The translations under genes were made by a program, and so were the position numbers. Below, piece by piece: positions 1 through 64,000 of a stretch of DNA of 64,000 nucleotides. The notes under the pieces are model-generated. The model did not search any database. It worked only from the letters and a program-made list of their open reading frames with translations, and had not been told where the DNA came from. The stretch comes from Urechis unicinctus (Eukaryota; Annelida; Polychaeta; Xenopneusta; Urechidae), in NCBI GenBank assembly GCA_034190875.2, contig CM067354.1, positions 3,101,942 through 3,165,941 on the forward strand. Reading direction: 5' to 3'. Within the stretch, counting starts at the first letter, position 1. Each line of letters opens with the position of its first letter.

Positions 1-44
1 CCGCAAGTGAGCAGATCGTGTCAGTGGACAAGCGACCTAGAAAA

Positions 45-202
<158 letters not shown>

Positions 203-370
203 ATATTGGTAGCTCAATATTTGTTGAGGAGTAGCGGAATATTAGGGAGTCGCGTTGACACCATGGTTATGTGCTCACTCTTTGTTTGGAGGGGTTACAC
301 TCATGGAGGGGTTACTGTTGGACCGCGTTTGCAAATTAAGTCGTAGCTTGTTTAATGGCCGCATTAGGGC
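203..370. other. Unique spacer between two TA runs
   Basis: This short stretch has no coding signal. It contains a small direct repeat of GGAGGGGTTAC at about 289 and 305. Nothing else was recognised. Confidence 0.5.
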
Positions 371-385
371 GATATATATATAGAG

Positions 386-444
<59 letters not shown>

Positions 445-480
445 GTTTATATATATATATATATTTGTATATATATATAT
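371..480. repeat. (TA)n microsatellite at left edge of copy A
   Basis: An interrupted TA run directly precedes the left edge of the large duplication. A shorter TA-rich tract (about 21112-21150) sits at the matching position before copy B, so both copies begin beside TA repeats. Confidence 0.93.
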
Positions 481-800
481 AACTCTTTTTCCCGTGTTTT
501 TAGGGCGACCGCTTCAATAAGCCGCATTAGGGCGACCGGTGATATATCTCTTAATTACCAATTTTTTTCAAAAAACAATCCACAAATGCATTATTGGACG
601 TCATATAACCCCTATTGTCAAATATGAGAAGTTTATGTGAAATATTGGGAGATATACGACTTTTGGTCGGTCGCCCTAAAACCAACATCACACATATCCA
701 CGCATAGGACGACCGCTGGTTGCTGTTGTATATCTACAAGCTTAGGACGACCGCTGTGTTCTGTAGTAAAACCTCCGCATAAGGGCGACCGAACTACCAA
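481..800. repeat. GGGCGACCG motif cluster, copy A
   Basis: The motif GGGCGACCG, or the variant GGACGACCG, occurs at about 504, 527, 708, 747 and 783, and once inverted at about 669 (CGGTCGCCC). Several copies are preceded by TTA or CATTA. The same block is at 21151-21440 and 21728-21760 in copy B. An isolated inverted pair lies at 43486-43514. This looks like ends of a dispersed TIR/MITE-type family nested in each other, but no single element with a target-site duplication was delimited. Confidence 0.6.
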
Positions 801-1371
801 GCTATCTTCTCATAGTCATAGTTCTGCTGAGTTGCTTCATAAAACTACGATTTAAATGGTTTCATCGAGTTAATTTAATTGAATCTACAGGCGCTATCGG
901 CAAACAATGATTTCATGACCCTATTACTGAAATACAATAATGATGCGCAACCTCCACGTTAGATATCGAGTCACGGGTAGTTGATCATGGAGGGGTGGGG
1001 TGGGATGAGGGGTTGATATGCGTCGTTCAATATAGGGTACAGCGGCTGGCTTTGTTATGTGATGCAGGCCTTCATATTGTTCGATTAAACAGAAATATCT
1101 ACCTGACCCTTGCTCCGCTGGGTGCGGGTTTGTGTTAGCGCTAGTTTTAGCCAGACCAAGCCTCCGCTGAGATGGTCAACACGGCGAGTCGCTAATGCGT
1201 CACCGGTGTTGGCGGGAGAGAGGTGTACATATACAAATACCCCCCACACATGACAGAGGAGCCTTAGGGTGAATTGTAGAGCCGCAGTAGAAGTGGCACG
1301 ATCGGAAAGGGGTGGAATGTAGCATGTTCTTAAACTATATAAACGAAAGTGTCTGCAATAAATAATTGTCG
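801..1371. other. LTR-like non-coding segment, copy A
   Basis: There is no open reading frame of note. A TATATAAA box (1336-1343) and an AATAAA signal (1357-1362) lie 14 bp apart, just upstream of a tRNA-like sequence and a Gypsy pol remnant. That order resembles the promoter and polyadenylation part of an LTR. No second LTR was found downstream, so this is suggestive only. The matching segment in copy B ends at about 22327. Confidence 0.35.
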
Positions 1372-1445
1372 GCCTCAGTAGCTCAACTAGTAGAGCGGTC
1401 TTCTCGGTAAACCGATGGTCACGGGTTCGCTTCCCAATTGAGACT
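1372..1445 (+). pseudogene. tRNA-like sequence (tRNA pseudogene or SINE head), copy A
   Basis: The 74-nt stretch has a type-2 internal promoter: an A-box-like TAGCTCAACTAG and a B-box-like GGTTCGCTTCC, with C in place of the invariant A. The acceptor arms GCCTCAG and TTGAGAC pair at six of seven positions, and the D stem GCTC/GAGC is perfect. The outer two T-stem pairs are lost and the anticodon arm pairs poorly, so no anticodon is assigned. It is probably inactive or part of a SINE. Confidence 0.55.
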
Positions 1446-1639
1446 TTTATTTTGCAAAAGTTAAAACGATATTAGTACTGTAAAATGTAAACAAAAACAC
1501 GTGTAGCCGGCGACAGTTTGCTGTTGCCGGTTAAATAGGGTCACTGTCAAACATCGCAACTGATGTTTTGAGGAGACGGTCACACTTTAAAATCCATGCG
1601 CAAACGAATAATATTGTTTTCACTAGGGGTAAAAAATTA

Positions 1640-2389
1640 CGCGTGTAGAACCCGCAGCCAAACGTTAATCATACTCTCACCAACGAGCGCGAAGATTTTG
1701 ACCTCCTGAAACAAATGGGCTTGAGTACAGAGGACCTGATACACATATCCATGACCATGAAGGCTGCGATCAACAAGTTAATTCATATTCTTGTAGCAGT
1801 GGTGATCAGATTCGCCGATGACAGTGACGACACGCGCCTAATTGCTAACATGACGGACACTTCGGACAGCATATTATCCCTTGCAGTCTACGTGGACCTC
1901 AATAGGATATCGGACAAGTTCCCAACACTCGAAGAGGTGAACTTGGCGACCTCAGAATTGAGTGACTGCCCGCAACGTGTAGATTCGCTGATCATGCCGA
2001 CCACACACTCTATGTCGGACACCGAGGCTAACAGAGAAATACTACAAAAAACACTTACTCAGAATATACTGTCCGAGCACATGCAATGCGTTCCTATACC
2101 ATCCCCTGTCGAGAATGACGGGCCCACCACTAGGTGGTATGCTGGATGAGATTACCAATCACACTCCCATCCCAGTGGCCATACACAGGCACGACGAGGT
2201 AATAGAAGGCCTCGACTAAGAAGTTCGTCTCGGCGTGTTGGAGGAATTACTCATCGGCACACCGGTGACAATGTGTCACCGCATGGTAATCTGCGCAAAC
2301 AAGAGCGGCAAGCCGCGACGCACCGTCTACTTCCAAGCAGCCTTGAACTAGGATGCGTTCCGTGAGACCCACTTCACTTATTCCCCATA
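1640..2389 (+). pseudogene. Ty3/Gypsy-type pol remnant (protease-RT linker and start of RT), copy A
   Basis: An open stretch (ATG at 1715, stop at 2147-2149, 144 codons) followed by a frame containing stop codons resembles the region between the aspartic protease and reverse transcriptase of Ty3/Gypsy polyproteins. Recognisable pieces are the segment ending ISDKFPT, a TEANRE block, and after 2190 a run with ELLIGTPVT, CHRMVIC and KSGKPRRTV. These are the typical entry into the RT domain. In-frame stops interrupt the RT part (for example after GLD and after AALN). The homology stops at 2389, where a TIR element is inserted, and I could not find the rest of RT, RNase H or integrase beyond it. 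It is a dead fragment. Confidence 0.8.
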
Positions 2390-4183
2390 TATATGTTATG
2401 CGCTATCGACCGATTTGCGCCATCGATCGATAGCGCTGCGCTATCTATGGATCCGTCGTAAGCGCAAGCATCGGTAGATCGCGCTGCGCTATCAATCGAT
2501 GGCGCAGGCAGATCGACGGATTGTATGTCTATTTTTTATAATGACAATGTTTTTTTTTTAATTTCAGGATGACGCCAAGTGCTGTTTAAGGGACACCTCA
2601 TCGATTTTTCTAAAAATTGCCCGTTTAATTACCATTTTCAATGTAAATATTTATGATAAATTCAATACAATTTTATCAATTGATAGTGATACGATGAAAA
2701 ATTATGAGTTCCAATAAATTGGTTGTAGTGTAACGTTGACCAGTGTCTACCAAAGTCCAGCTGCTTCTCTAGTTAACTTCTTTTTTTTGGGGGATCTTAC
2801 TGTGGTGCAGAAACACACATCAGTATTAGGCATTAAAATAGTATAATTGTTGCATGTATGGTTTGAAGAGGCCTTTACCGGGAGCACCCGTGATCACGTC
2901 TCTGGTTGTTTCGCATAAACTTTCGGCAATTTTACCTTCATATCTGATGCTCATTTTTATAATCCTTCATTCTACCTGTTGGTAACTCTGCTAGTCTATC
3001 TAATCGACCGTTTGTTTTACAATTTGTGCTTTACTTATCTCGCCAAAAAATGCCCCACATCCGAGCTCCCTGAGGGCATGGAAACTTTGCTTTTAATTCC
3101 CCCCCTTTGGCTTAATGACATCTGTGTCAAATACCTCAAGTTTGACACCTTCCTTGTGAGACGTGAGTTCCTCTCAGTCCGATCCGGGAGTCTGATAAAC
3201 AATGAATTATTTGTCAAACAATCGTTAATCGACAATTATCACGCAATGTGCATGTTTATTTGGCAGTTTCTGTAGGCACACAATTTGTTATAACTGTTAT
3301 TATTGAGCTAAGTTACCGGTGCCAATGTGTGTCCTGGTTAGATAAGAAGAAAGAAAAGGAAGATCAGAACATACATATGAAGCCAATTTACTTCTTTAAA
3401 GCACATATTTTTACAACAAGAGAGAACGGGAAATTGACACTGATCATGAATTGGTTAGATTCCTCAAAATTATTCTTCATTTAATGCAGGTCGTCTTGGA
3501 AATATCAAACTGCAAAAAAAGTAAGTAAATTTAGTGAAATTTGTGATGTACTACATAGTAGCCTATTAAGGGGTGAAGTTAAGAGAGTATAGGGCTTATC
3601 ATGCTTATAGCTTAGTAAAACTAAGAGACCCGTTTATTAGATTCCTTTGTTACCTTTAGTACAACATCGTCACTAAATCTCCCATGCAAACTCATCAGTT
3701 TCCCTTTAAAATCATCTCAAGATGCAACAAGCATACGACAAAACCATGTTGAGGCCTGCAGTTCCGCTTTAAATCTAATCCTACATGACCCACGAACTAT
3801 CGATTGATAGCGCAGCGATCTACCGATGCTTGCGCTAACGACGGATCCATTGATAGCGCAGCGATCTACCGATGCTTGCGCTAACGACGGATCCATTGAT
3901 AGCGCAGCGATCTACCGATGCTTGCGCTAACGACGGATCCATTGATAGCGCAGCGATCTACCGATGCTTGCGCTAACGACGGATCCATTGATAGCGCAGC
4001 GATCTACCGATGCTTGCGCTAACGACGGATCCGTAGATAGCGCAGCGATCTACCGATGCTTGCGCTAACGACGGATCCGTAGATAGCGCAGCGATCTACC
4101 GATGCTTGCGCTAACGACGGATCCGTAGATAGCGCAGCGCTATCGATCGATGGCGCAAATCGGTCGATAGCGCATAACATATA
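2390..4183. mobile_element. TIR element carrying a 46-bp minisatellite, copy A
   Basis: The left end (2390-2510, starting TATATGTTATGCGCTATC) is the inverted complement of the right end (about 4040-4183, ending GATAGCGCATAACATATA). The match covers the GCGC/GATC-rich palindromic part and one 46-bp unit. The interior (2520-3790) is AT-rich; its longest frame (98 codons from 2979) has no recognised domain and is probably not coding, so the element looks non-autonomous. It interrupts the Gypsy RT fragment. No clear target-site duplication can be assigned because the flanks are TA-rich. Confidence 0.7.
3794..4142. repeat. 46-bp minisatellite in the right TIR, copy A
   Basis: About seven and a half near-identical 46-bp units contain GATAGCGCAGCGATCTACCG, CTTGCGCTAACGACGGATCC and a variable CATT or GTAG joint. 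A single inverted unit sits in the opposite TIR near 2455-2500, so the array grew inside one terminal repeat. Confidence 0.9.
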
Positions 4184-4654
4184 GATATTCGATTTTCCTA
4201 TTCTTGAATTAAACAGTCTTGTTTCATGGAGATTTGGGGGCTTGCCTAAGGAGACTATTCATATCCATCTTCAGGGGCTGAACATTCACTTTCAGACCTC
4301 TGGCTCTCAGAGTGAGCGCATGTTTTTTTTCCACACAGTTTCAGTATTTCTTTGTTCCTCACTATCTGCAACTGCATGAGTACACATATGGAGATTAAAG
4401 TAGGCCTACAACTAAGCCTTTTACACTTATCAGCTGTGATAATAATAATAATAATAATCAATAATTCATTATTTGGCAATTGGCTGCGAACATACCTGTG
4501 ACTGTTCCTGGTGTCGTCGATGTGTTGTTGTCTTGACCTTGGTTGCAAGTCATATCTGAGTTTATGATGTGGACGCTTGGTTGTTGGAGTTTCTGGAGGT
4601 TTCGGGATGTCAAACAATATCGAGATAGCTCTTACTGTCTTTGGCGTTGGGTTG
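4184..4654. other. Unassigned sequence between two TIR elements
   Basis: There is a short ATT/AAT run at about 4438-4458 and a 146-codon minus-strand frame running through it with no recognised domain. I do not support a gene here. The stretch is absent from copy B. Confidence 0.5.
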
Positions 4655-5024
4655 CGGGTCAGTTCGCCCCCGCCGGGACGGTACGCTCCCCCCATTTACA
4701 GAAAGGAATATTCTGAATGCTACATATTTCATTTCATTATAGGGAACAGTATAAATGAATTTATATCTGTTGATATGAAATAAATATAAAACATAATGTC
4801 TACCGACCAGAGAGGCTATACACCGAACCATCGTCCCCGGATGGAGTGTTGTAAGGGCGTGTGGACTCGGTGGCCAAGGCAGAACGATATGCCCCTTGAA
4901 CAAAACGCGTACAGATACGGAAACCGAGCACCAGAAGATTGTATGGTATGTTTTAATTATGTCAGTAGCATATTATGTTATAATTGGTGATTTATAAAAA
5001 CCAGTAAAACACACAAGCACAAGA

Positions 5025-5340
5025 ATACGAAGTACAAGAATACGAAGTAAATAGGGGAGTACGAACTTAACGCGCACACAATAATACGTATAACCCAATT
5101 CAACTCGGGCTCTTCATTCAACTCTTATAAAACAAACAAAACAACAATACGAAGTGAATAGAGGAATATGAACAAAAACGCACACATAATTCAAAACGCA
5201 ATACAACTCGGGCTCTTTATTCAGCATTCATTAAACAAACATGGCAAGACTACAACAATAGAGGAATATGAACTAAAAGCTCCCACAGGCAACTCGGGCT
5301 CTTTATTAAACATTCATTAAACATACATCAAAACAAACAT
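5025..5340. repeat. About three diverged ~100-bp tandem units
   Basis: Each unit contains AATACGAAGT or a relative, a GAGGAATATGAAC-like block, and ACTCGGGCTCTTTATTCA followed by CATTCATTAAACA. Divergence between units is much higher than in the 56-bp array next to it. Confidence 0.7.
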
Positions 5341-5427
5341 GATACAAGTACATTCATAAAATAACGCAACTGCATTTTGCAGGTTGAAGTAGATAGGCTG
5401 AGCACGTGGATACGATCAAAGTGCTCT

Positions 5428-5745
5428 GCGACGTGACACGTGGCGAGTTGTGAGCGGGAAGCGTCTTGAGTACAAAGAACATCGCGACGTGACACTTGGT
5501 GAGTAGTGAGCGGGAAGCGTCTTGAGTACAAAGAACATCGCGACGTGACACTTGGTGAGTAGTGAGCGGGAAGCGTCTTGAGTACAAAGAACATCGCGAC
5601 GTGACACTTGGTGAGTAGTGAGCGGGAAGCGTCTTGAGTACAAAGAACATCGCGACGTGACACTTGGTGAGTAGTGAGCGGGAAGCGTCTTGAGTACAAA
5701 GAACATCGCGACGTGACACTTGGTGAGTTGTGCGCGGGAAGCGTC
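5428..5745. repeat. 56-bp minisatellite
   Basis: Five to six near-identical 56-bp units each contain GCGGGAAGCGTCTTGAGTAC and AAAGAACATCGCGACGTGAC. Because 56 is not a multiple of three, long open frames on the minus strand are repeat artefacts that cycle through all frames. Confidence 0.92.
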
Positions 5746-6175
5746 AAGAATGCTGTGATCATTAACAACACAGGAGTGAGCCAGACTAACTACAGTTTTG
5801 CTATCATGGACCAGCTTAGAAAGGCAGCCGACGAGGGAAGTCTAAACTGGTGGATAGCTTAGGCTGTTCGTATTGCCTGAAAAATGAGGGCCCTACTACC
5901 GCGTTGATGACAAGAGGCACTTTTCGTCCCCGCCCAAGCTGGCTATCATGCCCTGGCCGCCGAGTCCAAACGCCCTTACAACACTCTATCCGGGGATGAT
6001 GGTGCGATGTATGGTTTCTGTGGTCGGTAGACATTATGCTTTATATTTATTTCATATAAACAGATATAAATTTATTAAAAACTATTCCCTTATTAAATGC
6101 AATATGTAGCATTCAGTATATTCCCTTCTGTTAAACGAGGGCGTATCATAGCGTGGGCGAATTGTCTCGGGGGTG

Positions 6176-7362
6176 TACTGACCCGGGGGTGACTCTGTCC
6201 CTGGTGTTGTCTGTCATCAAAATGTAACCTACACATGACATTGCTCTTCCTTATTCTCTTTGTAAGTTGCTCTTTACTGTCATTATTTCTTGTCTTGAGA
6301 CCTTCTCTTCATGCATTCTGTATCCATTGTTTACATCTTTAACCCGCCGTACAGATAACAACTGGACTATCAAATGACAAAACAATCCGCATCCCTCATC
6401 GGCGAGTCAGCCGTTAGGCTTAATATGTCTACCTTCTTGATTGTGAAAGCGGGAATGCGGAACTACAACTTCAAAATTTGAACTTTGTGCTCCTAATCCG
6501 AATATCTGATCTTAACATACATAATTTGCGATTTAAATTACAATCGCGATGTACTGTTATGTATATATATAGAAAAATATTCTTTTTCAGTTAATATTCA
6601 TCACTTTCCAATAACGGTGTATAGGATATATGATCTGATATTTTCTTTTCATAATTTTGGACCCTTGTGTAATGTTTTAACCTAACCCGGATCCCGTAAA
6701 TAAGGTCACCAAAACATCATTGAGCTTTGTATGACCTAAATATTAGGTTATTACAAATATATTACAGTGAAACCTAATATCACCAATAATAGATGATAAC
6801 CGAATACTTTGGATAACAGCTTTTACGCAAAGCTAATTGATGTGATATATCTTTGCATATAGATACAAATAATAACTAGTTAAAATAGAATAATTGTATG
6901 ATCGAGAATTATTTTATTCGGCGATGGCAAGCTTGTTTACACATTCATGTCATATAGCACCTCCATCGATACAATAATTCAGAGATCACATAAACCAATA
7001 TGGACAAACTCCGCATGCTAGTGGAGCTGAGATGCATGCACAAAAGAAAAGTCTACAAATATAGCCCCCTGGGAGAAAATCAAGGAGAACTGTTGGCAAA
7101 AAACGACACATGACTCGCAAAATCTAACAAGCTGTTTGAAATGTACCAAGCTCAGACACAAAATGAACTCGGTACTGCCATTGCAAGATTAAATTAACCA
7201 ACAAGCTCGCGAGATGAGATTACGTAGAAATTCCATAGGCAGGTTTCCATATATCTACGTATGTTATGTCATGACAAATGAGACAGATACCATGTGTAAT
7301 ATATGCTGATATTATACAAGAGACTACTTCCAACAATTTGTTTATCGAAAACAACATAGTGA
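6176..7362. other. AT-rich non-coding stretch, probable 3' UTR and downstream flank
   Basis: No open frame with coding character was seen. On the minus strand this lies downstream of the stop codon at 7363. An AATAAA motif on the minus strand (6913-6918 on the plus strand) could be a poly(A) signal about 450 bp past the stop. Confidence 0.4.
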
Positions 7363-8164
7363 TTAAACTGTCATGTTGAACAGTTTAGATTGTGTTTTTT
7401 TCCGGTATGCCTTCCTTTCGTTGAATATCTTTAGCTTAAGTGTCTTGATGGCCTTTGTTGGTGACTTGGGCAGAACGGGGAGGGTGCTCAAGTTTTTTTC
7501 AACGAAGTCCATCAGTGCTCTTTTGCCTAGAACATTCAAAATCATTCCATTATCATAAAAGAATTTCGCACGTTTTGGTCTGGGTAATAGTATAGGAGGA
7601 CTATATGTTACTTGGTAATGGCCCTTGATTTGCATCACCATCAGCATGTATCGTAGACTTGAAACAAGTGCAAACAAGAGCTGTCTCCTCGTTCGTCCAT
7701 TTCTTGTACGGTCGCGCTGAAACAATACATTAGCAAAGAGTTAAAACGGCTGCCTCGTGCCATGTAATATCTCGAAATGTTCTCAGGAGGAGAGAGGAAG
7801 GAGATTCCATGAGAATTTCGATCAGTGGACGAAGTTAACGCGTCTTATTTGACTCCGGAAATCGAATTAGCATTTACAGGTTTTTTTTATTCGGTTCATT
7901 AAGCTTGGTCATCAAAATGGGGTATTATAGTCACGAGCTCGTCATAAAGTTTATGATCAATACGGTATTCACCTGGTGCCTTCTTTGAAGATGAGGCTGG
8001 CTCCTCATCTGTACAAATATCAAGATATGTTATATATTAGCCTGAATAATGGTTATTGCCTGTCTTAATCGGGTACCTAATAAGTATTGACTAACCAACT
8101 GGACTGTCATCTTCTGTGTACGAAGGTATATTTTCAGATGATTTCGGTCCGATACCTGATTCTG
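7363..8164 (-). CDS. C-terminal exons with SANT/Myb-like motif
   Basis: Four exons, 8164-8096 (69 bp), 8008-7973 (36 bp), 7716-7612 (105 bp) and 7526-7363 (164 bp with TAA stop), all join in phase 1. The first two encode acidic, Ser-rich linker. The third encodes RPYKKWTNEETALVCTCF, a SANT/Myb-like helix start with Trp and acidic residues, and ends GPLPS. An 85-bp intron (7611-7527, GTAACA...TTCTAG) joins it to KRALMDFVEKN and a Lys-rich end, KAIKTLKLKIFNERKAYRKK. A continuous 120-codon frame through the small intron exists but breaks the SANT part, so the spliced model is preferred. Confidence 0.68.
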
Positions 8165-11100
8165 CTGCATATAATTGCATAATGGTGTACGCATTCGCTT
8201 AGGCAATCACAGCAAACATTGAAATTCGCTTTAGAATTCATATAATTGCGCTTGCTTTCAGAATATCTCAGTCCATTTTGTAATATGTATCACAAGTAGT
8301 TTCGTCAAAGTGCACTGCATCCATATCAAAGTATCCTTGCAATTGATATTCCGGTTTTCACCCCACCCCCCCCTCCCCTAATACTATAACACTTGAACTT
8401 TACCTGCTGAGTTTCTACTTGAATCAAGCGGCGATGCTGGCGATGCTAGCGATGCTGGCGATACTGTCGATGCTGGCGATGCTGACGATGCTGACGATGC
8501 TGACGATGCTGACGATGCTGGCGATGCTGACGATGTTGATGATGCTGTCCCTGTATACACATTGAACGATTTTATAACATCACTCTCAAGTCGGAATTTA
8601 TTATTTTTTATAATAAAGGAGAATATTGCTATAACTAACCGTCGATTTTTCGGAGGTATCCCCCTACTGCAGTAATCTCTTTGATTGCTGTGGGACATTG
8701 GTAAATCAATTCATTGATTTCACCCGAATGGCCCATGTGCTGAAAGAAGGCTTTCCTTTCTGTCTCCGAAACCTCTTCGAGAGCATAAAGGGTAGAAGCC
8801 CGGTGTCTGAACTTGGTAGCAGTTAGGAGATGGGGGCTTTTGCAGTCTGCTTGGATCACGACTTCCCGTACGCTGGCCCATCCATCTGCATGCAAGAGCG
8901 ACCCCTGTGTCCTGGGGAAGACAAATTCGTTGTTTGGGTTGACTCGGCATTCCGTCCGGCAATCCAGCAGCAATTCAATTCCCCTGATAGTATCATTGGG
9001 GATTAGTATTGGGACAAGTTTTTTGCCTTTACCAGCTTGGTAAGCCAACTTGTGGCCATCGAGGAGTGACCTGTCGTTGGGGTCGACGGTTTTTATATGG
9101 GATGCGTTTACCCACACATTGTTCCTCGCATCTTCCCATTCCTTCACTTTGAGCCTCGCTGGTTCTCCTCCCCTTCTGGCATTATAAAGAGTCAATCTTG
9201 TTACTAGTAACGACCGAAGTTTATTAAATTCTCGCGCATCCCACATGATATATTGGTCATTGGTCATTGTGCTTATGGTGGTAACAATGTGCGCTTTGAG
9301 CTTAGAAACATCTTCCTCGTTGGGAAGTTGACTTGGTTTGCGTAGAACCTCTTGTCTTTTAGTATCAATAAGCACCTGGCTTCTGTAGAACATGAAGTCC
9401 CAGTTGAGATCAAGGACGGAGAGAAATCTATCAATCTCCAGGCTTTCCTCGACTTTATCTTCAACGACAAACTGGCCCTTGAGCATCTTCGCCATTCGCT
9501 TGAGTAGATATCCAAGGTTGAGCTTTAGACCGGCCTTAACTTCTCCTCCTTCCCGTTCTGTCATTTTGTTCAGGGCTTCCTCTAAAATGGGAAATTTTTT
9601 ACGATCAAAAACGTCCCTGCCACATGCTTTTGGGTTGCCTGATATCTGTCGCATTTGAATTATCAGACTAGCAAACCGGCGCATTTCATTGAGCACTGAC
9701 TTTTTGTCACGCTTGATCGCTTTATCCCAAAGGCGTCGGCCAAGCAGAACAACAGCAGGGTCACTGCGACATAATTGTCCGACAGCATCATCACGGAGAT
9801 GGTTCATTACCTCTTGTTGGAATGATGTAGAGGCACCATTGCAAATCTGCAGACTATCAACGGACACTGAGGATTTACCTGGTTGGCATGTTCGTTTGTG
9901 TCTCCAGACGCTGGTTGAACTAAAAAAACCCTGACATCCCCCGCACATCACAAGACGTCCATTCCCTTGGTTTCTCTCTCTTTGCAACTGTCCTCCTTGT
10001 TTCAGAAGTTTTTGGTTGGTCTGGTATATGCCCTGTTTGCGCATATTGTCTAGATCTTTGTTTCGCGCCATTCCAGACTTAGACAACATAGCCTTTACTG
10101 ATGGCTGATCGCTGTGGCGCCTTTTCACATGACGAGCGAATTGAGCCTGCAGTTCTCCACAAAACGGACATGGCCGCCGAGGCTTGATTTTGTGCCCCTG
10201 CAGAAGGTGGATTAAATTATATAAGAGGTTGATCAAATGACACATAAATATATTTCCTGTGATTTACATAGTATTCATGATTCATCAATTGAGATATCTA
10301 CCTGCTCTGGATCAACACTTCGGAATTCTTCGTCGGCGCTCGGACTCGGCACTGATTCGGAGTGAACCAACTGAAGAGCAAGCGGAATTAAAGGTAACAT
10401 CTGTAGAGTGCAGCGATTTACGTAGTATTCATGATTCATGATTCATCAATTGAGAAATCTACCTGCTCTGGATCAACACTTCGGAATTCTTCGTCGGCGC
10501 TCGGACTCGGCACTGATTCGGAGTGAACCAACTGAAGAGCAAGCGTAATTAAAGGTAACATCTGTAGAGTGCAACAATTTACGTAGTATTCATGATTCAT
10601 GATTCATCAATTGAGATATCTACCTGCTCTGGATCAACACTTCGGAATTCTTCGTCGGCGCTCGGACTCGGCACTGATTCGGAGTGAACCAACTGAAGAG
10701 CAAGCGGAATTAAAGGTAACATCTGTAGAGTGCAGCGATTTACGTAGTATTCATGATTCATCAATTGAGATATCTACCTGCTCTGGATCAACACTTCGGA
10801 ATTCTTCGTCGGCGCTCGGACTCGGCACTGATTCGGAGTGAACCAACTGAAGAGCAAGCGTAATTAAAGGTAACATCTGTAGAGTGCAGCGATTTACGTA
10901 GTATTCATGATTCATGATTCATCAATTGAGAAATCTACCTGCTCTGGATCAACACTTCGGAATTCTTCGTCGGCGCTCGGACTCGGCACTGATTCGGAGT
11001 GAACCAACTGAAGAGCAAGCGGAATTAAAGGTAACATCTGTAGAGTGCAACGATTTACGTAGTATTCATGATTCATCAATTGAGATATCTACCTGCTCTG

Positions 11101-14100
11101 GATCAACACTTCGAAATTCTTCGTCGGCGCTCGGACTCGGCACTGATTCGGAGTGAACCAACTGAAGAGCAAGCGTAATTAAAGGTAACATCTGTAGAGT
11201 GCAACGATTTACGTAGTATTCATGATTCATGATTCATCAATTGAGATATCTACCTGCTCTGGATCAACACTTCGGAATTCTTCGTCGGCGCTCGGACTCG
11301 GCACTGATTCGGAGTGAACCAACTGAAGAGCAAGCGGAATTAAAGGTAACATCTGTAGAGTGCAGCGATTTACGTAGTATTCATGATTCATGATTCATCA
11401 ATTGAGATATCTACCTGCTCTGGATCAACACTTCGGAATTCTTCGTCGGCGCTCGGACTCGGCACTGATTCGGAGTGAACCAACTGAAGAGCAAGCGTAA
11501 TTAAAGGTAACATCTGTAGAGTGCAACGATTTACGTAGTATTCATGATTCATGATTCATCAATTGAGATATCTACCTGCTCTGGATCAACACTTCGGAAT
11601 TCTTCGTCGGCGCTCGGACTCGGCACTGATTCGGAGTGAACCAACTGAAGAGCAAGCGGAATTAAAGGTAACATCTGTAGAGTGCAGCGATTTACGTAGT
11701 ATTCATGATTCATCAATTGAGATATCTACCTGCTCTGGATCAACACTTCGGAATTCTTCGTCGGCGCTCGGACTCGGCACTGATTCTGAGTGAACCAACT
11801 GAAGAGCAAGCGGAATTAAAGGTAACATCTGTAGAGTGCAGCGATTTACGTAGTATTCATGATTCATGATTCATCAATTGAGATATCTACCTGCTCTGGA
11901 TCAACACTTCGGAATTCTTCGTCGGCGCTCGGACTCGGCACTGATTCGGAGTGAACCAACTGAAGAGCAAGCGGAATTAAAGGTAACATCTGTAGAGTGC
12001 AGCGATTTACGTAGTATTCATGATTCATTCATCAATTGAGATATCTACCTGCTCTGGATCAACACTTCGGAATTCTTCGTCGGCGCTCGGATCGGCACTG
12101 ATTCGGAGTGAACCAACTGAAGAGCAAGCGGAATTAAAGGTAACATCTGTAGAGTGCAGCGATTTACGTAGTATTCGTGATTCATGATTCATGATCAATT
12201 GAGAAATCTACCTGCTCTGGATCAACACTTCGGAATTCTTCGTCGGCGGCGCTCGGACTCGGCACTGATTCGGAGTGAACCAACTGAAGAGCAAGCGGAA
12301 TTAAAGGTAACATCTGTAGAGTGCAGCGATTTACGTAGTATTCATATTCATGATAATCAATTGAGATATCTACCTGCTCTGGATCAACACTTCGGAATTC
12401 TTCGTCGGCGCTCGGACTCGGCACTGATTCGGAGTGAACCAACTGAAGAGCAAGCGTATCTGTAAGGTAACATCTGTAGAGTGCAACGATTTACGTAGTA
12501 TTCATGATTCATGATTCATCAATTGAGATATCTACCTGCTCTGGATCAACACTTCGGAATTCTTCGTCGGGCGCTCGGACTCGGCACTGATTCGGAGTGA
12601 ACCAACTGAAGAGCAAGCGGAATTAAAGGTAACATCTGTAGAGTGCAGCGATTTACGTAGTATGATTCATGATTCAATCAATTGATTGATGACCTGATAT
12701 CTACCTGCTCTGGATCAACACTTCGGAATTCTTCGTCGGCGCTCGGACTCGGCACTGATTCGGAGTGAGCCCAACTGAAGAGCAAGCGAATTAAAGGTAA
12801 CATCTGTAGAGTGCAACGATTTACGTAGTATTCATGATTCATGATTCATCAATTGAGATATCTACCTGCTCTGGATCAACACTTCGGAATTCTTCGTCGG
12901 CGCTCGGACTCGGCACTGATTCGGAGTGAACCAACTGAAGAGCAAGCGGAATTAAAGGTAACATCTGTAGAGTGCAGCGATTTACGTAGTATTCATGATT
13001 CATGATTCATCAATTGAGATATCTACCTGCTCTGGATCAACACTTCGGAATTCTTCGTCGGCGCTCGGACTCGGCACTGATTCGGAGTGAACCAACTGAA
13101 GAGCAAGCGGAATTAAAGGTAACATCTGTAGAGTGCAACGATTTACGTAGTATTCATGATCATGATGATATCTCATGGATCAACATTCGGAATTGACTCG
13201 GCACTGATTTCGGAGTGAACCAACTGAAGAGCAAGCGGTAATTAAAGGTAACATCTGTAGAGTGCAACGATTTACGGACATGATTCATGATTCATCAATT
13301 GGATATCTACCTGCTCTGGATCAACACTTCGGAATTCTCGTCGGCGCTCGGACTCGGCACTGATTCGGAGTGAACCAACTGAAGAGAGCAAGCGGAATTA
13401 TTAAAGGTAACATCTGTAGAGTGCAGCGATTTTTTCATGATTAGTATTTCATGATTCATGATTCATCAATTGAGAAATCTACCTGCTCTGGCACTGATTC
13501 AGTGAACCAACTTCGGAATTCTTCGTCGGCGCTCGGACTCGGCATTGATTCGGAGTGAACCAACTGAAGAGCAAGCGGAATTAAAGGTAACATCTGTAGA
13601 GTGCAGCGATCTTTACGTAGTATTCATGATTAATTCATGATTGAGATAATTGAGATATCTACCTGCTGGATCAACACTTCGGAATTCTTCGTCGGCGCTC
13701 GGACTCGGCACTGATTCGGAGTGAACCAACTGAAGAGCAAGCGTAATAAAAAGGTCAATTGAGATCTGTAGAGTGCAACGATTTACGTAGTATTCATGAT
13801 TCATGATCATTCATCAATTGAGATATCTACTCTGCTCTGGATCAACACTTCGGAATTCTTCGTCGGCGCTCGGACTCGGCACTGATTTGGAGTGAACCAA
13901 CTGAAGAGCAAGCGTAATTAAAGGTAACATCTGTAGAGTGCAACGATTTACGTAGTATTCATGATTCATGATTCATCAATTGGGATATCTACCTGCTCTG
14001 GATCAACACTTCGGAATTCTTCGTCGGCGTTCGGACTCGGCACTGATTCGGAGTGAACCAACTGAAGAGCAAACGAAATGATAGGAAACATCTGTTGAGG

Positions 14101-17100
14101 GCAACTATTTACATGAAGTATTCATGCTCCATGTGATCAATTCAGATATCTACCTGCTCATGGTCAACACTTCGGGCTGCATCGTCGGCGCTCGGACTCG
14201 GCACTGATTCGGTTCGAGGCAACTGAAGAGTAAGCGGAATTAAAGGTCGTCTATTCAGTAAACACATTTATTAATGATTCATGTCATCATTTGTTATGAT
14301 TCCAATTAACCAACTATGAAATGTGCTATACCGGATGTCTCGCTCGCTTTATCGCAACCTTCCTCTTCGTTGCTTGGGTGTTGAGATCTTTATTTCGTTT
14401 CGTGAGCGTGGTTTTATAGCTTTGCTGTGCCTGCAAATGTGCCTGTTGATTTTCAGGGCTTATTGTTTTGCATCATGTTCATTGATGTGTATATATCACT
14501 TGAAAAGTTATAGTTTTTGTCAATCCTTTCCAAAATTGTACAAAACAAATGGTACATTATCACTACAGTGTATAACCTTATCACTACATTAATCTCCCGA
14601 TATTGTGGGCGTTGCCTTAAAGCTAATAGCGTGTCCAAGTTATTGGAGCTGGCTTGCACTTGCTGTGCACGTGAAGTGGGATGCATGAATGGATTATTAC
14701 CTTTTTGTGCCGAGGAAGACTTTTCACGATATGGCTGTATGTTAGCTCATCACCTGGGAGCAGATTTCTTTTTGCAAAAAGACACAGATGCGGCCTACCG
14801 TTGTTCACAACGACCTTAACGGTAGAGCTAGGTCTTGGTGAGTCTTTGACCATTCGACCAAACCTGTCGTTAGCCTCGGAGCCGTCGATGCTGTTAACAG
14901 AAGTTACACTAAATTGATAAGAAAACGCACATCTGTAATCGAATTTAGCAATACCTAGCACAATTTGCTTTTCTGACAATCTAGCAGCAGTAGTGATAGT
15001 TGTATCAGAAGTAGTAGCACAATCAATAGTGGAGGTATAATTAGTAGTAGTATAAGTGGTAGTTGTATAAGTGGTGGTGGTGATAAAGGTCATGATGGTG
15101 GTAGTGGTGGTGGTGACGGCGGTGGTTATGATGTCGGTGGTGGCTGTGGTGGTTGTGGTGGCAGTGGTGGTGGTGGTGGTGGTGGTGGTGGTTGTGGTAG
15201 TGTTGGTGGCTGTGGCGGTGGCTGTGGTGGCGGTGTTTGCGGCTCCAGCAGCAGCAGCAGTAGTAGTAGGAATAGAAGCACATGGCGCAGTACTTGTATA
15301 AGATGAAGTGCGATCGGTATTAGCCAGTCGTGCGATCGGTAGATCAGTATTAGCCAGTCGTGCGATCAGAAGTAGCCAGTCGTGTGACCGGTAGTAGCCA
15401 GTCGTGTGACCGGAAGTGGCCATTCGTGTGACCGGTAGTAGCCAGTCGTGTGACCGGTAGTGACCATTCGTGTGACCGGTAGTAGCCAGTCGTGTGACCG
15501 GTAGTAGCCATTCGCGTGACCGGTAGTAGCCAGTCGTGTGACCAGTAGTGACCATTCGTGTGACCGGTAGTAGCCATTCGTGTGACCGGTAGTAGCCAGT
15601 CGTGGGACCGGTAGTAGCCAGTCGTGTGACTGGTAGTAGCCAGTCGTGTGACCGGTAGTGACCATTCGTGTGACCGGTAGTAGCCAGTCGTGTGACCGGT
15701 AGTAGCCAGTCGTGTGACCGGTAGTGACCATTCATGTGACCGGTAGTAGCCATTCGTGGGACCGGTAGTAGCCAGTCGTGGGACCGGTAGTAGCCAGTCG
15801 TGGGACTGGTAGTAGCCAGTCGTGTGACCGGTAGTAGCCAGTCGTGTGACCGGTAGTGACCATTCGTGTTACCGGTAGTAGCCAGTCGTGGGACCAGTAG
15901 TAGCCAGTCGTGTGACCGGTAGTGACCATTCGTGTGACCGGTAGTAGCCATTCGTGGTACCAGTAGTAGCCAGTCGTGGGACCGGTAGTAGCCAGTCGTG
16001 GGACCGGTAGTAGCCAGTCGTGTGACTGGTAGTAGCCAGTCATGTGACCGGTAGTAGCCAGCCGATGGAATATAATGTCCCCGTTTGGTTGGGTTTTAGA
16101 AGTCACTCAAAGACTCACTTTAATCTACAACTTCTATTAAGCCGTCAAAGCAGAGGAACGGCCTTGGGAAAAGAATGTAGCCAGGATGCGTCGAGAGCAT
16201 GATCAAGAGCCATAATTTAATGGCGAGGGCAGAAGTACACCCACCATAGCTCCATTCGGGGAGTCGTACTGGAGAATGTCCTGCTCCTCGTATGGCCCTC
16301 CATATATACTTGTCTCGGGAATCTTCCGACTGGTCGTACCACTAAACGTAAGGTAGTGCAACTGATTGGGAGAGGTAGTGACTGGTCGAACTACGGATCT
16401 TACGACTGGTGGCAACATCAATCGTCAGGTGGCACGACCAGATGCACAACCATTCGTGCGACTGATTGACCGACGGTCATACACGACTCATTGTACAACC
16501 ACGTTAGACCTGTGTGCGATTTTCGAATCGCAAGGCAGAAGTTTTGAACAATAACCATCGACCTTGCGATCACCTACGACCATTCGCGTGCTCTTCCTAC
16601 GATTTTCCTGCGATTTCAATTTTGTTCGGTTGTAGCTAGGTCGTAACATGGTCGTAAGCTCGGTGTGACTGGGCCTTAAAGAGCAACCTGTCACAACTTA
16701 ATGATATGCGGTGGAGGTAGGGTTCTCAGAGGTCAGTTGCGGTCAATCACCAGTTGGGTGAGCTGAAGCTGGGTGGGCTTACATGCGTCTAGTAACTGCC
16801 CTTAATTATGCTGCTGATTCTGGTCCATATAATTCTAATACATGTCTTCTTTCCGGAAATGAGAAAATAAAACTAATTTATCACATAATAATGCGCTGAC
16901 TCCAGTAAGTTTAGCAGTTAGTGCATATATCGCATTATTGATACCGCATGATAACCACAACCAACTTTCAATAGTTATTGTGTGTAACTAATTCGCGTCC
17001 GCTATTGCAGAGAAACACACTGATTTCTACGGTCACATTTTTTGACACGGCGTACGGACCTCTCATTGGTTGTCATGCGTAACTTATAAGCTTCCCGAAC

Positions 17101-17803
17101 AAGCGACCAATCTCGCGACCCGAGTCCGCTGCAACTTGCACTCCTACTGCTACATACGTGTCATTCTATCAGGGTGTTCATATTATTCTGACCGGTACTA
17201 AAATTAGATGATTGATCTCACCAAAAATCCTTGCCTTCGTGGGAGAAGTAGAACATATATCCTTCGATCGATCTTCTGTCTCTCAGCGCCGCCTCATTTG
17301 CTGTTAGAAGCGTTCCCGAAAACTCCATCACAAACTCTCCCATTGCAAAGGGTTTAGTCAGGAACACGCCATAACCTCAAATCAAATGATTATTTGATAC
17401 ATGTTCGTTTTTGCCACTCAACAACCGTATCCATTAACATTGCTGATTAAAAGAGAATAGTTTTTCACAAAATTATTCTTTTTTTCACCTAACTGGACGC
17501 GATTTTCCCCAAAAGTTATCCTACCATAGTACAAAAAATATCAGGAAAAGAGTTCCTCGTATATACATTTACATACCATCATGCTCAGCAATATATTTCT
17601 GCTCAAAGCTGCTCTTGTCCACGCTTAAACCGCACCACATTACTGCATCTTCCAACGGTGTCTTTCTTTTCTAAAACAAATAAAAACATCGATGCATTCT
17701 TGTAGATGATTCCACAAATTTTTGGGGTCCAGAAAAACAAAGACTGCCCGTGCTGATTTCCTACCTTTTTCACTGTTGCCTGCTGCTCAATGCTTTTCCT
17801 CAG
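7363..17803 (-). CDS. Composite gene: SET domain, tandem repeat exons, zinc fingers, tyrosine-recombinase-like domain, SANT-like tail
   Basis: Exons were chosen by splice sites and phase. On the minus strand they are 17803-17765, 17670-17577, 17375-17222, 14890-14701, up to 25 repeat exons between 14221 and 10302, then 10197-8640, 8550-8404, 8164-8096, 8008-7973, 7716-7612 and 7526-7363 with a TAA stop. Every junction is GT-AG and every phase matches (0, 1, 2, 0, all repeats 0-0, then 1 at each later joint). The product would be a SET methyltransferase-like domain joined through an acidic repeat region to a zinc-finger and tyrosine-recombinase-like module and a SANT/Myb-like C-terminus, probably nuclear and DNA-bound. 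The true N-terminus upstream of 17803 was not found. SET plus recombinase in one transcript is inferred from phase and order, not proven. Two separate transcripts remain possible. Confidence 0.72.
8404..8550 (-). CDS. Ser/Ala-rich exon built from 9-bp repeats
   Basis: Acceptor GTATACAG, donor TCAGCAG|GTAAAG; 147 bp, phase 1 at both ends. It is almost entirely GCATCGTCA or GCATCGCCA type 9-bp repeats encoding Ala-Ser-Ser and Ala-Ser-Pro, a flexible linker. Because it is phase-symmetric, repeat-length changes and exon skipping both keep the frame. Confidence 0.75.
8640..10197 (-). CDS. Zinc finger plus tyrosine-recombinase-like exon
   Basis: A 1558-bp exon runs from an acceptor CTTCTGCAG|GGGCAC to a donor ATCGACG|GTTAGT. 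Without splicing it reads to a TAG at 8635; upstream codons to 10245 look intronic. With residues numbered from the ATG at 10245, finger 1 is C26/C29/H39/H44 and finger 2 is C101/C104/H116/C120. A long helical region follows, then recombinase boxes: Arg in NARRGGEPARL (357/358), Lys in GKGKKLVPI (406-409), Arg480 and His481 in TKFRHRAST, His506 in HMGHSG and the candidate nucleophile Tyr515 in LIYQCP. The first His of the HxxR box is Thr here. It resembles a domesticated or transposon-derived tyrosine recombinase, and DNA binding is likely. Whether it still cuts DNA is unknown. Confidence 0.88.
10198..10301 (-). other. 104-bp intron between repeat array and recombinase exon
   Basis: Donor CAG|GTAGATATC belongs to the last repeat unit and acceptor CACCTTCTGCAG belongs to the recombinase exon. 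Both sides are phase 0, which is the link that places the array and the recombinase in one frame. Confidence 0.65.
10302..14221 (-). repeat. Tandem exon array: about 25 units of ~154-163 bp, each with one 69-bp exon (minus strand)
   Basis: Units start (plus-strand left edge of the exon) at 10302, 10463, 10624, 10778, 10939, 11093, 11254, 11415, 11576, 11730, 11891, 12049, 12212, 12374, 12536, 12705, 12866, 13027, about 13175, 13311, 13483, 13673, 13832, 13993 and 14153. On the minus strand each has a TTGCTCTTCAG acceptor, a 69-bp phase-0 exon and a CAG|GTAGAT donor, separated by 85-92-bp introns. The exon encodes 23 residues, LVHSES then VPSPSADEEFRSVDPEQ. Seventeen units are intact (one with an in-frame extra Ala). 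Eight between 12049 and 13900 have indels or a lost donor. The unit first in transcription (14153) is the most diverged but intact. Several substitutions between units are synonymous. Confidence 0.85.
14222..14700 (-). other. Intron between SET exon and first repeat exon
   Basis: The span is 479 bp, with a GTAATA donor and a TTACTCTTCAG acceptor on the minus strand. Weak frames on both strands show no recognised domain. The matching copy B intron (25601-26078) is nearly identical. Confidence 0.6.
14701..14890 (-). CDS. SET domain C-terminal exon, copy A
   Basis: Acceptor TTCTGTTAACAG, donor CACAAAAAG|GTAATA; the 190-bp exon enters in phase 2 and leaves in phase 0. It encodes IDGSEANDRFGRMVKDSP, then NNGRPHLCLFAKRNLLPGDEL, then TYSHIVKSLPRHKK. 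This aligns with the second half of KMT5A-type SET domains. The normally invariant NHS triplet (cofactor pocket) reads KDS, and the ELxYDY motif reads ELTYSH, so methyltransferase activity is doubtful. It is followed by a 479-bp intron and then the first repeat exon in the same phase. Confidence 0.85.
15055..15262. repeat. (TGG)n/(CCA)n trinucleotide tract, copy A
   Basis: A GGT/TGG-rich simple repeat lies inside the 2.3-kb intron that splits the SET domain. It gives artefactual poly-Val (plus) and poly-Thr or poly-His (minus) frames. Confidence 0.92.
15320..16066. repeat. 22-bp minisatellite, copy A
   Basis: About 33 units of 22 bp (GTCGTGTGACCGGTAGTAGCC type, with alternating CAGTCG and CATTCG variants). 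Three units equal 66 bp, so an open frame with a 22-residue period (YRSHDWLLPVTR) persists on the minus strand. It lies inside the SET-splitting intron. Confidence 0.93.
16067..17221. other. Intron remainder, copy A
   Basis: This is the 5' part (minus strand) of the intron between the two SET exons, 14891-17221. Between 16200 and 16560 a few diverged GACTGGTCG or GACCATTCG words echo the minisatellite. No exon was recognised. Confidence 0.45.
17222..17375 (-). CDS. SET domain N-terminal exon, copy A
   Basis: The exon enters in phase 1 after GATTTGAG and leaves in phase 2 at TTTTTG|GTGAGA. The translation begins GYGVFLTKPFAMGEFVMEFSG, the SET motif I region (GxG followed by the GEF strand), and continues to a GYMFYFSHEGKDF strand. 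The length and order match the KMT5A/SET8-type SET fold. Joined to the next exon it reads DFCIDGSEAND, the usual CIDA-like junction. Copy B has a net 3-bp insertion in the GYMFYF part that keeps the frame. Confidence 0.85.
17577..17803 (-). CDS. Pre-SET exons (39 bp and 94 bp), copy A
   Basis: Exon 17803-17765 follows a CCCTTTGCAG acceptor and ends AAAAAG|GTAGG; it encodes 13 residues (LRKSIEQQATVKK). Exon 17670-17577 follows TTTGTTTTAG and ends GATG|GTATGT. It encodes about 31 residues, including WCGLSVDKSSFEQKYIAEHD, the usual lead-in to a KMT5A-like SET domain. A frame in the neighbouring intron also reads through from an ATG at 17944, and a possible upstream exon there does not match phase, so the 5' end of the gene is unresolved. 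Confidence 0.6.
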
Positions 17804-19828
17804 CTGCAAAGGGACCACATTAATAATTACATATAAAATGTTTATTTCGAAATAATATTCTTTATAAATCGATTGAATATCAATATTACCAGGAATATAT
17901 ATGATAGGCAATGCACCAACCATTCGCTTTCCCCTGCTCAGCATTACTTCTGTAAGATTTCAAAATAATATTTTAGCATGTGGCTTTCAGAGAATAATAA
18001 TCTATCATAGTTAACGCGATGGTAGATGGACCAAGGATCAATCCCAAACTATGACCTAAAATGTATAGATTGTCCAGTGACGAATATTTTCTTCAACCAC
18101 AGTCACTGATATTATGATTAAATAGAGACGGAAATTATTAATGTTTATCAAGTTTTCTAATAACGCTTCGTGCAAAAATTATTTAAGCTAGACAAGTTGC
18201 GTATTTACTTATATGGTGACCTGCGCAACACTTATTATATGATGGGAAAACAATTCATAAAACTGGCTGAATTTCGTTTTTGTACAGTTTCTTTATCAAA
18301 GATAGACATAATAGTATTAATGCGTTGTAATGTGGCGAAGTAAGAGGACTAAGACCTGCTCTTTAAAATATTAACCATGCGTCAATTTATAAGTGTGAAT
18401 CCAGCTAATGTCGTTAAAAGTTGTGTTGGGCTGGCTGAAGTTACTATGCTACTGACCCAACAAAGATGATAAATCGGCGCAAAACTATCAAGCCGTCATT
18501 TGTACTGGTAGTTAACGATTAACTCAGGCTTTTCCCACCCAACCACAAAAAAGTGATTATGCAAATGAAACTTCAAGTTTGCATCCAGTCGATGTAAAGG
18601 CGATGGCCAGGACAGGCACTTTTATTTATATTAAGGGTTGATTAAAACAGCGTAAAATGGCCATGAGCGCGTATCTTCTTCGTCGCATTACAATGAAACT
18701 TTGTATAGCCTCGCTGAAGTTGGTCGAAATTATGAGTCAAACAATAGTGTGCATACAAGTGTCAAGAGAACTATCGTCAATTTATAGAGGGCAGAGAAGT
18801 TTTATATACGGATCAGAGGAAAAAAGACAAACGTAAAGAAAACCGGAACAAAGAAAGGTTACGAATGTTTGACAAGACGTGGACAACCGGGAAGCTGTGG
18901 TCGGAAGTGGAAGCGATCGATGTTAATTAAATAGCGGCCCACGCTGACTGATGCTAGCCACCATTGACACACGGGGACTTAAGCAAACATCCAATACTGA
19001 GCATCATAGGCTATTTAAATAATACAGATCCATTTGGATATCGATCACAAAACAAATACCCATTGCTACACCTCGCTGTCAAAAACACGTACCTATTGGT
19101 ATACCAGGTCATTGCTAAAAAAAACCCGACCCATTGCTATACATATCTCCAAAAAATAACGACACATTTTGTATTCCAAAAAGCCATAAAACCGACCAAA
19201 ATTGACGGCACATTCCCATTCACCTCCAGATAATGTGAACCACCTTCCCTCCCCCGGCAGGATCTTTACGCGCTTAATGGAGCTGAAAAGTTTCATGGTC
19301 TGTTAAAGCTCTCCCAATCAAAAGTGAGTCTCATTCATTCTAGGGGCTTATATTCGCCCCTTTTGATATCCATATCAAAACTTAAACTCGTTATCATACT
19401 TTGCAATAATTGCAATAACTACACACATATCTTGTCGATGCGTCATCATATAGTATCATCGAATGATAAACACGGATAATAACCCCCAAGCAAACTTGTC
19501 AAAGATCGGTATCTAACAGATGTTAATACATTATTTTTGTCATACCATTTCTCTACCATTCAAACAAAATTGGTCTGCTTGCTTTGAAATCAATTTGCAA
19601 TATAGAAATGCACCATATCGTCGTCAAGCATTATAATCTATTAGTTTTGATAAAAGAGAAATATATTACCAGCTTGTGATCCAAACAGGTAACAAATATA
19701 ATATCCTGTCTTATCAAACTTGTCAGTCAACGACTTCCTTATAACAGCGCGCAATCAAAGCATCATCCGACTGGCATCCCTGTAAAGTGGGCGGGGCCTA
19801 AGTAGTTCAACGTTTCACAACAGGAGGC
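17804..19828. other. Upstream flank of the SET gene, copy A
   Basis: AT-rich sequence with short frames on both strands. A minus-strand segment 17889-17948 has a good acceptor (TCTTACAG) and donor (CCTG|GTAATA) but its phase does not fit the next exon. A plus-strand 89-codon frame from 18964 is conserved in copy B only because the copies are nearly identical. The promoter and start of the gene were not identified. Confidence 0.4.
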
Positions 19829-21150
19829 TAAAGCACATTTGAAGTTCATTTATCTCGTATTTTGCTGTAATTTGTGGTTTTATAGGGCGAGAACGGCATA
19901 TACTAATTGAGCAAATATGACCTTTATTCCAATCAATACAACCTTATGTTCACTATTTGTTTTTTTTCGGGGTTTTTGTGTTGGTCAATGTGGCATACTT
20001 CCTCGCACATAGGCAAATATCAACGAGCATTAGCATACAGATATATGACACAACTAGCGTATTACAATGTAAGCAATATTAAACAGGTGTAAGACTTACT
20101 GTAGCCATTATATTGATGTTTTATCGATCACTCATTTCTATTTGACGCATTATTGAATTACCATAAACTCGTTAATATTAGACATCTGTTCCAGGTTTGT
20201 GCATTAATACTCAAGTCAATCTGGGCATAATTAATGCCAAGCACAGTCCTTGAAACATGCGAGATACGGGTACAATATACTTAATGTCACCTGTTATAAA
20301 AACTCCAAAGAATAAATAACCGCAAACAAGCAATAAGTTGTAGTATGAATAAGGTAGAACTTGTAGTCGGGATTATGTGGAATAGGCGGGCAAATGATTG
20401 CATGCGACTAATGTAATATCGTGCTGCACCTTGACATTAAATTTGTCCACAAATATCTCTTTCGCGCACGATATCAATTCCACGACAAACTATAGCATAA
20501 GTAAACGAGTAAGGACAATACGCGATGTCTGTATTAACGGCCATTCACGCATTCATGGAATTAAATTCATAGCATACATGGTTCACTGCAAAGTCGTTTG
20601 TCAGCTTTATCGCTACCCACCGACAAGCCTTTTTTTCAAAATAATTGCTGGGTGGTCAACGGATTGTGCTTGTGATTTGTTTCATGCCAAACAGTATTGT
20701 TCATTAGAGACACGCCCTCTTGTGTAACAATCGAAGGCATTGGCGCATACAGTGCTAACATCGTACTTCAATATTAAATGATTAGATTGTTGTATCGCAA
20801 CTCCATAGACGCTTGCAGATGATGTGAAGAAGTCTTAAATAGTTACTTAGAACTAATAAATACTACCTGCGTAGCTGTATTCAAATGTTTGGCAGAATCC
20901 TATTGTCAAAGATCACTAATGATGTAATCTTAAATATGACGAAACAAGTGCATTAAACCAGACATTTGTTCTTTTCAAAAGGGGGATTATTAGGACTAAC
21001 TAACGGACGCAGACAATGAATGTCTCATTTCAGGTAAAGTTTCCAAGTTCCTTACATGTGACGAAAGCTACAGGAGGCTTCACCTTGACACGCCAACAGA
21101 TTAACGGCTATGATATATATTTATATATATATATAAATATATATATATAT
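19829..21150. other. Unique spacer between duplication copies
   Basis: About 1.3 kb present only once, between the end of copy A and the start of copy B. The longest frame is 109 codons (20398, plus) with no recognised domain. It ends in a TA-rich tract (21112-21150) beside copy B. Confidence 0.55.
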
Positions 21151-21438
21151 AACTCTTTTTCCCGGTTTAGGGCGACCGCTTCAATAAGCCGCATTAGGGC
21201 GACTGGTGATATATCTCTTAATTACCAATTTTTTTCAAAAAACAATCCACAAATGCATTATTGGACGTCATATAACCCCTATTGTCAAATATGAGAAGTT
21301 TATGTGAAATATTGGGAGATATACGACTTTTGGTCGGTCGCCCTAAACCAACATCACACATATCCACGCATAGGACGACCGCTGGTTGCTGTTGTATATC
21401 TACAAGCTTAGGACGACCGCTGTGTTCTGTAGTAAAAC

Positions 21439-21719
21439 CCCGGGGGGGGCACTTGGCCTTATTCTGGATAGGGGTGTGCCGCGGGACCTAAAAAACCCGT
21501 ACCCGTCGTACAAGGTCAAAATGGCCAAAAGCATACCCCGTCGTACAAGGTATTATGCGAATGTATAACCCCTCGTACAGATTGAAGCTCAAAAACATAC
21601 CCCGTCGTACAAGTATGAGGCCAAAAAACCCGTCGTACAAGTCAAGAGGCCGAAAAAACATACCCCGTCGCGCGGCACATATGTACTACCTCTATACCAT
21701 TAAGTGCCCCCCCCCCGGG
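21439..21719. mobile_element. 281-bp non-autonomous TIR element (MITE) with 8-bp TSD
   Basis: It is bounded by CCCGGGGGGGGCACTT at the left and AAGTGCCCCCCCCCCGGG at the right. It is flanked by a direct AGTAAAAC (21431-21438 and 21720-21727). Copy A has the empty site with one AGTAAAAC (about 766-773), which proves insertion. The interior has four to five degenerate repeats of CCCGTCGTACAAG, each followed by AAA-rich sequence. An 8-bp duplication fits hAT-like or P-like transposases, but the TIR is not diagnostic to me. Confidence 0.9.
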
Positions 21720-22327
21720 AGTAAAACCTCCGCATAAGGGCGACCGAACTACCAAGCTATCTTCTCATAGTCATAGTTCTGCTGAGTTGCTTCATAAAAC
21801 TACGATTTAAATGGTTTCATCGAGTTAATTTAATTGAATCTACAGGCGCTATCGGCAAACAATGATTTCATGACCCTATTACTGAAATACAATAATGATG
21901 CGCAACCTCCACGTTAGATATCGAGTCACGGGTTGTTGATCATGGATGGGGTGGGGTGGGATGAGGGGTTGATATGCGTCGTTCAATATAGGGTACAGCG
22001 GCTGGCTTTGTTATGTGATGCAGGCCTTCATATTGTTCGATTAAACAGAAATATCTACCTGACCCTTGCTCCGCTGGGTGCGGGTTTGTGTTAGCGCTAG
22101 TTTTAGCCAGACCAAGCCTCCGCTGAGATGGTCAACACGGCGAGTCGCTAATGCGTCACCGGTGTTGGCGGGAGAGAGGTGTACATATACAAATACCCTC
22201 CACACATGACAGAGGAGCCTTAGGGTGAATTGTAGAGCCGCAGTAGAAGTGGCACGATCGGAAAGGGGTGGAATGTAGCATGTTCTTAAACTATATAAAC
22301 GAAAGTGTCTGCAATAAATAATCGTCG

Positions 22328-22401
22328 GCCTCAGTAGCTCAACTAGTACAGCGGTCTTCTCGGTAAACCGATGGTCACGGGTTCGCTTCCCAATTGAGAC
22401 T
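22328..22401 (+). pseudogene. tRNA-like sequence, copy B
   Basis: Same as the sequence at 1372-1445 except for a G-to-C change in the D stem (GAGC to CAGC), which breaks one further pair. This supports it being non-functional. Confidence 0.5.
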
Positions 22402-22579
22402 TTTATTTTGCAAAAGTTAAAACGATATTAGTACTGTAAAATGTAAACAAAAAACACGTGTAGCCGGCGACAGTTTGCTGTTGCCGGTTAAATAGGGTCA
22501 CTGTCAAACATCGCAACTGATGTTTTGAGGAGACGGTCACCATGCGCAAACGAATAATATTGTTTTCACTAGGGGTAAA

Positions 22580-23337
22580 AAATTACGCGTGTAGAACCCG
22601 CAGCCAAACGTTAATCATACTCTCACCAACGAGCGCGAAGATTTTGACCTCCTGAAACAAATGGGCTTGAGTACAGAGGACCTGATACACATATCCATGA
22701 CCATGAAGGCTGCGATCAACAAGTTAATTCATATTCTTGTAGCAGTGGTGATCAGATTCGCCGATGACAGTGACGACACGCGCCTAATTGCTAACATGAC
22801 GGACACTTCGGACAGCATATTATCCCTTGCAGTCTACGTGGACCTCAATAGGATATCGGACAAGTTCCCAACACTCGAAGAGGTGAACTTGGCGACCTCA
22901 GAATTGAGTGACTGCCCGCAACGTGTAGATTCGCTGATCATGCCGACCACACACTCAATGTCGGACACCGAGGCTAACAGAGAAAATACTACAAAAACAC
23001 TTACTCAGAATATACTGTCCGAGCACATGCAATGCGTTCCTATACCATCCCCTGTCGAGAATGACGGGCCCACCACTAGGTGGTATGCTGGATGAGATTA
23101 CCAATCACACTCCCATCCCAGTGGCCATACACAGGCACGACGAGGTAATAGAAGGCCTCGACTAAGAAGTTCGTCTCGGCGTGTTGGAGGAATTACTCAT
23201 CGGCACACCGGTGACAATGTGTCACCGCATGGTAATCTGCGCAAACAAGAGCGGCAAGCCGCGACGCACCGTCTACTTCCAAGCAGCCTTGAACTAGGAT
23301 GCGTTCCGTGAGACCCACTTCACTTATTCCCCATAGA
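22580..23337 (+). pseudogene. Ty3/Gypsy-type pol remnant, copy B
   Basis: Matches 1640-2389. The ATG frame runs 22661-23095 (144 codons). Two compensating indels near 22985 change a few residues relative to copy A. The same in-frame stops interrupt the RT entry region, so the damage predates the duplication. Confidence 0.8.
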
Positions 23338-25096
23338 TATGTTATGCGCTATCGACCGATTTGCGCCATCGATCGATAGCGCTGCGCTATCTATGGATCC
23401 GTCGTAAGCGCAAGCATCGGTAGATCGCGCTGCGCTATCAATCGATGGCGCAGGCAGATCGACGGATTGTATGTCTATTTTTGATAATGACAATGTTTTT
23501 TTTTTAATTTCAGGATGACGCCAAGTGCTGTTTAAGGGACACCTCATCGATTTTTCTAAAAATTGCCCGTTTAATTACCATTTTCAATGTAAATATTTAT
23601 GATAAATTCAATACAATTTTATCAATTGATAGTGATACGATGAAAAATTATGAGTTCCAATAAATTGGTTGTAGTGTAACGTTGACCAGTGTCTACCGAA
23701 GTCCAGCTGCTTCTCTAGTTAACTTCATTATTTTTTGGGATCTTACTGTGGTGCAGGAACACACATCAGTATTAGGCATTAAAATAGTATAATTGTTGCA
23801 TGTATGGTTTGAAGAGGCCTTTACCGGGAGCACCCGTGATCACGTCTCTGGTTGTTTCGCATAAACTTTCGGCAATTTTACCTTCATATCTGATGCTCAT
23901 TTTTATAATCCTTCATTCTACCTGTTGGTAACTCTGCTAGTCTAACTAATCGACCGTTTGTTTTACAATTTGTGCTTTACTTATCTCGCCTGAGGGCATG
24001 GAAACTTTGCTTTTAATTCTCCCCCTTTGGCTTAATGACATCTGTGTCAAATACCTCAAGTTTGACACCTTCCTTGTGAGACGTGAGTTCCTCTCAGTCC
24101 GATCCGGGAGTCTGATAAACAATGAATTATTTGTCAAACAATCGTTAATCGACAATTATCACGCAATGTGCATGTTTATTTGGCAGTTTCTGTAGGCACA
24201 CAATTTGTTATAACTGTTATTATTGAGCTAAGTTACCGGTGCCAATGTGTGTCCTGGTTAGATAAGAAGAAAGAAAAGGAAGATCAGAACATACATATGA
24301 AGCCAATTTACTTCTTTAAAGTACATATTTTTACAACAAGAGAGAACGGGAAATTGACACTGATCATGAATTGGTTAGATTCCTCAAAATTATTCTTCAT
24401 TTAATGCAGGTCGTCTGGAAATATCAAACTGCAATAAAGTAAGTAAATTTAGTGAAATTTGTGATGTACTACATAGTAGCCTATTAAGGGGTGAAGTTAA
24501 GAGAGTATAGGGCTTATCATGCTTATAGCTTAGTAAAACTAAGAGACCCATTTATTAGATTCCTTTGTTACCATTAGTACAACATCGTCACTAAATCTCC
24601 CATGCAAACTCATCAGTTTCCCTTTAAAATCATCTCAAGATGCAACAAGCATACGACAAAACCATGTTGAGGCCTGCAGTTCCGCTTTAAATCTAATCCT
24701 ACATGACCCACGAACTATCGATTGATAGCGCAGCGATCTACCGATGCTTGCGCTAACGACGGATCCATTGATAACGCAGCGATCTACCGATGCTTGCGCT
24801 AACGACGGATCCATTGATAGCGCAGCGATCTACCGATGCTTGCGCTAACGACGGATCCGTAGATAGCGCAGCGATCTACCGATGCTTGCGCTAACGACGG
24901 ATCCATTGATAGCGCAGCGATCTACCGATGCTTGCGCTAACGACGGATCCGTAGATAGTGCAGCGATCTACCGATGCTTGCGCTAACGACGGATCCGTAG
25001 ATAGCGCAGCGATCTACCGATGCTTGCGCTAACGACGGATCCGTAGATAGCGCAGCGATCTACCGATGCTTGCGCTGACGACGGATCCGTAGATAG
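23338..25096. mobile_element. TIR element, copy B, lacking its right terminus
   Basis: The left TIR is present from 23338. The interior matches copy A with a small deletion near 23990. The right end stops inside the 46-bp array, so the terminal part ending in GATAGCGCATAACAT is gone. The element therefore lost its end by deletion after insertion, not by alternative transposition. Confidence 0.7.
24719..25096. repeat. 46-bp minisatellite, copy B
   Basis: Eight units of the same 46-bp repeat as at 3794-4142, with a different order of CATT and GTAG joint variants. It is fused at its right end to the exon-bearing repeat. Confidence 0.9.
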
Positions 25097-26432
25097 CACT
25101 GATTCGGGTCGCACCAACTGAAGAGCAAGCGTAGTTAAAGGTAACATCTGTTGAGTTCAGCTATATACATAAAGTATTCATGCTCCATGTCATCTATTAA
25201 GATATCTACCTGCTCTGGATCAACGCTTCGGAATTCTTCGTCGGCGTTCGGACTCGGCACTGATTCTGAGTAAACCACCTGAAGAGCAAGCGAAATGAAA
25301 GGAAACACCTGTAGAGTGCAGCGATTTACGTAGTATTCATGATTCATGATTCATCAATTGAGATATCTACCTGCTCTGGATCAACGCTTCGGAATTCTTC
25401 GTCGGCGCTCGGACTCGGCACTGATTCGGAGTGAACCAACTGAAGAGCAAACGAAATGATAGGAAACATCTGTTGAGGGCAACTATTTACATGAAGTATT
25501 CATGCTCCATGTGATCAATTCAGATATCTACCTGCTCATGGTCAACACTTCGGGCTGCATCGTCGGCGCTCGGACTCGGCACTGATTCGGTTCGAGGCAA
25601 CTGAAGATTAAGCGGAATTAAAGGTCGTCTATTCAGTAAACACATTTATTAATGATTAATGTCATCATTTGTTATGATTCCAATTAACCAACTATGAAAT
25701 GTGCTATACCGGATGTCTCGCTCGCTTTATCGCAACCTTCCTCTTCGTTGCTTGGGTGTTGAGATCTTTATTTCGTTTCGTGAGCGTGGTTTTATAGCTT
25801 TGCTGTGCCTGCAAATGTGCCTGTTGATTTTCAGGGCTCATTGTTTTGCATCATGTTCATTGATGTGTATATATCACTTGAAAAGTTATAGTTTTTGTCA
25901 ATCCTTTCCAAAATTGTACAAAACAAATGGTACATTATCACTACAGTGTATAACCTTATCACTACATTAATCTCCCGATATTGTGGGCATTGCCTTAAAG
26001 CTAATAGCGTGTCCAAGTTATTGGAGCTGGCTTGCACTTGCTGTGCACGTGAAGTGGGATGCATGAATGGATTATTACCTTTTTGTGCCGAGGAAGACTT
26101 TTCACGATATGGCTGTATGTTAGCTCATCACCTGGGAGCAGATTTCTTTTTGCAAAAAGACACAGATGCGGCCTACCGTTGTTCACAACGACCTTAACGG
26201 TAGAGCTAGGTCTTGGTGAGTCTTTGACCATTCGACCAAACCTGTCGTTAGCCTCGGAGCCGTCGATGCTGTTAACAGAAGTTACACTAAATTGATAAGA
26301 AAACGCACATCTGTAATCGAATTTAGCAATACCTAGCACAATTTGCTTTTCTGACAATCTAGCAGCAGTAGTGATAGTTGTATCAGAAGTAGTAGCACAA
26401 TCAATAGTGGAGGTATAATTAGTAGTAGTATA

Positions 26433-26640
26433 AGTGGTAGTTGTATAAGTGGTGGTGGTGATAAAGGTCATGATGGTGGTAGTGGTGGTGGTGACGGCGG
26501 TGGTTATGATGTCGGTGGTGGCTGTGGTGGTTGTGGTGGCAGTGGTGGTGGTGGCGGTGGTGGTGGTGGTTGTGGTAGTGTTGGTGGCTGTGGCGGTGGC
26601 TGTGGTGGCGGTGTTTGCGGCTCCAGCAGCAGCAGCAGTA
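26433..26640. repeat. (TGG)n tract, copy B
   Basis: Same trinucleotide tract as at 15055-15262, same length by eye, with one or two substitutions. Confidence 0.9.
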
Positions 26641-26697
26641 GTGGTAGGAATAGAAGCACATGGCGCAGTACTTGTATAAGATGAAGTGCGATCGGTA

Positions 26698-27444
26698 TTA
26701 GCCAGTCGTGCGATCGGTAGATCAGTATTAGCCAGTCGTGCGATCAGAAGTAGCCAGTCGTGTGACCGGTAGTAGCCAGTCGTGTGACCGGAAGTGGCCA
26801 TTCGTGTGACCGGTAGTAGCCAGTCGTGTGACCGGTAGTGACCATTCGTGTGACCGGTAGTAGCCAGTCGTGTGACCGGTAGTAGCCATTCGCGTGACCG
26901 GTAGTAGCCAGTCGTGTGACCGGTAGTGACCATTCATGTGACCGGTAGTAGCCATTCGTGTGACCGGTAGAAGCCAGTCGTGGGACCGGTAGTAGCCAGT
27001 CGTGTGACTGGTAGTAGCCAGTCGTGTGACCGGTAGTGACCATTCGTGTGACCGGTAGTAGCCAGTCGTGTGACCGGTAGTAGCCAGTCGTGTGACCGGT
27101 AGTGACCATTCATGTGACCGGTAGTAGCCATTCGTGGGACCGGTAGTAGCCAGTCGTGGGACCGGTAGTAGCCAGTCGTGGGACTGGTAGTAGCCAGTCG
27201 TGTGACCGGTAGTAGCCAGTCGTGTGACCGGTAGTGACCATTCGTGTTACCGGTAGTAGCCAGTCGTGGGACCAGTAGTAGCCAGTCGTGTGACCGGTAG
27301 TGACCATTCGTGTGACCGGTAGTAGCCATTCGTGGTACCAGTAGTAGCCAGTCGTGGGACCGGTAGTAGCCAGTCGTGGGACCGGTAGTAGCCAGTCGTG
27401 TGACTGGTAGTAGCCAGTCATGTGACCGGTAGTAGCCAGCCGAT
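26698..27444. repeat. 22-bp minisatellite, copy B
   Basis: Same 22-bp array as in copy A with the same unit order and length by eye and only a few substitutions (for example one CATTCATG unit near 26932). Confidence 0.92.
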
Positions 27445-29184
27445 GGAATATAATGTCCCCGTTTGGTTGGGTTTTAGAAGTCACTCAAAGACTCACTTTA
27501 ATCTACAACTTCTATTAAGCCGTCAAAGCAGAGGAAAGGCCTTGGGAAAAGAATGTAGCCAGGATGCGTCGAGAGCATGATCAAGAGCCTTAATTTAATG
27601 GCGAGGGCAGAAGTACACCCACCATAGCTCCATTCGGGGAGTCGTCCTGGAGAATGTCCTGCTCCTCGTATGGCCCTCCATATATACTTGTCTCGGGAAT
27701 CTTCCGACAGGTCGTACCACTAAACGTAAGGTAGTGCAACTGATTGGGAGAGGTAGTGACTGGTCGAACTACGGATCTTACGACTGGTGGCAACATCAAT
27801 CGTCAGGTGGCACGACCAGATGCACAACCATTCGTGCGACTGATTGACCGACGGTCATACACGACTCATTGTACAACCACGTTAGACCTGTGTGCGATTT
27901 TCGAATCCCAAGGCAGAAGTTTTGAACAATAACCATCGACCTTGCGATCACCTACGACCATTCGCGTGCTCTTCCTACGATTTTCCTGCGATTTCAATTT
28001 TGTTCGGTTGTAGCTAGGTCGTAACATGGTCGTAAGCTCGGTGTGACTGGGCCTTAAAGAGCAACCTGTCACAACTTAATGATATGCGGTGGAGGTAGGG
28101 TTCTCAGAGGTCAGTTGCGGTCAATCACCAGTTGGGTGAGCTGAAGCTGGGTGGGCTTACATGCGTCTAGTAACTGCCCTTAATTATGCTGCTGATTCTG
28201 GTCCATATAATTCTAATACATGTCTTCTTTCCGGAAATGAGAAAATAAAACTAATTTATCACATAATAATGCGCTGACTCCAGTAAGTTTAGCAGTTAGT
28301 GCATATATCGCATTATTGATACCGCATGATAACCACAACCAACTTTCAATAGTTATTGTGTGTAACTAATTCGCGTCCGCTATTGCAGAGAAACACACTG
28401 ATTTCTACGGTCACATTCTTTGACACGGCGTACGGACCTCTCATTGGTTATCATGCGTAACTTATAAGCTTCCCGAACAAGCGACCAATCTCGCGACCCG
28501 AGTCCGCTGCAACTTGCACTCCTACTACTACATACGTGTCATTCTATCAGGGTGTTCATATTATTCTGACCGGTACTGAAATTAGTTGATTGATCTCACC
28601 AAAAATCCTTGCCTTGGTGGGAGAAGTAGACATATATATATCCTTCGATCGATCTTCTGTCTCTCAGCGCCGCCTCATTTGCTGTTAGAAGCGTTCCCGA
28701 AAACTCCATCACAAACTCTCCCATTGCAAAGGGTTTAGTCAGGAACACGCCATAACCTCAAATCAAATGATTATTTGATACATGTTCGTTTTTGCCACTC
28801 AACAACCGTATCTATTAACATTGCTGATTAAAAGAGAATAGTTTTTCACAAAATTATTCTTTTTTTCACCTAACTGGACGCGATTTTCCCCAAAAGTTAT
28901 CCTACCATAGTACAAAAAATATCAGGAAAAGAGTTCCTCGTATATGCATTTACATACCATCATGCTCAGCAATATATTTCTGCTCAAAGCTGCCCTTGTC
29001 CACGCTTAAACCGCACCACATTACTGCATCTTCCAACGGTGTCTTTCTTTTCTAAAACAAATAAAAACATCGATGCATTCTTGTAGATGATTCCACAAAT
29101 TTTTGGGGTCGAGAAAAACAAAGACTGCCCGTGCTGATTTCCTACCTTTTTCACTGTTGCCTGCTGCTCAATGCTTTTCCTCAG

Positions 29185-31213
29185 CTGCAAAGGGACCACA
29201 TTAATAATTACATATAAAATGTTTATTTCGAAATAATATTCTTTATAAATCGATTGAATATCAATATTACCAGGAATATATATGATAGGCAATGCACCAA
29301 CCATTCGCTTTCCCCTGCTCAGCATTACTTCTGTAAGATTTCAAAATAATATTTTAGCATGTGGCTTTCAGAGAATAATAATCTATCATAGTTAACGCGA
29401 TGGTAGATGGACCAAGGATCAATCCCAAACTATGACCTAAAATGTATAGATTGTCCAGTGACGAATATTTTCTTCAACCACAGTCACTGATATTATGATT
29501 AAATAGAGACGGAAATTATTAATGTTTATCAAGTTTTCTAATAACGCTTCGTGCAAAATTATTTAAGCTAGACAAGTTGCGTATTTACTTATATGGTGAC
29601 CTGCGCAACACTTATTATATGATGGGAAAACAATTCATAAAACTGGCTGAATTTCGTTTTTGTACAGTTTCTTTATCAAAGATAGACATAATAGTATTAA
29701 TGCGTTGTAATGTGGCGAAGTAAGAGGACTAAGACCTGCTCTTTAAAATATTAACCATGCGTCAATTTATAAGTGTGAATCCAGCTAATGTCGTTAAAAG
29801 TTGTGTTGGGCTGGCTGAAGTTACTATGCTACTGACCCAACAAAGATGATAAATCGGCGCAAAACTATCAAGCCGTCATTTGTACTGGTAGTTAACGATT
29901 AACTCAGGCTTTTCCCACCCAACCACAAAAAAGTGATTATGCAAATGAAACTTCAAGTTTGCATCCAGTCGATGTAAAGGCGATGGCCAGGACAGGCACT
30001 TTTATTTATATTAAAGGGTTGATTAAAACAGCGTAAAATGGCCATGAGCGCGTATCTTCTTCGTCGCATTACAATGAAACTTTGTATAGCCTCGCTGAAG
30101 TTGGTCGAAATTATGAGTCAAACAATAGTGTGCATACAAGTGTCAAGAGAACTATCGTCAATTTATAGAGGGCAGAGAAGTTTTATATACGGATCAGAGG
30201 AAAAAAGACAAACGTAAAGAAAACCGGAACAAAGAAAGGTTACGAATGTTTGACAAGACGTGGACAACCGGGAAGCTGTGGTCGGAAGTGGAAGCGATCG
30301 ATGTTAATTAAATAGCGGCCACGCTGACTGATGCTAGCCACCATTGACACACGGGGACTTAAGCAAACATCCAATACTGAGCATCATAGGCTATTTAAAT
30401 AATACAGATCCATTTGGATATCGATCACAAAACAAATACCCATTGCTACACCTCGCTGTCAAAAACACGTACCTATTGGTATACCAGGTCATTGCTAAAA
30501 AAAACCCGACCCATTGCTATACATATCTCCAAAAAATAACGACACATTTTGTATTCCAAAAAGCCATAAAACCGACCAAAATTGACGGCACATTCCCAGT
30601 CACCTCCAGATAATGTGAACCACCTTCCCTCCCCCGGCAGGATCTTTACGCGCTTAATGGAGCTGAAAAGTTTCATGGTCTGTTAAAGCTCTCCCAATCA
30701 AAAGTGAGTCTCATTCATTCTAGGGGCTTATATTCGCCCCTTTTGATATCCATATCAAAACTTAACTCGTTATCATACTTTGCAATAATTGCAATAACTA
30801 CACACATATCTTGTCGATGCGTCATCATATAGTATCATCGAATGATAAACAACGGATAATAACCCCCAAGCAAACTTGTCAAAGATCGGTATCTAACAGA
30901 TGTTAATACATTATTTTTGTCATACCATTTCTCTACCATTCAAACAAAATTGGTCTGCTTGCTTTGAATCAATTTGCAATATAGAAATGCACCATATCGT
31001 CGTCAAGCATTATAATCTATTAGTTTTGATAAAAGAGAAATATATTACCAGCTTGTGATCCAAACAGGTAACAAATATAATATCCTGTCTTATCAAACTT
31101 GTCAGTCAACGACTTCCTTATAACAGCGCGCAATCAAAGCATCATCCGACTGCATCCCTGTAAATAGTGTAGTGGGCGGGGCCTAAGTAGTTCAACGTTT
31201 CACAACAGGAGGC
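29185..31213. other. Upstream flank of the SET gene, copy B
   Basis: Corresponds to 17804-19828. No independent gene is supported. The right boundary of the duplication is at 31213. Confidence 0.4.
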
Positions 31214-32195
31214 GCCCTAATACTTGTTTGGCGAATTCGCATTCGCCAAGTTATAGCGATCAGTCCGGTTTGTATGTTTGTCTGTTAGTTTGTTAACCTA
31301 TTCTTTTTTATCCGAGATACAAGTCAATATTTTTCAATTGTTAGGCGACAATAATGCCCAGAGAGGTTTTGTTTTGACCTCGACCTTAAACTAAGATATC
31401 TCGAATAACTCCGTTAATAATGGTTGGATCGTTACATAATTAATATTGTTGTGCAGCTCATTCTAATTGCAAACTGTTTCTGAATATATAAGTGGACATC
31501 CAACCTTTTCCCATGCGCCCCAGGTCGATAATCGTGGTATCGGTCTGAATGACTGCATAGTTTTCAAGAATATTTTGAGCGCCTATAAAACCATCAATAC
31601 GTGTCCGATAATAATTAAAATAAGGTTACATGTACTCCATGACAGCTCAAGTCGGATCCTAAGAATTCATGAATGTCGATGACGTAACTTCCGGTCAAGA
31701 AAGCATCAACGTTTTTAAAGATTAAGCAATTTCATTGCTCAATACGTCCATGATTTGGAATTTTAATTCAAAACAGTTTCCATATTCTGAGAGTGTAATG
31801 TAATTGAAAACTTTTTCTAAGTAAATTTAATTGCAAATAATGCATCATTAAATAAATGGTAGCCAAAACCTCTAAACTTTCTAGTTTCGCCATTTATTCA
31901 TTAATTATCGTCCAATCGTAATGAAATTAACATTTTCTAAAAGCTGATACAATTACCAAACTTTGATAATTGACAGATGCTTTCAAAATATCATTCGTTG
32001 AGTTGTCAGATAATAGCCGACAAAATAACTGATTGAGTTTTATGTACTTGATTATATATCAGACCGTCCACCCATCCATTGGACGGGTAAGTCGTAAATT
32101 TGGACGGGCTGGAATTTCCCCCTTTAGCCCCTTCACCCGTCCCCCGTCCACCTACCAGCCCGTCCACGCGCCTCTAGAGCCGGACACAGAGGAAT
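31214..32195. other. Unique sequence right of copy B
   Basis: It begins with CGCCCTAA and, at 31228-31251, a near-palindrome with arms TTTGGCGAA and TTCGCCAAG directly at the duplication edge. Around 32063-32165 several GTCC/GGACGGG words recur. No gene was recognised. Confidence 0.5.
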
Positions 32196-32534
32196 GGGAG
32201 ACCGCGTTGCGGTTTTCTCCGAGAGGTGGCGGCACAGAGCAATGCGGTCCCAAGCTCGACCGGAAGTTATCGGGTTATGCGCTTACTTCGCGGTTTACGT
32301 GTAAATACAAGAGATTCATTTCCATTTTGCTTCACTTCGAAGAATAAAATTGTTCGCTCTACGTCACGCGGTCATGAGATATTTGATGGTGACGAATTTT
32401 AGGGTAAAACAGTCACTGTCAATGCGCTGTGCGTAGCGGACGTGCATCTCCGAAACGCTGTGAAACGAGCCGACCGGCGACGGACTACTGGCCAAGTCGA
32501 GATCATAGAGACCCAGATATATAGTTTTCTAGGC

Positions 32535-32965
32535 CACTTTTTCTTCGTACAAGAACCATAACACAATGAAGGTGGTGGTCGGAGCTACACCAGGAGGCCT
32601 TGTGTCCTATGTGTCTCCCTCTTATGGCGCGCAACCAGTGACAGGCAGGTGATGGAAAGGAGCAAACTACCAGAAATGTGTGACCAGGGTGACTCGGTAA
32701 TGGCTTTGTCATGCAGGACTTATTTACTCCCTATGATGTCACCGTAAATATACCAACCTTTTTCAGTAAGAAGAATCAGCTGACAGTGAAAGTGGTGCAG
32801 AGAGAAAAGAGGGTGCACATTGAGCGGATAATAGGATTGGGAAAAACCTTCAAAATCTTGGTGGAACCTATGATCCACTGTGAGGTCCAAATTTCCTCTG
32901 ACATAATCTTTGTTTGTTATATGTTATGTAACTTTCGGCAGTGCATCGTCCCCACCACTGCCTAA
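32535..32965 (+). pseudogene. DDE transposase C-terminal remnant (ISL2EU type)
   Basis: Recognisable pieces in order: SSYKNHNTMK followed by VVVGATPGGLVSYVSPSYG, a block ERSKLPEMCDQGDSVMA, then QDLFTPYDVTVNIPTFF, KRVHIERIIGLGKTFKILVE and FVCYMLCNFRQCIVP, ending in TAA at 32963-32965. These match the DDE_Tnp_4-like catalytic domain. A frameshift lies near 32611 and a short deletion or frameshift near 32705, where the second catalytic Asp region (MADKGF in relatives) is lost. The N-terminal half, including any DNA-binding domain, is missing. Confidence 0.78.
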
Positions 32966-33387
32966 GGTGAAGTTTAGTTTTTGTGAAGTGTGACAGTGTA
33001 TGTTTTTAAGTCTATCCCACTCTTCGTGTGATATTATATGAATATCAATGAAAGGTGATAAGTAGTAGTCTTTTTTATACCATGTGCCTTATAATGTAAT
33101 TTATAATAACCCTACACGTGAATACTGTTGAAGAAAAAAATGAGTTTGTCCCTTTAATTGAATAAGTGACTGTGGAACCCCCAATGGGTTAATTGTTTAT
33201 AATTCAATTAAAACACTTTGTACTTTTCAAGTTTCAAGAGTTTATTATACATTCCACCACATGCAATATGCAGGTAAATGATTCCTTAAAGAAAAACGAA
33301 ATCAGTGCACAAGACTACTCAGTAAGATAAATTGTGAAAAAACATTGAATCAAGTATAGCATCTTTGAATCATCCCTAACTTTGAAA

Positions 33388-33870
33388 TCATAGTAGTAAT
33401 AAATTCATCGTCACGGGTAACTGGAACAATCTCAATGCTCTGAGACGCAAACACCACAACATGACAAAATTGACTGTTCGTGCAAAACAACTGGCCCTGA
33501 ATTTGGTAATAGTAGTCATGTTGGCTTTAAGGGTGAGCTGGTTGTTCTCATTGACCAGGTATGGTACTGAGAGGGGAGTGTCAGGTTTGTCCCTGGTACT
33601 GTAGGGACACTTGACCTCAACAATCATGTCATCAGATACAACCCCATCTGGTGAGCATGCGAGGTAGGGGTGTGTTTGGGACACTACAATCCCACATGGC
33701 TTGACTTCTGTCCCAGTCAACTCTGCATATTCCTCAGAGCCACCGGCTCATTACGGATACCGTGGTCGATTGCTTTGGCCCGAATCTGGTTGACGCGGGT
33801 CAGCGACTTCGCCATACCGACCAAGTCTGTTTTGATTGTTGCTTTGCATATCCTACCAAACAGGGAGTTC
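33388..33870 (-). pseudogene. YqaJ-type nuclease remnant
   Basis: The minus-strand frame has GIVVSQTHPYLACSPDGVV and MIVEVKCPYSTRDKP. These are the PDG and ExK motifs of the YqaJ (PD-(D/E)XK) nuclease fold that accompanies ISL2EU transposases. The upstream part (EPVAL, then EEYAELTGTEV) continues in another frame after a one-base slip near 33737. The C-terminal end is unrelated-looking after NENNQ. No intact nuclease is encoded. Confidence 0.75.
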
Positions 33871-34126
33871 AATTCTTTGACCGCTAAGTATCGCATTTCG
33901 CTTCTTTAGCTCTATTTTCAATTGCTGTAAGGTCAGACGGCCGTACTTATCCATCAGTAATGATTTGATCCAATGTTACCAACGATATAACTCGAAAGGT
34001 TTCAATCAAAAATAACGATGTTGCGCAACCTTCTATGGTAAACTGTGTGTATTAGAATACCGGAAGCGGGCGAGGGACCGCATTGCTCCGTGGCGCCGCG
34101 TAGCGGATTAAAACTCGAGGTCTCTC

Positions 34127-36683
34127 ATTAGCCAAGCCAGTATAAACAATTCATTTAAAGACAAACAACGACGCACCACGCTGGCCACTCTTCTACGATC
34201 AAAATAATTACTGTTCGGTTTGATAACGCTTCTTAAGACGCATAGGGTTTAATCAACGCCATAATACTTTAACGAAGGTGAATGGAATTACGACCAGCTT
34301 CGCCTTCGCAAGGTCTAAGTCCATGTCGGTCGTATACCTTCTATAAAATAATACACAATATGTTCGAGGAGTTTAGGAATAATGATAACTAGAAGGCTGG
34401 CGTACATTGTGCACGGTCGATTGGAGCAACATTCTGAAATGTCTGTCTCGTGGTATAGCTTTTACCACGATCTAATAAACTTTTGGTCTACACTGTTGGC
34501 TAGAGAATGAAGCTCACAAATTTCAATTGGGTGAAATATAATATCGACACACTACCTATCAATTATGCATTTGTCATCTCATACACTATCTATCAATAAT
34601 GAATTAGACATTCAATGAACCAGCTTTGTATGCGGAATTTAATTATCCTTCTGGGTAGGGACCGCTTGCAGCACCTCACGCAGACTCAATTGTCTGATCT
34701 TGTGTTTGACCTTCTGATAAGGTCAAGTCTGTAGTTTAATATTTATTTGAAAACCTTAGTCTGGCGGGTCGGAATGACCATCCTTTCTATGTGATTTTTA
34801 GTCTGCTCCTGTAATGGAACTTCAGCGATCACGCTGTCGCGACTGTATTATCGGGTACATTATATCAGGTTCTATTACATGTGTGCTGACGAATTAATTT
34901 GAACGAAAATCTTGGGGTTTTGGGATCCAGGTGCTTGGTCGACACCATGGTAGCGTTTTTAGCTTTGTATAGCCATTAACCCTTTCCAGTCGCCTATCCC
35001 AAGCTAAGCCACGCGAAGCTGGCTCCATGAAGACGCCAGGGTTTTAAGGATTAACCATTTGCGACCTTTCTCAATGTGATGCGGGGGCGGAGGAGGCACT
35101 AAATTGCATTTAAGCTGTTTACAACTTAAAGGATGTTTCGTAGCAAGAGGTGGATTATGCGAAGCTTGTAGGAATTAGGCATAACTAAATGATTATCGCA
35201 GTGTGTTCTCTTGACATTTGGTGCAGACAGAAGAAAGTAAAATATGTCTACATACAAAAGTAACCCCTCCAAAAACTGTCGGCTTGCGTCTTTCCACACC
35301 ATCCGTGAGTTACCGACGCGATATCACTATTGGAAATAGCACAAGCCGTTGCGGTGTGGAATAGTAGTTCGGTGCACGATTTGTTAAATGACAAATTTAC
35401 ACGGGTAGACATAGGAATTGACTAGGACAACAGCTGGCAAAACCAGGTAAATATTGCAGTTTCTGTTTTTGCTCATGTATGATATAAATGGCAAATCTCA
35501 GGGAATTGAACCTTTAAGATATAAAAAAGACTAAGATCAGGGGATGATGAGGGCTAATAAAGTTCTACCCCACTGGGTCACCTGCTGCCTGAGTCTGTTA
35601 AGGGGCAGTAAAATCATTAGAAGCTTTCTGGTCTCAATGTTGTTCCATAACGTATATTATAATATCCAGAGTGTCAGTAAAAGGTGCGAATTCGTATTAA
35701 GAGAACAGCAGTGATGCACAACCGTTGGTTGCAGCTACACAGACGTTCGGTTTCAAGAGCTCTAGGTTCCCAGCGGCTGGGTCTAATATCGACCTCGGCA
35801 GTCGGGAAGTATTTCTATAGGAGCATGTGGTAAACTCATAGTCTAGCCCAACAGACCAACAGTAGATCGAATACTACTTTGAGGGAGCGCGAGCTAAAAG
35901 AGTTATCATAGTCATATACTCAGATGACAAGGTCGTAAAGCAATCAACAAATAATCTCCGCCATTAACGACCAACCATTTGGACAAACCGGTCCCGACTT
36001 AATGACATGCGGTTCAATGGGGGTCACACAGGTCAGTTGACCTTTGATGATGCTGAGTTGGCTGGGGTGCGCCTATGAAGCGGGTCATAAGAATGTGACG
36101 GAAACTGTAAGTGCCGTGATTTACTTAGTTACATCTTTTGATACGGCATGCTTACCGCAATCGGCGTTTAATGGTTATCATGTTTATTCGCTTCCTGGAT
36201 AACAGAGAAACACTTTAAGGCTTGCTGTTTGTAGTCTTATCACTTAATACGATCATTCTCCTTCAATGGTGATTGCATGTAACTTATTGGCCTCCTCTAT
36301 ATAGGTATGGGGACAAAATTTTCAAAATTATTGAATTATCAAAAAATTAGTATCACCATAAAGACCTTAAAAAAACATTTAATATGACACCAAAATTATG
36401 ACTCTGTGATGACTACAGACTGAGAAATTTAATTTTGAAGTCCCAAAATCGCCTTCGTTTTCCGCCAGCTATATAAAGGATTAACTGTTAGAACAATGTG
36501 ATCGAAATAGCGAATTGTTAAACCGCGATGGTTATGAATATTTGTGTGAAAATACGCAGCTTATATAAGGCTGGGGTGAACTCGTGATAAACTCGGGATG
36601 TACTCGGTGACCGAATCTGACACCAAACGTGGTTAACAGAATCTCTTTGATGCATTCATTGTGGGTGGTGACGTGTATCTTAC
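34127..36683. other. No gene recognised
   Basis: AT-rich sequence with no frame above about 60 codons of coding character and no recognised repeat. Nothing was seen that supports a feature. Confidence 0.4.
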
Positions 36684-36821
36684 CTACAGTTTCGAGCAGC
36701 TCACGCGACGGTCGCGTAACTGTCGCAGCTCAACATCTACTCCGTGAGCCCTAACTGCGGAAATCCCACGCGCCAGCGCAAGCGGCACATTGCCTTTGAA
36801 GTTTCTGGCCAGATCGCCGAC
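36684..36821 (-). CDS. Exon-like 46-codon segment, unrecognised
   Basis: On the minus strand a TTACAG acceptor precedes 138 bp with coding character: VGDLARNFKGNVPLALARG, ISAVRAHGVDVELRQLRD, then RRVSCSKL. An in-frame TAG falls exactly at a GTAG|GTAAGATA donor-like site, so the exon is either terminal or spliced in another frame. I do not recognise the family. It may belong with the 40.4 or 42.8 kb exons, but no phase link was found. Confidence 0.35.
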   Translation of the reverse strand, partial: VGDLARNFKGNVPLALARGISAVRAHGVDVELRQLRDRRVSCSKL

Positions 36822-36949
36822 CTGTAACTGATAATGTTTTAAATCTACAACCCCAGTTAGATAAATTAAGTACCATATGATATTAAGTTCAAGAATCGTA
36901 TATGTAATGCTGATAACGCCGTGTGAAGGCAAGCTATGCCTGCGCCTGC

Positions 36950-38140
36950 AGCGAAGTTCGGCTGCCACCCGATGATGGATTTTTGCCGATTTGTTGACAG
37001 GGTAACCCGAATTCCGCTTCCAATTTAACTATGTCGGACGCAACAGATCGCTGTCAAAATTGCTACAAATTGAGAAAAGATATCTATAATGACGTGTATC
37101 TTACCTTCAGTTTCGTATAAATTATATCAGATTGAAAAATTAATGAAAATCGACTCTGTTTGACCTCAAGCGATCAGCCGCGTTTGAGATCTTGAGTCGG
37201 CCGTGTGAAGGCAAGCTACACGGTCTCCCGGCGCGGATATGAGAAGTGCGATCATTTGAAAGTTTAAAAATCGACAAAAGAGTTTTAATCAATCTGAAAA
37301 TAAACTTGACCTAAGTGTTCCATTATACTTGAATTGCCCCGTATATAGATGGATGTTAGGGTTATATTGATAAATCAATCAAAGTCGACTTTGTTGGCCC
37401 CAAGCGATCAGCCGCGTATGGGTCACAAGCGCGGCCACCTGCAGCGAGGTTCGACTGCCGACCGTAATGATGGATTTTTGCCGATTTGTTGACAGGGTAA
37501 CCCGAATTCCGCTACCAATTTAACTATGTCGGACGCAACAGATCGCTGTCAAATTTGCTACAAATTGAGAAAAGATATCTATAATGACGTGTATCTTACC
37601 TTCAGTTTAGTATAAATTATATCAGATTGAAGAATTAATGAAAATCGACTCTGTTTGACCTCAAGCGATCAGCCGCGTTGGAGATCTTGAGTCGGCCGTG
37701 TGAAGGCAAGCCATACGGTATCCCGGCGCGGGCATGACAAAATCGATCATTAAAAGTTTAAAATTCGACAAAAGGGTGCCAATCGATTTGAAAATAAACT
37801 TGACCTAAGGGTTCCATTATACATGAAATGTCCCCGTATATAGATGGATGTTAGAGGTAGGATTGATACATGAATCAAAATCGACTTTGTTGGCCCCAAG
37901 CGATCAGCCGCGTATGCGTCACAAGCGCGGCTGCCTGCGGCGAAGTTCGGCTGCCACCCGATGATGGATTTTTGCCGATTTGTTGACAGGGTAACCCGAA
38001 TTCTGCTTCCAATTTAACTATGTCTGACGCAACAGATCGCCGTCAAATTTGCTACAAATTGAGAAAAGATATCTATAATGACGTGTATCATACCTTCAGT
38101 TTCGTACAAATTATATTTCAAGTGGTTTTGGTGCTTGGAA
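36950..38140. repeat. Two and a half ~495-bp tandem units
   Basis: The block TTTGTTGACAGGGTAACCCG recurs at about 36989, 37487 and 37979, along with GATATCTATAATGACGTGTA and AAGCGATCAGCCGCG. Each unit carries CTTACCTTCAG, the complement of a strong splice donor, similar to the one at 36684. Confidence 0.88.
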
Positions 38141-40388
38141 ATCGGACGAAATTCTTAACTCGGCTGTACATATAACAAATTGACCGAATTAAAAAATTCA
38201 AAAACGACTTGGTGGATACATCATCCCCGAGTATGGGGTCAACGGGATTCCTCAGAATTCCACTGCGCCAGTTAATGAGAGCGATTCTTGTGGGACGTGG
38301 AAATACCTAGCGGAATATTCCCGATCGCAGCGTCATGCGTCAGCGACGGGAAATGTCCGCCGCTTATCGGGAGATATACACATACCTACTCTATAAGCGA
38401 AACAAGTTGAGATCTTAGTCATTTGCGATTGGTGCACTAGTACTGTGTACCAGGGTCTAAGCCAGAGACGTCCACTGGACGGGTGATCGTCAACTTTGAC
38501 GTGCTGGAGTTTTTCGTACAAGGCCGTTCAACCGCCGACATGTCAGCACCTCCCATGCTAGGCAAGAAACTCCGGCTGGGACAGCGCCGGGCTATATACT
38601 ACTGTAGACATCAGATCATCAAAACACCAGGAGACGACTGCCTTGCCTACTTCCGCACCGGATACTGTTGGCTCGCGCATGAAGCTCAAATTTTGCAATT
38701 GTTAAAATATTTTATCGACGCGGAGTCTTTGACTATGCCTGCGCAAGTTAACTTAGCACAACATATTACAATCGCGATAAGGGCGCTGTGAAAAGAGGTA
38801 GCCGTGAAAAGAGGGTGCTGTGAAAAGAAAGCTCTGCGGTGTTAACTGTTCTCGCGTCGCGGAGCGTCTTGGCTTGGATCTTCGTGTATACACGCGCTGA
38901 TATGTCGTGTCGCGTATGGTCTGAGGGATTAGTGCGATTCCTGGCAGAAGCTAGTCTACATCCCTCGAAACTGGAGGTTTGCTTCTCTCCACCGCCTTGA
39001 GCGAGAGAGAGTTGCGCCAGTCGGGGTTTAAGGGCTCAAGATATGGGGGACCTAGACGAAGCAGATGTATCATTTACTTGCAATAAAATTTGGTTTGAAC
39101 AGAGTCTGATGTTACACGCACTGAATACGGCGGCTGGTTGTATTTACGGGATGGAGCCGTGGTTTCTATGGTTGTACGGAGGTGGCGTGGGGCGACAACG
39201 TCACGATAACTATACTACTCATCCTGACCCCGTCTTCTGGGGATGTTGGTGATGAAAAATCATTACAATAAAAACGCAAATATTTCTCAACTATATGTGC
39301 CAATTGATGTATTCTGTACAGGTCATATTGCTGCAGAGATTATCAAGGCTCCACTTTGTCACTACATCTTCCTTTGGAAAAGCAGTGAGAAAATGGCAAA
39401 GTTTTGAACTGCATTGGTGATAACTTACTCACAGAACAGCTGGTAAATAACCATAGTTCATGATTAGAGAAAAATGTTGCTTGGCAATGAGTGTACTTAT
39501 GAATTATCTCATACTGCGGACTGAACATGGCAATAACTATTTTCTATATGAGACCATATATTTTGGTAGTCTGCATCTAAATTATTGTTGTTTGTTTAAG
39601 GCTGATATTTCTGAAATGTCGTGACCCATGTTTGTTATATCTATGATGACCATGTGTACTTTCCAGCACAAGTGTAGTAGCCACGAGGATATATGGAATA
39701 TTTCAACACAGAATGAGTCTAGGTGTCTCGAAGATTCATTTCAGGTCGGTCCATGCACCTAGCATGTTATTGTTGGTTTGCTGTAGGTCACAAAATATAA
39801 TAGCCAAGTGTCCATCATTATGAGCTGAGTGTACACCCCTAATCTTTAGCAACATTCTACTTCTTTTTTTGTATTCTATAGCCATAAGTAATTATATTTT
39901 CTTTTGATGGTTAGGAAACACATGCAATGAATTCATTTCAATAATATATCTTATAAAAAAGGTTTTTGCATTGGGTAACATACCAGGTCAAAGCAACGAT
40001 TGTGCAATCAGATTATTTTGATCTCTGCTTTTCACCAGAGGTGACAATATACCTGCACCCAGGCTTCTATCAGACCCTCTATATTTATGTTTGTCTACCA
40101 ACAAAGTATTGATGGCACATAAATTATTATATTAAGCTAGGACTCCCAAATAACAATCGCATCGCTCATTATTGTGATGGAGTCAAGGAACAAGCCATGG
40201 ATTTTTCATCATAATTCATTTACTACACAAGTAATTACAAGAAGCATACAAATATTAACATTATTAGATAATAATAATAATTAAGTGTCATTTATAAAGC
40301 TCCTATTTCATGTATCTTGCCCACTAGGACTTCACACAGCTGCTTGAAAGTCCTGAAAGCTATCTGGAAGAGGTATGCTGCCCTTAAC
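38141..40388. other. No gene confirmed; CpG-bearing stretch 38240-39260
   Basis: A locally CpG-rich stretch (38240-39260) contains a plus-strand ATG frame at 39043 (69 codons, MGDLDEADVSFTCNKIW) after a possible 5' leader, and TGAAAAGAG repeats at about 38788-38830. Neither is enough to call a gene. 39260-40380 is AT-rich with no signal. Confidence 0.35.
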
Positions 40389-40567
40389 TTAAACAGGATT
40401 CAGTGTCTTATCAATGAGGGTATTTAATTCCACTGGTGGGGCAACAATACTGATGGCCCTGTCACTGACTGTATACAGGTTCGCTTGGGGCTCTTCAAGG
40501 AGATCTTCGTTGTTGACCATAGGAAGCAAGGTGACTGGTACATGTGCAGCAGCTGACCCTGCAAATG
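40389..40567 (-). CDS. Probable terminal exon of an unrecognised gene
   Basis: A minus-strand acceptor TCATTTGCAG precedes a coding-like run, SAAAHVPVTLLPMVNNEDLL then EEPQANLYTVSDRAISIV, ending LIDKTLNPV and TAA at 40389-40391. Entry is in phase 1. Composition and codon use look protein-coding, but no domain is recognised. An upstream exon at 42.8 kb leaves in phase 2, so at least one further exon would be needed to join them. Confidence 0.5.
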
Positions 40568-42805
40568 AGCGGGATGACAATGAAAAGTTATTAAGCTGTT
40601 TGCAAGAGCATAGGAGCAGTATAAGGTAATTATCATGTGTGATATGCAACAATAACAGTAAACAAGGTTTAAAATGCAGAGGAGTAGATGTAACAGCATT
40701 AAATTATCTCAAAATATGATTATCAGAACATATCCTGCAGTTTAACTTACATAATGATAACATTATGATCATAATGTATGTTAACCTCAATTATTGATGT
40801 TTACATTGCTTGGAATACTAGCCCCCCCCCCCCCCCCCCCCCCCCCCCCATTCCCTGCTTGTTTATTGTTTCCGGCTACAGCATAAAACAGGGACATTGT
40901 CCACAGGGACAGAAGTGTCTGACAAATGACCACAAGTGGACAGAATTTTCCCTTGCCTGGTGAAGATATTCTTTTGACCTTTTATTAATGCAAATAATTA
41001 TAACATTTGGACGGGGGTCAAAAACCTTACAGATCTAATTTGAAATTTGCAAGGAGATATTGTCATCGTTATTACTCTTTTGGGTTTATTTGGCATTGGT
41101 GATTCATATTATTTTTGTCAATAATAACACAGTGTCGAAAGCCATACAGGGATAATTATGTGTTTGCAAGTGACAATCAATCTAAGTGTGGTCCATGTGT
41201 AATTTGTGGCTGCTTGCTTGCTTTATAAGAAAAAGTGCCATCGAAAATTATGCCCCCTTGGGTTAACATGGTTAAAGTATTTCAATATTAATTCAGGGGT
41301 CAAAGGTTATGATTTTTAATTTGCCAGTAGCAATTGTCATAACAGTGGTCCTCATGTAATTTGGGTCTGCTAGCAAGCTTAATAACAAAACATGCAACCT
41401 AAAGTTTACAAACGGAAGTATGGATGTCAGAGCAAAGGTATATGGTAAGTTCTGCTGAAGAGCAGAACTTAAAAGGATTTGTTGCATGATACAACATGAT
41501 TGTGCCATTCATTTTCATTAGAGTGGTTGTATTTAGTGCATAATTTTTTGATAGTATTCTGGTTTTCATTTCAATATGTATTATGATACCATTGATCATA
41601 AGGTATGTGTCCCAAACAGTATCACATTATTGTTTCAATGAAGTTCACATTTGGTTTTGTGAACCAGCATTTGATGTTTACGATTTTTTCCCTGTGTTCT
41701 GTACAGTTGATGAAATGGAGAAAAGAGTATTTCAAGTTGACTGACCTGTCACCTCTGATTGTATAATGTGTGCTTCTTATTAATGGAGAGATTATCAACA
41801 AGTCTTCCAGTCTAATGACAGAATAACATTTATTTACATTGAATTTGGGACAAACTGATTAGATATGGTTCATTATAGGAGGTGGCTGACCACAAACATA
41901 TTAGCATACATATCACAATTTATATTGATACAGAAGAGGCATATATTGTTGTGTTGTTCTGGTCAGCGGGAGGCAATGACTACGCTGAATACTCATTACA
42001 TCAATGTTTGTTAAAATATAATAAAATGATGGTTTGCATAATCTTGGATTTATTTACAACTGATTTTTGGAGGTCAATATGAACCAATCACTAAATTGAG
42101 ATAGGTGTCAAAAATGGCATGGTTAACATCTGCAGGACATTGCATCTGGCATATTGAAATTGAGATGGGAGTCAATCATATTTGTAGCTATTGAAAGTAA
42201 TTTATATATTGTATGGTTGCACTGAGTACACTGGATATGTACTGCACAATCAAGATTATATTTTACCATCATATATGCTGCATTGTGGATTTATTCATTG
42301 GCATAAAGGATAAAGTATTACCTGATATTGGGCCATTAAGATCAGAATATTTAATTATAATAGAACTGTAACAGAAGTGTCATGGCCCTGCAGGGCCAAC
42401 CACAGTAATCCAGATGTGTCCATGGCAATACATACAGACCTGGACCTTAAAAAACAAACGGACCTGTAAACCAACATTACTGGTCCCTAAAAACCTACAA
42501 TTGGTCGTTATGATCTACTTATAGAAAATGGCCCAACGGCACTAAGTCCAAATTTATTTTCTTCAAAAGGGCAATGCTATCATGACAGCTAAAATCAGCT
42601 ATATTTATGGATCTAACATCGCTTTCAAGTAAGGCATGGCCCGAAATGATGAAATTGGCAACGTTCTCCGTTATGATAGACTGGAAATCATAATCTCAAT
42701 GGGATTTAACGGGGAAATTGGACGTCAAACATCGTATGGTGTGACCCTGCATCTGTTTAATTGGTTCACTTAGCCCGACAAACAATATAGACGGTTGGTA
42801 TTTAC
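40568..42805. other. Probable intron or intergenic stretch with poly(C) run
   Basis: A run of about 28 C at 40823-40850 is followed by AT-rich sequence. No exon was recognised. Confidence 0.45.
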
Positions 42806-42924
42806 CTTGATGAAGTGAATGCAGGGTGGTTCGAGCGAGCGAGGTTCACAGGTGGAGCGTCGTCGGCTCGCTTCACCACAAATATTCCGTTCTTGAACGG
42901 CGTAGATATCGTCAATCCGAACAT
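42806..42924 (-). CDS. Exon with possible start codon, unrecognised gene
   Basis: Minus strand: MFGLTISTPFKNGIFVVKRA then DDAPPVNLARSNHPAFTSS, ending TCATCAAG|GTAAATA in phase 2. The ATG could be the start, but a good acceptor (TTGCCCCAATAG) lies eight bases before it, so this may instead be an internal exon. The local GC and CpG content is higher than the flanks. No family is recognised. Confidence 0.45.
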
Positions 42925-45900
42925 TGAAAGAGCTATTGGGGCAAGAAAACAATCAGTCCTCAATATTTCGATGATTTGTCATGCAATATCCCACAAGAAC
43001 CACTGTATCCTCATTTAAAGAGCAACCTTTTTTACGCTTCTATAACGCAAAACAAAAATGGCGATTAAGAAAAATATCCGACACAAGATCTGTATTTGAG
43101 TGAAGTGGATTATAAATATCTTCAGATATATCGTTGAGATAAATACCAAGATATACAGGTTAGCATTTCCAGGATAAAAAGGAGCAATGCGACCAAATAA
43201 GCCGAATATGTACAGGAGAATATCATTTTATCATTAACTTTTTCGATTTCAAGAAGATATACGCTTGTCTGAAGAAGAAATCGGGATAAGAAGGCCGGTC
43301 GTCTTAAGTAGGCAATTTTCCGCGTTTAAGATATATCGTGAAACATTTTTCGGAGAATTTACAAGGAAAAATGACACTCATGCTTGGAAAACTCGGGTCA
43401 GTGCATTACAATAAGCCTCTATTAAGAACAAGACCCCATTTTTGAAAAAAAGGAGAAGTAATAACATCCAAAAAGCTGATTTTCATTAGGGCGACCGACA
43501 GCCGGTCGCCCTTATGTCCGAAGTGCCTGAAACCGCCGAGCAGAGTTTATATATGAGGCAGGCAATCTCTACTATTTCATATCATACAATCCTTGGCTAT
43601 ATACTATGATATCGTCTCTATATTTAAAACTCATTTAACCTACAGTGACCGTAACCTTCATGATACTGTGTTCTTTCACAGCCGAAAGAACACTGTAATT
43701 CAAGCATCAGAGTGAAGCTATCTGTTGGGTTATTTATCGCTGCCATTACATGTTTTAACGGTCGCATATGTTGACATAGGTAAACAGCTGATCGTCGCTT
43801 TCTCTGGTATGTTGGCAAGCGTGTGAAGCCGATTGCGAATACAACATCAGTCTTAGCATTCACGGTTAATTGAGTCGTTAATATGTCGTAAATAAACGTT
43901 GTAGTGCTAATGCCCAGTTGGCTGTTCCACCAACAATTAGCAAGATGGAAGAAAATATAATATCCGGTCAAGGTGGTTTTAAATTCTCAACCGCTTGCCT
44001 CGCATCACATTTCAGTTGAGCAGCGCGTCGCACTTTGCATGACTGATGACGTGATGTCAAACATTCGTTCAAATATTTAGTAAATATGAGTATGGCGCAA
44101 TCAAATCGGAATAAATTAGGCGACAATTGTCTTATCAACTCTTTAAAACTCCGCACTATTGCTTTATCGACGATGTCAGCCTATATTTGGAACACAACGG
44201 AGATGGGTAACATCTACGCTAATGAACCAGAGGAAAGGGAAGCATAATGCTAAATATAGCGAGTTGCCCTATGAAAGGACTATGTTCCCATTTACTTCAA
44301 AATGTATTCATTTGGGCATTACATCCTTGTTTTCTCACCGGGACACAATGAGCCTTAGGTAGAAGATTCAATGTGTGACGCAATACTGCATTGACAAATA
44401 GGAGAGGGCACTGGTTATTTCGACGAGCACATTAACAATCAATTCCAGCGTACAACTCCAGTAAGATGAACTGAGTGACAAATATTGGGTTGTGGACGTG
44501 GACACGCTACCAAATTCGATTTAAGCTACTTTCTGCTGACATACCAAATAAGTACGTAACACACCGCCCACAATACTCCTCGTTCGATGAGGCTCCCCGC
44601 AGTAAGCTTCTAAGCGCCTGTTAAATCTTGAGTGGCGCCATGCATTCTCGCTTCAAGAGCACATGGTTGAATAGTGTTATTTAATAGCCATAGTATATTG
44701 TCTTGATTCAGAATCGGCATTAGTCGAATGGATGCATCGTTTTCTTTTGATGACAGCACTAGATGATTAAGCGAAGCGTCTATTAAACGGGGCGATCGTT
44801 GTATGAAATATCCGCAGCTAATGATGTGAATCGAATCTAGTAGTAGTGCCACATGGTGAGCAAGCTCAATTGCTTTACAATGCATTTGACCCAGATCAGA
44901 TAAGTTTGATAAGAAATTAACATCAATTGCACATCATTCCAAGCAACCACTGAGAATCAGACAATAATAGCTATTATTCAGGTATGACTAAGCATATAAA
45001 ATGTGCGAATAGTACATGTTATATTCTCCTTTTCAAGCACAGAGCGAATTGCATCGTCTGAAAGTCCGGCCTGCTGAAAAAGCTCATCACATCAAATTAG
45101 AAATATAATTCACAACATCTCTCAAGTTGCATAGTCTGAAAGCTTGGGCAGCTGAAAGATTTTATCAAAGGCTCATCTGATCTAATGTTTTTGCATTGTA
45201 TGTTCTTTCCTAGATGGGGTGAGTTGCTGAAACGACGATAAAGGGTACAATGAGACCAAATCTATCACAGAATAATGTGAACGTTTGAATGCAGATAGTA
45301 TTTAATTTAACTGGAGATTGACATGAATAAAAGTATTACAATTCATGGTGTAGACCTGTTGGTATATCGACTCTCTTGTTCTGCTTATGATGATGGCACA
45401 CATTTAATCAACATTGCCATATAATGTGCAAATGTCGAGTGGGCAAAATTTCACAAAATGCTAGTATGTTTGTGGAGATAAATTACAGCTCTTGGCATTA
45501 AGCCTCGATTTTACTGGGCTCAAACTTGAAGCACATGGTTCAATTATCAATATATCATCTAAGACGGATAGATGCAGCTTGTTGCAAAAGCTTGGTTTAT
45601 GCCATACATGAAGTCATGATACTATAATATTATGTCACTGTTGAACGCTAACATACATATTACATTAGGCCGGTAGTTATGAGCTTGGTCATTGCGAATT
45701 CGCCCTAATCATACATCGGTCCTTCCCCTTCATCGCTTTTATTCGCCGTGTATTGCCTTACACTCGTTGTTGTTAAAATGCGCGCTAAATGTGCTCACAT
45801 CATTATGACTGTATTCATTTGTATTTTATAGTGGTAAAAACGCTGAGGTATTTATCCGATATTGGTCCATGATTTACTGGTCAATATTTGCGACACGTGA

Positions 45901-48900
45901 TATCGATATGAATTATGACATGCGATGCTCGTCTGCTGCTTCTCAACACAAAAGACTTTATGGCAATCGATTAAAACATGTATGGAGTCAATTAACCATA
46001 GCAAAAACAGACGCAATTAAGTATTTCAGAAGAAGGTAAATTGCTATCAGATGAAGGTACATCTGCTCTTGCAAGATTGGAAAATATCATGAGATTCATT
46101 TGATATGTTTTGATGGATCGATATGTATTCTAGGAAATGTAAGGTTCTAGGTTCAGGTGGTAGAGATTGCTAGTGTAGGTTATGCTTGTGCCGCTTCAGC
46201 CTATAATTACGCTTGGTCTGCTGATATAGAATAAACGGGTCTGCTGAAATAGCTAACCCCGTTTACTGAGAGCTGCATATAAACAATAAGGTGTTGAATC
46301 TCGTGTAAGTTTTTGATGGATATCTTAATTTGGAGTTTTCAGAAGTGTTAAGCGTGGTGTTCATCATCAAACAGTGACGAACCAGCGTGCGGGTAGCTGA
46401 TGAACACCACTAGTTAGATGCAGCTTGCCATGTCCGACTCCCCGATAACCTTTAGTATAAATTACATTTCCTTAGCACTGTTACTCAAATTAAGACAAGC
46501 TCTCTCTCCCACGACCCATAAATAGACGCAAAAACAGTAATATTTTATTTAAGCATGTGAAATGTAAAGAATTGCATTCTCGATTTTGACGATATCATAA
46601 CTGTTCCATTCGGTATCAGTCAGTGACTCTTCATTCCCCATTTGTGATATACGATTCAATGGAAAATGCAAAACGAAACTGATGTACTACAAGTTGAAGC
46701 CTGAGGAGGGCTCTGGCTTTATATACCTGCAATAGGGGCTTTTATCAGAGTGAATGAAACAAGTTGTGTTTCATTTGAAAGATATATTGTCAAAAGCCCA
46801 AATGCGTTAATACGGGGACATATCGAAACATTATGACAGCAATTGCTCTTAATTGGTAAACATAGCGTTGAAGAAGTACGATAACAATATATGCTACATG
46901 GGTACCAGAATACTTCGGGTAATTGAATGTCGATTTCTTGCAATATTCATGCGTTATGCATGCACCATGTAGCTAGTGCATTGAGTTGCAAAAAATCCAA
47001 TTACATCTGTGGTGTAAATGTCCTTCTCCATTATTGTCCATGCCCTTCATTTCATTGGCAACATCTAACAGTAGGCAATGATTGATATGTGGTAGCGAAG
47101 AAACATTCATTCCAAATAAATGCATTGCTGATTCATAAATGCTTACAGTTATTGGCTATCGGCAGAACGGTACATTACCTGACCACTAATTTGTTACATT
47201 CATCAACATTATTATCATAAAAGAAGTATTAGATAAAGTGCAACATCAACCCATCTAACCTACACAATGCTATGCAAGTATTCTTGAAATCGAACAAATG
47301 TCACCCCACCCCGCCCCCTCTCCCCTCTAACTGACCCCTTATGAAGTTACGACGTGTTTGAGCGTGGACTCCGATGCGACCCGCTTTCTTAAATGAGCTT
47401 TCACAACAACACTTTCATAACACGTCCTGTCTCATAGCGCCGCTTTGTATTTGCCAGGGTAAACTTAATCCGGATAGAGTAATGTTATTGGATTGCCACG
47501 TTCTGTTCTCCACCTGTTATCTTGGATGTAAACTTTGTATTCCTTTTGCTTCGAAATATTACAATGTTTCTGGCTGATTGTTATTGATGAGTGATCAATA
47601 TGTCCAATTCAGTTTTTCCGTCATAAACATCTACCATGCAATAGGTTGACAATATTGCCCTCTGCTGCTCACTCTGGCAAAATGGGTACACTAATCAGAG
47701 GTTTAAGAGCTTTACAGAATTATCAGCTTCTTAACGACGGCGTTAATAGAAAGAATAAATGAGTGTTGTGAGTGGTCGCATCAAATTGAATTAAATAATG
47801 ATTTCAAACATCAAGGAAATCCCCTCTCGTGTTAAATTTTAAGCAACTAATCATTGAACCGCGAACACATGGGCTCAAGTCAATGCCATCACTGTCGGGA
47901 AATGTGTTGAACTTCCTCCGATCTCGGTATGAGCGGGAACTAGCTGTTCCATGGTATCGATATGCGAGGAAATGATTAAAAGGATCCTAGTCGTAATACC
48001 CCCACAAGCATAGAGTACCGACATGATTGTGCAATCTACAATACATAACCAGGTCATATAAGTTGCATTCGCCGCACGCTTCTTGGCACTCCTTGCTACT
48101 TGAGTTTGCAAACTATGTGGTCTCACAGACTATTGTGGTGATCGATTGGTCCTGAGGTCTTTTGAACAGTTCGTGCACATTATCATGCCATGCTAATCAC
48201 GAATTTACCCACTTATTTACATATTCACAAAAGATGCTGTCAAGTACAATAATTACTGATTCATCATTTTCGTTTGGGTTGTTCATTAAGCCCTTATTGT
48301 TGTCAGCAAGACTGTCTAAACTTTTGTGTTAGATTTGTGGATGATTGATGTTGGGCTGTCATGATGAAGGGCCTCGACGAATGCAGTAACATATGGCTGA
48401 GTTTACAGTCGACATGATGGCGGCTTTATGTCACAACGAGAAAAACGACTGCCCCAATATGACCAATTACTCCTCCGAAATGAATACAGTATAAATGATG
48501 GAAGCAACACAACAGATGGACTATTTTAGGGAGCTTGGTTGTCATGGAATGAATTGCTTCATGACCGATGTGGGGTTTCTGTGGATAAAAGTGTTATTAA
48601 TTAAAGATGTGTATTGCCAATGTGATGTCAACCTGCCATCTTCGCATAGGCACGTGTATTGTTGTATACACTTTGGGAACGTTTGGTCTACATTAATGTG
48701 TAATTGATTTACAAATTGGTACATTAGCGTGGAACGTTGTTACATATTGTGAGGCAGCTATAAGTTTTATATCTTTAACCAAAGGGAAGCAATTATTGAT
48801 AAAACAAAATTCGATTTATGCTTTCCCAGGTATTGACAAGAATTGATTATAGATCGATTCTAGTCTGATGGGAGTAGTGTGACTCGCGCAGCATGCTCTA

Positions 48901-51900
48901 TGTCACATATAAGAAGATGTTATTGTCAAGACACATTTCCTGTTATACTGGTTGCCTTACTTATTTCATTACAAAGAGTGAACAAATTAGCTGTACCTGC
49001 TTGTGTGCGATACAATATATCTGGTGAGTATGTACAACCGATTGCATCTAGTCATCATTATTTTCCATCCATTTTAGAAATGTAATCGAGTTCTAAAACT
49101 AAACCGAAATTAAATGGTGCCATTTATAACCTAATCTCGATCACCATGCGAAAATCCACCAATTTGCTTGCATTTGCTTTACATCTGTATAGACCTCAGT
49201 GAAATCATCTCAATACTACTATCGAAATATCGCGTTAATATTTTGCTTCAATAAGCTATGTGCTACTTCCTATAATCTACCAGCTCAATGCGATAGCGTT
49301 CATGCATGATTGTTCCTTCTACTCGTGCCAATCCGGGTCAATAAATCGGAAAAAAATGGGGCAAAAGTAGTACCCCCTAGTGGACAGAGTGAAACTAGCG
49401 CCATCCGCCATTTTTTTGCGTGTCAGTAGGATTGCTTTACGGATACGCAATGAAACGAATTTTATGATATTTGTTTTTTTTTATTTTTTCAAACACTCTT
49501 TTTAGGCCCAATAAAGCGGGTCAAAAACTTGAGCGCGAGTCATACAGAATCGCGATTAATCGCGACGCGAGTTATAACGGTAGAAGTTTATTAATAAAAG
49601 AGCTTAACACTGCAATGTTCCAGCTCCATAAGTAACCTCTGATTAGCTAATTTTAAGTTGTCACCCCATGGTGCTTCGATGAAGATTGTAATTCCTGTTA
49701 GCCTCGTCTTGGTAATCAACATGGTATGTAAGTGTTGATGAATAGCAGACTACCGAGCGAAAAAGTATTCCAAACGTATGATTCAAAAGGGTGTCCAAAT
49801 TGAAATCCAACATCCACGCATAGTTAAGACTTAATAATAGAATATGCTTGGTGAGAAGATAGAAGATCTGACGACGGAAGGTTATGAGGGTTAATTTGTA
49901 CATAAAAACATAATTCCCGAATCATGCCGTTTCAATCGAGAAAAAATCGATTGTTCAGACCGCATCTGTATAATGCTTATTCAGCTATAACTAAAACAAA
50001 CCATCATTAATATTGAGGTCATGACGTAACAATGCACATTACAGTGCTGTAGAGGTAATTGCAACGAAAAATATATCCTATTTCACCTAAGTGACAAACG
50101 TACCAATACGCTGCCTCCCTTTCGGGAAGAGGGGTATATGATATTGCAGCGGCCATAGCAAGGGCTGTTTGATGCTGACGCTCTGCTGGATATGTTATCA
50201 TTCTAGCGACACTGATAATAACAATTGTAAACTTCCCTGGAACGGTATCAGAATAGTTGGCTACTAGTCCATCCTCATCGTCAACATGATTGCAAATGGT
50301 AAAGGGGAATATGTTTGGTAAGTGCTTGTATGCGTGTGTGTGTGCGTGCGTGCTTGTGTGCGTGCGCACCCTTATAGCATAACAAAAGTAATGACCTTCG
50401 TCTGTGCTTATGACGTCATTTATGGCAGCAAAATTGTCCCTCTTCATTTGTCATCATCCAAGTCGCAGAATACGTTCCACTGACTGATTAGGAATTACAT
50501 ATCAAGGCTGCCGTCAGTGATCAATAGAGATCATCTCGATTCTGCAAATGTAATAAAGCGTTCATGCTTCGTTTGGGTTAATTTGGTGGTGCTACCTCTG
50601 ATCTACCAGCTCATTACATTGGTTGATTCTGTTCGTTGTACCCAAGGTTTACTCCATGTTTTTAGAATTATGGGTATAGAACAACGGTCTCAAATGAGAC
50701 ATTAGTATCTGTGCTCCTCTAAAGCCGGTTCACATATCATTAGTCGATTATAGGTTGTCTCGTAGATAAGACGGATAAAGATTGTAATTCCTTTTAATCT
50801 AACTTCGCTAATTGACATGGGCCTTTGCTGCTACTGAAAACTATTACAGTGTCGTTAACGGTAGCATCGTATGCCTAAACGCCCTCAACGAATGGATATG
50901 ACACATTAACAGTAATCATGACTGCAGGCATTTCCATCCCCATACAGTTGTTTTAGATAAAATTGGTCATATAACAGATTACATGATGGTCTGCATCAAC
51001 TGCTAAGTATAGCCATTTGTCTGTTCCATCAGTAGCCTTATCATTTATTGATTACGTGGAGTACAATCGGGAGATTCATAATCAAATATTCTTAGTATGA
51101 ATACAAATTTATGGGCGATACAAGAGTGCATTCGAAATTTATTTAAATATTTCTTTACCAAGTTCACCCTTTCCCATATTTTCAAGAAGACGCCTCCTGT
51201 ATAAGACCAATAAGGATGGCAAGTGTCTTTTATCTCATAAAACCACGTAGAATTATCTGATCCATTCAGAGGCGTGGTCGCCTGCACCCATCAGATGACC
51301 CATCTTTAACAGACGCCAAGCTTCCTGGACGTTGGATCCCAAGTGCTGTTGTTGATTTCACTGTAACGTCGCCTGACGGGTGTCAATTTCATGTAACTTC
51401 GTATGATTTCATAATTCCCGCGCAACTTGACAGACTGAACCCTTTCGGGGAGCTTTATAACTCTTTGATCAGAGATCGAGGATGTTACGGCGCAGACACT
51501 GTGAGAGGCGTTCTCGCTGGGTCTACCCCAGACCGTGCAGTATATAATGGTTGCATTTGTTAATATCATACTTATTATTGTCGCTTTTTAAAGACTATTG
51601 TGGCATGGCAATAGAAGGCCAAGCATTCGTATGGGTTGTAGTTTTTTCGCACGGAGTTTTTCTCATGATGTTTGTGTATTATAGTTAGGGAAGCAATCAT
51701 TACAAACCCACTTGAAGTGGCACACCTAAAGCTGTAAACTCTGGGGTATAACTCTAGCATGTCTTAAACACAGCCAACCAAACGATGGTTATTTATAGGG
51801 CACTGCGATTTCTATGTATACTCTATGTTTCAATGTTCTACTTCTTGAAATGAGTCTGATTCATTTTTTAAAAGGTCTCTTACATAAATGTATTATAGCA

Positions 51901-53715
51901 GGCAATAAAAAATAAATCTGTTGCCATTGGCTGGTCAAGGTTATGCCTTTAAGGCTAAGTCAGTAAAAGCTGTCTAGTCCTATTTGAAACCAAACCTTTG
52001 TACCAACTCACCCAATTGTCTTTGAAGATTGGTGGAGAACCCTCTGCGACAGTGGCACATTTTATTGTGTGGTGATGAACGAGTCGGATGCCCTTTGAGG
52101 CTTTTGCAAAGCCATGTGAATGACTGCGACAGCGATATAAAGTCGAATTTTAACTAACATTGCGATCACCTAACAACCAATTTGCAATCTTCTTAAGCTT
52201 ATAACCTCTATGGATTATCGAAGAACTGAAATGCCCTCTGTGCAATCATTTCCAGAGCCATGTCCTATGTGTCCGTAAGGGTATCACCGCAACTGACAAG
52301 CCATATATGTAGTGGAGAGATATTTTGTTAAATTGAAATTTTTTCCCCGTTGTATGATCAGCTATCAATTCAAAGCTATGATTTGTTTCCCAGGGCTATC
52401 ATCATTTGATTGCTTTCTGTAGAAAACGTTGGAAAGAAAATCCATTCAGCTGATTATTATCGAGGCATTCTGAAACAGGACAGGTTGCAAAGGGGAAATA
52501 TTGTTTGCTCTTTCCCCGCATTCATGGGCCGAATGTTATGGTGCACCATTTGACAAGCAATCAGTACTAACAATGAAAATTGCATTGAAATCAGCTCAGA
52601 GACGCAGCAACTTCAGTAGATCCGAATGATTTGATCTTGTTGAGCTCTGCTATAAAGCTGTGCTATTGATATATTTCAGAAAGAGTATAAGAAGTGTTCA
52701 AAACAGCATGTGGCATCACAGCCAGCGTGTTGTTGAAACATCAATCGTCAATATGCAGGCACTATCTGAATCATAGCATGCAATTGGTGTTTCGAATAGC
52801 TCACTGGCAGTAATATTTTTCTATTATTTCCTTTCAATATTCCAACTGTTCATGTGTGTGGAATGATAAATACATGCATGACACCTAAGTTGGTAAACCT
52901 GAGTTTAATTGATACATAATTGTCAAGCGAGGGGAATGTTACTTTGTCTAATCGATCTATTTACTTAGATTTCAACGGCAAAAACACTGATGCAGTATTG
53001 GTGAAATAAGTCAAACTAATTCATTAGACTGAATAATCTCAACGCACGAGTCACGATCATGGTTAATTGGCAATATAAACCTCAATCTTAGAGAATTATG
53101 AGCGCATGATGCAAAAATTGTTTTTAAGGCGATGAATATTATTAAGTACTTCTGAGTTCTATAGACCGATAATTATTCCAATAAGCCCGTTAGGTATTAA
53201 TGTAGGTGCATCGCTTGTGTAGGTGCATTGTTAGAATGAGAAAGTCTATTAAGAACATCAAATAGGTGACTAAATAGACTATGCGAGCGGCTTGAGTAAT
53301 GTTTGAAACTATGACTTTCAGCTTAATGTGCAGAAGGTATTTCATACAACCACAATATATGGCGTATATGTATCAAATAATATATCCTTCTTAAAGCTAT
53401 GTCATTTTCAGACAAATATCTTTCCAGTCAAACAGATAGGTTAATGCGATACACCACTGGATACTGCATATTTAATGGTCTTTGTTGTGTTGTAACCAAG
53501 GTAATATTGAGTAATCTACTTCGGCTAAGTTTTGTTTACATGCGTGATAGGATGCTTGATAAAGCTCTCAAACCGAGACAATGTGGTTCTCTTGGGGACA
53601 GTTACCAATGATTCCAATGACAGAATGTACGCAATGACAAAAAGCACTGTCCCGCTTCTGGCTAGACACAATTTTAAAACAAATCGAATACCTTCGGAAT
53701 ATGGGCACCATGCAA
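42925..53715. other. Long AT-rich stretch with no supported gene
   Basis: Many 60-140-codon frames occur on both strands, as expected by chance in AT-rich DNA. The longest (minus, 50019-50447, 142 codons) includes a TG/CG-rich simple stretch at 50333-50370. A minus frame at 47875-48126 has a hydrophobic segment but no diagnostic motif. No splice-consistent gene was found. Confidence 0.4.
43486..43514. repeat. Short inverted pair of the GGGCGACCG motif
   Basis: TTAGGGCGACCG and CGGTCGCCCTTA face each other with a 5-bp centre (ACAGC). It looks like two fused ends of the family that clusters at 481-800. Confidence 0.6.
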
Positions 53716-54243
53716 AACAAGCAAATTCCACTGTATGAGTTGTACTATTAAACTCAACGCAGTAATCTCTGCTTTGTGATCATTTATGATTGCGGAAGCT
53801 TATGTATATTCATCTTAAAACGTATTACACTCCAATGCAATCAAAATGGTGTACCATATAAGACGCATTGGCTTACACTTGCAAGTCGGTGATGTACTGC
53901 AATTATAAACGTTTTTATGGTAACCCATATTATTAACTAGGTTAAATAAAATTTATATATCGTGACTGTGTTATTTGTATCGTTTTCCAAGTACCCACAT
54001 TAGTCATGGGGTTGTAAACAAGCAAATTCCACTGCATGTGTTGAACTATCAAACTTAACGCACTAATCTCTGCTTTGTGATTATTTGTGATTGCGCCAGC
54101 TTCTGTACATTTATCTAAATATGTATTACACTCCCATGCAATCCAAATAGTGTATCATATAAGACGCATTGGCTTACACTTGCAAAACATGAAGTCGATG
54201 ATGTGCTGCAAATATAAACGTTTTTAGGATAACTCATATTGCA
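53716..54243. repeat. Two ~300-bp tandem units
   Basis: The block AAGCAAATTCCACTG at about 53719 recurs at 54020, followed in both by AATCTCTGCTTTGTGAT and TAAGACGCATTGGCTTACAC. The link segment (TGTGTTATTTGTATCGTTTT and CCCACATTAGTC, 53966-54005) occurs again at about 57363-57432. Confidence 0.85.
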
Positions 54244-57200
54244 AGTAAGGGTGATAGCCGACCCTTTTCCATACTCACTTCCGCGGGCAATGTTTTATTC
54301 CATTTGTAGGGCATCCTACGAAATACCCAAGTCTTAATTGCTACTCTGTGATTCTGAGTGCTTGGTCTCAGTATATTAGTCATATGTTACTGCTTAGAAG
54401 TTGAGGTGTAAAATGTACGACAAAGTACAAGGTAGATTCGCATCGGAAGGCTTCAACATTGGGTTTTGAAGGAAGATGCGAATGCGAATGTTCTCATGCA
54501 ATTAGTTTAGGCTTGTGCTATTATTCTATTGGTAACTTCATTGATAATGGTACCCCTGTCGGCCTGCAAATAGAGGCGAAGTTACGAGCCCGTCTCCAGC
54601 AGGCATCTCATTTGAATGTGATTCATAGCATGCTCATCTTTCTCGTTGAGGTGAGCGGGCGATTCAATGATCTTGCAGGCAAAGAGAGCACACAGAATTG
54701 TGCTCTAAGAGCTATTTTTACCTAGGCTTTGTCGTCAAGATATTGTTTGTTTATCATTGCATCATTTAAGTCTGTCGAAACATTTGCAGAACATAGTAAA
54801 TCACCCACACTAGGAATATTTGATAGGAGGAAAATAAATATCATGCTTTTAATTCCAGAGGATAATGATGTTTAGTTTATTTTAGAAAAGTTTATTTGTT
54901 TGAAACAAATATCAATATCTGTATAACTGTCTGTTGTAAACAAGTGAAATCATATGATGCACCCATTAAATGAATCGTGTAGTCATTCGATAAACCAGAA
55001 CTACATTCGAAGATTGTCGCAAAATCGCTTTTTGTATGCTTAAGGAATTAATTATCCTGGAGGCTCTTTCAATTTAAGCGGACATCACAAAAATGCTCGA
55101 CAATGGGTAAATTGTTGGTGCAATATAATATGTGCCAGTTCAAACAGCGTTCAGTGCAGTTCTTTGATGTCAATTGTCAAGTAACTTACGGGGAATGGTA
55201 TCAACAAAACGATTAAGAGCCCGTTATTGTGAAAAATAGAGGTGCATTAGATTGTACAACTGAACGTATCGTTGTCCACGAAGGGGCAGCCCGGGGAACC
55301 GGTCTCTTAATGCATATTCAAGGCGTAGATAGTACACTTCGCATAATACGATATATAGGGCTTCACAGTGTGAATTAAACTGACCACCCGTGCTAATCAG
55401 ACGCACGTAAAGTATTCGATCTAAGCGAGTTTCTTTTTAACTAAATGTGCTAATGGCAAGGTCCATACAGGAATGTACAATGTAGGCGCAGCCAACAATA
55501 TGACACTGTCTTGTTGGAGGGGGTTCTAGGCGACTTTGATGTACATTAACCTTGTTGAAAATTAGGGTAAGGCTTAGAATCATAAAGAATACTTCGAGCT
55601 GTAATTCTTCGGAACAATTAAGCAATCCAAGCCAGCTACAAAGAAATCTTTCACACAACAACTTCTTGTGTTTTTTGAAGGACAAGGTTCAAAATTTCAA
55701 CAAGAGTGTAGTCTAAGATTCATTGTGGGAAATGCATTACTTATTCTGACCCAGTATTTCATGTGATCACCTAACAGCGAGCTAATGGACTATGCAGGGT
55801 TGTTTTTGCTCTGGCTAAAAATCCCAAACAGGTGATAGTCGGTCGTATTTGTTAAGCTCACTCAACTGCGTTATATGTTTTGGAACGACGAAGGTACATG
55901 AGGGCGATTATTTCAAAATTCGGTTACATCATCACTTTGGCAACAAGTTCGAAAGCAATAGCACATTATTGCGTTAGAAGCGCTTTTACTATAACTGTTG
56001 ATATTGTTTCTGTTTTACGCATATAGCCAGTATTGTAATAACAGCCTAGTAAGATACATTTAGGAAAAGCTTTAGATCGAAGTAAAATCACATCAATTGA
56101 CATTTGTGTCACTCGTACATACCTCATCGACATTGATGCTTTTTCTCTGTTGGAAATCTGGGAGCATTTCTTAGTACTCACATATACACGAGCAGAAAAA
56201 AACCCGCTTATCGTCATAATTCTGCAAATATTGTATTGTATGCTACATATATTACGCGATAATGAAGAATTCGTCGACTGTTGTGTCATGGAACGTGTCG
56301 ATTTGCGCCGGTTTGAGCATTCATTAAAACGTGTGGTATGTGATGCTTGGTACGTTCTTTAGCTTGTACCGTGCGTTTTTTATTTACGAATCACCTGAGG
56401 TGACAAGAGATCTGGCGCTAGTTGTTTTAGCTAGACATTTCAACGGCATGCACTTCTCTCATTTTATTATCTAGCTAGGACAGCTACCGGATACAAAATG
56501 TAAAAGCTATTCATTCCCAGCTATCTGAAATTACTTATTTATTTGTACACACTTCAGAACCTGAGGATCCGACGGAATGCTGCTTATTCTGAGCCCTTTA
56601 TTTGCACGAATGGTGCTAAACAAGGCGCAGTGCGTTCGCCATTATTTTTTGTGTGCATATATTGATTGATTACAGAGGCGCCATCGTGAAGCTAACGTTG
56701 GATGTAAACTGGGCCATCATTAAATGGGTGCTTTGAGTTATGCTGATAATGTGTCACTCCATTGCACTTTCGATCACAGCGACTACGAAAATGCTTAGAA
56801 TATGCGAAGAATTTTCGAATGAATATTGTGTGCAGCATATTTGATACTAAATGTTAAAAGAAACTCACTATTTGAAGCATGCTGTAGTAGTGTTTTTGGG
56901 TCACCGATGTGGTGTTTAAGACCAGTTCATCTGGTCAAATTACGTAGTGTTTGGAGGAGGTGTATTCGAACTATATGGCAACTAGAGTCCAGGACACGTA
57001 CAAAGTATTTCCAATTCATTTCGGGAACATTGCCACTCAACTGATATTGCGCTTTGTCAATTTCAATTATAAGTGCCTGAACAACCCCAATGGTGTAATA
57101 CCCTTTGTGAGTAAATGATGGTTTCACAGCTGACCGATTGTTAGCAATAATGAACTAACAATAATCCATGTCCTGAACATCAATATTTCATCTATTACAG

Positions 57201-60200
57201 CATAGAGATTGGATTAAACAGACCAGCTATGAGGTTACGTCACCATGTAATTCTGAATATGAGAATATTCTCATGATAATAGAGGAGCTTATTTCAATTA
57301 GAGATGGAGATTCCTGCTCGGTGCTTATCAAACATGTAGTTGAAAATTTGCATATCGTAACTGTGTTATTTGTATCGTTTTCGTGATTTTGTTTTTTGTT
57401 GCAATAAACAGTGTACCAAGCACCCACATTAGTCGCGGGGTTGTAAATCCATTTCCAGTTGATTAGGAAAGTCTTTGTTTAATACAAGACATTGCAATGC
57501 ACTTAAGGTTATCCGAGTGAGTAATATGTGAATTGGAACTTGAGTGCACTTTGTCATAGAGTTGGTACTCAGAAGGGGTAATATAATGTAATATTAAATA
57601 TTGTTTGAAACATTAAGCGGACAAGGCGTGAGTCAACACTAAAGAAGGTTCTGATGCTTCCCTTCTTCTCTTGTGTTATATGCACTCTACGTGTGGCGTG
57701 TGATTTGGAACTTGAGTAGACCTGATTTATTTTTCAGTTACTTATTTCCATGGACAATCAAGACACTCAGAGACAGAGCGTCTTTGTTGTTTTTTTCAGA
57801 ATACCAATTGCTTCTCAGAATACCAATTAATAAAACGATTTTGCATTTTGGTCACTTAATAAGAGGTTATTGGCCTCTTCCTTGTCACATGGTATCAATT
57901 ACCCTTGTATTTGTTTTACTTGCAATGAATAAGTCCCTAACAATTTAATGTAGATTTTTTTATCTGAGAAGTCACTAGCTGTAAGGGAAATATATCATTT
58001 GGCCAACTACAGTATCGAATGGCGACTGGGCGGGAATATGCAGTGGGTATAAAACTATTACCATTACTATTCTTTATTAACGTGTACGTGTTAACTTACA
58101 CACGCTGAATGATATAGTCTTGACGAGGCAGAACTAATTATATGGCATACCCTGGCAGCATAATGATTGCACTGAATTCAATTTCTCAGAGGTACCATTA
58201 GTCTGTAGGTTTAAACAATCGATTACACAGTTTACATCCCTGTCGGTCCGCCTTTCAATAATTGGCATCTTTTGACCCTTTGATGAATTAAAAAACAGTA
58301 AATCTTAACACATTGGTATCGTGTTCTGAAAAATGGTAGCGTCAGACATGCTGCTGCCTGGTGGAATCGATCGCTGACAAGTTTGACTGGCTTACTTTGA
58401 TCTATGCCTCCCTCTCGATTGTTACGTCCCGTCACGACGACAAAGGTTACAGTAAAATCATTAGCTTCCACACTCGCACAGTAGCAGTGGGGGTGGTAGA
58501 GGTGGTGGGGTGTGGATGTAAATGCCATTTCGGATTATATGTATCAAGGACGTATAGGGTACTGCTTATGTTTTGTTTGGTAGTGAATTTATTCGTCTAC
58601 AGAATCATGATATTTGACTTTAAGCATCAATTATTTCACCTAGATTTGCTGGATGCTCGTAACACAATGCGATATATGTAAGTTAGTTACAGGTGTGTTA
58701 TGTAATACAGAGGCACTGTTCTAACTTATTGTGATGCGCATAATCATCATGCTAAATCATACATTCCATCAATCAATTTGTTATCCGCGTTATTATGCGA
58801 AAATTCATACAACTGTCACTTGGTTGAATGTTGTATGACAAGCATGTATTATTTCAGAGAAATGTATTCTGCTATTATTAGGCCTGAATTTAACACCTAA
58901 GGTAGTCAGCGTGCATCTTACACTAAACCCTTATAGTAACACATCGAATATGAGCAGGTGAAAAAAGTTACTGAATTATTTCGACTCAACAGAGGTGGCA
59001 ACAGCAACTCAGAGCCTGAGAAATAATCCTGCTCGTTATGTCGTGATTGCTCGTTTGCGGTCACAAATCATCACCATTTTCTTCGTTTCAACTCCATGTA
59101 TACACAATCAGCATATAATATAATACTTTGTTTATGATGTTATCCTTGTCCATGAACGAACGTTGAAGACGATTGTCTCCTGGTAGCAGAACCCAGAGGG
59201 TTTTATGTATATAACGATCTGTTTACGGAATGCTGCAGATTTGTTATCTAGGCAAATGGCTGAATAAATAGCACTTCAGTAAGCATAGGACATATTGTTC
59301 CTTAATCTGAGAGTGTGGATGGATAATTGTGAGTATCTATTGCGTAGAAAACATTATCAACTCATAAAGACAATTGTCATAATGAATAACGTCAGTGATA
59401 GGGTTAACCCCTTGTCCTGATTGCCTTTGGGTGTATTCTAGATTCACGGTGCTGAGATTTTATCATGCATACATGTCAGGTGTGAAACAAAAGTAATCAG
59501 TGGATTAAACAAGACTCCTAATGTTAATCACAAGTTTTACGCAGATGCATATTAAGCATAAAACCCTTCATATGTTTATGGGGTTCGAACTAGGTACGAT
59601 TATCCCCCAGTTGATTCCAATGTTAGCATTAAGTTGTGACTACATCAGTAATATGCTGAGCTCGTAATGCGCATTTGATGTTACCTGAGTTGCAATCAAC
59701 TAAGTGACAATCAACTAAATGGAATTCTATCTGCAGGGAGCTGACGCACTAATTAAACGTGTTCGACGTCTTAAAATTTCGCCATTCGAGTATAATTAAG
59801 AAAACATGCAATGAAATTCTCGCCCCTTGCAAAATATTGAGTTGTGGAACAAACTGCAGGGCTGTAGATTTTGGTCTGCATACACATACGTTTAAATAGC
59901 AATAGGTATGTCATCTGTCCGATTGAACTAACCTATTCAGGAGCTTTAAAACCACTGCTGAGGCGGATCAATGGTATGAACGTATCGAATAGTCTATCTT
60001 CTGCTGTGGTATAAAAGTGTTTTACATCTTCAAGAATCATTTTATTTGCTCAAACGCTCGAGTGCGCACGACAGAGCGTGCAAAATACTAAGCGGAATCG
60101 TCAGCATACGGCAAACATAGGTCCCCATGTGTCATCGAACTATGGATTAGGAAAGATAGCGAGCTGCGAGGTCTGTCATTAATCAATGGTACGTGAATGA

Positions 60201-62904
60201 CATTCATCTTCATTTAGTTTTTCTTTGTGTGTGAGTGACATATGCAAGCTTCTTGACAATTCATTTGAGGGAAATGAATGAGTGTGCCTTCGAGAACGCC
60301 GACACTGCAAACACGGAAAACATATTGTCGCGCCTGATATGGATTCATATATTAGCTTCAATGCAGCAACTAAACTATTTCACTCGCTGATATATGTCGA
60401 GAACCCACAAACGCAGGAATATGAAATCCAACTGAGTTAGCTATCATCTTTGATAAGACAGAACAGAACAAAATTTCAATCACATCATTATGCCTCGTCT
60501 GCCCATTTTCCTCGATTTAGATATGTTAACGTCGAATGTACCATTGAATCATTAATATGTTATGTAAAGAATGACTGCAGCTCATACTTGTAATAGCACA
60601 GCACAGTATGAGTATTAGAAAAGCTTCGTGCTATGTCGTTTGTCTTCTTCTCATCATCGAACGTTCAGTAATAATATTTCGACACAGAGAGCTTTTCGGG
60701 AAGCGAAAGCTCTGTTAAAATACGCTCTGTATGTTCAACTACTCTGTAAAAAAATCAACATCATATTGTTAGACGACAGGTGGGTATTTATCAAATTACT
60801 ATGTCAAATGAAAGGAAGAGAAACTTGAATGAAATGTAGCTGAGATTTAGTGCAGAACAAATTGTCATGACCTTCCTGACTGAGTCCCTATATTACTGAG
60901 TGTTAAAACGGCCACACGTTTCGGCTTACGTCATGGAATACAATACCCAGATCATGAAGAGTTGATGAGACGCTAATATTAGCACAGATTTGCATTAAGC
61001 TGCAATGAAAAGAGTTTTTGGACGACCGATCAAAGAGCACAACTGAGCTCGTAGCCTACATGGAGCAGCTTTATTCGGCAACTAGAAGAAGGGATGACCA
61101 TCTGATGGCCTATCCCTCACTACGGATGAAAACAGTAGACCATATAAATGCATGACCAGCGACCAACATTGAATGTTTAACAAAACTCGGAATGACCCAT
61201 GCAGAATGGTGGTAATGCGATAATTATGCGGGGTTGTAAGTTGTATTTATCATCAACGATAAGACCAATCAGCTGCATTAGTGCAATAAAGGCACAAATC
61301 AGCCGACGTTTTGTCAGACGAATATGATACAGTTTTTAACATTGTGGTTTTGATTAGCCATGACTAAAAGAATAAAATCACATAACTCCATTATACAAGT
61401 GGCGTGTGATTTGGAATGAGAGTACGCTTGATTTATTCAACTGTTATTCATTCACAAGTACTATTTCGGCGCTGAGAGGACTAGCGTCTTTGCTTGCTGT
61501 GTTTTTCTGCTCGGAATACCCATTGATAAAACCCGGAATTACCCTCAATTCAGAGCGACAGAAACAATGCATCAAGGTCAATTAATCGGAGCTACTTAGG
61601 CTCTACGTTGTCACGTGATATCGATGACCTCAGATGTTTCATTAATGTATCGTCAACGATTATTGCAAAAAATGGCTCATATGATTTCTAATGATGGCCA
61701 CACATCCTCATGTAACAATCAATACCGCCCTACACGAGTTTCTGTATCCTGTAGAGCTCCATGGCGGCACAATGCAGCCACCAAGTGATAGCCGATTGCA
61801 ACCAACCGTTCTTTCACTTTGATGAAACCCTTTCTTGTTTGCAAATAAAATAATGCGCTGTATCTTTGATATAAAAATATTCCTGGGGCATATGTTGAGT
61901 GTGTTAATAAACTTATCACATGTAAAGTATTTATCTTGCATATTAGACAGCTTCCCTGAAATTAAACAATGCATTGTGCCATGCATTGGCACGCTATCCA
62001 GTCTAATGCGATCTGATTATATTTACAAGTTATGCGGAATATATTAAAAATATGTTTATAATATATGGCTCACATCTCCCTAAGCAATCTTGCGTACATT
62101 AGCTCTAAAGCTCAATGACGATATGAAATGAGATATACTAGTGCTTGTCCAATATACTCAATGCCAAGGCCGATGTCACTTACATTAGAAATAATCATCC
62201 TATCAACTTTGATTGAGGCAGGATGTGAGACTATGCACACTAGTAGTGTTTTACACTGCGGATACATACATAGAGGTTGCTAAAACAGTCTACAACAATT
62301 ATACAATTAAGTGCATCAATGTTGTAAGATGCCTTTTGAAATACGACAAACTAAAGAACCCTTAATTTGCAAGACATACCTATATGTGCTTGAACTGCAT
62401 AGTGCAGCATCATGCAAGCATCTAAAGGGCATTGTATTCTCACTTAAACGCTGTTTTGATGTGCCGGGTTTGTTGGGAAATGGTAACGGACGAGTATTGT
62501 TATTGTAGATAGTTACAGTGGCAGAAACCATTTCAGTCTATTTTTGTATCAAATTATAGAATTCATTCATAGCAATGTTATTTGAAAGAATATCACGGAA
62601 ACTTGGTGTCTTAAATGATACTAATCAGGTATTCGTTAGTTAATGAGCACTAGAGAACAAGCAAAATAAACTGTGATCACTTGCAGCAACAGCAACTCCT
62701 CGATACTGATTAAAAAACAAATAAACAAATCCAGTGCTGCAAGTAGGGACAATGTAGCCAGAGGCTGTCTTCCCATTGTCCCTAAGTAGTCCCTGCACAA
62801 AACAATTTTACGACAACTATGCTAGTGACCACAACTACTGAACGGGGGCGGGAGCAGGGGGCCGGCAACAAATATCCACATGCTACCAGACCGGGGTGAC
62901 TGAC
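54244..62904. other. AT-rich stretch with dispersed repeat copies, no supported gene
   Basis: 57690-57905 and 61403-61625 are diverged copies of one repeat (GGCGTGTGATTTGGAA, AGCGTCTTTG, TTGATAAAAC-like words in the same order). No coding gene was recognised, and frames up to 107 codons show no motif. Confidence 0.45.
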
Positions 62905-63108
62905 ATTTCATTAAGGCGCACATAAGCACAAAATTAAGCTACATTAACAGGTATATAAACATATTGCAGAATATGAAAATAAACAATTTGCATACATTTT
63001 GCATTCATTTCATTAAGGCGCACATAAGCAAAAATATAAGCTACATTAACAGGTATATAAACATATTGTAGAATATGAAAATAAACAATTTGCATACATT
63101 TTGCATAC
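62905..63108. repeat. Two ~100-bp tandem units
   Basis: The units start at ATTTCATTAAGGCGCACATA (about 62907 and 63009) and both contain AACAGGTATATAAACATATT and AACAATTTGCATACATTTTG. They differ at only a few positions. Confidence 0.92.
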
Positions 63109-63245
63109 ATTTCAATTATACATGTATATGTGTGAATATATATATGATAGTATACGGTCACGTGCATGACACAAAACATAATACAATATTAAGTTAGTTC
63201 AATATATATGCGAGTAACTCGTGTAACAAATCAGAGTGTTGAACA

Positions 63246-64000
63246 TTACAGACTACAATCCGCACACTTAACATTGTTACACTGTACAATATTCAGGTAG
63301 GTAGACAACATGCTGTTTCGGACGCTATTTTTAAACTGTGAGATGGACGACGTAGTGGCGTCATTGGAACACCATTTGTTCCATAATCGGGGAAAACTAC
63401 GCAAGGGTAGTCTGTCTGCTAAATGTGTTTTAGAGGGTGGTACATATAACAGTTTGGAATTTCGCATTTCATATTTGCATTTTATTTCATAGTTTCGATG
63501 AAAACAGTCGTTAAACGATACAGGCAATTGATGGTTATTAAGTTGGTACATAAATACGGCCACGTGATATTCGTATAAGTGTTTCAGTTTCAGTATACCA
63601 CAACGCCTGAACAGGGGATCTGTGTGACTGTTATAGGAGGATTTATTTATGTAACGTATGGCGCGTTTTTGGAGAAGTTCCGTTTTTTTTTTAGTACAGA
63701 GTCCCGTGCATTACCCCATGCCAGGACGCCGTATGTTATGTATGGGTGCACCATAGTGAAGTAAAGAGTACGCAAGGCTGATTGGGGGAGTATGTATTTG
63801 ACTTGTTTGATAGCGAATAGAGCGCGAGAGAGTTTAGTGTTGATGTACATGGCATGTTGTTTCCATGATAGGTGCTCGTCAATAAATATACCAAGAAACT
63901 TGTAAGCTTCTTCGGGTTGTCCTGCACCTACTCTTGCAACGCATTGACCATTGATTTTCAGAACATGATCATTTATGTTTATGTTTGCAGATTTATAAGT
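63246..64000 (-). pseudogene. Non-LTR retrotransposon (LINE) reverse transcriptase C-terminus, cut by window end
   Basis: The minus-strand frames match the C-terminal part of LINE ORF2 proteins. FLGIFIDEHLSWK leads to NTKLSRALFAIKQVKYILPQ, TMVHPYITYGVLAWGNARDS, then after a frame change TELLQKRAIRYI, HTDPLFRRCG, and finally LPLRSFPRLWNKWCS and a CNNVKCADCSL end at 63246. The frame change coincides with a run of ten A (63681-63692 region). It may be a mutation or a homopolymer error. The 5' part lies beyond the window. Confidence 0.8.

Follow-up and report, generated by a model that had tools for sequence, protein, structure and literature searches.

An array of 25 exon-like 161-bp units within a predicted SET/recombinase-like gene of Urechis unicinctus

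The window analyzed here is a 64,000-nt stretch of Urechis unicinctus DNA (contig CM067354.1, positions 3,101,942 to 3,165,941). On its minus strand, we found a predicted gene (the window gene) in which a tandem array sits between SET exons and a zinc-finger/recombinase-like exon, and a duplicated copy of this locus (copy 2). The features are as follows.

17765..17803, minus strand: predicted short exon (39 nt) upstream of SET
17577..17670, minus strand: predicted exon upstream of SET
17222..17375, minus strand: predicted exon, first half of the SET domain
14701..14890, minus strand: predicted exon, end of the SET domain, ending in phase 0 before the array
10302..14222, minus strand: tandem array of 25 units (69-nt exon-like block plus about 92 nt of intron-like DNA)
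14154..14222, minus strand: first repeat block, the most diverged, in frame: LPRTESVPSPSADDAARSVDHEQ
12049..13900, minus strand: array stretch with all six frame-shifting units and the donorless unit, in which private indels cluster; possible assembly error
10302..10370, minus strand: last repeat block, consensus peptide LVHSESVPSPSADEEFRSVDPEQ
8640..10197, minus strand: predicted exon after the array, with a weak Phage_integrase-like region and, by eye, zinc-finger-like motifs
8404..8550, minus strand: predicted exon, largely 9-nt Ser/Ala repeats
7973..8008, minus strand: predicted 36-nt acidic/Ser exon
7601..7716, minus strand: predicted last exon (KWTNEE), ending in TAG (end read by eye)
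25096..25625, minus strand: short repeat array of copy 2, three units and a fragment
26079..29184, minus strand: SET exons of copy 2, which is without the zinc-finger/recombinase-like exon

The joined SET exons match Pfam SET at 7.3e-15, and their best PDB match is KMT5A/SETD8 (E 5.6e-17). The NHS cofactor motif matters in SET methyltransferases. An NHS-type motif is absent here, as the window gene reads KDS where the aligned SETD8 chain has NHS. The recombinase-like exon matches Pfam Phage_integrase at E 0.0021 and 18.3 bits, which is under the cut-off of 27.1. At E 1 the PDB contained no match to it, NCBIfam returned only one weak match far under its cut-off, and the single-sequence fold (mean pLDDT 36) was too poor for use. 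In the window gene, this exon has a pN/pS of 0.08 versus 0.42–0.66 in the other copies; on the window branch, private changes number 33 at synonymous and 10 at nonsynonymous sites. Among the four copies measured, the window gene alone is thus under strong purifying selection. The window gene also holds short Ser-rich or acidic predicted exons other than the repeat block. For the 36-nt exon, a relative on another contig (L013) retains both the acceptor and the body; the acceptor of the KWT exon is retained in L013 and in L010.

A long open reading frame at 14623-16095 was considered as a further coding segment. Outside the SET exon it consists mostly of 22-bp and ACC repeats, and it was therefore read as intron. 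As several minisatellites lie here besides the array, the locus expands repeats generally, and this counts against an exon reading of the array.

The array had been described in a sequence-only reading as a minisatellite made of exon-like units, and the count bears this out. Between 10302 and 14222, 25 units of about 161 bp each lie head to tail on the minus strand. The acceptor CTTCAG/TTG is present in all 25, the first block starting at plus coordinate 14222 and the last at 10370, and this final block ends at 10302. Tandem Repeats Finder reports a period of 161 with 18.1 copies at 10273-13166 and 4.5 copies at 13510-14247. In a typical unit, AG and GT flank an open block of 69 nt, and about 92 nt of intron-like DNA make up the rest.

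The predicted SET exon ends in phase 0, the 69-nt block is phase 0/0, and the following exon starts in phase 0. Because the block and both of its neighbors meet in this phase, intact units could be freely included or skipped. To judge the splice sites, approximate weight matrices were used. With these, the donor CAG/GTAGAT scores 6.6 bits, and the four other scored donors of the window gene, for which the matching motifs of copy 2 were used, score 6.5–8.4 bits; the donor is thus ordinary within this range, and its earlier description as strong was overstated. Among 5000 dinucleotide shuffles of the unit, only 11 contained, on either strand, an open phase-0 exon with equal scores; with both scores relaxed by 3 bits, 364 of 5000 did so. 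The exon-like fit of the unit exceeds chance, and the phase 0/0 reading of the block holds up both against the flanking exons and against shuffled units.

The claim that any number of units can be used without a frameshift is correct for intact units only. Sixteen of the 25 blocks are exactly 69 nt long with AG and GTAGAT, and two more (72 nt and 81 nt) stay in frame, giving 18 in-frame blocks. Six blocks are off frame (13900, +1; 13729, −2; 13378, −1; 12774, +1; 12605, +1; 12116, −1), and the unit at 13223 is without the GTAGAT donor. The predicted AG and GTAGAT sites are present in 24 of the 25 units. Six of these 24 spliceable units are frame-shifting, and inclusion of all 24 would lead to stops and a broken protein. 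One explanation gives these units a function: the units would be cassette or poison exons used in minor isoforms only, the frame-shifting ones would shut off the recombinase part, and array length would tune the full-length output. The share of frame-shifting units in the assembly suits this explanation. However, each frame-breaking indel is private, none lies outside 12116-13900, and all 37 indels in the 13 units of the indel-rich half are distinct, compared with one distinct (shared) indel in ten clean units. Indels also outnumber private substitutions in this half, as in poor consensus sequence. We consider this explanation unlikely. Being private and clustered, the frame-breaking indels may be assembly errors.

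The same clustering raises the question of whether the array length and the neighboring copy are themselves partly artefacts, produced by unresolved haplotypes or an unpolished repeat. Over about 8.6 kb of aligned flank, 42 substitutions and 20 indel events separate the two window copies, a divergence near that expected between alleles in a diverse animal. On the other side, a single contig carries both copies about 20 kb apart, and the sequence separating them includes 1.3 kb that matches nothing long elsewhere in the window. In copy 2, a 46-bp array adjoins the 161-bp array at a single point. The clean units of the window gene share variants and show a higher-order pattern, in which units six apart differ by a mean of 1.25 columns and the one pair nine apart by 1.0, versus 4.17–7.22 at the remaining distances. 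An artefact of this kind is very improbable.

Units of the same kind occur at nine loci on other contigs (C5, C16 (two), C8, C12, C15 (two), C10, and C7). Each carries 1–3 units, fragments apart, versus 25 in the window gene and three plus a fragment in copy 2. In five of the nine (L009-L013), the recombinase-like exon lies beside or after the units, and in L016 there is a decayed SET exon ahead of the unit sequence. Since nine other loci hold 1–3 units and five of them place these beside the zinc-finger/recombinase-like exon, the comparison indicates that the block is older than the array. In copy 2, one of the three units has an intron resembling those of the relatives. Searches of viral contigs gave five pattern matches but no relative by tblastn. 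A transposon was also considered, as four loci share an edge at window position 6340; the idea was dropped because the similarity ran on when these loci were compared with one another. A shared pair of ends, as expected of a mobile element, was not found in the stretches compared, where similarity is scattered over window positions 986-43539.

Thirteen distinct units (ten from other contigs, three from the window) were compared; the unit counts leave out the first units of L014 and L015, in which GT is lost at the donor (GAAGAT), and two truncated units of L012. Eleven of them retain AG, 11 retain GT, and nine retain both. Divergence is 0.042 in the donor stretch (−3 to +8), 0.119 in the exon, and 0.161–0.192 in the intron. 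Because the exon served as the query in the search for relatives, the comparison is biased toward a conserved exon. Substitution in the relatives is alike in exon and intron (0.151 vs. 0.134–0.146).

The ratio of synonymous to nonsynonymous change among units had been proposed as a check on the coding reading, and its outcome does not favor that reading. The block gives a pN/pS of 0.87 (12 units against the consensus) or 1.13 (all pairs), compared with 0.26 for the comparison ORF. Changes at the three codon positions number 44/36/39 in the block and 162/100/314 in the comparison ORF. The nonsynonymous divergence of the block is higher than in any of the 494 windows of 23 codons taken from the ORF, and two of 12 blocks contain an in-frame stop. 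Hence, the repeat block has no sign of protein-level constraint. Disordered linkers may evolve freely, so that protein constraint supports a coding repeat exon but does not strictly define it.

These results bear on the view that the array is an intronic minisatellite, perhaps from a once-used exon, and that splicing removes it entirely when the SET exons are joined to the recombinase-like exon, its exon look being a relic or luck. The unconstrained block, the equal substitution levels of exon and intron among relatives, the frame-shifting units, and the 22-bp and ACC-rich minisatellites of the neighboring predicted intron all agree with it. It would, however, require the splicing machinery to ignore 24 cassettes whose sites score like the gene's own, and the rarity of equal shuffles and the well-kept donor stretch also count against it. 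We regard it as possible but somewhat doubtful.

In the reading that we propose, a short linker exon in phase 0, old in origin, was recently amplified together with its flanking intron and is probably used at least in part; we hold this reading with about even confidence. That the unit derives from a real exon is likely. The ancestral state would be one to about four tandem copies in loci where a KMT5A-like SET domain is combined with a region of zinc-finger and tyrosine-recombinase-like sequence. These numbers are seen directly in the relatives, and we infer that all these loci were once SET/recombinase genes. In the window gene, unequal exchange or block duplication would then have raised the units to about 25; the number and the block pattern are observed. 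Translated together, intact units would yield an acidic Ser/Pro linker of at most about 18 × 23 residues, which would probably be disordered. As the sites score like the window gene's other sites, at least some units are probably spliced in, and the six frame-shifting units would be assembly errors or skipped. That several units enter the mRNA is about as likely as not. Only tentatively do we extend the proposal to every 161-bp unit being a complete additive cassette exon. In that case, the linker of the SET-recombinase protein would hold between zero and about 18 near-identical acidic repeats, a number determined by germline array length and splicing together. If units are spliced in, the gene would be an unusually compact case of VNTR mutation and alternative splicing acting on one module. 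Its near-identical competing exons could reveal how splice sites are chosen among equals, and this would take place in a gene family combining a chromatin domain with a recombinase, where strong constraint falls on the expanded copy alone among the four measured.

In the open-licence literature, a SET/recombinase fusion with repeated exons was not described in the titles and abstracts among the matches listed. The window gene resembles KMT5A/SETD8 in its SET domain by sequence and differs in having KDS for NHS and a zinc-finger/recombinase-like region after SET. The array exons of Dscam are diverged. Unlike these, the units here are near identical, and additive inclusion is possible. Dscam shares with the window gene the tandem duplication of exons, predicted ones in our case, within one gene, and its array exons are described as mutually exclusive (PMC1397879). 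Schistosome micro-exon genes are likewise strings of short exons, of 3–81 bp with introns of up to 5 kb (PMC10526429), but they are not a homogenised minisatellite. In human segmental duplications, internal tandem repeats alter gene structure, e.g., in morpheus paralogs, where type 1 units of 57 and 69 bp reach up to 39 copies (PMC2812944). As in the Urechis copies, minisatellite number differs between recent paralogs; in most coding cases, the repeats are in frame and lengthen low-complexity parts. They lie inside exons or at exon-intron edges (PMC2812944), whereas in the Urechis array every unit would form a separate exon. The array resembles exon-containing VNTRs such as LPA KIV-2 of human apolipoprotein(a), in which a 5.5–5.6 kb unit carries two exons encoding a kringle and protein-level copy number has been measured in people (PMC4378929, PMC11201333). 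Both are intragenic tandem repeats with whole exons, predicted ones in Urechis, and introns in each near-identical unit; subtypes of units occur as well, and in LPA the coding copy number varies (PMC4378929, PMC11201333). The Urechis unit, known from the sequence of one assembly, is far shorter, with 161 bp and a single 69-nt block.

Along the minus strand, from 14222 down to 10302, 25 units lie head-to-tail, which confirms the tandem array of exon-like units proposed by the sequence-only reading. In a typical unit, a 69-nt block with an open phase-0 frame is combined with a GTAGAT donor, a CTTCAG acceptor and intron-like DNA of about 92 nt in total. The block consensus is LVHSESVPSPSADEEFRSVDPEQ, and 14 of the 25 blocks encode its peptide exactly. 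Two of these 14 (11798 and 11161) carry a single synonymous change.

The array sits in a predicted gene, whose exon junctions were located by reading:

17765-17803, minus strand, predicted exon upstream of the array
17577-17670, minus strand, predicted exon upstream of the array
17222-17375, minus strand, predicted exon upstream of the array
14701-14890, minus strand, predicted exon, last before the array
8640-10197, minus strand, predicted recombinase-like exon, first after the array
8404-8550, minus strand, predicted exon, 147 nt, with 9-nt Ser/Ala repeats
7973-8008, minus strand, predicted exon, 36 nt
7601-7716, minus strand, predicted last exon (KWT exon)

By our own reading of the junctions, the phases of these exons match. 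Joined, the pre-array exons match Pfam SET (7.3e-15) and KMT5A/SETD8 structures (5.6e-17). The post-array exon matches Phage_integrase with an E value of 0.0021, under the Pfam cut-off. The 36-nt and 147-nt exons are both short and Ser-rich or acidic, and the latter is a second predicted coding repeat of the gene. The SET domain of SETD8 has the conserved NHS cofactor motif. Because exon 14701-14890 has KDS at this position, the SET domain may not be an active methyltransferase.

With hand-set splice weight matrices, the unit donor scores 6.6 bits (97.9 percentile among 3592 minus-strand GT sites of the window) and the acceptor 7.28; the acceptor in the duplicated gene copy (copy 2) reaches the 99.6 percentile. 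An equally scored, open, phase-0 exon arose on either strand in 11 of 5000 dinucleotide-preserving unit shuffles, rising to 80 and 364 of 5000 when both scores were relaxed by 1.5 and 3 bits.

The claim that any number of units is frame-neutral holds for the 18 in-frame units, which by themselves stay open through to the recombinase-like exon, but not for all 24 spliceable units, whose inclusion loses the frame and then meets stops. Frame-breaking indels are confined to 12116-13900. Between 14061 and 12116, 13 units have 37 indels, no two alike (13 in exons, 24 in introns), plus about 23 private substitutions; the ten clean units (11959-10531) have no exon indels and one shared 7-nt intron deletion. 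Such private, clustered, indel-rich differences fit consensus errors left in a repeat that was not polished; alternatively, an older part of the array may really have decayed. Clean units six apart differ in 1.25 columns on average and the sole pair nine apart in 1.0, against 4.17-7.22 at other distances, a pattern that points to block duplication.

A search of the genome (1.19 Gb, 926 contigs; match counts are lower bounds), in which the window occupies C13:3101942-3165941, placed the 69-nt block at at least nine further places, on contigs C5, C16 (two), C8, C12, C15 (two), C10 and C7. These related loci (L009-L017) hold one to three units, not counting fragments. A recombinase-like exon lies 3' of the block in five of the nine (L009-L013, partial in L012), and a decayed SET exon lies 5' of it in L016. 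The unit and its position thus predate the array expansion. The donor 3' of the recombinase-like exon is retained in L010, L011 and L013; the KWT exon acceptor is intact in L010 and L013, L011 has a changed version that still reads AG, and L014, L015 and L017 have lost it.

Within the window, 436-19828 is tandemly duplicated at 21109-31213. This copy 2 lacks 4140-13708 and holds three units and a fragment. Across three flank stretches compared (about 8.6 kb), 42 substitutions and 20 indel events separate it from the first copy. The tandem duplication is recent; with 4140-13708 missing, copy 2 has its 46-bp and 161-bp arrays joined and its SET gene lacks the recombinase-like exon. Other minisatellites (46, 56, 22 and 495 bp) crowd the locus at 3799-4139, 5428-5745, 15347-16061, 24724-25097, 26725-27439 and 36943-38116. 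Long stretches of 34946-43539 resemble L009, L012, L013 and L016, so duplicated units extend far upstream of the gene. A minus-strand ORF at 33388-33747 has a YqaJ viral-recombinase domain (Pfam E 5.1e-7).

The proposed comparison of synonymous and nonsynonymous change gave no selection signal on the block among 12 distinct units, of which two lie in the window and 10 on other contigs (near-duplicates L011 and L015 excluded): codon positions changed 44/36/39 times against the array consensus (pN/pS 0.87) and 402/306/286 times over all pairs (1.13). An in-frame stop occurs in 2 of the 12, and the block's nonsynonymous divergence is higher than in any of the 494 23-codon windows of the ORF. The recombinase-like ORF of five relatives, near-duplicates L010 and L011 included, gave 162/100/314 and pN/pS 0.26; the block's difference from this ORF has a chi-square P of 4e-5, on counts that are not independent. 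Relatives' substitutions were 125/827 in the exon versus 57/424 and 87/596 in the intron, with 6 versus 3 and 21 indel events (12 units, two near-duplicate pairs included). The exon was the query that found the relatives, a bias in favour of exon conservation. Majority-based divergence over 13 units, again without L011 and L015, was milder (exon 0.119, intron 0.192 and 0.161). There the donor stretch -3..+8 diverges by 0.042, and another stretch, lying 10 nt inside the exon, is as well retained. AG is present in 11 of 13 units, GT in 11 and both in 9. In L014 and L015 the first unit has a donor that has lost GT; these two units, and two truncated ones of L012, are excluded from the block counts. 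This pattern would be expected of a disordered linker needing only an open frame, and equally of a non-coding repeat.

For the recombinase-like exon, 428 codons aligned over four copies gave 33 synonymous and 10 nonsynonymous private changes on the window branch. Its pN/pS of 0.08, against 0.62, 0.66 and 0.42 in L009, L010 and L013 (six new stops in total), indicates strong selection on the array-bearing gene. The best reading of the sequence is an amplified linker exon, predicted to be old and in phase 0, in that copy of a SET-recombinase family which is under constraint. Such an array comes near to exon-containing VNTRs, as described for LPA KIV-2 (PMC4378929, PMC11201333), and to paralog-specific internal tandem repeats (PMC2812944); it differs in that the unit is far smaller and has a single predicted exon.
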